64,000 nt of DNA from Saccharopolyspora montiporae (lineage in GTDB: Bacteria > Actinomycetota > Actinomycetes > Mycobacteriales > Pseudonocardiaceae), in assembly GCF_015209505.1 (NCBI RefSeq), contig NZ_JADEYC010000018.1, forward strand, positions 1 to 64,000, written 5' to 3'. Positions within the stretch are counted from its first letter, which is position 1, and every line of letters begins with the position of its first letter. The notes under the pieces were generated by a model. It searched no databases, was not told where the DNA came from, and saw only the letters and a program-made list of their open reading frames with translations. Made by a program: the position numbers and the translations under genes. Positions 1 to 64,000 of the stretch are shown piece by piece.

Positions 1-129
1 TCCCCGTACCCGCGTCAGCAGCAGTCCGCCGAGCAGCCGCCGTGGACGGTGGGGCACAACCCGGAGGAGGAACCGGTCTCGGCCCAGCGGCGGCGCTGGT
101 TCGGCCGCAAGCGGGGAGATGAGCGGTGA
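1..129 (+). CDS. C-terminal tail of upstream protein, probably Mce-system ATPase (MceG/Mkl)
   Basis: An open frame runs from base 1 to a TGA at 127-129 and encodes a 42-residue hydrophilic tail rich in Gln, Pro and Arg, ending RRRWFGRKRGDER. The stop overlaps the GTG start of the first YrbE gene (GTGA at 126-129), so it is translationally coupled to the mce operon. The gene directly before yrbE in actinobacteria is often the ABC ATPase MceG/Mkl, and M. tuberculosis mkl lies between rplL and rpoB, which fits the rpoB found downstream here. No ATPase motif is inside the window, so the identity rests on context only. Confidence 0.5.
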   Translation, partial: SPYPRQQQSAEQPPWTVGHNPEEEPVSAQRRRWFGRKRGDER

Positions 130-917
130 GCGCACCCACGCAGACCCGATTCCCCGGAGCGGGCGGGATCCGCGAGACCGGGCGCCTTTTCGCGCTCGCG
201 CTGGACGTGTGCCGGGCGTTGCCCAAGCGGCCGTTCCAGATCCGCGAGTTCGTGCAGCAGTGCTGGTTCATCGCCAGCGTGACGATCCTGCCCACGGCGT
301 TGGTCTCCGTCCCGTTCGGTGCGGTCATCGCGCTGCAGCTGGGCTCGCTGACCCGGCAGATCGGTGCGCAGTCGTTCACCGGTGCGGCCAGCGTCCTGGC
401 GATCATCCAGCAGGCGAGCCCGATCGTGACCGCGCTGCTGATCGCCGGGGCCGGCGGTTCGGCGATCTGCGCCGATCTCGGTTCGCGCAAGATCCGGGAC
501 GAGATCGACGCGATGGAGGTGCTGGGCGTCTCGCCGATCCACCGCCTGGTGGTGCCGCGCGTGCTCGCGGCGATGCTGGTCGCCGTGCTGCTCAACGGCA
601 TGGTCAGCGTGGTCGGCGTCGTCGGCGGGTACACGTTCAACGTCATCCTGCAGGGCGGGACACCGGGCGCCTACATGGCCAGCTTCAACGCGCTGGCCCA
701 GCTGCCGGACGTGTGGATCGGGGCGCTGAAGGCGCTCATATTCGGCTTCATAGCCGGGGTCGTGGCCGCCTACCGGGGCCTGAACCCCCCGCCCGGTCCG
801 AAGGGCGTGGGGGACGCGGTGAACCAGTCGGTGGTGATCACCTTCCTGCTGCTGTTCGCGGTGAACTTCATCCTCACGACCGTCTACCTCCAGGTCGTAC
901 CACCAAAGGGAATGTGA
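126..917 (+). CDS. yrbEA: YrbE-type permease A of the Mce lipid transporter (MlaE family)
   Basis: This 263-residue integral membrane protein forms, with the next gene, the inner-membrane permease of an Mce ABC importer of sterols, fatty acids or phospholipids. It has the MlaE/YrbE pattern: a hydrophobic N-terminal third, a central segment with the family motif DEIDAMEVLGVSP (about residues 124-136), and further membrane helices to the C-terminus. GTG at 126 overlaps the previous stop. The stop at 915-917 is one base before the next ATG. Substrate cannot be read from sequence. Confidence 0.93.
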   Translation: MSAPTQTRFPGAGGIRETGRLFALALDVCRALPKRPFQIREFVQQCWFIASVTILPTALVSVPFGAVIALQLGSLTRQIGAQSFTGAASVLAIIQQASPIVTALLIAGAGGSAICADLGSRKIRDEIDAMEVLGVSPIHRLVVPRVLAAMLVAVLLNGMVSVVGVVGGYTFNVILQGGTPGAYMASFNALAQLPDVWIGALKALIFGFIAGVVAAYRGLNPPPGPKGVGDAVNQSVVITFLLLFAVNFILTTVYLQVVPPKGM

Positions 918-918
918 C

Positions 919-1758
919 ATGGTGACGATCCCGCAGCGCGCGCGGCGGATGCTGCGCCGGCCGCTGGAGGTGCTGGACGACCTGGGTGACCAGATGTCGT
1001 TCTACCTGCGGTCGCTGGCTTGGATCCCGCGTGCGATCCGGCGCTATGCCAAGGAAACTCTGCGCCTGCTGGCCGAGGTCAGCTTCGGCAGCGGTGCGCT
1101 GGCCGTCATCGGCGGCACGGTGGGCGTGATGATCGGCCTGACGGTGTTCACCGGCACGGTCGTCGGTCTGCAGGGCTTCACCGCCCTCGACCAGATCGGC
1201 ACGTCCGCGTTCTCCGGGTTCATCTCGGCGTACTTCAACACGCGTGAAATCGCGCCGCTGGTGGCCGGTCTCGCGTTATCGGCGACGGTGGGCTCCGGGT
1301 TCACCGCGCAGCTGGGCGCGATGCGGATCTCCGACGAGATCGACGCGCTGGAGGTCATGGGCATACCGAGCCTGCCCTACCTGGTCACCACCCGAATCAT
1401 GGCCGGGTTCATCGCGGTGATCCCGCTGTACGTGCTGGGCCTGCTGACCTCCTACATCGCGTCCCGCGGCGTCATCGTCTACCTGTACGGGCAGTCCGCG
1501 GGCACCTACGACCACTACTTCAACCTGTTCCTGCCGCCGGAGGACGTTCTCTGGTCCTTCGGCAAGGTGCTCATCTTCAGCGTCGTCGTGATCATGACGC
1601 ACTGCTACTACGGCTACCGCGCCAGCGGCGGACCCGCCGGGGTCGGCATCGCCGTCGGGCGGGCCGTGCGCACCGCGATCGTGACGACCGCACTGCTGGA
1701 CTTCTTCCTGAGCCTTGCGATCTGGGGCACCACCACGACCGTTCGGATCACCGGATGA
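919..1758 (+). CDS. yrbEB: YrbE-type permease B of the Mce lipid transporter (MlaE family)
   Basis: The second MlaE-family permease has 279 residues and is paired with the gene before it. It carries the same signature, DEIDALEVMGIPS, about residues 140-152, followed by long hydrophobic helices. It is slightly longer than the A subunit at its basic N-terminus, which is usual for YrbEB. The ATG at 919 begins one base after the yrbEA stop, and its own stop (1756-1758) overlaps the mceA ATG as ATGA. The tight coupling suggests equimolar synthesis of the permease pair. Confidence 0.93.
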   Translation: MVTIPQRARRMLRRPLEVLDDLGDQMSFYLRSLAWIPRAIRRYAKETLRLLAEVSFGSGALAVIGGTVGVMIGLTVFTGTVVGLQGFTALDQIGTSAFSGFISAYFNTREIAPLVAGLALSATVGSGFTAQLGAMRISDEIDALEVMGIPSLPYLVTTRIMAGFIAVIPLYVLGLLTSYIASRGVIVYLYGQSAGTYDHYFNLFLPPEDVLWSFGKVLIFSVVVIMTHCYYGYRASGGPAGVGIAVGRAVRTAIVTTALLDFFLSLAIWGTTTTVRITG

Positions 1759-3128
1759 ACACCAAGCGCGCGTTGACCACGACCCGGCGCCGGCTGCTCG
1801 GCGTCGCATTCCTGATGTCCGCCGTCATGTTCTTGAGCCTGACGGTGGCGATCTACCAGAAGGCATTCACGTCCACAGTGGACGTCGTGCTGCAGGCGCC
1901 GTCGACCGGCAACCAGCTCATGCCCGATTCCGACGTGAAGGTGCGCGGGCTGACCGTGGGCCGCGTCAGCGACATCCGCTCCGAGGGTGACGGGGCCGAA
2001 CTCGACCTGAAGCTGGAACCGCAGTTCGCCGACCGGCTCCCGGCGAACCTCTCGGCCCGGCTGCTGCCGCAGACCCTGTTCGGTGAGCGCTACGTCTCGC
2101 TGGAACTACCGGATGAGCCGTCCGGGGCACAGCTGGCCAGCGGCGATGTCATCACGCAGGACCGCACCAGCGCCTCCGTCGAGCTGGAGGAGGTGCTGGC
2201 CGACACCATGCCGGTGCTGCAGGCGGTGCAACCGCAAGAGCTCGCGGCCACGCTCAACGCGGTCGACCAGGCGCTGGACGGGCGCGGCGAATCGATCGGG
2301 CAGAGCCTGGAGCAGCTCAACGGCTACTTGGAGGAGATGAATCCGTCCATCCCGGACCTGCAGCGCAACCTGCAGGAACTGGTCGGCGTCGCCGAGACCT
2401 ACGAAGAGGCGGCACCGGACGTGGTGCAGGCGCTGGAGAACTTCAGCACCACCTCGCGCACGCTGGTCGAACAGCGGGAATCGCTGGACGAGCTCACCGG
2501 CCAGGTGACCACCACCGCGGAGGACGCGACCCGGTTCACCACCGAGAACCGGGAGAACATCATCACGCTGGGCGAGGCGCAGCGGCCGACGCTGGACGTG
2601 CTGTCCAAGTACGCCCCGGCCTACCCGTGCTTCCTCAACCAGATGTCCCGGCTGGTGCCCGAGGTGCGCAAGACCTTCGGCGAGGGCACGGACGAGCCCG
2701 GGCTGCACGTGACGCTGGAGATCGTGTCCAGTCGCGGCAAGTACTACCCGAACCAGGACGAGCCGGAGTTCGCCGACAAGCGCGGACCCCGCTGCTACGA
2801 CCTGATCCCGCTGCCCAAGCCGATGCCCGAATACCCGCCGGACGGCCCGTTCAAGGACGGTTCGGTGCCGCCGGCGCCGTCCCGGCCGATCGACGGCGGG
2901 CTCAACCCGCCGTCCATGGGCGAGGACTACCTGCCGGAGTCCAGCGGCGCGGCGGGCACCGCACCGCAGTCCGCGCGTGCGCTGGGTGAGGCGAATTCAC
3001 CGCAGGAGAGCGACATGGTGTCCGGGATGCTGGCCCCCGCGGTCGGTCGGCCCGCCGAAGAAGTGCCGGACTGGGGTGCGCTGCTGGTCGGCCCGGCGCT
3101 GCGCGGTGCGGAGGTGAGCTACCGGTGA
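1755..3128 (+). CDS. mceA: MceA: Mce-family substrate-binding/tunnel subunit
   Basis: The protein has 457 residues. One N-terminal membrane anchor (about residues 13-35) is followed by a single Mce/MlaD beta-barrel domain (about 38-115), a long helical region (about 130-290) and a Pro-rich C-terminal tail. Mce proteins assemble as a heterohexamer that conducts lipids from the cell envelope to the YrbE permeases. As first of six consecutive Mce genes it is the A subunit. A motif like PDSDVKVRGLTVG in the barrel is typical of the family. The start overlaps the yrbEB stop (ATGA). Confidence 0.92.
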   Translation: MNTKRALTTTRRRLLGVAFLMSAVMFLSLTVAIYQKAFTSTVDVVLQAPSTGNQLMPDSDVKVRGLTVGRVSDIRSEGDGAELDLKLEPQFADRLPANLSARLLPQTLFGERYVSLELPDEPSGAQLASGDVITQDRTSASVELEEVLADTMPVLQAVQPQELAATLNAVDQALDGRGESIGQSLEQLNGYLEEMNPSIPDLQRNLQELVGVAETYEEAAPDVVQALENFSTTSRTLVEQRESLDELTGQVTTTAEDATRFTTENRENIITLGEAQRPTLDVLSKYAPAYPCFLNQMSRLVPEVRKTFGEGTDEPGLHVTLEIVSSRGKYYPNQDEPEFADKRGPRCYDLIPLPKPMPEYPPDGPFKDGSVPPAPSRPIDGGLNPPSMGEDYLPESSGAAGTAPQSARALGEANSPQESDMVSGMLAPAVGRPAEEVPDWGALLVGPALRGAEVSYR

Positions 3129-4150
3129 ACGGACGTTCCATCACCGCTCCGCTGGTGAAATTCCTGATCTTCGTGCTGGTCACCGTGCTGGCCACCGGGC
3201 TGCTGGTGCTGACCATCGCCAACCGCGACCTGCGCTCGGCGGAGTCCTACACGGCCCGGTTCACCGACGTCACCGCGCTCAACGAGGGCGACGACGTGCG
3301 GATCTCCGGGGTGAAGGTCGGCGAGATCGAGTCGATCGAGGTCGCCGACCGCAGGCAGGCCGAGGTGCGGTTCAACGTGGCCGAGCGCAGGCTGCCCGCT
3401 ACGGTCACCGCACAGGTCAAGTATCGGAACCTGGTGGGACAGCGCTACATCGCGCTGGAGGAGGGCACCGGCGCGCAGGAGGGCTACCTGCGTCCGGGCG
3501 GGACCATCCCGCTGGAGCGCACCAAGCCGGCGCTCGACCTGACCGTGCTGCTCGGCGGGTTCAAGCCGCTGTTCCAGGCGCTCTCGCCGGAGGACGTCAA
3601 CAAGCTCTCGCACGAGATCATCCAGGTCCTGCAGGGCGAGGGCGGCACGGTGGAGAGCCTGCTGGCGCACACCTCCTCGCTGACCTCCACGATCGCCTCG
3701 CGGGACCAGGTGATCGGCGATGTCGTGAACAACCTCAACGGTGTGCTCGACTCGGTCAACTCGCGCGATGAGGAGCTGTCCGGCTCGATCGTGCAGCTGC
3801 AGCAGGTCGTGTCCGGCCTGGCCGCCGACCGCGATTCGATCGGCGACGCCGTGACCGCGCTCGACGGGCTGACCAACACCACCGCCGGACTGGCCGAGGA
3901 GGCCCGGCCCGGGCTGCAGCGCGATATCGCCGGACTCGGCGACCTGTCCCGGAACCTGAACGACCACGAGGAGATCACCGAGCGGTGGCTGCAGAACATG
4001 CCGAACAAGCTGGAAACGGTCGGCCGCACGGCCTCGCACGGGTCCTGGTTCAACTTCTTCGTGTGCAGTGCGGGCGGTAAGGCCGAGATCGGTGAATTGG
4101 ACCTGCAGCTGCCGCTGCTGCCCGTGAACCAGCCGAGGTGCCAGCGATGA
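3125..4150 (+). CDS. mceB: MceB: Mce-family subunit
   Basis: The protein has 341 residues. An N-terminal transmembrane anchor (about residues 10-31) precedes an Mce/MlaD domain (about 37-115) with the characteristic EGDDVRISGVKVG stretch, and then a long alpha-helical rod with many coiled-coil-like heptads. It is expected to be one of the six strands of the periplasm-spanning lipid tunnel. The GTG start overlaps the mceA stop as GTGA. The C-terminus holds the Cys-containing segment (FFVCSAGG) seen in many actinobacterial MceB/C proteins. Confidence 0.92.
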   Translation: MNGRSITAPLVKFLIFVLVTVLATGLLVLTIANRDLRSAESYTARFTDVTALNEGDDVRISGVKVGEIESIEVADRRQAEVRFNVAERRLPATVTAQVKYRNLVGQRYIALEEGTGAQEGYLRPGGTIPLERTKPALDLTVLLGGFKPLFQALSPEDVNKLSHEIIQVLQGEGGTVESLLAHTSSLTSTIASRDQVIGDVVNNLNGVLDSVNSRDEELSGSIVQLQQVVSGLAADRDSIGDAVTALDGLTNTTAGLAEEARPGLQRDIAGLGDLSRNLNDHEEITERWLQNMPNKLETVGRTASHGSWFNFFVCSAGGKAEIGELDLQLPLLPVNQPRCQR

Positions 4151-5127
4151 AGCCGTTTGCCCAACGCGATCCGCTCAAGATCGGCATCGCCGGGATCCTG
4201 GTGCTGGTGCTGGGATTCCTTGCCGCGATGAACTTCGAGCGCCTGCCCCTGGTCGGCGGCACCGTCTACCAGGCGCACTTCACCGAGGCGGCCGGGCTCC
4301 GGCCGGACAACGAGGTCCGGGTGGCCGGGGTCAAGGTCGGCACGGTCAGCGATGTGGAACTGGAAGGTGACCACGTGCTGGTCAGCTTCCGGGTCGACGA
4401 CGCGTGGCTGGGCGACAACACGGCCGCCGCGATCAAGGTGAAGACGCTGCTGGGCCAGAAGTACCTGGCGCTGGATCCGCGCGGTGAGCAGGAGATGCCC
4501 GCGGATGAGCCGATCCCGGTGCAGCGGACGATGTCGCCCTACGACGTGATGGACGCGTTCAGCGATCTGTCCGGCACCGTCGACCAGATCGACACCGGCC
4601 AGCTCGCGCAGAGCTTCCAGACCATCAGCGACACGTTCGCCGGAACGCCGGACGAGGTCAGCGGAGCGCTCGACGGGCTGTCCGAGCTGTCCCAGACGAT
4701 CAGCAAGCGCGACCAGCAGCTCTCCGAGCTGCTGGACAACACCGCGCAGGTCTCGCGCACGGTCGCCGATCGCAACGCCGAGTTCGAGAAGCTGCTCAAC
4801 GACGGGAACCTGCTGCTGGAGGAGCTCAACGCGCGGCGCGACTCGATCAACTCGCTGCTGCAGGGCACCCGCGAGCTGTCCACCCAGCTGCAGGGACTCG
4901 TCGAGGACAACGAGGAGCAGATCGGGCCTGCGCTGGAGCAGCTCGACCGGGTTACCGCGCTGCTGGAGCGCAACCAGCAGAGCCTGGACCAGAGCCTGGA
5001 GTCGTTCGCGCCGTTCACCCGCCTGTTCGCCAACGTGCTCGGCAACGGCAGGTGGTTCGACACCTACCTGTGCGGCCTGCTGCCGCCGGCCGTCGGTCCG
5101 ATCAACGAGAAGGGCTGCCAGCCATGA
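4147..5127 (+). CDS. mceC: MceC: Mce-family subunit
   Basis: This is the third Mce subunit, 326 residues from the chosen ATG. A transmembrane anchor (about residues 9-27) is followed by an Mce domain (RPDNEVRVAGVKVG) and a helical tail rich in Glu, Gln and Leu ending in a short Cys-containing segment. An in-frame GTG lies nine bases upstream at 4138. The ATG at 4147 is preferred because it overlaps the mceB stop as ATGA, the coupling used throughout this operon. It acts in the same membrane complex as its neighbours. Confidence 0.92.
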   Translation: MKPFAQRDPLKIGIAGILVLVLGFLAAMNFERLPLVGGTVYQAHFTEAAGLRPDNEVRVAGVKVGTVSDVELEGDHVLVSFRVDDAWLGDNTAAAIKVKTLLGQKYLALDPRGEQEMPADEPIPVQRTMSPYDVMDAFSDLSGTVDQIDTGQLAQSFQTISDTFAGTPDEVSGALDGLSELSQTISKRDQQLSELLDNTAQVSRTVADRNAEFEKLLNDGNLLLEELNARRDSINSLLQGTRELSTQLQGLVEDNEEQIGPALEQLDRVTALLERNQQSLDQSLESFAPFTRLFANVLGNGRWFDTYLCGLLPPAVGPINEKGCQP

Positions 5128-6329
5128 CGCCCGCCGACAACACCGCAATCGCCCGGCGGCGCAGGCCGGGCGTCGCCGGGGTGGCCATCGGCCTGGTCGT
5201 GGTGCTCGCCGCGACCTTGGCCGGGTGGTGGCTGTTCTTCGGGGCCGGCGAGCGCAAGGTCACCGCGCACTTCGACGCCGCCGTCGGTATCTATCCCGGC
5301 GGTGACGTGCGCATCCTCGGGGTCCAGGTGGGCTCGGTCGACGACGTCCGCCCGCAGGGCGAGCAGGTGCGGGTCGACATGACGCTGGACCGGGACGTGC
5401 AGGTGCCCGCGGACGCCGGCGCGGTGGCCGTGGCGCCGAGCGTGGTCAGCGACCGCTACATCCAGTTCACGCCGGTCTACCGCGGCGGCCCGGAGCTGCA
5501 GGACGGCGCGGTGATTAAGTCGGACCGCACCGCCACCCCGGTCGAGTTGGACGAGGTCTACCGCAGTCTCAACGACCTCACCACCGCGCTGGGGCCGAAG
5601 GGGGCGAACTCGGACGGCGCGCTGTCCGAGCTGCTGGACACGGGTGCGGCCAACCTGGAGGGCAACGGGGAGAAGCTCTCCGAGACGATCCGCAACCTCG
5701 GCGAGGCGGGCACGACGTTGTCCGGCAACAGCGAGCAGTTGTTCGACACCATCGACAACCTGCAGAAGTTCACCACGACGCTGGCCGACAACGATGAGCA
5801 GATGCACCGGTTCAACACGCAGATGGAGCAGGTGAGCGGGAACCTGGCCGGTGAGCGCGAGCAGCTCAGCGCGGCGATGGCCGAGCTGGCCGTGGCACTG
5901 GGCAAGGTCGAGTCGTTCGTGCGGGACAACCGGGAAGACCTGAAGTCCAATGTGGACCAGTTGAACTCGGTGAGCCGAGTGCTGGTCGAGCAGAAGCAGG
6001 CGCTGGGCGAGTCGCTCACCAACGCCCCGCTGGCGATCGGCAACCTCGCCAACGCCTACAACGGCGCCTCGGGGACGCTCGACGTCCGGGCGAACATCAA
6101 CGAGCTCAACCAGCCGCCGCTGGTGGCGGTCTGCAAGCTGCTGCAGCACAACTCGCCGGGCGAGGAGGTCCCGCGGGAGCTCGCGGACGCGTGCGGTTCG
6201 CTGGAGCCGGTGGTCGAGGGGGCCGATCCACTGCCCACCCCGGCCGAGACGATCGGCTCGCTGCAGCAGGGACGAGCACCCGAACTGCCGCTGTCCCTGC
6301 CGGATTCGCAGCGACCGGGAGGTAACTGA
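5124..6329 (+). CDS. mceD: MceD: Mce-family subunit
   Basis: The fourth Mce subunit has 401 residues. The N-terminus is basic (ARRRRPG) and is followed by a membrane anchor (about 20-42), an Mce domain containing YPGGDVRILGVQVG, an extended helical region and a Pro/Gln-rich tail. The frame is open further upstream to a GTG at 5052, but that would overlap mceC by 75 bases. The ATG at 5124 makes the ATGA overlap expected for the operon. The stop at 6327-6329 shares a base with the next ATG. Confidence 0.91.
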   Translation: MTPADNTAIARRRRPGVAGVAIGLVVVLAATLAGWWLFFGAGERKVTAHFDAAVGIYPGGDVRILGVQVGSVDDVRPQGEQVRVDMTLDRDVQVPADAGAVAVAPSVVSDRYIQFTPVYRGGPELQDGAVIKSDRTATPVELDEVYRSLNDLTTALGPKGANSDGALSELLDTGAANLEGNGEKLSETIRNLGEAGTTLSGNSEQLFDTIDNLQKFTTTLADNDEQMHRFNTQMEQVSGNLAGEREQLSAAMAELAVALGKVESFVRDNREDLKSNVDQLNSVSRVLVEQKQALGESLTNAPLAIGNLANAYNGASGTLDVRANINELNQPPLVAVCKLLQHNSPGEEVPRELADACGSLEPVVEGADPLPTPAETIGSLQQGRAPELPLSLPDSQRPGGN

Positions 6330-7504
6330 TGTCGGCGAAACGAGTTCTCCGCGCCGTCCTGGCCGTGGGTACGGCGGCCCTCGTGCTCGCCGGCTGCGGC
6401 ACGCGCGGCGTCTATGACATGTCGCTGCCCGGAGGTGCCGACCTCGGCGGCGATCCCTACCAGGTGCGGGTGCGGTTCGCCGATGTGCTGGACCTGGTGC
6501 CCAACGCGGGCGTGCGGGTCAACGACGTGCCGGTCGGCCGCGTGCAGACCATCCGGCTCGCACCGGACTCCTGGCAGGCCGAAGCCGTGGTGCAGGTCAA
6601 CGGGGATGTCCGGTTACCGGAGAACGCCTCGGCCCGGCTGCGCCAGTCCAGCCTGCTCGGCGAGAAGTTCGTGGAGCTCGGCGACCCCCCGCAGCCCGAG
6701 CAGCCCGCGGGCCGGCTCGCCGACGACGACCTGATCGGCATCGACCGGACCAACCGCAACCCCGAAGTCGAGGAAGTGCTGGGCGCACTGTCCATGCTGC
6801 TCAACGGCGGCGGTGTGGCACAGCTGCAGAACATCACCCGCGAGCTGAACAACGCCATGGAGGGCCGCGAGTCCGACATCAAGGGCTTGCTGTCCAATGT
6901 GGAGGAGACAGTCGCCGGGCTGGACGCGCAGCGCGACGACATCACCCGCGCGTTGGAGAGCATCGACCGGCTCAGCGCCAGCCTGGAGCAGCAGCGCGGC
7001 AGCATCGAAACCGCGCTGGACGAGCTGGAACCGGGCCTGCGGGTGCTCAACGAGCAGCGCGGGCAGCTGGTCACCATGCTGGAATCGCTGGACGAGCTGT
7101 CCGGGGTGGCCACCGACACGGTCAACCGCAGCCGAGAGGACCTGGTGCACAACCTCAACCAGTTGGCGCCGACGTTGGAGCAGCTGGCCGCCGCCGGGGA
7201 GAACCTGCCCAAGTCGCTGGAAATCCTGCTCACCTTCCCGTTCCCGGACAACGCGGCAGAGGGGATCGGCGGCAGCGACTACACCAACCTCTACGCCGAC
7301 GTGGACCTGAACCTGTCCAACCTGCTGGAGAACCTCGGCCGGAGCAGGCAGCCGATCATCAATCCGCCCAACCCCGCCGAGGACTCCCCGCTTCCGCTGT
7401 CCGGTGACGGCGGGGATTCCGGGCAACAGCAGCAGGAGGCCCCGGAGGAGTCGGACGGTTCCGATTCCGGCGGACTGCTCGGCGGCGTTCTCGGAGGCAG
7501 CTGA
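6329..7504 (+). CDS. mceE: MceE: lipoprotein Mce-family subunit
   Basis: The fifth subunit has 391 residues. Instead of a plain transmembrane anchor it starts with a lipoprotein signal: basic N-terminus, hydrophobic core and the lipobox LAGC, placing the lipidated Cys near residue 23. The E position is the lipoprotein member in actinobacterial mce operons. The Mce domain (about 45-120) and a helical rod follow, ending in a Gly/Ser/Asp-rich tail. The start overlaps the mceD stop by one base (TGATG), and the gene ends in the same way against mceF. Confidence 0.93.
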   Translation: MSAKRVLRAVLAVGTAALVLAGCGTRGVYDMSLPGGADLGGDPYQVRVRFADVLDLVPNAGVRVNDVPVGRVQTIRLAPDSWQAEAVVQVNGDVRLPENASARLRQSSLLGEKFVELGDPPQPEQPAGRLADDDLIGIDRTNRNPEVEEVLGALSMLLNGGGVAQLQNITRELNNAMEGRESDIKGLLSNVEETVAGLDAQRDDITRALESIDRLSASLEQQRGSIETALDELEPGLRVLNEQRGQLVTMLESLDELSGVATDTVNRSREDLVHNLNQLAPTLEQLAAAGENLPKSLEILLTFPFPDNAAEGIGGSDYTNLYADVDLNLSNLLENLGRSRQPIINPPNPAEDSPLPLSGDGGDSGQQQQEAPEESDGSDSGGLLGGVLGGS

Positions 7505-8607
7505 TGTTCACTCGCAGAGTCCGTCTTCAGATCATCGCCTTCGTCGCGATCGCGCTGGTCGGCGTCAGCTACGCCGGCGCCCGCTATGCCGGGCTGGACC
7601 GGATGTTCGGCTCGCGCGGCTACGAGGTCACCGTGGAACTGGAACGGACCGGAGGTGTTTTCGATAACGCCGAGGTCACCTATCGTGGGGTTCCTGTCGG
7701 TCGAGTGGGTGAATTGGACTTGACCAGAACCGGGGTGGAGGTGCCGTTGGACATCGAATCCAGCGCCCCGCCGATCCCGTCCGACGTGGAGGCCGTGGTC
7801 GCCAACCGCTCGGCGGTCGGCGAGCAGTACGTGGACCTGCGGCCGCGGTCCGCCGGCGGTCCGCACCTGCACGACGGCTCGGTGATCCGCTCGGACGCCG
7901 CGCGCATTCCGCTGCCGGTGGAGACGCTGATGACCAACCTCCACGACTTCGCGGGATCCGTCCCGCAGGACTCGTTGCGCACAGTGGTGGACGAACTCGG
8001 CACGGCCTTCCGCGACAACGGCGGCAACCTGCAGACGATCGTGGACACCACGCGCGAATTCACCGACGAGGCCCAGCAGCACGTGCCGCAGACCAAGCGG
8101 TTGCTCGCGGACGGCAAAACCGTGCTGGCCACGCAGAACGAGCAGGGCTCGTCGATCCGGTCGTTCAGCGAGGACCTGGAACTGCTCACCGGCGAGCTGG
8201 AGAAGTCCGACGGCGACCTGCGCTCGGTCATCGACAACGCGCCCCCGGCGGCCCGGCAGGTCAGCGGTGCCATCCGGGAGAACGACCAGTTGACCCCGCT
8301 GCTGGGCAACCTCACCAGCACTTCGCAGCTGCTGGCGGAGAAGACCGACGGTATCGAGCAGATCATGACGCTGTACCCGGCTGTGGTGACCGCCTCGGAG
8401 ACCGTGATGCCGGGCGACGGCACGGCCCACTTCGGTCTGGTGCTCAACGCGTTCGACCCGATGCCGTGCGCCGCCGGGTACGAGGGGACCGACCGCAGGC
8501 CGGGCAACGACATGAACCCGGTGCCGCTGAACACCGACGCGCACTGCGCCGAGCCGCCGGGTAGCGAGACCGGCGTGCGCGGTGCGCAGAACGCCCCCGG
8601 CCAGTAG
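7504..8607 (+). CDS. mceF: MceF: Mce-family subunit
   Basis: The sixth and last Mce subunit has 367 residues, with an N-terminal anchor (about 9-27), an Mce domain with FDNAEVTYRGVPVGRVG, and a long helical segment. Part of the early coding sequence (about 7655-7740) uses more A/T-ending codons than the rest of the operon. Six Mce genes in a row complete the canonical heterohexamer. The stop at 8605-8607 is 13 bases before the next gene, which has its own Shine-Dalgarno sequence. Confidence 0.92.
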   Translation: MFTRRVRLQIIAFVAIALVGVSYAGARYAGLDRMFGSRGYEVTVELERTGGVFDNAEVTYRGVPVGRVGELDLTRTGVEVPLDIESSAPPIPSDVEAVVANRSAVGEQYVDLRPRSAGGPHLHDGSVIRSDAARIPLPVETLMTNLHDFAGSVPQDSLRTVVDELGTAFRDNGGNLQTIVDTTREFTDEAQQHVPQTKRLLADGKTVLATQNEQGSSIRSFSEDLELLTGELEKSDGDLRSVIDNAPPAARQVSGAIRENDQLTPLLGNLTSTSQLLAEKTDGIEQIMTLYPAVVTASETVMPGDGTAHFGLVLNAFDPMPCAAGYEGTDRRPGNDMNPVPLNTDAHCAEPPGSETGVRGAQNAPGQ

Positions 8608-8620
8608 CGGAGAAGGAGCC

Positions 8621-9166
8621 ATGTCCACCGAAACCACCCATTCCGAGTCGGTCCCGGAACCCGCGCAGCGCGGCCGGGTCGGCTGGCTCGTGTCCGCGAT
8701 CCTGGTGGCCGCCCTGCTCGTGTGCGCGGGATTCGGCGGTGCCTGGGCGCTGGCGTCCAACGACGAGGGGATCCAGCGCGCCGCGATCCGCGATGATGCC
8801 CTGGAAGGCGGGCGCAAGGCCGTCGCCGCGTTCAACAGCATGGATCACCGGGATGTAAAGGGCGGGCTGGACCGCTGGGAGGCCAACGCGACCGGGGCGC
8901 TGCGCGAGGAGGTCCGCAACGGGCGGGAACCGTTCGTGCAGCAGATCCAGCAGGCCAAGACGATCAGCAACGCCGAGGTGCTGGACGCGGGCATCACCGA
9001 ACTCGACGACGCGGGCAACAAGGCCACGATGCTCGCCGTGGTGGAGATGACCGTTCAGGCCGAGGACCAGCAGCCGTCCGCGAAGCGGCACCGCTACCAG
9101 GCCGTGCTCACCCGCGAGGGAGAGGACTGGAAGCTCAGCAGGCTGGGCCTGGTCCCGGTCGGCTGA
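8621..9166 (+). CDS. Mce-associated membrane protein (Mas family), first copy
   Basis: The protein has 181 residues from the ATG at 8621, which follows a good ribosome site (GAGAAGGAG). A short hydrophilic N-terminus leads into one transmembrane helix (about 22-44), and then an extracytoplasmic alpha+beta domain of about 130 residues resembling the SnoaL/NTF2-like fold of Mce-associated proteins. Such proteins follow mce operons in mycobacteria and are thought to stabilise the Mce complex. The frame also opens upstream inside mceF, but the Shine-Dalgarno sequence supports this start. Confidence 0.85.
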   Translation: MSTETTHSESVPEPAQRGRVGWLVSAILVAALLVCAGFGGAWALASNDEGIQRAAIRDDALEGGRKAVAAFNSMDHRDVKGGLDRWEANATGALREEVRNGREPFVQQIQQAKTISNAEVLDAGITELDDAGNKATMLAVVEMTVQAEDQQPSAKRHRYQAVLTREGEDWKLSRLGLVPVG

Positions 9167-9212
9167 CCGGGGCCGGACCAGCAGATCCGCACCGTTTTCG
9201 AGGGAGCAGCAC

Positions 9213-10238
9213 GTGTCCAGCAGCAGCCGTGGTTCCGGACCCGACCGGCGGGGAGCCCGTCGCCAGCGCGTCGCCGGGCTGCGCCGACGCCAGCAGCAGC
9301 CCGGCGCCCAGGAGACCGGCGCCCAGGAGACCGATCCGCCCGAACAGCCGGAGGGTCCGGAGCCGGAATCGGCTGAGCCGGAATCGGGACCGGGATCTGC
9401 GGACCGCGGGGCGGAGACCGCCGCGGACGGGTCGGCGGATGCGACCGCGGGCGATGCTCCGGAGTCCGATGCCGCGGCGGAACCCGGCGATTCCGGGGAA
9501 TCCGGTGCGGCCGCGGACGCGGACCTGTCCGCGGACCGGATCGCCCGGTTGCCGGAGGAGGGGCCGGAATCCGACGCCGCCGATCCCGCCGGCGACGAAC
9601 CGACCGCGGCCCGGTCCGATGCCGAGTCCGATGCCGCCGAAGCCGCGGAGCACGAAGCCGCCGAGCACGAAGCCGCGGAAGCCGACGAGTCCGATGCGGA
9701 CGACGACCCGGACGCCGCCGGATCCGCGCGGCGCCCCGGGTTCGGCCTGCGGGTGGCGCTGCTGGCCGCGGCGACCGTGCTGGCCGGGTTCGGCGCCTGG
9801 TTCGCCTACGAGACCGTCGCCCTGCACACCAGCGGTGCCGCCGCCAACGACGCGCTCGTCGACGCGGGCGCGACCAGCGAGGTCAACGGGCAGGTCGGCG
9901 AGGCGGTGACCAAGCTGTTCTCCTACAACTTCGCCGAGCAGGACAAGGCCGATGCGGCGGCGGACGAGCTGCTCGTCGGGCCGGCCGTGGCCAAGTACAA
10001 CGAGCTCTGGGGCGTGCTGCGCGACCAGGCGCCGCAGCAGAAGCTCGTCGTGGACACCTCGGTCAAGTCCAGCGCGGTGACCTGGCTGCAGGGCGACCGC
10101 GCGGAGGTCCTGCTCTACGTCGACCAGAAGGCGACTCGCGCGGGCGACCAGGAGGGGCAGAACGAGCCCGCGCAGCTCACCGTCGGCGCCGAGAAGCACG
10201 GCGACCAGTGGAAGCTCAACCGCATCACGCTGCGCTGA
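9213..10238 (+). CDS. Mce-associated membrane protein with long acidic cytoplasmic N-terminus
   Basis: The protein has 341 residues. The first ~170 are low-complexity, mostly Glu, Asp, Ala, Pro and Ser, with short tandem repeats (AQETGAQET; three near-copies of AEHEA around residues 147-158). A basic stretch and one transmembrane helix (about 176-196) follow, then a Mas-type extracytoplasmic domain ending EKHGDQWKLNRITLR. It is the second Mas gene and closes the operon. GTG at 9213 has GAGGGAGC upstream. The acidic region is presumably cytoplasmic; its role is unknown. Confidence 0.82.
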   Translation: MSSSSRGSGPDRRGARRQRVAGLRRRQQQPGAQETGAQETDPPEQPEGPEPESAEPESGPGSADRGAETAADGSADATAGDAPESDAAAEPGDSGESGAAADADLSADRIARLPEEGPESDAADPAGDEPTAARSDAESDAAEAAEHEAAEHEAAEADESDADDDPDAAGSARRPGFGLRVALLAAATVLAGFGAWFAYETVALHTSGAAANDALVDAGATSEVNGQVGEAVTKLFSYNFAEQDKADAAADELLVGPAVAKYNELWGVLRDQAPQQKLVVDTSVKSSAVTWLQGDRAEVLLYVDQKATRAGDQEGQNEPAQLTVGAEKHGDQWKLNRITLR

Positions 10239-10247
10239 GCCGCCGCG

Positions 10248-10271
10248 GCCGGGCCGGAGTCACGGCCCGGC
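10248..10271. terminator. Bidirectional hairpin between convergent mce operon and CHAT gene
   Basis: A perfect 9-bp stem, GCCGGGCCG paired with CGGCCCGGC around the loop GAGTCA, lies 9 bases after the last mce-operon stop. It overlaps the last codons and stop of the opposing gene. There is no T-run, as is common in high-GC actinobacteria. It could stop transcripts from either side. Confidence 0.6.
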
Positions 10272-13200
10272 GTGCACGTGCGCGGCCCACGCGCAACTGG
10301 CCTCCGGTGCTTCGTTGCGCAGCGCGCGGGTGACGTGGTGCAGCGCGAAAGCCGTGCGTGCGGTGTCGAATTCCCCGTCGTGGTACGTGGTCTCGTACAA
10401 ACCGGCCGGCACGCGCACCGCGCTGTGCTCGTCCACCTCCCACAGCGTTCCCAGGGCGTGCGCGAATCCGGCGAACGACAGCGCGCCGGCCAGCGAGATC
10501 CCGGCCGGTGACGTCTCGTCCGCCGCGGTGGCGCACTGGCCGAGGTAGGCGAACTCGGCGTCCTCCAGCGGCACCTGGCCCAGTTCCACCAGACCGAGGC
10601 TGCGCTGCGGGGCGTCCCGTTCGAGCAGCACGCCGGCCGCGGGCTGCGCCGGGAACTGCGAGCTGGGTTCGCACACGTGCAGCCAAGGGTGCCGCGGCAG
10701 GTCGCGCAGCACGTCCGGCGCGGTCGCCGCCTCCACCGACTTGATCTCGGCCTGCGGCCAGTACTGCGCCAGCACCTGGTTCTGCCGCGGCAGCTCCCGG
10801 CCGATCTGCTGCGCGGAACCCGCCGCCACCAGCGCCGCGCCCGAATCCGGCATCGGGCGCTCCCGAGCGCGCAGCAACGCCCCCAGTGTCGGCGTGTAGG
10901 AGGAGACCACGCGTTCCAGGACGCATTCCCCGGTACGTGCCTGCGCCGCGTGCAACGGGAGGAACGCGGTTTCGCCCATCGCGCTCCACCAGACCCGCGG
11001 CCAGCGCACACCGCCGCCGGGCACGCCGAGGTAGCCCATCCGCTCCAGCACCGGGCGGGCGATGTGCTGCCAGGTCCAGTCCAGCACCGAATCGGCGGTG
11101 CGGTGGTCGTCCTGCTGCGCGGCCGCCAGCAGGGCGGCGCTGCGTTCGGCGGCGCGTTCCGGGCTGGTGTTCGGCAGCGGCACCGTCACGACCCGGCCGC
11201 CGACGAGCACCAGCGCGTCCGAGCGGTACCGGCTGAGGTTGATCATCACCACGGTGCCGTCCGGTGCTCCCTCGGCGAGTTCGCGCAGCCTGCGCGGGCG
11301 CAGGTGGCTGGGCCGCTCGGCGCGGATCTCCTCCAGCAGGCGCTCCCAGGAGCGGGCCAACCGCCCGCGGTCGTCCGGTTCGCCCAGGACCGGTTCGTCG
11401 GCGGGGCGATTCAGCAGCCTGCGCAGCTGCACCGCCTCGTCGGCCAGGTCGGGGTGCGTGCGGTGCAGTTCGCCGAGTTCCCCGCCCGCGGGCAAGAAGT
11501 CGGACAGGATCGCGGAGCGGCCGAACTCCAGCATCTCCATCGCGCGCACCGGCTCGCCCGCCTCCAGCGCCGCGGCCACCGCGTCGGCGGTGATCGTCGC
11601 CCAGCGCCGCTGGGTCGCCGGGGTGGCCACCACGCGCTTGCCGCAGCTGATCAGCGGCAGCAGCTTCAGCGCGCTGCGGAAGGACTCCACGGCTTCGCCC
11701 CACCGGCTCGCCTCCGCGGCCAGCCGGCCGCTCAGGTTGGCCGCACGCAGCCGCTGCTCGGCGGGTGCGGTGGTCTGCTCGGCCGCCTCGGTGAGCACCT
11801 TGCGCGCCCAGCGGTAGTAGCGGCGGCGACCGGTGCGCTGGTGCAGCGCCTGCAGCGCGCGGCCGAGGTTCGTGGCCACCGCCGCCCGGGACGGGATCTG
11901 GTCCGGGATCTCGGCCAGCACCGCGTCGAACAGCTCGACGGCGCGCTCCAGATCGGACTGGCCGTCGCGCAGCCGGAACCGGTGCATGGCGATCAGCCCC
12001 AGCTGGGCGCGGGCGGTGTAGCCGTCGGCACTGCCCTCGCCCGCGGCCTGCGAGACCGCGTGCGCCAGGTCGGCGGCCTGGTCCAGGTCCCCGGTGTCGC
12101 CGGTGTGCTCGTAGCGGTCGATCAAGGCCGTGACCAGCGAGTTGCGCACTGCGGCCGCCTTGTCCGCCGGGCCGGGCGCCTCGGTCGCCGCCTGGCAGGC
12201 CCGCACCCCGGCGTCCAGCGCTGCCTGCTCCGAGCCGTGCACGAAGTGCCTGCGCAGCATGGCCCCGTAACCGGCCAGCGCGAGCGAGCGTTCCGCATCC
12301 GTGCCGGCCATCGACCGGATGGCGGGAGCCAGCGGGTGCAGCACCCGGCGCAGCTGGCTCGGCTCGCCCGTCGCGTCCACGTGCTCGATGGCGGTCGCCG
12401 CGAGGATCCACGCGGTCCGGCCGGTGAGCTGGTGCCCGGGTTCGAGCACGCCGAGCAACCCGATCATCTCGTTGACCGAGGCGTTGAGGTCGGACAGCGA
12501 TCCGCTGTGCCGGAAGCGCAGCCGCAGCGCGTTGGCCAGGTGGCACAGCGCCGAGCGCCGCGGCTCCCCGTCGGCCAGCGCCCCGGCGCCGGAGCCGAGA
12601 TGCTTGATCCCCTCGTCCAGGTCCTCGGCCGATCCGTCCCGCTCGTAGCGGCGCAGCAACGCGGCACCGAGGTTGATCAGCAGTTCCGAGGTGGCCGCCT
12701 CGCGCGCCGGGGAGATCCGCGCGGCCTCGCGGAACACCTCGATCGACTCGCCGTCCGAGTCCGCGTCGTCGGCCAGCCGGGCGTGCAGCTTGAGCGCGTT
12801 GGCCAGCCGGATCAACGTCATCGCGCGCCGGTGGTCGCGGCGTGGGGTCCGCTCGACGGTCTCCCGCGCCACCCGGATTCCTTCGGCCGCGGTGCCGACG
12901 TCGCCCGCCTTGCCGGCGTACTCGCCCAGCGCCAGCACCAGGTTGCAGCGATACAGCACCAGGTCCTGGTCGTCGGCGTGCGCAGTGGCCGAGGCCGAGC
13001 GGTAGTAGGAGATCGCGTCTTCGAGATCGACCAGGTCCCCGCTGCGCAGGTGGGTCAGCTGGGCAGCGCTGCCCAGGTTGTTGAGCACCCCGGCCCGGGC
13101 GGGATCGTCCTCGCGCAGCACGCTGGCGGTCACCCGGAAGACCTCGGTCACCCGGGGAAGCTGCCCGAAGTCCAGCGTGCTGACGATCTCGTTCATCGTC

Positions 13201-13598
13201 GCGATGGCCTCGGCGTAGCGCTGCTCGGTGGACGCCCGCGAATCGGAGCCGGCCTGCTGCGGGGCCTGCTGGGCTGCCGGGGACTGCTGCGCCGCCGGGG
13301 ACTGCTGGGCGGGCGCCGCGGTCGGCGGGGGTGCGGGTGCCTGCGGTCCGCGCTGCCCCCGGGGCGCGGGAGGCTCCGCGCCCTGCGCTGCGGCGTCCTG
13401 CCCGAACGGGTCGTGCCCGGCCGCGCCGCGGGGGTCGTGCTGCGGATGCGGCTGCTCCTGCGCCTCGTCCGGCTCTCCCAGCTCGTCGTTGGAGAACCAG
13501 CTGGAACCGGTGCCGCCCTGGTCGCCGGTGCCGCGTCCACCGGTCCAGCGCTGCAGCCTGCCGAACCGTTCGCTGGCGCGGCTCGCGTCGTCCGTCAT
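10260..13598 (-). CDS. TPR-repeat protein with C-terminal CHAT (caspase-like) domain
   Basis: The protein has 1112 residues. The N-terminal ~130 are disordered, Gln/Pro/Ala-rich. A long all-helical region of TPR-type repeats (about 130-700) follows, and then a C-terminal CHAT domain (about 780-1105). CHAT domains belong to the caspase/separase clan, with a His-Cys dyad. Candidates here are His974 (in WLHVCEP) and Cys1022 (in YLGQCATA), each at the end of a hydrophobic strand as expected. The family consensus around the Cys is more often S-A-C, so activity is uncertain. The start ATG has GGGAGAAG upstream. No obvious substrate gene lies beside it. Confidence 0.85.
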   Translation of the reverse strand: MTDDASRASERFGRLQRWTGGRGTGDQGGTGSSWFSNDELGEPDEAQEQPHPQHDPRGAAGHDPFGQDAAAQGAEPPAPRGQRGPQAPAPPPTAAPAQQSPAAQQSPAAQQAPQQAGSDSRASTEQRYAEAIATMNEIVSTLDFGQLPRVTEVFRVTASVLREDDPARAGVLNNLGSAAQLTHLRSGDLVDLEDAISYYRSASATAHADDQDLVLYRCNLVLALGEYAGKAGDVGTAAEGIRVARETVERTPRRDHRRAMTLIRLANALKLHARLADDADSDGESIEVFREAARISPAREAATSELLINLGAALLRRYERDGSAEDLDEGIKHLGSGAGALADGEPRRSALCHLANALRLRFRHSGSLSDLNASVNEMIGLLGVLEPGHQLTGRTAWILAATAIEHVDATGEPSQLRRVLHPLAPAIRSMAGTDAERSLALAGYGAMLRRHFVHGSEQAALDAGVRACQAATEAPGPADKAAAVRNSLVTALIDRYEHTGDTGDLDQAADLAHAVSQAAGEGSADGYTARAQLGLIAMHRFRLRDGQSDLERAVELFDAVLAEIPDQIPSRAAVATNLGRALQALHQRTGRRRYYRWARKVLTEAAEQTTAPAEQRLRAANLSGRLAAEASRWGEAVESFRSALKLLPLISCGKRVVATPATQRRWATITADAVAAALEAGEPVRAMEMLEFGRSAILSDFLPAGGELGELHRTHPDLADEAVQLRRLLNRPADEPVLGEPDDRGRLARSWERLLEEIRAERPSHLRPRRLRELAEGAPDGTVVMINLSRYRSDALVLVGGRVVTVPLPNTSPERAAERSAALLAAAQQDDHRTADSVLDWTWQHIARPVLERMGYLGVPGGGVRWPRVWWSAMGETAFLPLHAAQARTGECVLERVVSSYTPTLGALLRARERPMPDSGAALVAAGSAQQIGRELPRQNQVLAQYWPQAEIKSVEAATAPDVLRDLPRHPWLHVCEPSSQFPAQPAAGVLLERDAPQRSLGLVELGQVPLEDAEFAYLGQCATAADETSPAGISLAGALSFAGFAHALGTLWEVDEHSAVRVPAGLYETTYHDGEFDTARTAFALHHVTRALRNEAPEASCAWAAHVHAGP

Positions 13599-14187
13599 CC
13601 GTACTTCTCCCGTGGGCGTCTCGCTGCCGGTGGCCTCGACGCGGCCGGGATCCGCCGAAGCGCCCCGGAGCCGTGTCCCGCTACCGGCGCTGCCGGGACC
13701 CCCGGCAGCCCGTGCACGCGGGCAAACCTACTCGTACCGGGCCCGGTGCAGCGGCGGTTGCCGGAAATCGATGCTCCGGCCTGCGCGACCGCTCGGCCGA
13801 CGGGCCGAAGGAACCCCGCCCATCGGCTGCAGCAGCACGTGCCGCGGGCCGCGCGCCGGGACCCCGGCGGAGGGCTCCGGAACCCGCCGCGGAGCGGAGT
13901 GGAGCGATCGCCCCGCGTGGTGGAGGACGCGCCGAACGCCGGGGCCGCGAGCGGGCTCGGAGGCGGTTCGCGAGCCCGCTCCAGCACCCGCCCGAGACCC
14001 CGCTCCGACGCGCGGGAGAGCCCCCGTATCAAGCCGCTGAGCAGCGATAACGCCCTCGATGCCGGTTACGTGTGGTGATCGTGTTCTCCGCCACGAGAGT
14101 GATCGAGGTGCGATCTCTTGACTGTCGGCTTTCTCGGGTTCACTCTGGTCGTCGACACGGGGCTGGGCCGCCATCTGGTGGGCCCCC
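13599..14187. other. Divergent intergenic region upstream of rpoB, no gene seen
   Basis: This GC-rich spacer separates the start of the minus-strand CHAT gene from the rpoB promoter. The open frames crossing it are extensions of shadow frames from neighbouring genes and show no ribosome site or recognisable product. It presumably holds the CHAT gene promoter at its left edge. A TTGACT at 14118-14123 has no convincing -10 partner. I see no RNA gene or repeat in it. Confidence 0.5.
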
Positions 14188-14216
14188 TCGACAGCTGGCG
14201 TGGTTCCAGTTAGACT
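14188..14216 (+). promoter_or_regulatory. rpoBC promoter (-35 TCGACA, -10 TAGACT)
   Basis: TCGACA at 14188-14193 and TAGACT at 14211-14216 are separated by 17 bases, a good match to a primary-sigma promoter. Transcription would begin near 14222, at the start of the pyrimidine-rich segment TTTGCGCTGCCCTC. I recall similar sequence opening rpoB leaders in other actinobacteria, but could not check this. Confidence 0.65.
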
Positions 14217-14221
14217 GCTAC

Positions 14222-14385
14222 TTTGCGCTGCCCTCTTTCCGTCTGCCCAACACCGGGCCGTAGGATCGTGGGCGCAATTGCACCCTTGACAGCTGTGTTA
14301 GCGGGCGCGGCTGGTCAGCTCCTCCGAGCAGGCCGGTTACCGCTGGCGCGGCTGTAGCCAGTTCAGAGTCCCGGAAGGACGCATC
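14222..14385 (+). other. 5' leader of the rpoBC mRNA
   Basis: About 160 bases separate the predicted start site from the rpoB TTG codon. The leader begins with TTTGCGCTGCCCTC and contains no open frame with a ribosome site other than rpoB itself. A TTGACA at 14286-14291 lies inside it without a matching -10. The length leaves room for post-initiation control of rpoB. Confidence 0.5.
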
Positions 14386-17880
<3,495 letters not shown>

Positions 17881-17887
17881 CCCTCGC

Positions 17888-17921
17888 CGCCGGTCCGCGG
17901 GGATCGCCCCGCGGACCGGCG
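17888..17921 (+). terminator. Strong intercistronic hairpin between rpoB and rpoC
   Basis: A perfect 15-bp GC-rich stem (17888-17902 with 17907-17921) around the loop ATCG starts 8 bases after the rpoB stop. No T-run follows. It may act as a partial terminator, an RNase processing site or a stabiliser of the rpoB message 3' end. The rpoC ribosome site lies about 70 bases further on and is not part of it. Confidence 0.6.
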
Positions 17922-18002
17922 TCCGACCCAACCTGGCGCTGACGACCTCCCGGTCGTGACCGGAGTCGGCAGCAACCTCTCGACCAAGGGAGAAGACCCG
18001 AC

Positions 18003-21914
<3,912 letters not shown>

Positions 21915-21945
21915 TGCACCACCGGCTCCGGCCGGTGTGATCTGA

Positions 21946-21988
21946 ACGAAGGGCTCCTGTCCGTCTCCTCCGGACAGGAGCCCTTCGT
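21946..21988 (+). terminator. rpoBC operon terminator
   Basis: A perfect 18-bp stem (21946-21963 with 21971-21988; core AAGGGCTCCTGTCCG) around a 7-base loop begins 31 bases after the rpoC stop. A T/G-rich CGTGTTC stretch follows. This is the strongest stem I found in the window and is placed as the end of the rpoBC transcript. Confidence 0.85.
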
Positions 21989-22096
21989 CGTGTTCGGGGC
22001 CTTTTCGTCAACCGGTGGACGGCTCGCGTGGAATCGGGCAAGCGCCGTTGCGGCGGGGCCGGGTCCAGTAGCGTGCGGGGCGTTGGTGTCGCCGAG

Positions 22097-22912
22097 GTGT
22101 TGGGCTGGTTGGAGGTTCTGGTGAGCGCTGCGGGTGGTGCGCCGGTGCCGCGGGAGTTGCGGCATGTTGCGGACGTGGTGCAGGAGTGGGGGGGTCCGCG
22201 CGGCTGGCGGGTGGCGCGGGATGTGGACAAGGCTGTGCTGCAGCAGTTCCCGGGTACGCCGTTCCACGCGTTTCGGCGCAAGCAGGTTCCGGTGGTGGCG
22301 TCGGGTTCGGTGGATGGCGCGCCTGCGGCGTTGCTGCAGGTGGATTTCACGGTGAAATACCAGAGCAACGGTGGTTCGACGTATTCGTCGGCGACGGGCG
22401 GCATGATGTCGACCGGGAAGACGAAGAAGGAGACGGAGTACCGGGCGCCGCTGGTGGTGGAGTTGCCGGCGCCGGTTCCGAAGTTGGAGTTCGTGCTCAA
22501 GCGGGATCCGCTCGACGAGATCCTGCATGTGGCAAAGCTGAATCGGTGGTTCCGGCTGCGTACGGGCGCGCTCGGGACCGGAGTCTCGTACTTGGACAGG
22601 ATGTACCACCTGTCTGGTTCCTCGGTGGAGTATGTCCGTTCTGTATTTACTCCGGAGCGGGCGGAGTGGTTGTACACGGACGCCAAGGGGCCGCTCGAAG
22701 ATGTGGTGCTCGGAGATGTTCGTTTTCGGCTCTCTGGGCGGCGGTTGATCGTGTGGTCCCGTCGAAACTTTCGCGATCCTGCGGTGATTGACGGGTTGAT
22801 CCGGGTGGCGCAGGAGATTCGGAGTTGGATTCCGCAGCAGGCGTTCCAGGATCCTGCGGGTGTGCAGGCGGATCAGGGCAATGTGCCGTTGTCCCAGGTG
22901 CAGCTGACGTAA
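22097..22912 (+). CDS. Uncharacterised soluble protein, tandem paralog 1
   Basis: The protein has 271 residues from the GTG at 22097, the position matching the only possible start of its paralog. In-frame GTGs at 22073 and 22028 would add 8 or 23 residues, and none has a strong ribosome site. No signal peptide or membrane helix is visible. The order is a helical N-terminus, PRGWRVARD, a beta-rich middle with a Gly/Ser loop (SNGGSTYSS) followed by TGKTKKE, a conserved VVELPAPVP strand and a final helix IRSWIP. The architecture recalls actinobacterial DUF3137-like proteins; this is weak. The TGKTKK stretch is not a P-loop context. Codon use is less GC-biased than in rpoC. Confidence 0.7.
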   Translation: MLGWLEVLVSAAGGAPVPRELRHVADVVQEWGGPRGWRVARDVDKAVLQQFPGTPFHAFRRKQVPVVASGSVDGAPAALLQVDFTVKYQSNGGSTYSSATGGMMSTGKTKKETEYRAPLVVELPAPVPKLEFVLKRDPLDEILHVAKLNRWFRLRTGALGTGVSYLDRMYHLSGSSVEYVRSVFTPERAEWLYTDAKGPLEDVVLGDVRFRLSGRRLIVWSRRNFRDPAVIDGLIRVAQEIRSWIPQQAFQDPAGVQADQGNVPLSQVQLT

Positions 22913-22939
22913 CGTGCGGGCGTTGGTGGTGTCGCCGAG

Positions 22940-23749
22940 GTGCTCGGCTGGTTGGAGGTTCTGGTGAACGCTGCGGGTGGTGCCCCGGTGCCCGAGGAGT
23001 TGCGGCATGTTGCGGATCTGGTGCAGGAGTGGGGAGCTCCGCGTGGCTGGCGGGTGGCGCGGGATGTGCCGAAGCAGGTGTTGAAGCAGTTCCCCGGCCA
23101 GCCGTTCCACGAGTTCCGCCGCAAACAGGTGCCCGTGCTGGCTGCGGGAGCGGTGGATGGCGCGCCTGCCGTGGTGCTGCAGGTCGACTTTACGATCAAG
23201 TACCAGAGCAGCGGTGGTTCGACGTCTTCGTCGGCGGGCGGTATGCGGTCGACCGGCAAGACCAAGAAGAAGACGCACCCCAGGACGGCGATCGTTGTCG
23301 AACTGCCGGCACCGGTTCCGGAAGTCGTGCTGATGCAGGCCCGCGACGTGCTGGACGACGTGCTGCACCTGTTCAAGCTGAACCGGACGTTCCAGATGTT
23401 TCGCGGACCGTCGAAGGGGACGGGCTCGGAGCGGTTGGATGCGCTCTACCGGGTCGAGGGCGAGTCGGAGGAGCACATCCGCTCGGTGATCAATCCGGAC
23501 CGGGTGCAGTGGCTGTACAACAAGAATGCCGGCCCCTACCCGGGTGTGCGGTTGGAGCAAACCTGTTTCCGATTGACAGGGCGTACTTTGGTGCTCTGGG
23601 TCAATCGTCCTGTCTTCGATCCTGCGGTTCTCGATGGCCTCGTCGCCACCGTGCAGGAGGTTCGGCGGTGGATCCCGAACAACGTCTTCCAGTCCACTGA
23701 TACGGGTTCCGGGTTCCGAGTCAGCAGCTTGCAGCTTCCGGTTTCGTGA
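22940..23749 (+). CDS. Uncharacterised soluble protein, tandem paralog 2
   Basis: The protein has 269 residues and is a full-length paralog of the preceding gene, sharing GWLEVLVNAAGGAPVP, PRGWRVARD, KQFPGQPFHEFRRKQVPV, TGKTKKK and the VVELPAPVP strand. An in-frame TAA (22910-22912, the stop of copy 1) precedes it, so GTG at 22940 is the only usable start. No Shine-Dalgarno sequence is evident, and translation probably depends on readthrough of ribosomes from copy 1. It is convergent with the ESX-substrate-like cassette. Function is unknown. Confidence 0.7.
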   Translation: MLGWLEVLVNAAGGAPVPEELRHVADLVQEWGAPRGWRVARDVPKQVLKQFPGQPFHEFRRKQVPVLAAGAVDGAPAVVLQVDFTIKYQSSGGSTSSSAGGMRSTGKTKKKTHPRTAIVVELPAPVPEVVLMQARDVLDDVLHLFKLNRTFQMFRGPSKGTGSERLDALYRVEGESEEHIRSVINPDRVQWLYNKNAGPYPGVRLEQTCFRLTGRTLVLWVNRPVFDPAVLDGLVATVQEVRRWIPNNVFQSTDTGSGFRVSSLQLPVS

Positions 23750-23756
23750 CCGGTGA

Positions 23757-23784
23757 GGTCGCCGCGTGTCCGCACGCGGCGACC
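23757..23784. terminator. Bidirectional hairpin between convergent paralog pair and ESX-like cassette
   Basis: A perfect 12-bp stem (GGTCGCCGCGTG with CACGCGGCGACC) with loop TCCG sits 7 bases after the stop of the plus-strand gene and 6 bases beyond the stop of the minus-strand gene. It would end transcripts from both directions. Confidence 0.65.
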
Positions 23785-23790
23785 CCGGGA

Positions 23791-24996
23791 TCACCAGTCC
23801 AACTGGCCTTCGATGGTCTTGTCGGACGGTACGTCGCTGAATCCGCCGCCCTTCGCCTGTTCTTCCAATTGATCGGCGGCGGTGTCGAGCCCGCTACCGA
23901 CCTGGTTCAGTCCGGATTTTCCCCAGTCAGCCGCACCGTATGAGGGCGTGTTCTGTGAGGTTGTCCCGTGGATCAACTCACCATCAGATTTGATCTGCGT
24001 GGTTGAGCCGTCCTCGTTCTGAACGGCGGCCTTGTTGGTGTCGTCGAGGGTGTAGCCGGCTTCTTCTGCTCGTTCTTGGTTCTGTTTGGCGACGTGGTCT
24101 CCGCGCGATTTGACCTCGGTGAGCCCGTCGTTCGTATTGCCGGCGGCTTCGCTACCGTCCTGGGCGTCGCTGTTCCCGCCCTTCCCGTCGGCGCCGTCGG
24201 TGATCTGCTGAACGCTCTCGGCGATCCTGATGGAGTCCAGCACCGCCTTGATCGCGGTGATCGCGAGCTGGACCATCTCGATGGTCTTGACGACCTTCTT
24301 GACCTTCTCGGCGGTGCGTGCGCAGGTGATGGCGGCTTCGACGGTGGTGGCTGCGCCGGCTGCCGCTGTCGAACCACCGGCGGTGGCCGGTGCCGTGGCG
24401 AGTGCCGTCAGCCAGGTCGCGACGGCCCAGGTCAGGAACTCGGCGAGGATGCCCTTGATGACGCCCTCGGCGGCTTCCATCATGGTGGAGCTCATCTGCA
24501 GCAGCTCGGACAGGTTGTGCGCCTGACCGGCCGTGTTCTGCACCCCGTCGATGAACTCGCCCATCTTGGTGCGCATCGCGTCCGCGGCTTGGCCTTCCCA
24601 CTCCGCGAGGTCGCCGTCGAGGGTCTGGGTCAGCTTCTCCGCGAGTTGTTCGAGGTCCTGGCTGACTTCCGAGAACGCTTTCGCGCCCTGGGTCAGTGCT
24701 TCGCTGTCCCCGGTGACCAACTGGATCGCATCACGGACCGGGGTCACGAAGTCCAGGACGAACTCCACGCCGGTGCCGGCGAGGAAGGTGATCGGGTCGG
24801 CTGCGCAGCTGGCGGCGTCCGAGAGGAAGCTCTCGATGTCACCCTTGGCGGCTTCCACGTCGCCCTTGGACAGGTTCTCGGCGCCGCCGATGACGTCCTT
24901 GACCAACTTGATGTCGCCGAACGCCGAGGTGTCGACCTGATCGGCAGTCATGCTGAGCGCGGCGTTGTCCTGGGCGGCTTCGAGGTTGCCGGTCAT
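23791..24996 (-). CDS. WXG-domain secreted protein candidate (EspB/PPE-like ESX substrate)
   Basis: The protein has 401 residues. The N-terminal ~190 are helical with a WEG tripeptide at 133-135 between two amphipathic helices (LTQTLDGDLAEWEGQAADAMR), the hallmark of a WXG100-type hairpin. Hydrophobic helices (about 178-205) and an Ala-rich stretch follow. The C-terminal ~135 residues are hydrophilic, Gly/Asp/Gln-rich, with a YxxxD motif (YTLDD, 315-319). No toxin motif is recognised. ATG at 24996 has GGAGGAGG upstream and overlaps the previous stop (ATGA). The set resembles mycobacterial EspB with EspC/F and EspL. Confidence 0.72.
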   Translation of the reverse strand: MTGNLEAAQDNAALSMTADQVDTSAFGDIKLVKDVIGGAENLSKGDVEAAKGDIESFLSDAASCAADPITFLAGTGVEFVLDFVTPVRDAIQLVTGDSEALTQGAKAFSEVSQDLEQLAEKLTQTLDGDLAEWEGQAADAMRTKMGEFIDGVQNTAGQAHNLSELLQMSSTMMEAAEGVIKGILAEFLTWAVATWLTALATAPATAGGSTAAAGAATTVEAAITCARTAEKVKKVVKTIEMVQLAITAIKAVLDSIRIAESVQQITDGADGKGGNSDAQDGSEAAGNTNDGLTEVKSRGDHVAKQNQERAEEAGYTLDDTNKAAVQNEDGSTTQIKSDGELIHGTTSQNTPSYGAADWGKSGLNQVGSGLDTAADQLEEQAKGGGFSDVPSDKTIEGQLDW

Positions 24997-25346
24997 CCGC
25001 GGCCACCTCCTCCGCCGCCCGCGATGTTGTCCACGTTGCCGAGCAGGGCGCTCATCGCGTCCGCCGCCCGCCGATCGGTGTCCTGGTAGTCGCGCCCGGC
25101 GTCGCCGATCTCGGTGCCCGCCTTGGACAGGCCCTCGCAGACCTGGTCCATGTGCTCGGTGAACGTGTCCAGCAGTTCGCGGTACGAGCCGTACACGGTG
25201 GCCAAACCGAGAAGGCCCCAGGAGATCTCGGGCACCTCGGCCTCGGTCGCCTTCTGCTTGATGGAGTCGGCATCGGAGCCGATCGATTCGATCTTGCCCC
25301 CGCAGCCGGTCAACGAGTCCGCGGTCGCGCGGTATCCGCCGCCCAT
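24993..25346 (-). CDS. Small helical ESX-secreted protein (EspC/WXG100-like)
   Basis: The protein has 117 residues, the size and helical-hairpin pattern of WXG100/EspC-type proteins. The hairpin turn carries W43-G44 (SWGLLGL) rather than a strict WXG. A C-terminal type VII export signal, YxxxD, is present as Y87-QDT-D91, followed by a short helix and a Gly-rich tail. ATG at 25346 has GGGAGGGA upstream and shares a base with the preceding stop (TGATG). Partner pairing with the 401-residue protein would fit ESX heterodimers; this is inference. Confidence 0.75.
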   Translation of the reverse strand: MGGGYRATADSLTGCGGKIESIGSDADSIKQKATEAEVPEISWGLLGLATVYGSYRELLDTFTEHMDQVCEGLSKAGTEIGDAGRDYQDTDRRAADAMSALLGNVDNIAGGGGGGRG

Positions 25347-25804
25347 CAGCGGTCCCTCCCGCCGTCCAGGAAGGAATCGGGCATCTCGTCGTCGAGGTCG
25401 TCGACGACCGGCGGGGGCGCGGTACGGGTGGACGTCGACGTCGGGTCCTGCATCTCCTGCTGGGTGCGCAGCACCCGCTCGCGCACATCGCTGTCCGGCA
25501 GGAACTCCTGCACCACGTCGGCCTGTTGGCGCGCGGCTTCGGCGACGGCCTCGCGGAGCGTGGTCATGATCGCGCCGGAGAGCTGGCTCGGCGATCGGCG
25601 CAGGGCGTCCTGGTTCAGCTGGATGTCGGTGACCCCGCCCGGTCCGGCGACCACGGTGATCGACCGGTCGTCCGACGCGGTGCGGACCTCGATCCCACCG
25701 AGTTGTTCCTTCATCTCGCCGAGCCCGCTCATCTGCTGCTCGACCCGGCGCCCAGCCTCTTTCAGCGACTCCAGCTTCTGGTTCAGCTGGTCCAAGTCGG
25801 TCAT
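25346..25804 (-). CDS. YbaB/EbfC-family protein (EspL-like)
   Basis: The protein has 152 residues. The first ~100 match the YbaB/EbfC fold: an N-terminal helix (LDQLNQKLESLKEAGRRVEQQ), a beta sheet with GIEVRTASDDRSITVVAGPGGVTDIQLN split by turns, and a C-terminal helix. A Pro/Thr-rich acidic tail follows. Stand-alone EbfC proteins bind DNA, but members in ESX loci (EspL, Rv3880c) act with secreted Esp proteins. This gene heads a three-gene overlapping set whose other members look like ESX substrates, which favours the EspL-like role. The start at 25804 follows AGGGAAACTTC. Confidence 0.75.
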   Translation of the reverse strand: MTDLDQLNQKLESLKEAGRRVEQQMSGLGEMKEQLGGIEVRTASDDRSITVVAGPGGVTDIQLNQDALRRSPSQLSGAIMTTLREAVAEAARQQADVVQEFLPDSDVRERVLRTQQEMQDPTSTSTRTAPPPVVDDLDDEMPDSFLDGGRDR

Positions 25805-25895
25805 GAAGTTTCCCTCGCTCAGGTGACCTTGGTGATTCGCACATGATCGCCGATGAGCGCGGGAGCCGGTGCCGGATCGGGCCAATTCGCGACCC

Positions 25896-25927
25896 GCACC
25901 GCCCGCACCGCGGTGTGCGGGCGGTGC
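25896..25927 (-). terminator. Hairpin downstream of the coiled-coil protein gene
   Basis: A perfect 13-bp stem (25896-25908 with 25915-25927; core ACCGCCCGCAC) with a 6-base loop lies 6 bases past the stop of the minus-strand gene that ends at 25934. It also sits upstream of the EbfC-like gene. It should insulate the two minus-strand transcripts. Confidence 0.6.
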
Positions 25928-25933
25928 CCGGAC

Positions 25934-26350
25934 TCAGCTCTCCAATTCGGCCAGCGCCTTGCGGACCCGTTCCACCTCGGCTTCCAGCTCGGCCAGCTTG
26001 GCTTCCTGCTGCTGGCGGGCGGTGCTGAGCACCTCCTCGATGGTTTCCGAGATGTCGGTGTGCAGTTCCGCCGCCGCCTTGGACACCGCCGACGCCGGGA
26101 CCTGCAGGCCCTGCACGACGCGCTTGCCGGAATGCATCAGGTCGGCCTGCCACTCGCCGTCCGCGGTCCCGGTCACGGTCAGCGTCAGTTCCACGGTCCG
26201 GGTTTTCTTCGCGGTGCTCTTGGTGCGTTTCTTCTTCGGGGCGGATTCCTCGGCCTGCTCGGTGCCTTCCGCCGCGGTCTGCTGCCCGTCCGGCGATGCC
26301 GCGGACTGCGGGGTGGTGCTCTCGTCGGTGCCGGTCTGTTCTTCGGTCAA
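25934..26350 (-). CDS. Uncharacterised protein with Lys-rich linker and C-terminal coiled coil
   Basis: The protein has 138 residues from a TTG at 26350 that follows AGGAGAGTGAG. The first ~40 residues are acidic and disordered. A basic patch (KKKRTKSTAKKTR) follows, then a short beta-type domain (VELTLTVTGTADGEWQADL...GKRVVQGLQVP) and a helix ending in a coiled coil (EAKLAELEAEVERVRKALAELES). The basic patch could contact nucleic acid or a membrane. I do not recognise the family. It is divergent from the ADP-ribosylglycohydrolase-like gene. Confidence 0.65.
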   Translation of the reverse strand: MTEEQTGTDESTTPQSAASPDGQQTAAEGTEQAEESAPKKKRTKSTAKKTRTVELTLTVTGTADGEWQADLMHSGKRVVQGLQVPASAVSKAAAELHTDISETIEEVLSTARQQQEAKLAELEAEVERVRKALAELES

Positions 26351-26679
26351 CTCACTCTCCTGTTCACGGCCGAACCACCAGGGTAGAACACGTGTTCCCC
26401 GGAGTCCGGTGTGCCGCGCCGGGAATGCGCGGTGGCCGGGTGGCGCGCTCACCTGCGCTGCGGATCGCCGCGCGCGCTCGCCCGGGCGGGGGACGCGGAC
26501 GGCCCGGTGATCGGGTGCGGCAACATTGCCGGTGCGTGGTGCCGCCCGCGGGCGCGCGGGAGGGGACTTCGCGAGGTGGTCGAGACAGGGGCCGGCGCGC
26601 CGGCCGAGAGCGGTCCCGGGCCGCCGGGATCCGGACTGGACCGGGCCGGCGGTGCCCGGTGACCGAGAGGGAGTTCGCG
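26351..26679. other. Divergent intergenic region with a 12-bp palindrome
   Basis: This spacer lies between the TTG of the coiled-coil gene and the ATG of the ADP-ribosylglycohydrolase-like gene. Apart from the palindrome at 26386-26397, it is featureless GC-rich sequence. The long frame through it lacks a ribosome site until GAGAGGGAG before 26680. Promoters for both genes should lie here, but I cannot place their boxes with confidence. Confidence 0.5.
26386..26397. promoter_or_regulatory. Perfect palindrome GAACACGTGTTC, possible operator (LexA-box-like core)
   Basis: The 12-bp palindrome fits the core GAAC-N4-GTTC of Gram-positive SOS boxes. It lies 36 bases upstream of the minus-strand TTG start, in a divergent promoter region. 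The flanking bases (A and C) do not match the full actinobacterial consensus TCGAAC-N4-GTTCGA, so another dimeric regulator is equally possible. Confidence 0.35.
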
Positions 26680-29600
26680 ATGACCGACGCACAGCCGAGC
26701 GGGCGCGGGGCCGCGCAACCCGCTTGGACCGACCGCTTCCGCGGCGCGATGCTCGGCGGCGCTGTGGGTGACGCGGTCGGCTCCGGTGTCCGGGCGCTTC
26801 CACTCGCCGGGATCCGCAGCTGCTTCGGACCGCCCGGAATCCGGGGCTACGTCCCGGTTTTCGGTAAGCGCGGTGCAGCCGGCGACATCAGCCAGCTCAC
26901 GGTGTTCACCCTGGACGCGCTGCTGCGCGCGAAAGCGGCCAACCCGGGAGGGGACGCCTGGTTGCCCACCGAGTATGTGGGCACCAACTACCTGCGTTGG
27001 CTGCACACGCAGGGCGTTCCGTGGGAGTACGCGATGTCCGCGCAGCTGAGCCGGGAACCGCGTCCGGCCGGTTGGTTGCTGGAGCGCGCGGAGTTGCACT
27101 CCACCCGCAATCCCGGCGGTCCGGCGCTGGGCATGGTCGGCAAGATGGCCGAACGGTTCCCGATCGGTCCGGACGGCGCGCTGCGCCCGCACTCTGCGGC
27201 GGACGGTCTCGCCGCGTGCGCGGCCTGGGCCGCTCCGGCGATGGTCTGGTCGCCGACGCCGGAGATCGTGCACGCCACCGCCGCCGCTACCGCGAACCTG
27301 TTCACCTCAGGGCCGAACGCGCTCGGCGCAGCGGGTCTGCACAGCGATGTGCTCGCCCAGTTGCTGCGCGGTGCCCGGCTCTGGGACGCGGTCACCGCCG
27401 CAGACCTCAACCGGCTCGGCAGTGCTTACCGGGTGAGCCGGGTGCCCGCTGACGTGCGGCGCACCGTGCACGCTGCGATGTTCCTCGGTCAGCGCGGGCT
27501 CCCGGTCCGCCCCGAGGACCTGGACGTGGAGTTCGACGTGCACGACGAGCCGGGCGAGCTCGGCATCGCGCTGGCGGCGGTGAGCTCGACCCGCACGTTC
27601 GCGGACGCGGTGTTGGCGGCGGTGAACCACTCCGCGGACAGCAGCGTCACCGGCGCGCTCGCCGGTCAGCTCGCCGGGGCGATGCACGGTCCGGGAAGCA
27701 TTCCGCAGGAATGGCTCGACGAGCTGGAGCTGCGCGAGCCGATCGAGATCCTCTGCCAGGACGCGGGTGAGGCGTTCGCGCCGCAGCGGCCCCGCTGGGC
27801 CGAGCGCTACATGCCCAGCGGGGCGGATGCGCAGCGGGAACTGCCGTCCGCTCCCGGGCGCACCGTCGAGGGGTCCGCGGAGCGCACGATGGTGCTGCCC
27901 GCGATCGGCGGCGCGTCCGTCCGGGACGGGGAGCTCGGGCAGCACCGGTCGGAATCCGTGCCCGTGGACGAGCCGTTCCCGACCGGCCCGATCCCGATCG
28001 TCGCCGCGGAGCAGGCCCCGGACGCGGTGGCGGAGACCGCCGCGGAGACGACGGCGATCTTCCCCGCGGTGTCCGATCAGGAGCCCGAACCGGCTCCTGC
28101 CGCCGAACCGGCTCCCGCTTCCGAACCGGCTCCCGCCCCCGACTCGTCGAGTTTGGCCTCCGATTCGGACCCAGCCCCCGAACCGGCTCCGGCGCGGGAC
28201 CCGGAGGCCGATGCCGGAGCGCACCGCTCCCCGTCCGCGCGGGAGCGGCCGCGCCACCAGCCCGCGACCTCGTGGTTGGGCACCGAGGACAATCCCGCCC
28301 CCTCATGGTTGTCCGCACCCGGCAGGCCCGCCTTCGCCGCGTTCATCGAACAGACCGCCCAGCGGTCTGCGGAGGACGGACCGGTCGACTCGCCGGCGGA
28401 TTCGGCTCCCGGCGCGGTGAACCGGGACGGCGCGTCCGAAGCGGTCGGCGACGTGTCCCGGGCCGACGATGCCGCGGACTCGCCGGACCTGCGTCGTGTC
28501 GAGGAGTTCGCGCCGCCCGCCGCGCAGCCGGACGACCGGTGGCCGGATGCCGCGCCCGATCCGGCTGCCGCGAAGCCGGGCGAGACGGCGGACCCGACCT
28601 GGCTCCCGGACTCCGAGGGCGCTGACCCGACCGAGCCCGACTCTGCGGACCGGTTCGGGTCGGAGCCGGACGAGGAGTTGCCCGAGCTGGTGGACCTGCC
28701 CGACGTGCCGGTGCCGTCCGGGTGGGAACCGCTGGACACGGTCGCCACCGCCGAAGCCGATCTCCCGGAGTCCGCGTCCGCGGCGCGGCCGGAGCAGTAC
28801 GCACCGGACGGCGAGCCTGCGGCGGAACCGCAGCGCGAGCCGGTCGACCTGCAACCGCCTCCCCGGTCGCCCATCGACCTGGCCCCGGAGTCCGGAACCG
28901 TCGATGATGCCGCCGCGCCCGCGGATGTTTCGGCCGAAACCGGCGCGGAGTACGAGCAGGGCGCCGGGGAGCAGGCCGACCCGGTCGGGGACGTTCCGGA
29001 TGCTCCCGAGGTCTCCGGCGACCCGGACGACCCTGCCGGTGCCGAAGCCCCGGGCGGTGTGGAATTTCCCAGTGGTGCCGGTTTTCCCGACGCTGCGGAC
29101 GATGTGGACAGACCTCTCGGCGCGGAGGATCCCGGTGGTGCCGAGGTTCCGGTCGGTGCGGAGTTCCCCCGTGCTGCCGAGCTCGCCGGTCCGCCCGAGT
29201 TCGCCGGTGACACCGAGTTCCCCGGTGCTGCGGAGCCTTCCGGCGATACCGAGGCACCGGACGATGCCGGTGCCGGTGCCGCGACCACCCGCTCCGCCGA
29301 CCCCGAGGCCGCGGACGGGTCGGCCGAGGCCGCCGCGCAGGACTCCGCACAGGTCGCCGTGCGCCCACCGCGCGGCGAGCACGCCAAGGACGACGGCCCC
29401 GGCGCGGGCGCTCCCTCGTCGACCGAGCGCGTGCTGGGCTGTCTGCTGGCCGGAGCGCTCGGCGACGCGCTCGGCGCCGAGCCGGAGGGGCGCGCCGCGG
29501 ACGGGACCGGAGGCGACGAGGACGGCCTGCGTGACCCGGGGGCGGGATACATGCTGAGCGCCGACGCCCGCCTGGCGCTGTTCACGGCCGAGGGGCTCAT

Positions 29601-30639
29601 CCGCGGCAGCGTCGCGGGCCGCACGCTCGGCAGCGGCGATCCGTTGCCGGAGGTGCAGCTGGCCTACCAGCGGTGGTTGCACACCCAGGGGGTCGAGTGG
29701 TCGGCGGCGGCCGGTCGGTTCGGCGTCGAGTACGCCGCACCGGATGGCTGGTTGATCGAGGTGCCGGGCATGTTCGCCGCCCGCGCGCCGGAACGGGCGG
29801 TGTTCGACGCGCTGTCCGGTTTCGGGTCCGGCGGGCCTGCGGGATCGCTCACCGAGCGGATCAATGACGCCGCGGGCGGCGGTGGTGTGGTGCGCGCGGT
29901 GCCCGCGGCGCTGTGGTCCGCCGACCCGGCCGAGGTGTTCCTGCTCGGCGCGCGCACCGCCGCGCTCACCCACTCGGATCCGGCCGGCTACCACCCGGCG
30001 GGGGCGCTGGCGGTGATCGTGCAGCAGGCCTTGCTCGGGCGCGGTCTGGACGACGGGGTCTGGCTGGCGTTGCAGGTCCTGGAGACCTGGGAGGGCAGTG
30101 AGCAAACCGCTGCGCTGCTGAAAGCGGCCGTCGAGCTCGCGGAGGAGGGGGTGCCCGATGCGCAGCGCCTGACCGAGGTGCTCGGTGGCGGCGGAACCGG
30201 GCAGCAGGCGCTGGCCATCGCGGTGTGCGCGGCGCTCGCGGCGGATGCGGACGTGCAGCTCGCGCTGCGCACCGCCGCGCAGCACGACGGATCCGGCGCG
30301 GCGGCCGGCGCGATCTGCGGCAGCATCGCGGGAGCCCTGCACGGGGTGGCCGCGCTGCCGGTGGACTGGCTGGCCGAGCTGGAGCTGCGCGATGTCGTCC
30401 AGCAGGTGGCGCTGGACTGCGTCGCCGAGTTCGGGGTCGCGCGATCCGGCGAGGCGCGGTCCGGGGGAGCCGAGCTGCCCGCGGACGAGGACTGGCAGGA
30501 GCGCTACCCGGTGCGCGAACTGCCGCCGGAGCCGGTCCGGCGGCAGGCCTCGGACGTGGGGGCCGTCGATGATCCCGGCGGATTCCCGGCGCCCAAGCCC
30601 GCGCCGCGCCGCGTCGTCTACGAGGGGGACAACGCCTGA
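26680..30639 (+). CDS. Tandem ADP-ribosylglycohydrolase-like protein with 550-residue disordered linker
   Basis: The protein has 1319 residues. An ARH-type domain lies at about 17-360 (GGAVGDAVG at 26-34), a Pro/Glu/Ala-rich low-complexity linker at about 365-910, and a second ARH-type domain at about 914-1270 (LAGALGDALG). ARH enzymes bind two Mg ions through a T-D-D-T motif and a late D-x-D motif. Here the first is GDIS (68-71) and SADA (960-963), and the last is ADSSV (319-323) and HDGSG (1202-1206). Metal ligands are therefore missing in both halves, suggesting a pseudoenzyme or binding protein. ATG at 26680 follows GAGAGGGAG. Confidence 0.8.
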   Translation: MTDAQPSGRGAAQPAWTDRFRGAMLGGAVGDAVGSGVRALPLAGIRSCFGPPGIRGYVPVFGKRGAAGDISQLTVFTLDALLRAKAANPGGDAWLPTEYVGTNYLRWLHTQGVPWEYAMSAQLSREPRPAGWLLERAELHSTRNPGGPALGMVGKMAERFPIGPDGALRPHSAADGLAACAAWAAPAMVWSPTPEIVHATAAATANLFTSGPNALGAAGLHSDVLAQLLRGARLWDAVTAADLNRLGSAYRVSRVPADVRRTVHAAMFLGQRGLPVRPEDLDVEFDVHDEPGELGIALAAVSSTRTFADAVLAAVNHSADSSVTGALAGQLAGAMHGPGSIPQEWLDELELREPIEILCQDAGEAFAPQRPRWAERYMPSGADAQRELPSAPGRTVEGSAERTMVLPAIGGASVRDGELGQHRSESVPVDEPFPTGPIPIVAAEQAPDAVAETAAETTAIFPAVSDQEPEPAPAAEPAPASEPAPAPDSSSLASDSDPAPEPAPARDPEADAGAHRSPSARERPRHQPATSWLGTEDNPAPSWLSAPGRPAFAAFIEQTAQRSAEDGPVDSPADSAPGAVNRDGASEAVGDVSRADDAADSPDLRRVEEFAPPAAQPDDRWPDAAPDPAAAKPGETADPTWLPDSEGADPTEPDSADRFGSEPDEELPELVDLPDVPVPSGWEPLDTVATAEADLPESASAARPEQYAPDGEPAAEPQREPVDLQPPPRSPIDLAPESGTVDDAAAPADVSAETGAEYEQGAGEQADPVGDVPDAPEVSGDPDDPAGAEAPGGVEFPSGAGFPDAADDVDRPLGAEDPGGAEVPVGAEFPRAAELAGPPEFAGDTEFPGAAEPSGDTEAPDDAGAGAATTRSADPEAADGSAEAAAQDSAQVAVRPPRGEHAKDDGPGAGAPSSTERVLGCLLAGALGDALGAEPEGRAADGTGGDEDGLRDPGAGYMLSADARLALFTAEGLIRGSVAGRTLGSGDPLPEVQLAYQRWLHTQGVEWSAAAGRFGVEYAAPDGWLIEVPGMFAARAPERAVFDALSGFGSGGPAGSLTERINDAAGGGGVVRAVPAALWSADPAEVFLLGARTAALTHSDPAGYHPAGALAVIVQQALLGRGLDDGVWLALQVLETWEGSEQTAALLKAAVELAEEGVPDAQRLTEVLGGGGTGQQALAIAVCAALAADADVQLALRTAAQHDGSGAAAGAICGSIAGALHGVAALPVDWLAELELRDVVQQVALDCVAEFGVARSGEARSGGAELPADEDWQERYPVRELPPEPVRRQASDVGAVDDPGGFPAPKPAPRRVVYEGDNA

Positions 30640-30778
30640 CGGCCGGGGGCGCCGGCTGCGCGGGGGTGGGCTGATCCGGTCGCCGCGGGTAGGCTCCTGC
30701 CGCGCGGCCCCACCCGCCGGAGCTTCCCGCGGAGCTCCTGAGCGGGCCGATGAGGCAGGTCAACGAGGACCCCCCGTT
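30640..30778 (+). other. Spacer between the ARH-like gene and the str operon promoter
   Basis: GC-rich sequence with no gene and no strong terminator hairpin. The only notable elements are short inverted repeats such as GGAGCTCC at 30731-30738. Transcription of the ARH-like gene may run into the rpsL promoter region. Confidence 0.4.
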
Positions 30779-30808
30779 TTGACCCCCTGAGAACGGGGCA
30801 GGTATCTT
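30779..30808 (+). promoter_or_regulatory. str operon promoter (-35 TTGACC, -10 TATCTT)
   Basis: TTGACC at 30779-30784 and TATCTT at 30803-30808 are 18 bases apart, within the most A/T-rich patch of the region (TATCTTTATATATC). Initiation near 30815 would give an rpsL leader of about 315 nt. The inverted repeat CCCCGTT...AACGGGG overlaps the -35 element. Confidence 0.65.
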
Positions 30809-30867
30809 TATATATCGGACCCGACACCCATCGGGTCGATCCGCATGCCCGTGCATGACGTGACGGG

Positions 30868-30885
30868 GACGAACGCGCGTTCGTC
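30868..30885 (+). promoter_or_regulatory. 18-bp palindrome in the rpsL leader
   Basis: GACGAACGCGCGTTCGTC is a perfect 18-bp palindrome, about 55 bases after the predicted start site. In RNA it folds as a 7-bp stem with a GCGC loop, extended by GGG/CCC across a one-base bulge. It may be a leader structure or a protein-binding site. Confidence 0.45.
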
Positions 30886-30986
30886 GCCCGGAGCGGCAGC
30901 GCCGAGCGGGTCGTGCGGAACTCCTCTGCGAGAAACCCATTGGGATCACCCCGCTGGGCCGCCATGAGCGCCGGAAGGCCGAGGAG

Positions 30987-31016
30987 CGGGCGACACGCCC
31001 GACCTCGTGGCCGGGG
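30987..31016 (+). promoter_or_regulatory. Leader motif shared with rpsJ (CGGGCGACACGCCCGACC)
   Basis: The 18 bases at 30987-31004 recur exactly in the rpsJ leader at 35910-35927. They form a small hairpin (CGGGC-GACAC-GCCCG). A second shared block, CTCGTGGCCGGGG, follows here at 31004-31016 and in rpsJ at 35978-35990. The position, about 125 nt before the rpsL start, suggests an RNA element controlling ribosomal protein operons. Confidence 0.6.
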
Positions 31017-31129
31017 GAGTCTCAAGTACACAGTGCCTGAAGGTGCTCGCCGCCGGGGCACGCCGAAGCTCGAACGAGCGCCGCTTGGACGAGTACCAGA
31101 AGACGCGAACGCTGACAGAAAGCCGGTCC

Positions 31130-31504
31130 ATGCCCACCATCCAGCAGCTGGTCCGTAAGGGCCGCCAGGACAAGGTCGCGAAGACCAAGACCGCGGCGCT
31201 CAAGGGGAGCCCGCAGCGGCGTGGTGTGTGCACCCGCGTGTACACGACCACCCCGAAGAAGCCCAACTCGGCCCTGCGCAAGGTCGCCCGTGTCAAGCTC
31301 ACCAGCGGCATGGAGATCACGGCCTACATCCCTGGTGAGGGCCACAATCTGCAGGAGCACTCGATTGTGCTCGTTCGTGGCGGCCGTGTGAAGGACTTGC
31401 CCGGTGTGCGCTACAAGATCATCCGTGGTTCCGCTGACACGCAGGGTGTGAAGAACCGCAAGCAGGCTCGCAGCCGGTACGGCGCGAAGAAGGAGAAGAG
31501 CTGA
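31130..31504 (+). CDS. rpsL: 30S ribosomal protein S12
   Basis: The protein has 124 residues, the normal actinobacterial length. It sits at the decoding centre and controls accuracy. The streptomycin-site residues are wild type: Lys43 in [12 protein letters not shown] and Lys88 in [15 protein letters not shown] at 31130 is the conserved start ([12 protein letters not shown]). An open frame extends further upstream but belongs to the leader. The stop overlaps the rpsG ATG as TGATG. First gene of the str operon. Confidence 0.98.
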
Positions 31505-31974
31505 TGCCCCGCAAGGGTCCGGCCCCGAAGCGGCCGCTGCACGCCGACCCCGTGTACGGCTCCCCGCTGGTCACCCAGCTGGTGAACAAGGTCCTGGTGG
31601 ACGGCAAGCGTTCCCTGGCCGAGCGGATCGTCTACGCGGCGCTGGAAGGCTGCCGGGAGAAGACCGGCACCGACCCGGTCGTCACGCTCAAGCGCGCCCT
31701 GGACAACGTCAAGCCGACCCTGGAGGTCCGCAGCCGCCGCGTGGGTGGCGCGACCTACCAGGTGCCGATCGAGGTCCGCGCCGGCCGGTCGACCACGCTG
31801 GCGCTGCGCTGGCTGATCACCTACTCCCGCCAGCGTCGGGAGAAGACCATGGTCGATCGCCTGACGAACGAGCTCCTGGACGCCAGCAACGGCCTCGGCG
31901 CCAGCGTCAAGAAGCGGGAAGACACGCACAAGATGGCGGAGTCCAACAAGGCCTTCGCGCATTACCGCTGGTGA
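31504..31974 (+). CDS. rpsG: 30S ribosomal protein S7
   Basis: The protein has 156 residues, full length. It is a primary 16S rRNA-binding protein of the small-subunit head near the E site. It begins [20 protein letters not shown] and ends with the helical region [14 protein letters not shown] typical of actinobacterial S7. It is translationally coupled to rpsL through the one-base TGATG overlap. About 97 bases then separate it from fusA. In E. coli S7 represses this operon; no equivalent site can be shown here. Confidence 0.98.
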
Positions 31975-32071
31975 CGTCGGTCGGGTCTTGCCCGCCTCGG
32001 CGCACCCGGTTCGACAGCTTGCACCTGTCCAAGGCTTTTGCACCTGCTGTTAGGGAACGGGGAAGAAACTC

Positions 32072-34174
32072 GTGGCACGCGACGTGCTGACTGACCTGAC
32101 CAAGGTCCGCAACATCGGCATCATGGCCCACATCGACGCGGGCAAGACCACCACGACCGAGCGTGTTCTGTACTACACCGGGATCACCCACAAGCTCGGT
32201 GAGACGCACGACGGTGCGTCCCAGATGGACTGGATGGAAGAGGAGCAGAAGCGGGGTATCACGATCACCTCGGCTGCTACCACGACCTTCTGGGGCGACA
32301 ACCAGATCAACATCATCGACACCCCCGGGCACGTCGACTTCACCGTCGAGGTGGAGCGCAGCCTGCGGGTACTGGACGGTGCGGTCGCCGTCTTCGACGG
32401 CAAGGAAGGCGTCGAGCCGCAGTCCGAGCAGGTCTGGCGCCAGGCGGACAAGTACGACGTCCCCCGCATCTGCTTCGTCAACAAGATGGACAAGCTGGGC
32501 GCGGACTTCTACTTCACCGTGGGCACCATCAAGGACCGGCTCAACGCCCGCCCGCTGGTGCTGCAGCTGCCGATCGGCGTCGAGTCCGACTTCGAGGGCG
32601 TCGTGGACCTGGTCCACATGAAGGCGCTGACCTGGCGCGGTGAGGTCCAGAAGGGCACGCAGTACGAGGTCGAGGACATCCCGGCCGACTTGGTGGAGAC
32701 CGCCCAGAAGTACCGCGAGGAGCTCATCGAAGCCGTCGCCGAGAGCGATGAAGAGCTGATGGAGGCTTACTTCGGCGGTGCGGAGCTCACCACGGAGCAG
32801 ATCAAGAGCGGCATCCGCAAGCTCACCATCGACCGGGAGGCGTTCCCGGTGCTGTGCGGTACCGCGTTCAAGAACAAGGGCGTCCAGCCGATGCTGGACG
32901 CGGTGGTCGACTACCTGCCCTCGCCGCTGGACGTCCCGCCGGTGCAGGGCCTGCTGCCCGACGGCGAGACCGCGGCCGAGCGCAAGCCCAGTACCCAGGA
33001 GCCGTTCGCGGCGCTGGTGTCGAAGGTCTCGGTCCACCCGTTCTTCGGCAAGCTCACCTACATCCGGGTGTACTCGGGCAAGGTGAGCAACGCTCAGCAG
33101 ATCATGAACTCCACGCGGGAGCGCAAGGAGCGCATCGGCAAGCTCTTCCAGATGCACTCCAACAAGGAGAACCCGGTCGACGAGGCTCAGGCCGGGCACA
33201 TCTACGCGGTGGTCGGCCTCAAGGAGACCACCACCGGTGACACGCTCTGCGATCCGGCGAACCCGATCGTGCTGGAGTCGATGAGCTTCCCCGAGCCGGT
33301 CATCCAGGTGGCCATCGAGCCGAAGACGAAGGCCGACCAGGAGAAGCTGTCCACGTCGATCCAGAAGCTCGCCGAGGAGGACCCGACCTTCCGGGTCAAC
33401 CTGGACGACGACACCGGGCAGACCATCATCGGCGGCATGGGTGAGCTGCACCTTGAGGTGCTGGTCAACCGCATGAAGACCGACTTCAAGGTCGAGGCCA
33501 ACATTGGCAAGCCGCAGGTGGCCTACCGGGAGACCATCCGCAAGTCGATCGAGAAGCACGAGTTCACGCACAAGAAGCAGACCGGTGGTTCCGGCCAGTT
33601 CGCGCGCGTGATCATCCAGCTTGACCCGATCGAGCAGACTTCGGACGCCGCGACCTACGAGTTCGAGAACAAGGTCACCGGCGGCCGGATCCCGCGGGAG
33701 TACATCCCGTCGGTCGACCAGGGTGCGCAGGACGCCATGCAGTTCGGCGTGCTGGCCGGCTACCCGGTGGTCGGCGTGAAGGTGACCTTGCTCGATGGCC
33801 AGTACCACGAGGTCGACTCCTCGGAAATGGCCTTCAAGGTCGCCGGTTCGATGGCGATGAAGGAGGCCGCCGCCAAGGCGTCCCCGGCGTTGCTCGAACC
33901 GATGATGGCGGTCGAGGTGACCACGCCCGAGGACTACATGGGCGACGTCATCGGCGACCTGAATTCCCGCCGTGGCCAGGTTCAGGCCATGGAGGAGCGC
34001 AGCGGTACCCGCGTCGTCAAGGCACTCGTGCCGCTGTCGGAGATGTTCGGGTATGTCGGCGACCTGCGGTCGAAGACCCAGGGTCGGGCCAACTACTCGA
34101 TGGTGTTCGACTCCTACGCCGAGGTCCCGTCCAGCGTGGCCAAGGAGATCATCGCCAAGGCGACCGGGGAGTAA
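32072..34174 (+). CDS. fusA: Translation elongation factor G
   Basis: The protein has 700 residues. It is the GTPase that drives translocation and, with RRF, ribosome recycling. G1 is AHIDAGKTT (residues 19-27), and G3 (DTPGHVDFT) and G4 (NKMD) are intact. Domains II to V follow at normal length, with [14 protein letters not shown] in domain IV. GTG at 32072 is preceded by GGGGAAGAAACTC. Its last 15 coding bases before the stop recur in the spacer before tuf. Confidence 0.98.
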
Positions 34175-34277
34175 CGGCACCACTGCCCAGCAGCGGACAT
34201 CGACGGCCGCAGAAGCCGGGCAAGACGCCGGAGCTACGCTGCGAAGGCGACCGGGGAGCAATCCCCTCCAGTTCGGC

Positions 34278-34311
34278 GGTGCCGGGCGGGCCGCGGGCCG
34301 CGCCCGGCGCC
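34278..34311 (+). terminator. Hairpin between fusA and tuf
   Basis: GGTGCCGGGCG (34278-34288) pairs with CGCCCGGCGCC (34301-34311) with one G-U. Inside it GGCC pairs with GGCC around GCG, giving one long rod. No T-run follows. It sits about 75 bases before tuf and could attenuate readthrough from fusA or stabilise the upstream message. Confidence 0.5.
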
Positions 34312-34386
34312 ACCAAACCCGACAGGACTCCGCCTGGCACACCAAGTCGTACGGCGGAAAGTTAACAAGTCCAGGAGGACAATCCA

Positions 34387-35580
34387 GTGGCGAAGGCGAA
34401 GTTCGAGAGGGACAAGCCGCACGTCAACATCGGGACCATCGGTCACGTTGACCACGGCAAGACCACGCTCACCGCGGCGATCACCAAGGTGCTGCACGAG
34501 CGGTACCCGCAGCTGAACCCCTTCACGCCGTTCGACGAGATCGACAAGGCGCCGGAGGAAAAAGAGCGCGGCATCACGATTCAGATCGCGCACGTCGAGT
34601 ACCAGACCGAGGCGCGGCACTACGCCCACGTCGACGCTCCGGGTCACGCCGACTACGTGAAGAACATGATCACCGGTGCCGCCCAGATGGACGGTGCGAT
34701 CCTGGTGGTCGCGGCGACCGACGGCCCGATGCCGCAGACCCGCGAGCACGTGCTGCTCGCGCGCCAGGTCGGCGTCCCGTACATCCTGGTCGCGCTGAAC
34801 AAGTCCGACATGGTCGAGGACGAGGAGATCCTTGAGCTTGTCGAGATGGAGGTTCGCGAGCTGCTGTCCGAGCAGGAGTTCCCGGGTGACGACGCTCCGG
34901 TCGTCCGCGTCTCCGCGCTCAAGGCGCTGGAAGGCGACCAGGGCTGGTCGGACAAGATCATCGAGCTGCTGGACGCGGTCGACGCCAACATTCCGGACCC
35001 GGAGCGCGAGGTCGACAAGCCGTTCCTCATGCCGGTCGAGGACTCCTTCTCCATCACCGGCCGCGGCACCGTGGTGACCGGTCGCGTCGAGCGCGGCGTC
35101 ATCAAGGTGAACGAGGAGGTGGAGATGGTCGGCATCAAGGACAAGGCCATCAAGACCACCGTCACCGGCGTCGAGATGTTCCGCAAGCTGCTCGACCAGG
35201 GTCAGGCGGGCGACAACGTGGGTCTGCTGATCCGCGGTGTCAAGCGCGAGGACGTCGAGCGCGGCATGGTCGTCGTGAAGCCCGGCACCACCACCCCGCA
35301 CACCGAGTTCGAGGCGCAGGTCTACATCCTGTCCAAGGACGAGGGTGGCCGGCACACGCCGTTCTTCAACAACTACCGGCCGCAGTTCTACTTCCGCACC
35401 ACCGACGTGACCGGTGTGGTGACCCTTCCCGAGGGCACCGAGATGGTCATGCCGGGCGACAACACCGAGATGTCGGTGCAGCTCATCCAGCCGATCGCGA
35501 TGGACGAGGGCCTTCGCTTCGCGATCCGCGAGGGTGGCCGCACGGTCGGCGCCGGTCGCGTCACCAAGATCGTCAAGTGA
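34387..35580 (+). CDS. tuf: Translation elongation factor Tu
   Basis: The protein has 397 residues. It delivers aminoacyl-tRNA to the ribosome. G1 is GHVDHGKTT (19-27), G3 is [21 protein letters not shown] and G4 is NKSD. Domains II and III are full length, ending [16 protein letters not shown] at 34387 follows a strong AGGAGG. It is the last gene of the str operon, separated from fusA by 212 bases containing a hairpin, so it may also have its own promoter, although I cannot identify one. Confidence 0.98.
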
Positions 35581-35586
35581 CGTGAC

Positions 35587-35624
35587 GAGGGCCTGTTCCG
35601 CCTGGGCGGGGCAGGCCCTCTTTC
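35587..35624 (+). terminator. str operon terminator after tuf
   Basis: GAGGGCCTG (35587-35595) pairs with CAGGCCCTC (35612-35620), with an inner CCGCC/GGCGG stem, followed directly by TTTC. It lies 6 bases after the tuf stop, a clear rho-independent terminator by position and form. A second small hairpin (CCACCCC/GGGGTGG) follows at 35655-35674. Confidence 0.8.
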
Positions 35625-36109
35625 GGGTTTCCGGTGCGTACGAGCGCCGGAAACCCACCCCCGATTCGGGGTGGCGTGCTGGGTATGCCATCCTGTACGG
35701 GTTGCTCGTTGGCAGGTGGTCGACCTCGGGTGTTCCCGAGGTTCGGCCGCTCTGCTGCGAGGGCCTCCCGCCCTTGTTCGCAGGGACCGGTCCGCACCGG
35801 GCCCGCTTCACCGCTCGCGGTGGTGGAGCGAGCGGGGTGGCCAACCGAAAGATGTAACGGGCTCCGGCCCACCCCACGGCGACGTTCGAGGGGACCGGTA
35901 CGCGGCTTCCGGGCGACACGCCCGACCGCAGGTACCGGGCATCAAAGACCTGAACAGGGGCGGACCGAGGACTGTGACTCGTGGCCGGGGCATCCGGCAT
36001 CGGGACATCACATGGCCGAGGCCGCGTGGGGCACCACCGCCCGGGATGGGTGCTTGGCACCCGCTCAATACGTAACCGCGGCACGAGACAAGAGGAACGG
36101 CAAGCCACT
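35625..36109 (+). promoter_or_regulatory. rpsJ (S10 operon) upstream region and long leader
   Basis: This 485-base stretch has no gene. It contains hairpins at 35655-35674 and 35723-35742 (ACCTCGGG-TGTT-CCCGAGGT) and the motif shared with the rpsL leader at 35910-35927. A possible extended -10 (TGC-CATCCT, -10 at 35689-35694) lacks a good -35. The frame reaching rpsJ from 35981 is not preceded by a ribosome site, so the region is best read as promoter plus structured leader RNA. Confidence 0.55.
35910..35990 (+). promoter_or_regulatory. Leader motif shared with rpsL (two blocks)
   Basis: CGGGCGACACGCCCGACC at 35910-35927 is identical to 30987-31004 before rpsL. The second block CTCGTGGCCGGGG (35978-35990) is also shared. 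Here 50 bases separate the blocks, whereas in the rpsL leader they abut. The first block can fold as a 5-bp hairpin with a GACAC loop. Confidence 0.6.
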
Positions 36110-36415
36110 ATGGCGGGACAGAAGATCCGCATCCGGCTCAAGGCCTACGACCACGAGGCGATCGACGCGTCCGCACGCAAGATCGTCGAGACCGTGACGC
36201 GCACCGGCGCTCGGGTCGTGGGGCCGGTGCCGCTGCCCACGGAGAAGAACGTCTACTGCGTCATCCGCTCCCCGCACAAGTACAAGGATTCGCGGGAGCA
36301 CTTCGAGATGCGGACGCACAAGCGGCTCATCGACATCCTCGAACCGACGCCGAAGACGGTTGACGCGTTGATGCGCATCGACCTGCCAGCCAGCGTCGAC
36401 GTGAACATCCAATAA
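36110..36415 (+). CDS. rpsJ: 30S ribosomal protein S10
   Basis: The protein has 101 residues, standard length. S10 binds the 30S head and, as NusE, joins NusB in antitermination. It begins [16 protein letters not shown], and the conserved loop [22 protein letters not shown] is intact. Frames open upstream, but ATG at 36110 (with AGAGGAACGG before it) is the conserved start. It heads the S10 operon, with a leader of about 400 nt. Sixty-five bases separate it from rplC. Confidence 0.98.
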
Positions 36416-36480
36416 GGGACGGCAGGCGACGGGCCGCTCGCTTGCCGGGTCGGCCACTGCAGCTGGAGAGAACGAGACCA

Positions 36481-37131
36481 ATGTCTGACAGGCAGATCAA
36501 GGGTGTTCTGGGCACCAAGCTCGGTATGACCCAGGTCTTCGACGACAAGAACCGGGTCGTCCCGGTGACTGTCGTGCAGGCCGGGCCGAACGTGGTCACC
36601 CAGGTCCGCACCCAGGAGAAGGACGGCTACTCGGCCGTGCAGCTGGCGTATGGCGCCATCGACCCGCGCAAGGTGAACAAGCCGCGCACCGGCCACTTCA
36701 CCAAGGCCGGGGTCACCCCGCGCCGGCACGTCGTCGAGCTGCGCACCGGTGACGCCGGTGAGTACGAAGCCGGCCAGGAGGTCACCGCCGACGTGTTCGA
36801 GTCGGGCGCGGTGGTCGACGTGGTCGGCACGAGCAAGGGCAAGGGCTTCGCCGGGACGATCAAGCGCCACGGTTTCGCGCGGCAGGGTGCCAGCCACGGT
36901 ACGCAGGCCGTGCACCGCAAGCCGGGCTCCATCGGCGGCTGCGCGTACCCGGGTCGCGTGTTCAAGGGCATGCGGATGGCGGGCCGGATGGGCTCGAACC
37001 GGGTGACCACGCAGAACCTGCAGGTGCACAAGGTCGAGTCCGAGACCGGCCTGCTGCTGATCAAGGGTGCCGTGCCCGGCCCGAAGGGCGGGTTGGTCCT
37101 GGTTAAGAGTCCCGCGAAGGGTGGTGCGTGA
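36481..37131 (+). CDS. rplC: 50S ribosomal protein L3
   Basis: The protein has 216 residues. L3 is an early assembly protein whose loop reaches the peptidyl-transferase centre. It begins [20 protein letters not shown]. The central extension with [20 protein letters not shown] is intact. ATG at 36481 is preferred over an in-frame upstream start at 36442 because it matches the family N-terminus and follows CTGGAGAGAAC. Its stop overlaps the rplD start region (GTGATG). Confidence 0.98.
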
Positions 37132-37802
37132 TGAGCTTGACGCTCGACGTCCGTACCCCGGACGGCAAGACGGACGGCACCGTTGAGCTGCCGGCCGAGA
37201 TCTTCGACGCGCAGGCGAACGTCGCGCTGATGCACCAGGTCGTGGTGGCCCAGCTGGCCGCAGGCCGGCAGGGCACGCACGCCACCAAGACGCGCGGCCA
37301 GGTCGCCGGCGGCAGCAAGAAGCCGTACCGGCAGAAGGGCACCGGTAACGCCCGCCAGGGCTCGATCCGGGCGCCGCAGTTCGTCGGTGGTGGCACCGTG
37401 CACGGCCCGCAGCCGCGGGACTACAGCCAGCGGACCCCGAAGAAGATGAAGGCCGCCGCGCTGCGCGGCGCCCTCTCCGACCGGGTTCGCGCCGGCCAGC
37501 TGCACGTGGTCACGCACGTGGTCGGTGGCGAGACGCCGTCCACCAAGCAGGGCAAGACCGCGCTGCGCAACTGGACCGACCGCAAGAAGGTGCTCGTCGT
37601 GCTCGACCGGCACGAGGAGGAGAACTCCTGGTTGAGCCTGCGCAACCTGCAGAACGTGCACCTGCTCGACCCCGGTCAGCTGAACACCTACGACGTTCTG
37701 AACAGCGATGACGTGGTGTTCACCAAGACCGCGTACGAGCGCTTCGTCGCCGGTCGTTCGGCCAAGGCCGCCGCGTCTTCGGCAGAGGAGGCAGACCAGT
37801 GA
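37131..37802 (+). CDS. rplD: 50S ribosomal protein L4
   Basis: The protein has 223 residues from the ATG. L4 lines the exit tunnel and in some bacteria autoregulates the S10 operon. The tunnel loop ([31 protein letters not shown]) has all the conserved basic and aromatic residues, so no macrolide-type alteration is evident. An adjacent in-frame GTG at 37128 overlaps the rplC stop as GTGA and could be used instead. The gene ends with a GTGA overlap into rplW. Confidence 0.96.
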
Positions 37803-38098
37803 GCGCCGATCCGCGAGACATCATCATCGCGCCGGTGATCTCCGAGAAGAGCTACGGCCTGCTGGAGCAGAACCAGTACACGTTCCTGGTTGATCCGCGG
37901 TCGAACAAGACGGAGATCAAGATCGCGGTGGAGAAGATCTTCAACGTGAAGGTCGCCAACGTGAACACGATCAACCGCGAGGGAAAGCGCAAGCGCACCC
38001 GCACCGGGTACGGCAAGCGCAAGAACACCAAGCGGGCGATCGTCTCCCTTTCCCCGGAGAGCAAGCCGATCGAGATCTTCGGCGGACCGGCCGCTTGA
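37799..38098 (+). CDS. rplW: 50S ribosomal protein L23
   Basis: The protein has 99 residues. L23 surrounds the tunnel exit and docks trigger factor and the signal recognition particle. It begins [19 protein letters not shown] and contains the conserved [21 protein letters not shown] strand-helix in order, then the basic [19 protein letters not shown] region. GTG at 37799 overlaps the rplD stop. Thirty-two bases then separate it from rplB. Confidence 0.97.
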
Positions 38099-38130
38099 CC
38101 GGCGCTGATTAGGACGAGGTTGCGTTAGAG

Positions 38131-38967
38131 ATGGGCATTCGCAAGTACAAGCCGACGACGCCGGGCCGTCGCGGCGGAAGCGTGTCCGACTTCGCCGAGA
38201 TCACCAGGTCGGAGCCGGAGAAGTCGCTGGTCCGCCCGCTGAACAAGCAGGCAGGTCGGAACGCGCAGGGCAAGATCACCACGCGGCACAAGGGTGGTGG
38301 CCACAAGCGGGCCTACCGCCTGATCGACTTCCGCCGCAACGACAAGGACGGTGTGCCGGCCAAGGTCGCGCACATCGAGTACGACCCCAACCGCAGCGCG
38401 CGGATCGCTCTGCTGCACTACGCCGACGGCGAGAAGCGCTACATCGTGGCGCCCAACGGCGTGAAGCAGGGCCACCGGGTGGAGAACGGCGCTCAGGCCG
38501 ACATCAAGCCCGGGAACAACCTGCCGCTGCGCAACATCCCCACCGGTACCGTGATCCACGCGATCGAGCTGCGCCCGGGCCAGGGCGCGAAGATCGCGCG
38601 TTCCGCCGGTGCCCGGGTTCAGCTGGTGGCCAAGGACGGCCCGTTCGCCCAGCTGCGGATGCCCTCCGGGGAGATCCGCAACGTGGACGCCCGGTGCCGC
38701 GCCACGGTCGGCGAGGTTGGCAACGCCGAGCACGCCAACATCAACTGGGGCAAGGCGGGCCGTTCGCGCTGGCGCGGCAAGCGCCCGACCGTGCGCGGTG
38801 TCGTCATGAACCCGGTGGACCACCCGCACGGTGGTGGTGAGGGCAAGACCTCGGGTGGCCGCCACCCGGTCAACCCCAAGGGCAAGGCGGAAGGCCGTAC
38901 GCGGCTGCGCAAGCCCAGTGACAGGCTCATCGTTCGTCGTCGCCGCACCGGCAAGAAGAAGCGCTGA
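38131..38967 (+). CDS. rplB: 50S ribosomal protein L2
   Basis: The protein has 278 residues. It is among the most conserved large-subunit proteins and is required for subunit joining and peptidyl transfer. It starts [18 protein letters not shown]. The catalytically important His lies in the invariant [13 protein letters not shown] segment (about 226-238), and the C-terminus is basic. ATG at 38131 follows AGGACGAGG. Full length, no oddities. Confidence 0.98.
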
Positions 38968-38985
38968 GCAGGGAGGTAAGCAGAA

Positions 38986-39267
38986 ATGCCACGCAGCCTG
39001 AAGAAGGGCCCGTTCGTGGACGACCACCTGCTCAAGAAGGTGGACGCGCTGAACGAGTCGGGCAAGAAGACCGTGATCAAGACCTGGTCCCGCCGGTCCA
39101 CGGTCATCCCGGACATGCTCGGTCACACCTTCGCGGTGCACGACGGCCGTAAGCACGTTCCGGTGTTCATCACCGAGGCGATGGTCGGGCACAAGCTGGG
39201 CGAATTCGCGCCGAGCCGCACGTTCAAGGGCCACGTCAAGGAAGACCGGAAGTCGCGCCGCCGCTGA
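38986..39267 (+). CDS. rpsS: 30S ribosomal protein S19
   Basis: The protein has 93 residues. It binds the 30S head beside S13 and contacts the A-site tRNA. It begins [19 protein letters not shown] and contains the family motif [26 protein letters not shown] lies upstream of ATG 38986. It is followed after 42 bases by rplV. Confidence 0.98.
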
Positions 39268-39309
39268 GCGGGTCTGTGACACGAACGAGTAAGAGCAAGG
39301 GGTAGCAGG

Positions 39310-39726
39310 ATGACAGCCCGTTCCGACGACACTGCCGCGGAGCTCCCGCGCGCAGTGGCGCGGGCCCGGTTCGTCCGCGTTTCGCCGATGAAGGCGCGCC
39401 GCGTGGTCGAGCTCATCAAGGGCCGGAGCGCCAGCGAAGCCCTGGCCGTGCTTAAGTTCGCGCCGCAGACCGCAAGCGGTCCGGTGTCGAAGGCGCTCGC
39501 CAGTGCGATGGCCAACGCGGAGAACAACAATTCCCTCGACCCGGCCACGTTGTGGGTCAACCACGCGTACGTGGACGAGGGCCCGACGTTGAAGCGGTTC
39601 CGCCCGCGTGCGCAGGGTCGTGCGTACCGGATCCGCAAGCGGACCAGTCACATCACGGTCGAGGTCGAGTCGCGGCCGCAGACGGCCGGCAAGTCCCGAA
39701 AGAGCCAGAAGGGAAGTGCCCGGTAG
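39310..39726 (+). CDS. rplV: 50S ribosomal protein L22
   Basis: The protein has 138 residues. L22 spans the large subunit, and its beta-hairpin lines the exit tunnel next to L4. The core ([20 protein letters not shown] to [21 protein letters not shown]) is complete. There is a short charged extension at each end, usual in actinobacteria. Its TAG stop shares a base with the GTG of rpsC (TAGTG), so the two are coupled. Confidence 0.98.
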
Positions 39727-40592
39727 TGGGTCAGAAGATCAACCCGCACGGCTTCCGACTCGGCATCACCACGGACTGGAAGTCCCGCTGGTACGCCGAC
39801 AAGCAGTATTCGGAGTACGTCGCGGAGGACGTCAAGATCCGCCGTCAGCTCTCCCGCGGCATGGAGCGCGCCGGCATCTCCAAGGTCGAGATCGAGCGGA
39901 CCCGCGAGCGGGTGCGGGTGGATATCCACACCGCCCGCCCGGGCATCGTGATCGGCCGCCGGGGTGCCGAGGCCGACCGCATCCGCGGGTCGCTGGAGAA
40001 GCTGACCGGCAAGCAGGTCCAGCTGAACATCCTTGAGGTGAAGAACTCCGAGGCGGACGCGCAGCTCGTCGCGCAGGGCGTGGCCGAGCAGCTGTCCAAC
40101 CGGGTCTCCTTCCGCCGGGCGATGCGCAAGGCCATGCAGTCGGCCATGCGTTCGCCGCAGGTCAAGGGCATCCGGGTGCAGTGCTCGGGTCGCCTGGGCG
40201 GGGCTGAGATGTCCCGGTCGGAGTTCTACCGCGAGGGCCGGGTCCCGCTGCACACGCTGCGCGCGGACATCGACTACGGCTTCTTCGAGGCCCGCACCAC
40301 GTTCGGCCGCATCGGCGTCAAGGTGTGGATCTACAAGGGTGAACTGGTCGGCGGCCTGAAGCAGAAGCAGCAGGAGTCCGAGGTCCGTCCGCCGCGCGGT
40401 GGTGCCGGCGGTGGGGACCGCGGTGACCGAGGTGGCCGTTCGGAGCGCGGCGGGCGCCGTCGCGGTTCCGGTGGAGACCGCGGCAAGGGCTCGGCTCAGA
40501 GCCCGGAGCAGGCGCAGACCGCGGGTGACGTGGCCTCCGCCAGCGCTCCGGCCGTTGCTGAGCCGCAGGCCGAAGAGAAGACGGAGGGCTGA
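39726..40592 (+). CDS. rpsC: 30S ribosomal protein S3 with Gly/Arg-rich C-terminal tail
   Basis: The protein has 288 residues. The KH domain and the C-terminal S3 domain (to about residue 215) are standard, starting [23 protein letters not shown] tail of about 70 residues follows: first Arg/Gly-rich with GG and RGG-like steps, then acidic. Many actinobacterial S3 proteins have such tails, but their role is unclear. S3 forms the mRNA entry channel with S4 and S5. The GTG start shares a base with the rplV stop; a longer in-frame extension upstream overlaps rplV and is rejected. Confidence 0.97.
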
Positions 40593-40595
40593 GAC

Positions 40596-41015
40596 GTGCT
40601 CGTCCCACGCAAGGTGAGGTGGCGCAAGAGCCACGCGCCGAAGCGAAAGGGCTTCGCGAAGGGTGGCACCCGGATCAACTTCGGCGAGTACGGGATCCAG
40701 GCGGTCGAGCACGCCTACGTGACGAACCGCCAGATCGAATCGGCCCGTATCGCCATCAACCGGCACGTGAAGCGTGGCGGCAAGGTCTGGATCAACATCT
40801 TCCCGGACCGCCCGCTGACCAAGAAGCCGGCCGAAACCCGCATGGGTTCCGGTAAGGGCTCCCCGGAGTACTGGGTCGCCAACGTCAAGCCCGGTCGCGT
40901 CATGTTCGAGTTGACCTTCCCGAACGAGAAGACGGCGATCGAGGCGCTGACCCGTGCGGCGCACAAGCTCCCGATGAAGTGCAAGATCGTGTCCCGCGAG
41001 GGTGGTGACTTCTGA
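40596..41015 (+). CDS. rplP: 50S ribosomal protein L16
   Basis: The protein has 139 residues. L16 organises the A-site region of the large subunit. It begins [19 protein letters not shown], with the expected central [28 protein letters not shown]. Arg and Gly residues around the site hydroxylated in E. coli are present. GTG at 40596 is three bases past the rpsC stop. It ends in a TGATG overlap with rpmC. Confidence 0.98.
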
Positions 41016-41257
41016 TGGCAGCGGGTGTCACCGCGTCCGAGCTCCGGGATCTCGACAACGAGGAGCTCATCGAACGGCTGCGGGAAGCCAAGGAGGAGCT
41101 GTTCAACCTCCGCTTCCAGATGGCTACCGGTCAGCTGCAGAACAACCGGCGGCTGCGTGTGGTCCGCAAGGACATCGCCCGGGTCTACACCATCATGCGC
41201 GAGCGCGAATTGGGCCTGACGGTTTCCGCCGAGGGCGCTGAGGAGGGCGCGGCATGA
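41015..41257 (+). CDS. rpmC: 50S ribosomal protein L29
   Basis: The protein has 80 residues, a helical hairpin at the tunnel exit beside L23. It contains the signature [25 protein letters not shown] within residues 16-41 and ends in a short acidic tail. It starts with the TGATG overlap to rplP and ends with an ATGA overlap into rpsQ. Confidence 0.97.
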
Positions 41258-41529
41258 GCGAGAAAGGACAGGGCGTGACCCGCAACAGCCGCAAGGTCCG
41301 CGAAGGCTACGTCGTCTCCGACAAGATGGAGAAGACGATCGTGGTCTCGCTGCAGGACCGCAAGAAGCACGCGCTCTACGGCAAGATCATGCGGCAGACC
41401 ACCAAGGTCAAGGCGCACGACGAGGCCAACGATGCCGGGGTCGGCGACCGGGTCCTCCTGATGGAGACTCGCCCGCTGTCCTCGGACAAGCGCTGGCGGC
41501 TCGTCGAGGTCGTGGAGAAGGCCAAGTAA
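41254..41529 (+). CDS. rpsQ: 30S ribosomal protein S17
   Basis: The protein has 91 residues. It is an OB-fold primary binder of 16S rRNA. After a short N-terminal extension it shows [34 protein letters not shown] in order, and ends with the VVEKAK tail. The ATG overlaps the rpmC stop (ATGA). It is the last gene of the S10 group, and 133 bases separate it from rplN. Confidence 0.97.
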
Positions 41530-41616
41530 TCGACCGGGTGCGCGGTCGGCCTGTGCTGCCGGCCGCGCTCCCGGCGTGACCGCGCGCGTCAAGTCGGAAA
41601 TTTGGCGCGCCAGAGT

Positions 41617-41642
41617 GTGCTCGGGCGACGAGGTTCGAGCAC
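41617..41642 (+). promoter_or_regulatory. Small hairpin in the rpsQ-rplN spacer
   Basis: GTGCTCG (41617-41623) pairs with CGAGCAC (41636-41642) around a 12-base loop, just upstream of the rplN ribosome site (AGGGAG). It marks the S10/spc junction. It could modulate rplN translation or be incidental. Confidence 0.35.
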
Positions 41643-41662
41643 TTAGGGTCAGGGAGTCAGAC

Positions 41663-42031
41663 GTGATCCAGCAGGAATCGCGACTGCGCGTCGCCGACAA
41701 CACCGGGGCCAAGGAGATCCTTACGATCCGGGTCCTCGGTGGTTCCGGTCGGCGCTACGCCGGTCTCGGAGACATCATCGTGGCGACCGTCAAGGAAGCC
41801 ATGCCCGCTGCGGGCATCAAGAAGGGCGATGTGGTCAAGGCCGTCATCGTCCGGCAGAAGAAGGAGAGGCGTCGTCCGGACGGTTCCTACATCCGGTTCG
41901 ACGAGAACGCCGCCGTGCTGGTCAAGCCGGGCGGTGAGCCGCGGGGCACGCGCATCTTCGGGCCGGTGGCCCGCGAGCTGCGCGACAAGCGGTTCATGAA
42001 GATCATCTCGCTCGCGCCGGAGGTGCTGTGA
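41663..42031 (+). CDS. rplN: 50S ribosomal protein L14
   Basis: The protein has 122 residues, the invariant length. It is a subunit-interface protein and the binding site of the RsfS silencing factor. It begins [18 protein letters not shown] and ends with [19 protein letters not shown] at 41663 follows AGGGAG. Upstream in-frame codons from 41576 are leader. First gene of the spc group; the stop overlaps the rplX start region. Confidence 0.98.
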
Positions 42032-42345
42032 TGAAGATCAAGAAGGGCGACTCCGTCGTCGTCATCTCCGGCAAGGACAAGGGCGCCAAGGGCAAGGTCA
42101 TCCAGGCCTTCCCGAAGGAGGACCGGGTCCTGGTCGAGGGTGTCAACCGGATCAAGAAGCACACCAAGGTCTCTCGGACCGAGCGCGGTGCCCAGTCCGG
42201 CGGCATCGTCACCCAGGAAGCGCCGATCCACGTCAGCAACGTGATGGCGCTGGACTCCGACGGCCAGCCCACGCGGGTCGGCTACCGCACCGGTGAGGAC
42301 GGCAAGAAGGTCCGCATTTCTCGTCGTAACGGTAAGGACATCTAA
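42031..42345 (+). CDS. rplX: 50S ribosomal protein L24
   Basis: The protein has 104 residues. L24 is an assembly initiator with a KOW motif ([22 protein letters not shown], opening the protein). ATG at 42031 matches the family start. The in-frame GTG just before it (42028) overlaps the rplN stop and would add one residue. It is followed by rplE after 4 bases. Confidence 0.97.
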
Positions 42346-42349
42346 ACTC

Positions 42350-42925
42350 ATGTCGACGGTGGAAAAAGACGCTGAGAAGATCGTCCCGCGGCTGAAGCTC
42401 CGCTACCGCGACGAGATCCGCGACGCGCTGCAGCAGGAGTTCCAGTACGCCAACCCCATGCAGCTGCCCGGCCTGGTCAAGGTCGTGGTGAACATGGGCG
42501 TCGGCGACGCCGCACGGGACAGCAAGCTCATCGAAGGCGCAGTTCGCGACCTGGGGGCCATCACCGGTCAGCGCCCCGAGGTCCGGCGGGCCCGCAAGTC
42601 CGTCGCGCAGTTCAAGCTGCGCGAGGGGATGCCCATCGGCGCCCGGGTGACCCTGCGCGGGGACCGGATGTGGGAGTTCCTGGACCGGCTGATCACCATT
42701 TCGCTGCCGCGAATCCGGGACTTCCGCGGGCTGTCGGCCAAGCAGTTCGACGGCAACGGCAACTACACGTTCGGGTTGAGTGACCAGTCGATGTTCCACG
42801 AAATCGACCCCGACTCGATCGACCGCCCCCGCGGCATGGACATCACCGTGGTCACCAAGGCCAACACGGACGACGAGGGCCGGTCGCTGCTCAAGCAGCT
42901 GGGCTTCCCGTTCAAGGACGAGTGA
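42350..42925 (+). CDS. rplE: 50S ribosomal protein L5
   Basis: The protein has 191 residues. L5 binds 5S rRNA and forms the B1b bridge. The conserved block [24 protein letters not shown] and the late segment [27 protein letters not shown] are present. ATG at 42350 is chosen over an upstream in-frame start at 42293 that overlaps rplX. An N-terminal acidic/basic stretch of about 10 residues is typical of actinobacteria. Confidence 0.98.
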
Positions 42926-42968
42926 CCCGTGGGCCTCGCTGTGGATCCAAACGAGGAGAACTGATCCG

Positions 42969-43154
42969 ATGGCCAAGAAGGCGCTGATCATCAAGGCCGC
43001 GCGCAAGCCCAAGTTCAAGGTTCGCGGGTACACCCGCTGCCAGCGGTGCGGGCGTCCGCGCTCGGTGTACCGCAAGTTCGGGCTGTGCCGGGTGTGCTTC
43101 CGCGACATGGCGCACGCCGGCGAGCTGCCGGGCGTGCACAAGTCCTCCTGGTGA
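42969..43154 (+). CDS. rpsN: 30S ribosomal protein S14, zinc-binding (type Z)
   Basis: The protein has 61 residues. This short S14 form carries a complete zinc ribbon, with Cys24, Cys27, Cys40 and Cys43. It is the housekeeping form in the spc operon; many actinobacteria encode a second, zinc-free S14 elsewhere, made when zinc is scarce. ATG at 42969 follows AGGAGAACTG. The gene is shorter than surrounding open frames and is read in its own frame. Confidence 0.98.
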
Positions 43155-43162
43155 CCCGCGGC

Positions 43163-43206
43163 CGCCTGCCCGAGCCGTACCGCAGGCCGGTACCCTCGGG
43201 CAGGCG
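43163..43206 (+). terminator. Hairpin between rpsN and rpsH
   Basis: A 12-bp stem (43163-43174, CGCCTGCCCGAG, with 43195-43206) with an inner GTACC/GGTAC pairing begins 8 bases after the rpsN stop, in a 234-base spacer within the spc operon. There is no T-run. It could be an attenuator or processing site that sets different levels for the two halves of the operon. Confidence 0.5.
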
Positions 43207-43388
43207 CCGCCACCAGGGCTGATGCCCGCGCACCAGCGGTGAAGGCCGTGCTTGCACGCGAACGACAGGCCTGCCCCGGTGGCAGGCGATGACCCCGACT
43301 TCGTCCAGGCCAGGGTCCAGACGCTCCCGGTTCGCCGGGAGTCGCGATCCGGACCCGTCGGAACCAGACGAGAAAGGTTGAGTAGGTC

Positions 43389-43787
43389 ATGACGATGACC
43401 GACCCGATCGCAGACATGCTCACACGTCTGCGCAACGCCAACTCGGCGTTTCACGACGAGGTCGTGATGCCGCACTCGAAGCTGAAGGCGAACATCGCCG
43501 AGATGCTGCAGCGGGAGGGCTACGTGTCCGGCTCCCGCGTCGAGGACGCCGAGGTGGGCAAGAAGCTCGTTGTCGAGCTCAAGTTCGGCCCGAACCGCGA
43601 GCGGAGCATCGCGGGCCTGCGCCGGGTCTCCAAGCCCGGTCTGCGGGTGTACGCCAAGTCCAACAACCTGCCGAAGGTGCTGGGCGGACTCGGCGTCGCG
43701 ATCATCTCGACCTCCGGCGGTCTGCTGACCGACCGGCAGGCCATGAAAAAGGGCGTGGGCGGGGAAGTCCTCGCCTACGTCTGGTGA
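43389..43787 (+). CDS. rpsH: 30S ribosomal protein S8
   Basis: The protein has 132 residues. S8 organises the central domain of 16S rRNA and in E. coli represses the spc operon. It begins [20 protein letters not shown], with the C-terminal motif [28 protein letters not shown] second ATG two codons later is possible. GAGAAAGG lies upstream. It follows an unusually long spacer for this operon. Confidence 0.98.
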
Positions 43788-43803
43788 GGGAGGAGGAACG
43801 GAT

Positions 43804-44343
43804 ATGTCGCGCATCGGAAAGCTGCCGATCACCGTCCCCTCCGGTGTCGAGGTGACCATCGACGGTCAGACGGTCTCCGTGAAGGGGCCGAAGGGCTCGC
43901 TGTCGAGTGAGGTCGCCGCCCCGATCACCGTTGAGCGGGACGAGGACGGCTCCTTGCTGGTCAAGCGGCCCGACGACGAGCGCGAGTCGCGCTCGCTGCA
44001 CGGGCTCAGCCGCACGCTGGTCAACAACATGGTGCTGGGCGTGAGCCAGGGCTTCCAGAAGGACCTGGAGATCCAGGGCGTCGGTTACCGGGTGCTGCAG
44101 AAGGGCTCGAACCTGGAGTTCGCGCTCGGCTACAGCCACCCGATCGTGATCGAGCCCCCGGAAGGCATCGAGTTCTCCACCGACGGGCCGTCGAAGCTCT
44201 CGGTCAAGGGCATCGACAAGCAGCTGGTGGGTGAGATCGCCGCCAGGATTCGCAAGCTTCGCCGCCCCGACCCGTACAAGGGCAAGGGTGTCCGCTACGC
44301 GGGTGAGAACATCCGCCGGAAGGTCGGAAAGACGGGTAAGTGA
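43804..44343 (+). CDS. rplF: 50S ribosomal protein L6
   Basis: The protein has 179 residues. It has two repeated alpha/beta domains near the sarcin-ricin loop, starting [17 protein letters not shown]. The C-terminal motif [27 protein letters not shown] is complete. GGGAGGAG precedes ATG 43804. Its stop overlaps an in-frame GTG of rplR. Confidence 0.98.
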
Positions 44344-44345
44344 CC

Positions 44346-44747
44346 ATGAGCGAGACGACAGCTACCAACCGCAAGCCGGTGGGCAAGGACATCTCGACCG
44401 TGCGTCGGATTTCCCGGGCCAAGCGGCACACCCGGCTGCGCAAGAAGATCCTCGGCACGGCAGAGCGGCCGCGCCTGGTCGTGACGCGCTCCCTGCGCAA
44501 CATCACCGCGCAGGTGATCGACGACACGAAGGGCCACACGCTGGCCTCCGCCACCAGCTTGGAGAACGATCTCCAGGCGTTCGAGGGCGACAAGACGGCC
44601 AAGTCCACCAAGGTCGGCGAGCTGGTCGCGGCCCGCGCGAAGAACGCGGGCATCGACAAGGTCGTGTTCGACCGGGGCGGCAACGCCTACCACGGCCGCG
44701 TGGCCGCACTGGCAGACGCCGCCCGCGACGGCGGACTGGAGTTCTGA
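44346..44747 (+). CDS. rplR: 50S ribosomal protein L18
   Basis: The protein has 133 residues. L18 binds 5S rRNA with L5. The basic N-terminus leads into [27 protein letters not shown], with [25 protein letters not shown] at the end. ATG at 44346 gives the family start [13 protein letters not shown] at 44340 overlaps the rplF stop as GTGA and could be used instead, adding two residues. Confidence 0.97.
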
Positions 44748-44782
44748 CAAGTGGCTAAGAACGACAACGAAAGGGACGCCTG

Positions 44783-45391
44783 ATGCCTGGACGCACTCGG
44801 CGTGAGGGCGGAGAGTCCGGCGGCAAGGACCGCAAGGACCGCCGCGACGGTGGCCGTGGCGGGGCGGCCCAAGAGAAGACCCCGCAGTTCGAGCGGGTCG
44901 TGACCATCAACCGCGTCGCGAAGGTCGTCAAGGGCGGTCGGCGGTTCAGCTTCACCGCGCTGGTCGTCGTCGGCGACGGGGACGGCATGGTCGGTGTCGG
45001 TTACGGCAAGGCCAAGGAAGTCCCCTCGGCGATCGCCAAGGGCGTCGAGGAGGCGAAGAAGAACTTCTTCCGCGTCCCGCGCCTGTCCGGCACGATCACC
45101 CACCCGGTGCAGGGCGAGGACGCGGCGGGCATCGTGCTGCTGCGTCCGGCCAGCGCCGGTACCGGTGTCATCGCCGGCGGTCCGGTCCGCGCGGTGCTGG
45201 AGTGCGCCGGTGTGCACGATGTGCTGAGCAAGTCGCTGGGCAGCGACAACCCGATCAACATCGTGCAGGCCACCGTCCACGCGCTCAAGCAGCTGCAGCG
45301 CCCGGAGGAGGTCGCTGCTCGCCGCGGTCTGCCGCTGGAGGACGTCGCGCCGGCTTCGATGCTGCGGGCCCGCGCTGGTCAGGAGGTCTGA
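44783..45391 (+). CDS. rpsE: 30S ribosomal protein S5
   Basis: The protein has 202 residues. S5 helps proofread and unwind mRNA. A Gly/Arg/Asp-rich N-terminal extension of about 35 residues precedes the double-stranded RNA-binding core ([20 protein letters not shown]) and the ribosomal fold ([15 protein letters not shown]). The spectinomycin-site loop [10 protein letters not shown] looks wild type. The last codons, GAGGAGGTC-like, serve as ribosome site for rpmD seven bases later. Confidence 0.98.
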
Positions 45392-45397
45392 TCAGAG

Positions 45398-45577
45398 ATG
45401 GCAGAGCTGAAGATCACGCAGGTCCGCGGCCTGGTCGGTACCCGGCAGGCCCAGCGGGACACGATGCGCAGCCTCGGGCTGCGCAAGATCCGGCAGTCCG
45501 TCGTCCGGCCGGACGACGCGCACGTGCGTGGCCAGATCAACGCCGTTCGGCACCTGGTCACGGTCGAGGAGGTCTGA
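45398..45577 (+). CDS. rpmD: 50S ribosomal protein L30
   Basis: The protein has 59 residues, a small two-helix, three-strand protein ([16 protein letters not shown]... then [18 protein letters not shown]). It is easily missed because a longer frame crosses it. ATG at 45398 is preceded by AGGAGGTCTGATCAG, and its own end (GAGGAGGTCTGA) repeats the same ribosome-site arrangement for rplO. Length and position between rpsE and rplO are canonical. Confidence 0.97.
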
Positions 45578-45579
45578 TC

Positions 45580-46029
45580 ATGGTCATCAAGCTGCATGAT
45601 CTGCGACCCGCCCCGGGATCCAACCGCGACAAGATCCGTGTCGGCCGTGGTGAGGCTTCCAAGGGCAAGACCGCTGGTCGCGGTACGAAGGGCACCAAGG
45701 CCCGCAAGACCGTCTCGCCCCGCTTCGAGGGCGGGCAGATGCCGATCCAGATGCGGTTGCCGAAGCTTCGCGGCTTCAAGAACCGCTTCCGCACCGAGTA
45801 CCAGGGTGTGAACGTCGGCAAGCTGGTCGAGGCGTTCCCGCAGGGCGGCAAGGTCGGCATCGACGAGCTGATCGGTGCGGGCCTGGTCAAGAAGAACGAG
45901 CTCGTGAAGATCCTCGGCGACGGGGACCTCGCGGGCGTGCGGCTGGAGGTGAGCGCGCACGCGTTCACCGGTAGCGCGCAGGAGAAGATCACCGCCGCGG
46001 GTGGTTCGGCGACCAAGCTGGACCGCTGA
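45580..46029 (+). CDS. rplO: 50S ribosomal protein L15
   Basis: The protein has 149 residues. It is a late assembly protein with an extended Gly/Arg/Lys-rich N-terminus ([23 protein letters not shown]) and a C-terminal globular domain ending [26 protein letters not shown] at 45580 is two bases after the rpmD stop, with AGGAGG inside rpmD's last codons. It is the last gene before a strong terminator, so secY has separate transcription here. Confidence 0.98.
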
Positions 46030-46047
46030 GGCGGACTTCGGCCCGGA

Positions 46048-46091
46048 GCGGGGGTCGGACGGCATCACGATGTCGTCCGGCCCCCGCTTTT
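46048..46091 (+). terminator. spc operon terminator after rplO
   Basis: A 14-bp stem (46048-46061, GCGGGGGTCGGACG, with 46074-46087, one G-U) is followed directly by TTTT at 46088-46091, 18 bases after the rplO stop. It is the most classical rho-independent terminator in the window. Confidence 0.85.
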
Positions 46092-46594
46092 CGTCGTGTG
46101 GCCGGAGTTCCGCGCTGCGGCTCGGTGCCGTTTTCCCACTCGATTTGATGATCATCGACCGGCTGTTCCGCCCGCGGCGTCGGGCGGTGTCCGGTTCGCC
46201 CGGGTACGCGGTCGGAAATTCCGCTGTGGCGCGGCGTGTCGCGACCGGTGCCGCCCCGGAGCGCCCGATTGAATTGGCAACGCCGCGGATTCACCGCGCG
46301 TGCCGGCGCCCGGGATCCCGGTGCGCGGTCCCGGCGGAGGTCCGGGGCGGGACCGGCAGGGTTGCCCAGGGCGAACGTTTCGCCGTCGTGGCAGGTGAAA
46401 CGGCGTCCGGTGCCGGCTCCGCGGTGATGTCCGGTGGTTCTTCGGTCGCTGACCGTGGTTTCTGCCACGCCTGCTAAGGTCGCCCCGGCAGTACCGTGCC
46501 AGCTGCGGTCCTGCAAGAATCCCGCCGCGCCGGCTTGCTGGAAGTCGGCCACCGTCCCGGCCGGTCTCGACCGGCTCGCGTACAGGAGGTTCGC
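46092..46594 (+). promoter_or_regulatory. secY upstream region with a candidate extended -10 promoter
   Basis: No gene is seen in this 503-base stretch. TGC-TAAGGT (-10 at 46475-46480) forms a good extended -10. CTGACC at 46449-46454 is 20 bases upstream, too far for a standard -35. It would give a secY leader of about 110 nt. A GATGATCATC palindrome at 46147-46156 is also present, without clear meaning. The strong terminator to the left makes a secY promoter necessary. Confidence 0.5.
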
Positions 46595-47908
46595 GTGCTC
46601 GGCGCCTTCCGCTCGGCTCTGGCGACGCCGGACCTGCGCCGCAAGATCCTGTTCACACTGGGCATGGTCGTGCTGTACCGGCTCGGCGCGACGATTCCGT
46701 CGCCCGGGGTCTCGTACCCGAATGTCCAGCAGTGCATCGAACAGGTGCAGGGCACCGGTGCGGACAGCGTCTACTCGATGCTGAACCTCTTCAGCGGTGG
46801 CGCGCTGCTCCAGCTGTCGGTGCTGTCGCTGGGCATCATGCCCTACATCACGGCCAGCATCATCGTGCAGCTGCTGCAGGTGGTCATCCCGCGCTTCGAG
46901 CAGCTGAAGAAGGAAGGCCAGTCCGGGCAGGCGAAGCTGACCCAGTACACCCGGTACCTGGCCATCGCGCTCGCGGTGCTGCAGGCGACCGGTGTGGTGG
47001 CGCTGGCGGTGCGCGGACAGCTCTTCCCGGGCTGCACCGTTCCGGTCGTGCCGGACAACTCGGTGCTCAACCTGATCGTGGTCGTGCTGGTCATGACCGC
47101 GGGCGCCGCCCTGCTGATGTGGATGGGCGAGCTCATCACCGAGCGGGGCATCGGCAACGGCATGTCGCTGCTGATCTTCGCCTCCATCGCGGCCCGCGTC
47201 CCGGCCGAGGGCGGCAACATCCTGAACTCGCACGGCCCGCTGGTCTTCGCGGTGGTCTGCTGCTTCGCCGTGGCCATCATCGCCACGGTGGTGTTCATCG
47301 AGCAGGCGCAGCGGCGGATCCCCGTGCAGTACGCCAAGCGCATGATCGGCAGGCGGATGTACGGCGGTACGTCGACCTACCTGCCGCTGAAGGTGAACCA
47401 GGCCGGTGTCATCCCGGTCATCTTCGGTTCCTCGCTGCTCTACCTGCCGCAGCTGCTCGGCCAGCTCGCCGGCAACCAGGACACCTGGTGGGCGCGGTTC
47501 ATTCAGACCTACATCGTCGACCCGTCCAGCTGGGTGCACATCCTGCTGTACATGGGGCTGATCGTGTTCTTCGCGTACTTCTACGTGTCGATCACGTTCA
47601 ACCCGGAAGAGCGCGCCGACGACATGAAGAAGTTCGGCGGCTTCATCCCGGGCATCCGCCCCGGGCGCCCGACCGCCGAGTACCTCAGCTACGTGCTGTC
47701 CCGGATCACGCTCCCGGGCTCGCTGTACCTCGGCGTGATCGCGATCCTGCCGAACTTCTTCCTGGGCTTGACCGGTGGTCAGGGCCAGAACCAGAACTTC
47801 CCGTTCGGCGGTACGGCGGTGCTGATCATGGTCAACGTGGGTCTGGACACGGTGAAGCAGATCGAGAGCCAGCTCACGCAGCGCAAGTACGAAGGCTTCC
47901 TCCGGTAA
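46595..47908 (+). CDS. secY: Protein translocase subunit SecY
   Basis: The protein has 437 residues and ten transmembrane helices forming the Sec channel. It starts [32 protein letters not shown] in order, has the plug region after TM1, [18 protein letters not shown] in TM2, and the SecA/ribosome-binding cytoplasmic loops (about residues 245-265 and 350-370). GTG at 46595 follows an excellent AGGAGGT. A frame open from 46496 is leader. It is followed by adk after 209 bases. Confidence 0.98.
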
Positions 47909-47928
47909 AATCGGCTGCCCGAGTTCAG

Positions 47929-47971
47929 CCCCGCCCCAGCCGGTCGCCGGGAACGGCGGCCGCGGGCGGGG
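47929..47971 (+). terminator. Possible hairpin between secY and adk
   Basis: CCCCGCCC (47929-47936) pairs with GGGCGGGG (47964-47971), and the 27-base interior has further GC-rich pairing. There is no T-run. It may be an attenuator; the region is so GC-rich that a chance stem is also plausible. Confidence 0.3.
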
Positions 47972-48117
47972 TTGGGCGGCGGCCGAGGCCGCAGATCCCG
48001 CAGTGGTGGATCCGCGTAGGGTCCACGCGGAGCTGGTTGCCCGGTGGCAGGGAGGGCAGGCGGCGCGCTCGTCAGCATCTGGCGCGCGTTCGGATTGATT
48101 CGAAAGGCAGATCCTTG

Positions 48118-48669
48118 GTGCGACTGGTTCTCGTGGGCCCGCCCGGTGCGGGCAAGGGCACCCAAGCGGCCGTGCTCAGCGAGCGGCTCGACGTTCCGCA
48201 CATCTCCACCGGAGATCTGTTCCGCGCGAACATCGGCAACGAGACGCCGCTCGGCCAGAAGGCGCAGAGCTACATGGACGCGGGTGAGCTCGTGCCGGAC
48301 GAGGTCACCAACGAGATGGTCCGGGACCGCTTGGCCGACAGCGACGCGCAGAAGGGCTTTCTGCTCGACGGCTACCCGCGCAACACGGCGCAGGCCGAGG
48401 TGCTCAGCGAGATCCTCGGCGCCAACGGTGTCGAGCTGACCGCGGTGGTGCAGTTCGACGTGCCGGAGGAGGAGCTGGTGCGCCGGATGCTCGACCGCGG
48501 CCGGTCGGACGACACCGAGGACGTGATCCGCAGGCGGTTGGCGGTCTACCGCGAGGAGACCGAGCCGTTGCTGGAGTACTACGCGGATCGAATCGTCAAG
48601 ATCGACGCGATGGGCACGGTCGAGCAGATCTCCGATCGGGCCCAGGAAGCGCTGCGCGGGCGCTCCTGA
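48118..48669 (+). CDS. adk: Adenylate kinase
   Basis: The protein has 183 residues. It converts ATP and AMP to two ADP. The P-loop is GPPGAGKGT at residues 7-15, the AMP-site motif is STGDLFR, and the segment [11 protein letters not shown] is typical. The lid is the short form ([18 protein letters not shown]) without a zinc-binding insertion, as in most actinobacteria. GTG at 48118 gives MRLVLVG; a TTG one codon earlier is possible. GAAAGG lies upstream. Confidence 0.97.
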
Positions 48670-48699
48670 ACACAGTGCCGCCGGGACCCGGCGGTTCGA

Positions 48700-48751
48700 C
48701 CGACTCCGAGCCCCGGTGACGGCTGCGTCCGCCGCCGGGGCTCGGAGTCGG
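48700..48751 (+). terminator. Large hairpin after adk
   Basis: A perfect 17-bp stem (48700-48716, CCGACTCCGAGCCCCGG, with 48735-48751) around an 18-base loop begins 31 bases after the adk stop. A smaller palindromic stem at 48678-48694 precedes it. It probably ends the secY-adk transcript, so map would need its own promoter. Confidence 0.65.
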
Positions 48752-48880
48752 AAGCAGCGCCGTCGCTGACCGGTGCGGGATGCGGTCCCGGTGCAGCGCA
48801 GTCAGGCTTTCCGGCAGACCGGGTGCCGACGCGGGTCGAATCCCCGGTCCGCGGACATCGATCATGCTGAGGTGGGTGCA

Positions 48881-49672
48881 TTGTTGCGTCGGGGGAAGGG
48901 CATCGAGCTCAAGTCGCGCGGGGAGATCGAGGCGATGCGCGCCGCCGGTCTGGTCGTGTCGCGCGCGCTGGCGGCGGTCGCGGACCGCGCGGCGCCCGGG
49001 GTGAGCACCGCGGAGATCGACCAGGTCGCCGAGCAGGTCATCCGGGATGCCGGTGCGGTGCCGTCGTTCAAGGGTTACCACGGCTTCCCGGCGTCGGTGT
49101 GCGCCTCGCTGAACGAGAAGGTCGTGCACGGCATCCCGTCCGGTCGCGAGACGCTGTCCGAGGGCGATCTGCTCTCGGTCGATTGCGGCGCGATCCTGGA
49201 CGGCTGGCACGGTGATTCGGCCGTCACGCTGGCCATCGGTGCGGTCCCCCCGAAGGCGCTGGCGCTGTCCGCGGCGACCGAGGCGGCTATGTGGGCCGGT
49301 ATCGAGCAGGTCCGCGCGGGCAACCGGCTGACCGACATCTCGCACGCGGTGGAGTCCGCAGCCCGTGCCGCGGCCGCGGCCGACGGCACCGAGTACGGGA
49401 TCATCGCCGAGTACGGCGGGCACGGCATCGGCACCCGGATGCACATGGAGCCGTTCTTGCCCAACCTGGGCAAGCCGGGACGCGGGCCCAAGCTCAAGGT
49501 CGGGATGGCGATCGCGGTCGAGCCGATGCTGACGCTCGGCTCGGCGGAGACCGAGGAGCTGGCCGATCAGTGGACCGTGGTCACCGAGGACGGATCGGCC
49601 GCGGCGCACTGGGAGCACACGGTGGCGATCACCGAGGACGGCCCCTGGGTGCTGACCGCGCCGGAGGACTGA
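48881..49672 (+). CDS. map: Methionine aminopeptidase, type I
   Basis: The protein has 263 residues from TTG 48881, chosen because GAGGTG lies six bases upstream. GTG at 48872 and TTG at 48884 are close alternatives, and the frame opens at 48773. It removes the initiator Met from new proteins. All five metal ligands can be traced: Asp101 (LSVDCG), Asp112 (WHGDSA), the His of GGHGIGTRMH, the Glu of IAVEPM and the Glu of HWEHTVA. His83 (VVHGIPS) is also conserved. Gene order adk-map is usual. Confidence 0.95.
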   Translation: MLRRGKGIELKSRGEIEAMRAAGLVVSRALAAVADRAAPGVSTAEIDQVAEQVIRDAGAVPSFKGYHGFPASVCASLNEKVVHGIPSGRETLSEGDLLSVDCGAILDGWHGDSAVTLAIGAVPPKALALSAATEAAMWAGIEQVRAGNRLTDISHAVESAARAAAAADGTEYGIIAEYGGHGIGTRMHMEPFLPNLGKPGRGPKLKVGMAIAVEPMLTLGSAETEELADQWTVVTEDGSAAAHWEHTVAITEDGPWVLTAPED

Positions 49673-49729
49673 GCCACCGGCTGTGGCGGCGGGGCCCACT
49701 CGGCGGCTTCGCTACCCGCCCGTTGGTGG

Positions 49730-50338
49730 TCAGGACCGGTGCGGCCTGCGGCAGGCGTAGACGCGGGCGGGCGGGACGTTGGCCCACACCGTCGACCTGG
49801 GCAGCACCTCGTCGAAGGTCTCGTGCAGCACGTCGATGAACGCGCGAGTCGACGCGCGCCACAGCGTGGTGACGTACGTGACCGTGGTGAACACGCCCGC
49901 CGGGGACAACAGGGCGGCGACCTCGCCGAGCAGCTCGCGCTGCTTGGCGACGGGCAGCAGGGTCCACGGGATGCTGCTGATCGCGGCGTCCACCTGGTGC
50001 ACCCCGGCGGCGGCGAGCAGTTTCCCCAGGTGGGCCGCGTCGCCTTCGATCACTTCCAGCCAGGGCTTGGTGTCGCGCAGGTAGCGCACGAGCTTCGGGT
50101 CGATCTCCACCGCGATGTGCCGGGCGCCGTCGGGGAGCTTGGCGCGGATCTCGTCGCTGAGCGCGCCGGTCCCCGGGCCCAGTTCCAGGACCACGGGGCT
50201 GCCTGAGCCGGGTACCACGCCCGCGACGGCGGCGGCGACGTGCCGCGAGGTGGGCAGCACCGCTCCCACGGTCGACGGCTGCCGGACCGCACGGGTCAGG
50301 AACGTCCGGTACTCGCGCAGTTTGTCACCTTTGTCCAC
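49730..50338 (-). CDS. SAM-dependent methyltransferase, paralog 1 (phospholipid/rRNA-dimethylase-like)
   Basis: The protein has 202 residues. A class I methyltransferase fold shows the SAM-binding motif LELGPGTG at 51-58, an acidic strand end (AVEID), DAAH and the catalytic-loop-like SSIPW. No membrane helix or signal is seen. The pattern, with HPRM/QPSTVGAVLPTS before motif I, resembles bacterial phospholipid N-methyltransferase/KsgA-related proteins, but the substrate cannot be told. GTG start at 50338. It is a paralog of the next minus-strand gene upstream and is convergent with map. Confidence 0.82.
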   Translation of the reverse strand: MDKGDKLREYRTFLTRAVRQPSTVGAVLPTSRHVAAAVAGVVPGSGSPVVLELGPGTGALSDEIRAKLPDGARHIAVEIDPKLVRYLRDTKPWLEVIEGDAAHLGKLLAAAGVHQVDAAISSIPWTLLPVAKQRELLGEVAALLSPAGVFTTVTYVTTLWRASTRAFIDVLHETFDEVLPRSTVWANVPPARVYACRRPHRS

Positions 50339-50524
50339 AGCTACTCCTGCCGGTCGCCATGCCGGTCACGGTATCTCGTCCGCCGCGGGGCGCGTGCGCG
50401 CGTACCGCCTGGGCAGCGGGCCGGATGGGCGGAAAAGGACGCCCGCGCGCGAATCGTGCGGCGGTTCGCCGGTTTCGTTCCGCACGTCGGTGCGTGCAGC
50501 GGCCGAGGCGCCGCTGGGGCGGAG

Positions 50525-51217
50525 TCAGGATGCGGTGCGCGCGCCCTGGGCGGGCCGGTGCAGTGGGCGGCGGCAGATGTAGTGCAGGATCGGCGGGAAG
50601 CTGCGCCACGTGGTGTGCGTGACGACCTCGTCGAAGGTCGAGCCGAGCCTGCTGCGGAACTGCCTGCCGCCGCTGGTGCGTCCCGCCGGGACGTAGGTCA
50701 GCGCGGTGAATGCGCCGTGCGGGCGCAGCGAAGCGGTCACCTGTTCGAGGATGTGCTCCTGGTCGGCCCCGGACAGCAGGGACCAGGGGATGCTGCTGAT
50801 GACGGCGTCCGCCCGGTCCACGCCCATGCCGTCCAGCAGCGCGCGTAGATCGCCGGCATCGCCCTGGGCGACGTGCATCCACGGCTTGCTGCTGCGCAGA
50901 TGCTCGGCGAGCTCGCGGCTGAGCTCGATACCGATGTGCCGGGCGCCCTCCGGGAGCCTGCGGGCGATGCCGTTGCTCAGCGATCCGGTCCCGGGGCCGA
51001 GCTCGACCACCACCGGCCGACCGGTCGTGGGCACGACCTGGGCGACGGTGGCCGCGGTAGCCGCGGTGGTGGGGGTGGCGGCGCCGATCATCCGGGGGTG
51101 GCGCACGGCCGTGCCGAGGAAGGTGCGGTACTCGGCGAGCTTGCCCGCGGTGCCGCGCGTGATCCGGGTCACCGCGCGTACGGGGGTCGGTACGCGCTGG
51201 TCGGGCTGGGGTTGCAC
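50525..51217 (-). CDS. SAM-dependent methyltransferase, paralog 2
   Basis: The protein has 230 residues. It aligns along its length with the gene at 49730-50338: KLAEYRTFL, motif I VELGPGTG (71-78), GARHIGIELS, SSIPW, and a shared C-terminus of the type TFDEVV...ICRRP. It has about 20 extra N-terminal residues rich in Pro/Arg. GTG at 51217 has AGGAGA upstream. The two genes are 186 bases apart in the same direction and probably arose by tandem duplication. Target unknown. Confidence 0.82.
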   Translation of the reverse strand: MQPQPDQRVPTPVRAVTRITRGTAGKLAEYRTFLGTAVRHPRMIGAATPTTAATAATVAQVVPTTGRPVVVELGPGTGSLSNGIARRLPEGARHIGIELSRELAEHLRSSKPWMHVAQGDAGDLRALLDGMGVDRADAVISSIPWSLLSGADQEHILEQVTASLRPHGAFTALTYVPAGRTSGGRQFRSRLGSTFDEVVTHTTWRSFPPILHYICRRPLHRPAQGARTAS

Positions 51218-51578
51218 GGCTCTCCTCGCTCGCTGGCCTTCGCCGGCTGCCGCCGGGCGTCGAGCACTTGATCGAAACTAATGAGGTTGCGATGACCCGC
51301 GCAAGGTAGCGCGCAGCACTCCGGCTGCCGGTACCCGCCGCCGCTGTGTGCGCAGCGCCGATGACCTGCCCCGTTGTGGAGGGCCGCAACGGCGGCGAGT
51401 AGCATGGAGCCTCGGCGCACTCGTGGCGCCGGTTCGTCGCGCCTGGCTGCCTTGTCGAGGATAGCCAATCCGCATTTCGAATCGGGGTCGGGAGTGTGCT
51501 CGCTGCGGCTGCCGGGGCCTCCGGAGGTCGCAGCGGGACTTTGTCCGAAAACCGTCACCGTCACGAAACGCGGAGGAC
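51218..51578. other. Divergent region between the methyltransferase gene and infA
   Basis: This 361-base spacer holds the promoters of a minus-strand methyltransferase gene and of infA. TAGCAT at 51400-51405 is a possible -10 for infA, with TTGTGG about 20 bases upstream, a poor spacing. The patch TTGATCGAAACTAATGAGG is the most A/T-rich part and may serve the minus-strand gene. No gene or RNA is seen. Confidence 0.4.
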
Positions 51579-51800
51579 ATGGGCAAGAAGGACGGGGCCA
51601 TTGAGGTCGAGGGTCGGGTGATCGAACCGCTCCCCAACGCGATGTTTCGTGTCGAGTTGGAGAACGGCCACAAGGTCCTCGCACATATCAGTGGCAAGAT
51701 GCGTCAGCACTACATCCGCATCCTGCCCGAGGACCGGGTTGTGGTGGAACTCTCGCCATACGACCTTTCCCGTGGGCGCATCGTCTACCGCTACAAGTGA
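51579..51800 (+). CDS. infA: Translation initiation factor IF-1
   Basis: The protein has 73 residues, the standard length. This OB-fold protein blocks the 30S A site during initiation. The sequence has the invariant [20 protein letters not shown] and [19 protein letters not shown] stretches in order. It begins MGKKDG where most have MAKKDG. ATG at 51579 follows GGAGG. It opens the infA-rpmJ-rpsM-rpsK-rpsD-rpoA-rplQ group. Confidence 0.98.
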
Positions 51801-51852
51801 CCTCCACGGTGTCCGGGAGACCGGACACGCGTCCGAGCAGGAGAGCACGACC

Positions 51853-51966
51853 GTGAAGGTCCAGCCGAGTGTGAAGCGAATCTGCGACAACTGCCAGATC
51901 ATCCGCCGCCACGGCCGGGTGCTGGTCATCTGCGACAACAAGCGCCACAAGCAGCGCCAGGGTTGA
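51853..51966 (+). CDS. rpmJ: 50S ribosomal protein L36
   Basis: The protein has 37 residues, the smallest ribosomal protein. It has the complete zinc ribbon Cys11, Cys14, Cys27 and His32. It is read from GTG at 51853 inside a longer open frame. AGGAGAGC lies upstream. Many actinobacteria also have a zinc-free L36 paralog elsewhere; this is the zinc form. Confidence 0.97.
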
Positions 51967-52126
51967 TCGCGGGCCCGCAGGGCATCGCCGACGAACAGTA
52001 GAACTCCCCCAACCTGCCGGCTCGGGAGATGAGCCGGTTGACCCCCGGACCAGGCCGGGGCTCCGCACCCGAGTGCGGGGACGGTGGAGGAGAAGACCTG
52101 GCCACAGAGAAGGAGAAGGGGGCCGC
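51967..52126 (+). promoter_or_regulatory. rpmJ-rpsM spacer with two small hairpins
   Basis: CCCCGG (52043-52048) pairs with CCGGGG (52055-52060), and CCGCAC (52063-52068) with GTGCGG (52073-52078). They stand side by side about 50 bases before rpsM. S4 controls the equivalent operon in E. coli through a leader structure; whether these stems play that part is unknown. Confidence 0.35.
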
Positions 52127-52507
52127 ATGGCTCGGCTCGCCGGAGTCGACCTCCCGCGCGACAAGCGCATGGAGATCGCGCTCACGTACATCTACGGCAT
52201 CGGCCGTACCCGTTCGAAGGAGATCCTGAACCAGACCGGGATCTCTCTCGACGTCCGCCCGAAGGACCTCGACGACGACCAGCTGACCAAGCTGCGCGAT
52301 CACATCGAGGACAACTACCGGGTCGAGGGCGACCTCCGCCGCGAGGTCCAGGCCGACATTCGCCGGAAGATCGAGATCGGCTGCTACCAGGGCTGGCGGC
52401 ACCGCCGTCACCTGCCGTTGCACGGGCAGCGGACCAAGACCAACGCCCGTACCCGCAAGGGGCCGAAGAAGACGGTCGCCGGCAAGAAGAAGGCCGGGAA
52501 GAAGTAA
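52127..52507 (+). CDS. rpsM: 30S ribosomal protein S13
   Basis: The protein has 126 residues. S13 contacts the P-site tRNA and forms the B1 bridges. It opens [26 protein letters not shown] and carries the conserved [22 protein letters not shown] segment, followed by a Lys-rich tail. ATG at 52127 follows AAGGAGAAGGGG. Upstream in-frame codons from 52073 are leader. Confidence 0.98.
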
Positions 52508-52532
52508 GCCTCGCTAGGAGACCAACACAGCT

Positions 52533-52937
52533 ATGCCACCCAAGGCTCGCGCCGGGGCCGTCAAGAAGGTCCGGCGCAAGGAGAAGAAGAACGTTGCTCA
52601 CGGGCAAGCCCACATCAAGAGCACGTTCAACAACACCATCGTTTCGATCACCGACCCGACCGGTGCGGTGATCAGCTGGGCGTCCGCCGGGCACGTCGGG
52701 TTCAAGGGCTCGCGCAAGTCCACCCCGTTCGCCGCGCAGATGGCTGCGGAGAACGCCGCCCGCAAGGCCGCCGAGCACGGCATGAAGAAGGTCGACGTCT
52801 TCGTGAAGGGCCCGGGCTCGGGCCGCGAGACGGCGATCCGCTCGCTGCAGGCCGCCGGCCTGGAGGTCGGCACCATCCAGGACGTCACCCCGCAGCCGCA
52901 CAACGGCTGCCGCCCGCCGAAGCGCCGTCGGGTCTGA
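52533..52937 (+). CDS. rpsK: 30S ribosomal protein S11
   Basis: The protein has 134 residues. S11 lies at the platform near the mRNA exit. It has [24 protein letters not shown], the central [14 protein letters not shown] and the C-terminal [21 protein letters not shown] precedes the ATG by about 10 bases. Full length. Confidence 0.98.
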
Positions 52938-52963
52938 GCCGCGGGAAGGGAGAGTAAGAAGAA

Positions 52964-53569
52964 ATGGCTCGTTACACCGGCCCCGCGACTCGCAAGTCCC
53001 GTCGCCTCAAGGTCGACCTCATCGGTGGTGACCAGGCGTTCGAGCGTCGTCCTTACCCGCCGGGCCAGCACGGCCGCGCGCGGATCAAGGAGACCGAGTA
53101 CCTGCAGCAGCTCCAGGAGAAGCAGAAGGCGAAGTACACCTACGGTGTGCTGGAGCGCCAGTTCCGCTCGTACTACGAGACGGCCAACCGGCGCCCCGGC
53201 AAGACGGGTGACAACCTGCTGCAGCTGCTGGAGTCCCGGCTGGACAACGTCGTGTACCGCTCCGGCCTGGCCCGCACCCGCCGCATGGCGCGGCAGCTGG
53301 TCAGCCACGGCCACTTCGTGGTCAACGGCAAGCGGGTGAACGTCCCCAGCTTCCAGGTCTCGAAGTGGGACATCATCGACGTCAAGCCGAAGTCCCAGGC
53401 CAGCACCCCGTTCGTCATCGCCAAGGAGACCCTCGGCGAGCGGCCGGTTCCGGGCTGGCTGCAGGTCGTCCCGTCCAGCCTCCGCATCCTGGTGCACCAG
53501 CTCCCGGAGCGGGCGCAGATCGATACCCCGGTCACCGAGCAGCTCATCGTCGAGCTCTACTCGAAGTGA
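52964..53569 (+). CDS. rpsD: 30S ribosomal protein S4
   Basis: The protein has 201 residues. It is a primary assembly protein and in many bacteria a regulator of its own operon. It is the zinc-free type, starting MARYTGPATRKSRRLKVDL without the N-terminal Cys cluster. The S4 RNA-binding domain (LDNVVYRSGLARTRRMARQLVSHGH) is complete. GGGAAGGGAG lies upstream. It is followed by a hairpin and a 136-base gap before rpoA. Confidence 0.98.
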   Translation: MARYTGPATRKSRRLKVDLIGGDQAFERRPYPPGQHGRARIKETEYLQQLQEKQKAKYTYGVLERQFRSYYETANRRPGKTGDNLLQLLESRLDNVVYRSGLARTRRMARQLVSHGHFVVNGKRVNVPSFQVSKWDIIDVKPKSQASTPFVIAKETLGERPVPGWLQVVPSSLRILVHQLPERAQIDTPVTEQLIVELYSK

Positions 53570-53575
53570 CGCGTG

Positions 53576-53602
53576 GCGCCGGCGGTCCCGCACCGCCGGC
53601 GC
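53576..53602 (+). terminator. Hairpin between rpsD and rpoA
   Basis: A perfect 11-bp stem, GCGCCGGCGGT with ACCGCCGGCGC, around the loop CCCGC begins 6 bases after the rpsD stop. No T-run follows. It may lower or process the transcript entering rpoA. Confidence 0.55.
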
Positions 53603-53705
53603 GCGCCGCGGTCGGCGGTGCAGGAAGCCGCCACCGGCCCGCCCTGGGCGGGCACCGCATCCCATCGGCGTCAAATAGCGGGCGTCGTGAGGAAAGGAAA
53701 CCGAA

Positions 53706-54791
53706 ATGCTCATCTCCCAGCGACCCTCGCTGTCCGAGGAGGCAGTCTCGGAGACCCGCTCCCGGTTCGTCATCGAACCGCTGGAGCCCGGCTTCGGCTA
53801 CACCCTCGGCAACTCGCTGCGTCGCACGCTGCTCTCCTCGATTCCGGGAGCGGCGGTCACCAGCCTGCGCATCGACGGTGTGCTGCACGAGTTCACCACG
53901 ATCCCGGGTGTGAAGGAGGACGTCACCGACGTCATCCTGAACATCAAGGAACTGGTCGTCAGTTCCGAAGAGGACGAGCCGGTGACGATGTACCTGCGCA
54001 AGCAGGGCCCGGGTGAGGTCACCGCAGCCGACATCGTGCCCCCGGCCGGTGTCACGGTGCACAACCCGGATCTGCACATCGCCACGCTGAACGCGAAGGG
54101 CAAGCTGGAGATCGAGCTCGTCGTCGAGCGTGGTCGTGGCTACGTCCCCGCGATGCAGAACAAGCAGACCGGCGCCGAGATCGGCCGCATCCCGGTGGAC
54201 TCGATCTACTCGCCGGTGCTGAAGGTGACCTACAAGGTCGAGGCGACCCGCGTCGAGCAGCGCACGGACTTCGACAAGCTGATCCTCGACGTGGAGACCA
54301 AGCCGTCGATCACCCCGCGCGATGCGGTGGCGTCGGCCGGTCGCACCCTCGTGGAGCTGTTCGGGCTCGCGCGCGAGCTCAACATCGACGCCGAGGGCAT
54401 CGAGATCGGGCCGTCTCCGGCGGAGGCGGACACCATCGCGGCCTACGCGATGCCGATCGAGGACCTCGACCTGACGGTGCGCTCCTACAACTGCCTCAAG
54501 CGGGAAGGCATCCACACCGTCGGTGAACTGGTCTCGCGCAGCGAGGCCGACCTGCTGGACATCCGCAACTTCGGTGCGAAGTCCATCGACGAGGTCAAGA
54601 TGAAGCTGGCGGGCCTGGGGCTCGCGCTCAAGGACAGCCCGCCCGGGTTCGACCCGTCCGCTGCTGCGGCCGAGTACCCCGCCGAGGGCTGGTCCGCCGA
54701 TGAGGACGACGAGCCCATCGGTGCGGTCGGCCCCGTCGAGGACGCCGGCTACGACGACGGTCAGGACTACGCGGAGACAGAGCAGCTGTAG
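53706..54791 (+). CDS. rpoA: DNA-directed RNA polymerase alpha subunit
   Basis: The protein has 361 residues. The N-terminal domain (about 1-230) holds the dimerisation core, with [29 protein letters not shown] linker leads to the alpha-CTD (about 250-310; [31 protein letters not shown]), which binds UP elements and activators. The C-terminus extends in an acidic tail of about 40 residues. ATG at 53706 follows GAGGAAAGG. Confidence 0.99.
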
Positions 54792-54840
54792 CTGTGTTGC
54801 GCGTCCGGGGTCACCGGCGCGCGCCCGAGAGGAGCAACCG

Positions 54841-55350
54841 ATGCCCACCCCGACGAAGGGTCCGCGTCTCGGCGGATCGCCGTCGCACGAGCGGCTGATG
54901 CTGGCCAACCTGGCCACCTCGCTGTTCGAGCACGGGCGGATCACCACGACCGAGGCGAAGGCGAAACGGCTGCGGCCGATCGCCGAGCGACTGATCACCA
55001 AGGCGAAGAAGGGCGACCTGCACAACCGTCGCGAGGTCATGAAGACCATCCGCGACAAGGATGTCGTGCACAAGCTGTTCGCCGAGATCGGTCCGTTCTT
55101 CGCCGACCGCAACGGCGGGTACACCCGCGTCATCAAGACGATGCCGCGCAAGGGTGACAACGCGAAGATGGCCGTCATCTCGTTGGTGACCGAGAAGACC
55201 GCCACCGCCGAGGCCGAGGCCGCCCGCGGCACGAAGTTCGCCAAGGACGAGCCGAAGGCCGAGGAGGCCGCACCGGCCGCGGACGAGTCGGCGGACGCCG
55301 CCGAGACCCCGGCCGAGGAGACCACCGAGGAGAAGAAGGACGAGTCCTGA
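54841..55350 (+). CDS. rplQ: 50S ribosomal protein L17
   Basis: The protein has 169 residues. The conserved part (about 1-120) includes [37 protein letters not shown]. The last ~50 residues are a Glu/Ala-rich tail ([29 protein letters not shown]) common in actinobacteria. ATG at 54841 follows GAGAGGAGCAAC. An upstream frame overlapping rpoA is rejected. Confidence 0.98.
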
Positions 55351-55369
55351 TTCGCTCCGGTGACATCCC

Positions 55370-55410
55370 GAACGAGCCCGCCGCCCCCGCCGGGGACGGC
55401 GGGCTCGTTC
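55370..55410 (+). terminator. Hairpin after rplQ abutting the truA start
   Basis: A perfect 14-bp stem (55370-55383, GAACGAGCCCGCCG, with 55397-55410) with an inner CCCC/GGGG pairing begins 20 bases after the rplQ stop and ends two bases before the truA GTG. It reads as an operon terminator but also leaves no accessible ribosome site for truA on a readthrough message. Confidence 0.7.
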
Positions 55411-55412
55411 GT

Positions 55413-56249
55413 GTGCGCATCGACCTCGCCTACGACGGTGCCGGTTTCTCGGGGTGGGCCCGGCAGCCGGGCCTGCGCACGGTGCAGGGGCTGGTCGAGG
55501 ACGCGCTCGCCAAGCAACCACCCGGCCGCCGGGTGCCGGGATCGGTCGTGGTCGCCGGCCGGACGGATGCCGGGGTGCACGCGGGTGGCCAGGTGGTGCA
55601 CGCCGATGTCGTGCCGCTGGACGAGGCCGACCGCACCCGGTTCGCGCTGGACGAGCACGGCATTCCCGACCTGAGCCGCATGCGGCACCGGTGGAACCGG
55701 CTGCTCCCGCCGGACGTGCGGGTGCTGGGCGCCCGCGTGGTGCCGGACGCCTTCGACGCCCGGTTCTCCGCGCTGCGCAGGCACTACCGCTACCAGGTCT
55801 CCGACGCGCCCTGGGGCGCGGATCCGCTGCGCAGGCACGACACGCTGGGCTGGAACCGCCCGGTGGACGTGGCCGCGCTCAACGACGGTGCGCGGGAACT
55901 GCTGGGGCTCAACGATTTCGCGGCCTACTGCAAACCACGTCCGGGCGCCACCACGGTGCGCGAGCTGCAGGACTTCCGCTGGGAGCGGGTGGCCGAGCAC
56001 CTGGTCGTCGCGCACGTCACGGCGGACGCGTTCTGCCATTCGATGGTGCGCAGCCTGGTGGGCACGCTGCTCATGGTCGGCGACGGCCGGCGGCCGAGCG
56101 GCTGGCCCGGCGAGCTGCTGCGCGGCGGGGAGCGCACCAGTGCGGTGGCCCCAGCGCACGGTCTGACGCTGGCCGGGGTCGACTACCCGGACGATGCCGC
56201 GTTGGCCGCCCGGGCCGAGCAGGCCAGGGCACTGCGCTCGCTGGAGTGA
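55413..56249 (+). CDS. truA: tRNA pseudouridine synthase A
   Basis: The protein has 278 residues. It forms pseudouridine at positions 38-40 of tRNA anticodon arms. The catalytic Asp52 lies in GRTDAGVHA. The family N-terminus ([19 protein letters not shown]) and C-terminal [13 protein letters not shown] are intact. GTG at 55413 is the only plausible start: the codons before it run back to a terminator stem without a start codon and with no Shine-Dalgarno sequence. rplQ-truA order is standard. Confidence 0.95.
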
Positions 56250-56267
56250 CGCCGCCCGGCAGCAGAA

Positions 56268-56293
56268 GAGCCCCGACCCGCGGGCCGGGGCTC
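56268..56293. terminator. Bidirectional hairpin between truA and the ESX locus
   Basis: GAGCCCCG (56268-56275) pairs with CGGGGCTC (56286-56293), with CCCGCGGG inside. It lies between the convergent truA and the minus-strand gene ending at 56312. Confidence 0.65.
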
Positions 56294-56311
56294 CTCCGCT
56301 GGAGCGCGTGC

Positions 56312-57043
56312 TCAGTCGCCGCGGCGGACCGGGCCGAGGATCTCCTGCTCCTTGTCCCGGGTCACCAGGCGCACCCGGGTCCACATCATGTTGCCGAGCG
56401 CGATCATCTCGGTGTCGTTGAGCTGCGTGAGCTGGTGCACCTGTTGCGGGTGCAGCGACCAGATCCGGCCCGCCAGCTGGGCCTGGTTGAGCGGTAGGCG
56501 CTGCAGCAGGACCATGTCCGCCGTGTTGGCGGTGGTGCCGCTGCTGACCTGCGGGTGCAGGTAGGGCAGCACGTACATGGTGGTCTGCCACGGGGCCCGC
56601 GGCGGGAACAGCTCCTGCGGCACCGCACCGCCGTCGTGGATGAGCAGCAGCGGTGTGTCCTCAGTGGACCGCGGCAGCTCGAACGGGGTGAGCTTGCGGA
56701 TCTGGCACAGCGGCACCGGTTTTCCGTCCGGTGTTTGCCCGGCGGCGCGTTCCAGCATCTTCCACGCCCCGGGGCGTCCGGTGGCCACGATCACCCAGGC
56801 GCCGGTGGCCATGGCGCGCAGCGCGATCTGGCGCGCGAGGTAGAGGCCGCCGACCGTGGCCATCCTGGTCGGCTCCGGGCGCAGCACCGAGGCGGCCAGT
56901 GGCTCGTTCTGCGGCCCGGAACCGATGATCATGCCGCCGCGGTCGCCGGACGGGCTCACCGCGTCCAGGGTTTCCGGCGGAACCAGGAATTCCGGTGCCG
57001 CGCCCTGGTTGCCGGGGACGTCGATCGTTCTGCTTCGGCTCAT
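56312..57043 (-). CDS. Uncharacterised protein encoded with EccE
   Basis: The protein has 243 residues and no membrane helix or signal peptide. It begins MSRSRTIDVPGNQGAAPEF. A middle part, MATVGGLYLARQIALRAMATGAWVIVATGR, looks like the first helix-strand of a RecA-type ATPase but has no P-loop. LLLIHDGG could be a Walker-B-like strand. The C-terminal third is helical. The ATG overlaps the eccE stop (ATGA), so it is made with EccE and may be a cytoplasmic accessory of the secretion complex. Function not known to me. Confidence 0.75.
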   Translation of the reverse strand: MSRSRTIDVPGNQGAAPEFLVPPETLDAVSPSGDRGGMIIGSGPQNEPLAASVLRPEPTRMATVGGLYLARQIALRAMATGAWVIVATGRPGAWKMLERAAGQTPDGKPVPLCQIRKLTPFELPRSTEDTPLLLIHDGGAVPQELFPPRAPWQTTMYVLPYLHPQVSSGTTANTADMVLLQRLPLNQAQLAGRIWSLHPQQVHQLTQLNDTEMIALGNMMWTRVRLVTRDKEQEILGPVRRGD

Positions 57044-58344
57044 GCCGCACCTCCGAGCGGCAGCGTCGCGGCGTACCCGTCCAGCTGCAGTCCGCGCAGC
57101 GGGGTGAGGGTCACTCCCACGCGGTTGCTGAGGGTCTGCAGCCGGCCGTCCGCGTTGTCGAGTTCGTCCGGGGTGCGCGCGCTGACCCGCACCAGCCCAC
57201 GCAGGCCCACCTCGTTCTCCTCGCCGGCCGGTGAGATGGACAGCGCGATGCTCGTGGACAGCGCGCGGATCCCGGTGAGCGCGTCGAGGCTGTTGCTCAT
57301 CTGGTTCGGCCAGCCGGTGATCGCGTAGCTGGAGTGCCCGACTCCGCCCGCGGTCACCCCGTCCCAGCGCTCCTTGAGGCCGACCGGGCGCTGCGAACCG
57401 ATCGAGGTGTGCAGCTCGGCGGAGGAGATCCCCGCCTGCAACAGCTCGTCCGGGTCCAGCGGGCGGGCCGGGATGTTCTGCCGCTCCAGGGCGTTGCGCA
57501 CTCGCGAGGTCGCCCCGAGCAGTGCGCGCTGGGCGCCGACGATCCCGCCACCGCGCTCGCCGATCGCTTTCGCGCAGCGCTGCGGGTCCAGCCGGACCGC
57601 GACCCAGGTGGTGCGGCGCGCGGCGGCGGGCAGCGGGCCGAGCACCTCCAGGTAGGAGTTCAGCGCCGGCGAGTTGGACGGCAGCGCAGCGCTCCCCGGG
57701 TAGCAGTGCCAGATGACCTGGATGGCGTCCAGCACCACCCCGCGGTCTTCCAGGCAGGGCGTGAGCACCCCCAGCGGCAGGTTCGGCGCCCCGCCGACCG
57801 GGTTCAGCAGCGACGGCGTCGGCTCCACCATGAGCACGGCGGTCCATTTGCCCTTGTGCCAGGCCATGCCCACCGGATTGCGGTCGTGGTCCTGGGTCCG
57901 GGCGATGACCAGGTCCGGGACCACCAGGCGCAGCAGCGCGACGCGGTGGTTCTCCTCCGGGCCGATGATGCCGTCCCCGTCCTTGTCCTCGGCGGGTTCG
58001 AGCGCATCGAGGTCGGCCGGGGTGGAAACCCGGGTGTGGCTGCGGGTCCGGTACTCCAGCACCAGTCCGAACCACTGGGTGAACCAGCGTCCGCGGCGGC
58101 GCAGCAGGGCGATGAGCAGCACGAAGGCCGCGACCCCGATCGAAACCGGCCACAGCGTCGGTTCCACGATGACGATGATCAGCCCGATGGCCAGGCCTAC
58201 CTCGATGAGCACGAGGTTGGCGGCCGGAATCCCGAACAGGGTGACGCCGTTGAGGCGCCGCCTGCGCGCGCGGATCCTGCTGCTGGGCGCAGCGGTCGGC
58301 TCGGAAGCTTGCGGCTGGGCCGGATGTTGCGTGGTCACGGACAT
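57040..58344 (-). CDS. eccE: Type VII secretion membrane protein EccE
   Basis: The protein has 434 residues. A Pro/Ala- and Arg-rich N-terminus precedes two adjacent transmembrane helices (about 43-61 and 66-82), and then an extended soluble domain, the layout of EccE. EccE forms the outer ring of the ESX inner-membrane complex. The frame is open further upstream, but ATG at 58344 gives the expected topology. It is divergent from eccB. Its presence matters because the ESX-4 loci of some mycobacteria lack it. Confidence 0.85.
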   Translation of the reverse strand: MSVTTQHPAQPQASEPTAAPSSRIRARRRRLNGVTLFGIPAANLVLIEVGLAIGLIIVIVEPTLWPVSIGVAAFVLLIALLRRRGRWFTQWFGLVLEYRTRSHTRVSTPADLDALEPAEDKDGDGIIGPEENHRVALLRLVVPDLVIARTQDHDRNPVGMAWHKGKWTAVLMVEPTPSLLNPVGGAPNLPLGVLTPCLEDRGVVLDAIQVIWHCYPGSAALPSNSPALNSYLEVLGPLPAAARRTTWVAVRLDPQRCAKAIGERGGGIVGAQRALLGATSRVRNALERQNIPARPLDPDELLQAGISSAELHTSIGSQRPVGLKERWDGVTAGGVGHSSYAITGWPNQMSNSLDALTGIRALSTSIALSISPAGEENEVGLRGLVRVSARTPDELDNADGRLQTLSNRVGVTLTPLRGLQLDGYAATLPLGGAA

Positions 58345-58518
58345 CCGTTCGGTCTCTCCCCCTCGCTGGTAGGTGCGGCACACGGCTCGCGAGCAGGTGT
58401 CTGGCGAGCAACCGCGCGATGAGAATACTGATGGACTCGGCCGAACCGCACCCATTCGGCATCTCTCTGCGGCTATCCTGCGAAACGGTACCTCGGACGG
58501 GAGAGCTGTAGGCGAAGA
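58345..58518. promoter_or_regulatory. Divergent promoter region between eccE and eccB
   Basis: The 174-base spacer has TATCCT at 58474-58479 as a possible -10 for eccB. TATTCT, read on the minus strand at 58422-58427, is a possible -10 for eccE. Neither has a convincing -35 box. These are the only A/T-rich patches in the spacer. Confidence 0.4.
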
Positions 58519-60105
58519 ATGGCATCAACACCCACAACGAAGTCACAGGTCCAGGCATACCGGTTCGTGCTCCGCCGCATGGAGTCGGCGTTGGTCCGCA
58601 AGGACGCGGTGATGCTGCACGACCCGATGGGCTCGCACAAGCGCGCAACGGTGGCCGGTGTTCTCGTCGCGTGCATCGGGATGATCGGTTTCCTGGTGTG
58701 GGGCTTGTTCGGCGGCAAGGGTTCGGTTCCGGACCCGGGGTCGATCGTCATCGCGAAGGAGAGCGGCAGCGTTTTCGTCGTCACCTCCGATGAGGAGGCC
58801 GACAAGCGGCTGATTCCGATGATGAACATGGCCTCGGCGAAGCTGCTGGTGATGGCGCAGGGCGGCGGTCAGGGCGGTGGCGCGGTGGAACCGACCACCG
58901 TCAAGGAGGCGGCACTGGGCGAATACCCGCGCGGTGCGCTGACCGGCATGGTCAACGCACCCACCTACTTGCCGGAGGCCGGTGACGCGGCGCGCCCGTT
59001 CTGGGCGATCTGCGATGTCGGCCAGGTCCAGGACAGCCTCAACGAGTCCCGGATCGAACAGGCCACGGACGTGCAGACCACGGTCATCGGCGGAGACCCC
59101 GACCACGGGGCGGAGATTCGGCCCGACCAGTCGCTGTACGTGGAGGACGCGACCTCCGGGGACCGCTACCTGGTCTACCGGGTGCAGGACCTCCCCGGAC
59201 GCAGCAACACGCACGCGGTCAAGGCCAAGGTGGACGAGACCGAGACGACCGTGCAGGACATCTTCGGGCTCAACGGGGCGACTCCGCGCACCGTCAGCAC
59301 GAACATGCTCAACGCGGTCCCGTCGGTGCCGGACCTGCAGGTGCCGGCGGTCGACGGGGACGACCAGCCCGCGGACTACCTGAACGGACAGCAGGTCGGC
59401 GATGTGGTGAAGCGTTCGGTTCCCGGCCAGCCGGACGAGTTCTTCCTGCTGCTGCAGAGCGGCAAGCAGAAGATCAGCGAGGGCGCGGCCGCCGTGCTGC
59501 ACGCGGACAAGTACAGCAGCCGGGAAGTGCCCAATGCGACGGGTGCGGTCACCGAGGCCCCGGAGGCCCCGGAAGCCCAGCAGCTGGAGCTGGACACCTT
59601 CCCGATGGCCGTCCCGCAGCCGGTGAGTTTCCAGCAATCGGCGACGTCCTGCCTGAGCTGGAAGAACGTCGACGGCGACCAGAACATCACCGTCACCCTG
59701 AACAAGGGGGACCCGGCGAACAAGGCCCCGGTCGAGCTGGCGCAGGCCGACGGTTCCGGGCCGGAGGTCGACCGGTTCTACATGCCGGCGGGCAAGGCGG
59801 CCGTGGTCCGCGGCGCCTCCAACGAGGCGGGTGCGGACAGCGGTCCGCTGTTCCTGGTCTCGGACCAGGGCGTGCAGTACGGCATCAAGGACATCGCCAC
59901 TGCGCAGGGCCTCGGCGTGGTCAATGGTCCGGGCGGCGCGACCGCGGGCCCGTCCTGGCTGACCAGGGCGCTGCCGCGCGGTGACTTCCTGGATCCGGCG
60001 GAAGCCGGGCTGAGCTACGACTCCGTGCCGGTCGGACCGGGCGGGACGAACCAGCAGTCCGGGCAGGGCCAGGACCAGCAGGGCCAGCAGCAGGCCGGCG
60101 CCTGA
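58519..60105 (+). CDS. eccB: Type VII secretion protein EccB
   Basis: The protein has 528 residues. It begins with the family's cytoplasmic motif (TKSQVQAYRFVLRRMESALVRKD), has one transmembrane helix (about 43-65) and a large extracytoplasmic domain with repeated PG-binding-like modules and two Cys in a conserved spacing (FWAICDVG and SCLSW). It ends in a Gln/Gly-rich tail. EccB is part of the ESX core complex with EccC, EccD and EccE. ATG at 58519; GGGAGAGC lies about 14 bases upstream. Confidence 0.95.
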   Translation: MASTPTTKSQVQAYRFVLRRMESALVRKDAVMLHDPMGSHKRATVAGVLVACIGMIGFLVWGLFGGKGSVPDPGSIVIAKESGSVFVVTSDEEADKRLIPMMNMASAKLLVMAQGGGQGGGAVEPTTVKEAALGEYPRGALTGMVNAPTYLPEAGDAARPFWAICDVGQVQDSLNESRIEQATDVQTTVIGGDPDHGAEIRPDQSLYVEDATSGDRYLVYRVQDLPGRSNTHAVKAKVDETETTVQDIFGLNGATPRTVSTNMLNAVPSVPDLQVPAVDGDDQPADYLNGQQVGDVVKRSVPGQPDEFFLLLQSGKQKISEGAAAVLHADKYSSREVPNATGAVTEAPEAPEAQQLELDTFPMAVPQPVSFQQSATSCLSWKNVDGDQNITVTLNKGDPANKAPVELAQADGSGPEVDRFYMPAGKAAVVRGASNEAGADSGPLFLVSDQGVQYGIKDIATAQGLGVVNGPGGATAGPSWLTRALPRGDFLDPAEAGLSYDSVPVGPGGTNQQSGQGQDQQGQQQAGA

Positions 60106-60111
60106 TCCGGT

Positions 60112-60142
60112 GCGGATCCCCGGGAGTGGCCCGGGGATCCGC
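60112..60142 (+). terminator. Terminator after eccB
   Basis: A perfect 13-bp stem (GCGGATCCCCGGG with CCCGGGGATCCGC) around AGTGG starts 6 bases after the eccB stop. Confidence 0.7.
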
Positions 60143-60174
60143 GACCCGGTCGGTGCCCCTTGACGTCCGAGGAC

Positions 60175-60214
60175 CGAAACCGCCCGCAGCGCACTGCCGT
60201 TGCGGGCGGTTTCG
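60175..60214. terminator. Second hairpin in the eccB-mycP convergent gap
   Basis: A perfect 14-bp stem (60175-60188, CGAAACCGCCCGCA, with 60201-60214) around a 12-base loop, followed by CATTTC. It backs up the eccB terminator. The rest of the gap to 60445 is GC-rich sequence with no gene visible. Confidence 0.6.
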
Positions 60215-60445
60215 CATTTCTGCGGGTGCGTTCGTGTGCCGGGTGCGGGGTCGGTGTCGGATCGCCCGGCGCCCGGGCCGGTTCGGTGCGCGGGGAGGGC
60301 TGCCCCGGGACGGGACCGGTGTTCGCGGTCGGAGCAGCGTCAGGACGGAGTCGGCGCTCGATCCCGGACCAGCGCCCCCGGGTCCGGTCGATCCCTCCGA
60401 GCCAACCCCGGCACCCGCCGATCCGTTCGGTGCCCCGAGCCGCGA

Positions 60446-60488
60446 AAAGGCCCCTCCTTACCGGGAATCCGGGAAGTGAGGGGCCTTT
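60446..60488 (-). terminator. Terminator after mycP (minus strand)
   Basis: AAAGGCCCCTC (60446-60456) pairs with GAGGGGCCTTT (60478-60488). On the minus strand the stem is followed by a T and CGCGG, making TTTT with the stem end. It begins 19 bases after the mycP stop. Confidence 0.7.
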
Positions 60489-60507
60489 GTCGCGCCTGTG
60501 CTCCGGG

Positions 60508-61905
60508 TCAGGAGTCCGAACCGCCGCCGGCGGCTCGACGCCGGATGTTGCGCATCGCGTTGACCAGGAACGCGATGAACACGATCGCCGCGATCCCGGC
60601 GCCGGTGCCGCCGATGGCCACGATCAGCGCCGGGTAGTCCGGCTGCGGGATCACGTCCGCGCGCAGCGGTTTGGGCTGCGGCGGCGCCTCGGCCACACCG
60701 TGCTCGGCCGGCACCACGTCGCCGAGCGCGGCCTCCGGGTCGATCATCCCGGCACCGACGACGTTGTTCTCACCGTTGATGCCCCCGGGAGGCAGCGAGG
60801 TCTTCTTGATCCGTTCCATGATCTGCTCGGCGTCCAGCGGCGCACCGTCCCGCTCCGCCTTCTGCTTGATCAGCGCGGCCAGCCCGGACACGTAGGGCGC
60901 GGCGAAACTCGTGCCCTGGATCGGGCTCATCTCGCCCTGCTCACCGGTGGCGATCTGGGTGGCCAATCCGGTTCCGCCGGAACCGGGATCGACCGTGGTG
61001 AGGTTCTCCCCGGGTGCTGCGACGTCCACCCACGGGCCGGCGACGCTGAATTCCGAGGGGGCGCCCTTCTCGTTGGTGGCGGCCACGGTCAGCACGTAGT
61101 CGTCGAACCAGGCGGGCAGCACCGCGGTCGACGGGCTGCCTGCTGCGTTCTGCTGGCAGGCGTCCTCGGTGTTGCCCGCCGCGGCGACCACCACCACGCC
61201 CTGTTCGTGGGCGTCGCGGACCGCGTTGTGCAGTTGCTGGTTGCCGCTGTCGGCCGGGTTGGACGCGCGGGCGATCTCCTGGCAGGACGACTGGGAGATG
61301 TTGACCACATCGGCGCCCATGGTGACGGCGCGGTTGATGGATTGCGCCATCGTCTGCGTGTTGCCGATGGGCTGGTTGGTCTCCTCGTCGACGAACAGGC
61401 TCGACGACTGCCGGATGGACAGGATTTCGGTGTCCGGCGCGATGCCGATGTTGCCGCTGGTGCTGTCCTGCTGCGCGCCGATGATGCCGGCGACGATGGT
61501 GCCGTGCCCGTCGCAGTCCTCCAGCGCCCCGCCCTTGGGCACGCTGGAGCTGCCGTCCTGCACCCGCGGCAGCAGCGGGTGCTCGTTCACACCGGTGTCG
61601 ATGACCGCGACCTTCGTGCCGCTGCCGGTCAGTCCCTGCTCGTGCGCGCGCTCGAAACCGAGCACGCGCTGCGCCCAGGACTTCTCCTCGACCGAACCGC
61701 CCGGACTGCCGCGCATGCAGCCCTGCTGCTGCGGGTACGGGATCGGCCCGAGCGGTCCGTCCCCGGTGCGCTCGGCGGGGTTGAGCGGCGGGGGCTCGTC
61801 GGAGGTCTGCGCCGTCGCGGGCAGTGCCGGACCGACCAGCAGCAGCGTGCCCGCGGCGGCCGACAGCGCGAGCGCACGCGTGCCGCGCCGGAAGGTGAAG
61901 CCCAT
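60508..61905 (-). CDS. mycP: Mycosin: type VII secretion-associated subtilisin-like protease
   Basis: The protein has 465 residues. A signal peptide (cut near residue 32) is followed by a subtilisin-type S8 domain with triad Asp103 (AVIDTG), His134 (DGHGT) and Ser333 (GTSFAAP). Asn244 is the likely oxyanion residue. The C-terminus has a Pro-rich stretch, one transmembrane helix (about 431-455) and a basic tail. Extra Cys pairs typical of mycosins are present. ATG at 61905 lies 11 bases after the eccD stop; a long open frame upstream is shadow coding from eccD. Confidence 0.95.
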   Translation of the reverse strand: MGFTFRRGTRALALSAAAGTLLLVGPALPATAQTSDEPPPLNPAERTGDGPLGPIPYPQQQGCMRGSPGGSVEEKSWAQRVLGFERAHEQGLTGSGTKVAVIDTGVNEHPLLPRVQDGSSSVPKGGALEDCDGHGTIVAGIIGAQQDSTSGNIGIAPDTEILSIRQSSSLFVDEETNQPIGNTQTMAQSINRAVTMGADVVNISQSSCQEIARASNPADSGNQQLHNAVRDAHEQGVVVVAAAGNTEDACQQNAAGSPSTAVLPAWFDDYVLTVAATNEKGAPSEFSVAGPWVDVAAPGENLTTVDPGSGGTGLATQIATGEQGEMSPIQGTSFAAPYVSGLAALIKQKAERDGAPLDAEQIMERIKKTSLPPGGINGENNVVGAGMIDPEAALGDVVPAEHGVAEAPPQPKPLRADVIPQPDYPALIVAIGGTGAGIAAIVFIAFLVNAMRNIRRRAAGGGSDS

Positions 61906-61916
61906 CTCGATGCCCC

Positions 61917-63362
61917 TCAGAAGAGGTTGAGGTTGAGGTCGCGGACGGCCATGTAGGCGTCCATGACGGCCAGTGCCAGCGGCAGCACCAAGGCGATCAG
62001 CACGGCCTCCAGGATGTCCACCGTGCGGCGCTGCACCGGCGAGAACCGGCGGTTCGGGAAGACCACGCCGAACACGACGGCCAACACGCCGAGCAGCAGC
62101 AGCGGCGGGAACGACCAGGCCACCGCGAGCGGCTGCTGACCGATCTGCACCAGCAGCCCGACCGTGCAGCCCAGGGCCGCGAGCAGACCGCTGAACAGCA
62201 GCGCGAGTGCCTGGCTGCCGTTGGCGTAGTTGCGCCCGCGCAGCAGCAGCACGGCCGCCACGACCACGGCGAACAGCACGCCCCAGATGGTCCCGTCCAG
62301 TGCGGACAGCACCGCGCCGAGCGCGGCGACGATCCCGCAGCCCACGATCAGACCGGTCATGTACTGGTGCGCGAGCCCGGTCTGCCGCTCGATCATCCGG
62401 TAGTCCGGGAAGCCGGAGTCCTCCTTGAGGTCCTCGGCGCTGCCGGGCACGTGCGGGAGCGGGAGCTTGGCGAGCTGAATGGTGATGCGCGGCAGCAGCG
62501 AGATGCCCGCGAGCCCGACGGCCGCGGCGCCGGCTGCGATCCCGGAGTTCACCGCGGTGTCCGGGATCAGCGTGGCGATCAGGAAGGAGGCCGTGCCGAA
62601 CGCGCCCGCCGTGGCGGCCGCGATGAACGTGATGATCCCGGCGCCGATGACCATGATGGACACCGCGGCGCAGATGAGCACCAGGGCGCAGGCGAACAGC
62701 AGCCGCGGTTCCAGCGAGGAGCCGGGCACCGCGTTGAACCCGGCCACGAAGGCCATCGGCAGACCGCCCGCCGCCGCGATGACCGTGCCGGTGGTGGACG
62801 CCGCGTAGGCGCGGGTGACCACGGATCCCACGCCGACGGCCAGCAGCGCCGCCAGGAACGCCACCGCGGCGGCCACGACCTGGTAGGCGATCTTGGCCAT
62901 GCTGTCCATCGTCGGGTGCAGCAGCCCGGCGGGCCCTGCGATGCCCAGCGCCACCGCGGCGGCGATCATGCCCAGCGCGCCCGCGGTGTGCCCGACCCGC
63001 GCCGCGGTCTCCTTGGTCCACGGGCGGTAGCTGCCGGGTTCCGCTTCGGCGAGCGCGTCGACCACGTCGTCGTACAGCGGGGGTGGCGGATCGTCCGACC
63101 TGCGCCGCAGCTGCAACATGTCGCCGTCGACGATGCCCTGCGAAGCCAGCGTCTGACCGGGGTCGAGGGGTTGGCTCTCCCCGAGCTTGGCCAAGCACCA
63201 GCCGCCGTGGCGCGAGCCGCCGTCGGGGGTGATCTCGCGTGCCATGTCCAGCAGCATCGGCAGCAGGTCCGCTACCGACACGTCCGCGGGAAGCGCCAGG
63301 TCGATGCGAGTTGTCGGCGCCACCACCGTCACGCGGCTGAACACCGTGGTCCCGGTCGCCAC
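61917..63362 (-). CDS. eccD: Type VII secretion integral membrane protein EccD
   Basis: The protein has 481 residues. An N-terminal ubiquitin-like domain (about 1-90; RVTVVAPTTRIDLALPADVSVADLLP) is joined by a short linker to about eleven transmembrane helices (from about 125 to the end), the standard EccD topology. It lines the central membrane vestibule of the ESX complex. GTG at 63362 has GGGAGTAGGGGG upstream. It is transcribed with mycP and divergently from eccC. Confidence 0.95.
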   Translation of the reverse strand: MATGTTVFSRVTVVAPTTRIDLALPADVSVADLLPMLLDMAREITPDGGSRHGGWCLAKLGESQPLDPGQTLASQGIVDGDMLQLRRRSDDPPPPLYDDVVDALAEAEPGSYRPWTKETAARVGHTAGALGMIAAAVALGIAGPAGLLHPTMDSMAKIAYQVVAAAVAFLAALLAVGVGSVVTRAYAASTTGTVIAAAGGLPMAFVAGFNAVPGSSLEPRLLFACALVLICAAVSIMVIGAGIITFIAAATAGAFGTASFLIATLIPDTAVNSGIAAGAAAVGLAGISLLPRITIQLAKLPLPHVPGSAEDLKEDSGFPDYRMIERQTGLAHQYMTGLIVGCGIVAALGAVLSALDGTIWGVLFAVVVAAVLLLRGRNYANGSQALALLFSGLLAALGCTVGLLVQIGQQPLAVAWSFPPLLLLGVLAVVFGVVFPNRRFSPVQRRTVDILEAVLIALVLPLALAVMDAYMAVRDLNLNLF

Positions 63363-63666
63363 TTGGGCCCCCTACTCCCTTGCTCGTTTGCCTTGCATTC
63401 GGTTATCGCGCTGGCTCGATCCAACCAAGAACGGTTTTTCTGCCGAAACCGGCCCGGCGGTCGCCAGAGCGCCCCTAGTATGGCCACACCGACCGTCGAC
63501 GGGTGACTGGTTTGGGCCAACTCGTGGCAACTACTTTCGTATCCGATTGGTCACGCCGGCTGGTCCCGGCCGGGGCTGGACCCCGCTGTCGGCGGTGTCG
63601 CGGGCAGTACGGATGCTGGCCGTGGCCTTCGAGAGCACGTTTGACACGGAAAGGTTGCTGCGTCCG
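63363..63666. promoter_or_regulatory. Divergent region between eccD and eccC
   Basis: The 304-base spacer has a TAGTAT at 63476-63481 that could be a -10 for eccC, with no good -35. A TTGACA at 63641-63646 is too close to the eccC start. The T-rich patch GGTTTTTCTG at 63433-63442 may belong to the eccD promoter on the other strand. No gene is seen. Confidence 0.4.
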
Positions 63667-64000
63667 GTGAGCACGCTGCAGTTCAAGCGCACGCCACGCC
63701 TGGCCGCTCCCAAGCCGCCGGGCGGGGAGGTGCACCTCGAACCACCGCCGGAGATTCCGCGAACGATCCCGGGCAACGTCGTCCAGAAGATCCTTCCGGG
63801 CATCATGATCGTCGCGTCGCTGGGCATGATGGTCTTCATGCTCCAGCGGGCGGCCAACAACCCCATGATGCTGATGATGCCGATGATGATGCTCGTCTCG
63901 ACCGTGGGGATGATGGCCGGCGGCGGCAAGGAGGGCGGGCAGAAGAAGGCCGAGATGAACGAGGACCGCAAGGACTACCTGCGGTACCTCGGGCAGATGC
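63667..64000 (+). CDS. eccC: Type VII secretion ATPase EccC, N-terminal part (cut by window end)
   Basis: 111 complete codons are visible. The sequence opens with LQFKRTPRLAAPKPPGGE and LEPPPEIPRTIPGN, the conserved cytoplasmic start of EccC. Two transmembrane helices follow (about 38-59 and 63-83, very Met-rich), and then EDRKDYLRYLGQM, which begins the stalk domain. The FtsK/SpoIIIE ATPase domains lie beyond the window. GTG at 63667 is chosen; a TTG at 63655 is possible. EccC drives substrate export. Confidence 0.92.
   Translation, partial: MSTLQFKRTPRLAAPKPPGGEVHLEPPPEIPRTIPGNVVQKILPGIMIVASLGMMVFMLQRAANNPMMLMMPMMMLVSTVGMMAGGGKEGGQKKAEMNEDRKDYLRYLGQM

Follow-up and report, generated by a model that had tools for sequence, protein, structure and literature searches.

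A tandem DUF3137-like gene pair after rpoC in Saccharopolyspora montiporae is the partner of an ESX-type WXG cassette

We report that the two genes standing in tandem directly after rpoC in a 64,000-nucleotide stretch of the Saccharopolyspora montiporae genome (the window) are the partner genes of the ESX-type cassette that faces them. By profile comparison the proteins of the pair, here called dup, join the DUF3137 superfamily, and the pair forms with ybaB152, wxg117 and wxg401 a module that genomes of the genus carry either whole or not at all. The explanation that we favour over an immunity function, and to which we give about an even chance of being right, is that dup encodes a cytoplasmic-side adaptor or chaperone for the presumed exported WXG protein of the cassette.

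Results

The tandem pair and the cassette it faces

The module and its borders comprise the following features.

18003..21914, plus strand: rpoC, left border of the module, named by recognition and kept in every genome checked
22069..22074, plus strand: -10-like box TAGCGT upstream of dupA, read from the sequence, a resemblance by eye only
22111..22115, plus strand: GGAGG, ribosome-site-like sequence of dupA, read from the sequence
22121..22912, plus strand: dupA, copy 1, DUF3137-like protein of predicted TtfA fold, GTG start (alternatives TTG 22109 or GTG 22097)
22910..22915, plus strand: -10-like box TAACGT ahead of dupB, sharing bases with the stop codon of dupA, read from the sequence, a resemblance by eye only
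22954..22958, plus strand: GGAGG, ribosome-site-like sequence of dupB, read from the sequence
22964..23749, plus strand: dupB, copy 2, GTG start (alternatives TTG 22952 or GTG 22940), whose C-terminal tail departs from the family consensus
23791..24996, minus strand: wxg401, WXG100/PPE-like protein of 401 amino acids by Pfam matches, presumed ESX substrate, ending LDW
24993..25346, minus strand: wxg117, small WXG100-like protein (20.7 bits, below the Pfam cut-off of 27.3)
25346..25804, minus strand: ybaB152, YbaB-like protein (32.0 bits, cut-off 25.5)
25934..26398, minus strand: right border, a conserved gene that, by genome comparison, comes after rpoC in the ten module-less genomes of the genus

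In our reading of the open frames of the window, dupA and dupB are both open and lie head to tail. Their proteins, both soluble, are 62% identical over 256 amino acids by pairwise alignment, which bears out the original prediction of two diverged copies behind rpoC, and they are the only two matches at E ≤ 0.01 in the genome of the window, whose assembly is 92.5% complete. Because the two are sisters with support of 100/100 in a tree of 16 family members, we assign their duplication to the Saccharopolyspora lineage of the window; a count of copies per genome, which the prediction had proposed, finds tandem pairs in other genomes as well, among them G014 and G013. Codon use is less biased than in the neighbouring genes, as had also been claimed, with GC3 of 0.78 and 0.80 in the two copies against 0.95 in rpoC, 0.84 in wxg401 and 0.90-0.92 in the next two cassette genes.

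The gene starts required revision. Compared by eye, the starts of relatives read GGGAGGTGGATC-ATG-AAC or GGGAGGCGGG-ATG-AAC, and the sequence GGAGG-TTCTG-GTG common to both window copies then points to GTG 22121 as the start of dupA and GTG 22964 as that of dupB, the starts reported earlier coinciding, again by eye, with the ribosome site of the relatives. In the structure model, the first 17 residues of copy 1 in its longer reading fall below pLDDT 50. Once the starts are placed at GGAGG-TTCTG-GTG, a ribosome-site-like sequence precedes copy 2, and 51 bases lie between the stop of copy 1 and the start of copy 2. The claim that copy 2 lacks a ribosome site and begins 27 bases past an in-frame stop therefore reflects a misplaced start: GTG 22940 does sit 27 bases past TAA 22910-22912, but the relatives place the start of dupB further in. 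A TANNNT box precedes both copies and the genes of relatives, as seen by eye, and by this resemblance only each copy may have a promoter of its own.

Opposite the pair lie the three overlapping genes ybaB152, wxg117 and wxg401. In a Pfam scan the protein of wxg401 scores 36.2 bits against WXG100 (PF06013, cut-off 27.3) and 27.6 bits against PPE (cut-off 26), so that the description of the cassette as resembling ESX substrates holds. A WXG100-family protein thus adjoins dup in a genome in which ESX core genes are present, four of them within the window.

57043..58455, minus strand: EccE, ESX core locus (TIGR03923)
58519..60105, plus strand: EccB, ESX core locus (TIGR03919)
60508..61932, minus strand: mycosin MycP, ESX core locus (TIGR03921)
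61917..63362, minus strand: EccD, ESX core locus (NCBIfam scan)

The best EccC match lies just outside the window, at contig positions 65956-67743. EccC scores above its cut-off in 22/22 genomes of the genus, and the ESX machinery therefore does not track the cassette.

Co-occurrence within the genus and family

Of the 22 genus genomes, 12 have a dup gene, and these are exactly the ones that carry the wxg401 ortholog at full length (E 1e-118 or better); of the ten that lack dup, two hold wxg401 matches of only 22% and 29%. The order of rpoC and dup converging on wxg401, wxg117 and ybaB is kept in 11/11 genus relatives and recurs in one genome of another genus (G034). The right-border gene, which has no NCBIfam match, comes after rpoC in the ten module-less genomes; in eight of them 140-1362 bases separate the match ends, and the remaining two have other sequence of 3.6 and 4.8 kb there. 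As dup and wxg401 are adjacent, their joint loss within the genus could be passive, and the loci of other genera provide the independent results.

Across the family, Pseudonocardiaceae, dup matches at E ≤ 0.001 occur in 15/297 genomes. Strong matches (5e-31 or better) account for 13 of the 297, and these are the same 13 that carry a full-length wxg401, with dup at the cassette; the remaining two are weak (G220, E 2.3e-4; G039, E 7.9e-4). The link between homologs of the pair and the cassette at 23791-25804, for which the original prediction had suggested a survey, is thus strongly supported, at 12/12 genomes in the genus and 13/13 in the family among those with strong matches. A further 114 family genomes contain wxg401-like matches at 1e-30 or better, which are partial and 31-44% identical among the matches listed. 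Searching contigs with a single dup protein gave no match, and searching with the dup alignment gave nine loci.

Partner genes at cassettes of other genera

We read 60 loci with wxg401-like proteins, taken one per genome from 60 of the 114 non-orthologous genomes and mostly from the better-scoring matches. A profile search places a DUF3137-like frame directly after the gene of the wxg401-like protein (WXG-long) at 53 of these loci and detects none at the other seven, so that not all such substrates need the partner. The profiles, C1 and C2, were built from the open frames of these same 60 loci, so that 48 of the 53 partner frames are themselves cluster members; five (L087, L088, L095, L133 and L145) were found by C1/C2 rather than by cluster membership. 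The position window of the script holds for 44 of the 53, and in the other nine the stop-to-stop frame opens further upstream, with the first start codon 0-5 bases past the WXG-long stop.

An immediate same-strand open frame of 150-500 amino acids follows the WXG-long gene at 50/60 loci, and in 45 of these 50 a hydrophobic segment lies close to the N-terminus. Lysine and arginine are more numerous after the segment than before it in 46/47 frames in which it is clear (means 4.40 vs 0.40), and on this basis the domain is predicted to lie on the inside of the cell; the sets of 50 and of 47 both contain L156, which has no DUF3137-like match. Two or more successive partner genes stand at no fewer than six loci (L088, L097, L147, L159, L160 and L168). 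The stretch read includes rpoC at 35 of the 60 loci and is free of it at 25.

The converse search, of 150 genomes with two partner profiles at E ≤ 1e-8, returned 105 places for the first and 18 for the second, the 105 being divided into strong and weak at E 1e-20, a cut of our own choosing. Cassette genes accompany 37/40 strong places of the first profile and 18/18 of the second, or 55/58. A listed wxg401-like match lies within 3 kb at 32/40 and 17/18 of these places, and reading the loci added five more for the first profile and one more for the second, among them one with a small WXG and a YbaB gene only (G071); the strong places without cassette genes are G028, G159:C44 and G112. By our reading, rows of the profile alignments make up 8/40 and 10/18 of the strong places, and with these excluded 29/32 and 8/8 have the cassette. 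Among the 65 weaker places, 19 have cassette or WXG genes and 46 do not; the 19 consist of 11 near listed wxg401-like matches, three WXG loci (L175, L176 and L181) and five at WXG matches, two of which are weak (L212 and L221). Within the weaker loci that were read, a WXG match is present at 0/11 hand-picked and 5/37 remaining loci, leaving 43/48 without one. With 55/58 strong against 19/65 weaker places, the partner branch is bound to the cassette, whereas the wider DUF3137-like family shows no such tie. The notion that homologs might be scattered without ESX-type neighbours fails for the cassette-linked branch, whose strong matches in 13 family genomes lie at the cassette, and holds for most of the generic DUF3137 loci checked.

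Of the 48 weaker loci read, 16 have a YbaB-like match nearby, in most cases with no WXG match.

Superfamily membership and predicted fold

Neither dupA nor dupB has a Pfam or NCBIfam match at E ≤ 1, PF11335 and PF14011 being included in the Pfam scan, and the original description of the protein as unrecognised is correct for such single-sequence scans; it does not survive profile and fold comparison, which lead to DUF3137 and to TtfA. The dup family profile, A3, matches A8, from an actinobacterial protein set, at 99.5% (E 9e-23, about 215 columns), with a reversed control at 0.2%, and all eight members of A8 match PF11335 (DUF3137) at E ≤ 1, the best at 7.2e-8 and the first scoring 26.2 bits (cut-off 26.1). 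The partner clusters match A8 at 98.5% and 93.5%, with reversed and 20 shuffled controls at 2.2% or less. Compared directly with A3 they score weakly (57.6% and 14%), so the link between dup and the partners runs via A8; early comparisons made with few partner sequences gave 11% for A3 against A6 and 1% for A3 against A7. A3 also matches several generic DUF3137 members directly, at E down to 2e-14.

A structure model of dupA (pLDDT 76, pTM 0.77) predicts a TtfA-like core fold. TtfA (6T84), an accessory protein of MmpL3 in mycobacteria, is its only Foldseek match below E 0.001, at 1.4e-4, and is superposed at Z 16.8 over 172/178 residues with an rmsd of 2.7 Å; hmmsearch of PDB chains with A3, A8 and A9, to E 10, did not return 6T84. 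The next structural matches, at Z 9.7 and 9.5, are to a subunit of ribosome-translocon complexes that we take to be CCDC47.

Other candidates were considered. Type III secretion chaperones match the dupA model at Z 5-6 only, a range flagged by the tool as a possible common arrangement, and EspG is absent among the structural matches listed for the model, in addition to the lack of a match at E ≤ 1 to PF14011, the EspG family; none of our conclusions depends on either. A PADLOC match of copy 2 to Cas5b is weak (14.6 bits over 39 residues) and was taken as chance, and Pfam matches of three relatives to TcpQ, which span 22-25 residues and lie below the cut-off, were set aside.

An N-terminal membrane helix or hydrophobic segment is absent from both window proteins, whose hydropathy averaged over 19 residues peaks at 1.22 in one and 1.62 in the other, in each case at residue 64, inside the domain. 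Four N-terminal hydrophobic segments are found in the relatives G009, G010 and G013, and similar ones by eye in G012 and G034. The C-terminal motif around WIPPAAYQDPAAAQADQQHVPL is lost in dupB and partly kept in dupA.

The tail of the WXG-long proteins

Among 60 WXG-long proteins of other genera, leucine stands at position -3 in 59 and aspartate at -2 in 52, and 56 have an L[DEN]-hydrophobic ending. This ending is present at 52/53 loci with a partner against 4/7 without (Fisher p 0.004, uncorrected for relatedness), and two of the three exceptions among the partner-less loci are near-identical. A Pfam scan of two WXG-long proteins, wxg401 and one ortholog, found no toxin domain, and the structure model of wxg401 is unusable (pLDDT 36). 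The Ntox38 signature PXhhG occurs in the last 60 residues of 1/60 WXG-long proteins, and an Ntox38/Imm56 identity was not adopted.

Discussion

We propose a model for the dup pair in the context of the ESX cassette. The pair would be a lineage-specific, duplicated form of the partner that has dispensed with the membrane anchor of many relatives. Its domain would bind wxg401, alone or paired with wxg117, on the cytoplasmic side, with the YbaB-like protein as another possible helper, and would either hold wxg401 or deliver it to the ESX translocon, much as EspG does with PPE proteins. Both the export of wxg401 and its binding by dup are steps that we infer. A shared tail and a dedicated cytoplasmic-side protein would fit the presentation of cargo to the translocon; alternatively, it may be the translocon itself that the conserved tail addresses. 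We lean towards an adaptor, given that the scan of wxg401 revealed no toxin domain and that its C-terminus is conserved; of the two roles first suggested for the pair, immunity or chaperone, the second is thus the likelier, although duplication and fast divergence would fit the first as well. Several points weigh against the adaptor besides the inferred binding and secretion: a shared fold does not show a function, the resemblance to type III secretion chaperones may be a common arrangement, the window copies are unanchored, dupB has lost the C-terminal motif, and many DUF3137-like genes lie far from WXG genes.

Should dup instead confer immunity, wxg401 would be an ESX-exported antibacterial protein that dup, anchored in relatives, neutralises in the producer, with extra copies widening the protection, a reading that we consider unlikely. 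It draws on the recurrence of tandem copies: beside the window sisters, the pairs of G014 and G013 are not sisters in the tree, so those duplications are older, and together with a frameshifted copy in G007 they indicate that copy gain and loss recur, with the six or more multi-copy partner loci of other genera adding to the list. It is also consistent with the optional presence of the module in the genus and with the faster divergence of dup than of wxg401, whose mean best-pair identities are 50% and 69% respectively, dup being the lower in 75/78 genome pairs. A 2012 polymorphic-toxin survey offers a precedent, in that passages of it describe an actinobacterial WXG-linked toxin domain with a single dedicated partner, Ntox38/Imm56 (PMC3482391). 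The cognate proteins argue otherwise, as neither wxg401 nor the one ortholog scanned has a toxin domain, the tail is conserved (56/60) and not polymorphic, and PXhhG is found in the terminal 60 residues of a single WXG-long protein; in the genus of the window, moreover, dup is convergent with the cassette and stands outside its operon.

A role in the envelope is less probable still, and we regard it as quite unlikely. Here dup would aid a membrane transporter or the export of envelope lipids in the manner of TtfA, the ESX cassette being a neighbour in the same process. The fold match to TtfA suggests such a role, as does the occurrence of DUF3137-like genes away from WXG genes, and excerpts of two papers report that TtfA binds MmpL3 and is required for trehalose monomycolate transport (PMC6593404, PMC10171966). 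The partner branch, however, follows the cassette at many loci, 25 of the 60 having no rpoC in the stretch read, searches with A3, A8 and A9 did not match the 6T84 chain in sequence, and the window copies have no anchor. That dup is a mere passenger of unrelated function, carried with the cassette by position, is very improbable: within the genus a single deletion would remove dup and cassette together, yet the two turn up together again at further loci and in further genera, arranged in other orders and orientations.

The adaptor reading can be extended to the family at large, in a form that we hold to be possible but doubtful. Anchored adaptors of DUF3137/TtfA fold would be the fourth, cassette-specific part of the YbaB-WXG-WXG cassettes of Pseudonocardiaceae, reading the tail of the exported WXG protein (approximately G-x-D-Q-S-x3-T-x3-L-D-hydrophobic) in an EspG-like role, with TtfA as a branch of that fold that took up lipid transport. 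We found no description of an association between DUF3137-like proteins and ESX cassettes in open-access titles and abstract beginnings on DUF3137, LemA, TtfA and type VII secretion (T7SS), and none of the open-access titles and abstracts listed on DUF3137 or on LemA with DUF3137 is about secretion. The present results tie one branch of the DUF3137 superfamily to a defined secretion cassette and thereby provide the WXG/PPE-like protein as a testable partner. They would also make the gene inventory complete for a common ESX cassette type in actinobacteria outside the mycobacteria, and a general role for the domain in docking cargo at a membrane exporter is possible.

Comparison with known systems

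TsaI and EsaG are T7SS immunity proteins, and dup resembles such toxin-immunity systems in being a dedicated and sometimes tandem-duplicated partner that adjoins a WXG protein; it differs from them in that the WXG-long proteins show neither a toxin domain in the two scanned nor a polymorphic tail. Ntox38/Imm56 was compared through the Ntox38 signature in the WXG-long proteins, and for Imm56 by description only. The likeness to DUF3137 (PF11335) is the profile match between A3 and A8, and the difference is that the window proteins have no PF11335 match of their own at E ≤ 1; generic DUF3137 loci are, unlike those of dup, mostly without a WXG gene (43/48).

Excerpts of PMC6593404 describe TtfA as having an N-terminal membrane helix and a C-terminal part reported to be cytoplasmic, as binding MmpL3, and as being without known domains. 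With TtfA dup shares the predicted fold, and the anchored partners share the N-terminal helix followed by a domain predicted inside. They differ in that no sequence match is detectable with the profiles used, the window copies have no helix and dup is found with ESX cassettes.

EspG is a chaperone and adaptor for PPE proteins, and EspL is YbaB-like. From EspG, dup is distinguished by having no PF14011 match at E ≤ 1. PMC6319747 puts EspL forward as chaperone of EspE, EspF and EspH. What dup has in common with chaperones of the EspG/EspL type is that a dedicated helper is encoded beside WXG/PPE-like proteins, in a cassette that also contains a YbaB-like gene.

Discussion

A conserved C-terminal tail with an L[DEN]-hydrophobic ending is carried by 56 of the 60 WXG-long proteins, the wxg401-like products of cassette loci in other genera (L084-L103, L133-L172), and is represented in the window by the following feature.

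23794-23850, minus strand: C-terminal tail of wxg401

This ending is present in 52 of the 53 loci in which a DUF3137-like partner gene is found, versus four of the seven in which it is not, and the conserved tail may possibly act as an export or docking signal. A core ESX locus encoding EccE, EccB, mycosin and EccD lies at 57043-63362, approximately 32 kb from the cassette, with EccC outside the window, past its end.

YbaB-like matches also occur near generic DUF3137-like genes with no WXG match (L188, L193, L198, L211, L213, L215, L216, L218, L222, L224 and L230), with overlap between the YbaB-like and DUF3137-like frames at L188 and L198. Such loci perhaps reflect a YbaB-DUF3137 pairing of older date.

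Among the genus relatives, G014 (L019) holds tandem dup copies (8995-9765 and 10055-10852) whose leaders are near-identical and which come from two older clades; we read this pair as an old duplication, with relatives later losing one or other copy. A frameshift in G007 (L023) splits the second copy at 9827-10568 into two partial matches in different frames, reflecting either decay or sequencing error. The single dup gene of G010 (L027) adjoins two tandem WXG/YbaB cassettes (10218-14366), the wxg401 match of the second being in two pieces.

Elsewhere in the window, a large frame beside the cassette border (26806-30636), with long acidic and proline-rich stretches, gives ADP-ribosylglycohydrolase-like matches, all below the cut-off, and a gene run upstream of rpoB (126-10235) resembles, by eye only, a YrbE/Mce transport operon.

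The second-ranked structural match of the predicted dupA model (mfc31650492c3) is a human ribosome-translocon complex subunit (7tm3_4 and 6w6l_7, Z 9.7 and 9.5), which we take to be CCDC47; the modelled likeness possibly reflects merely a common arrangement.
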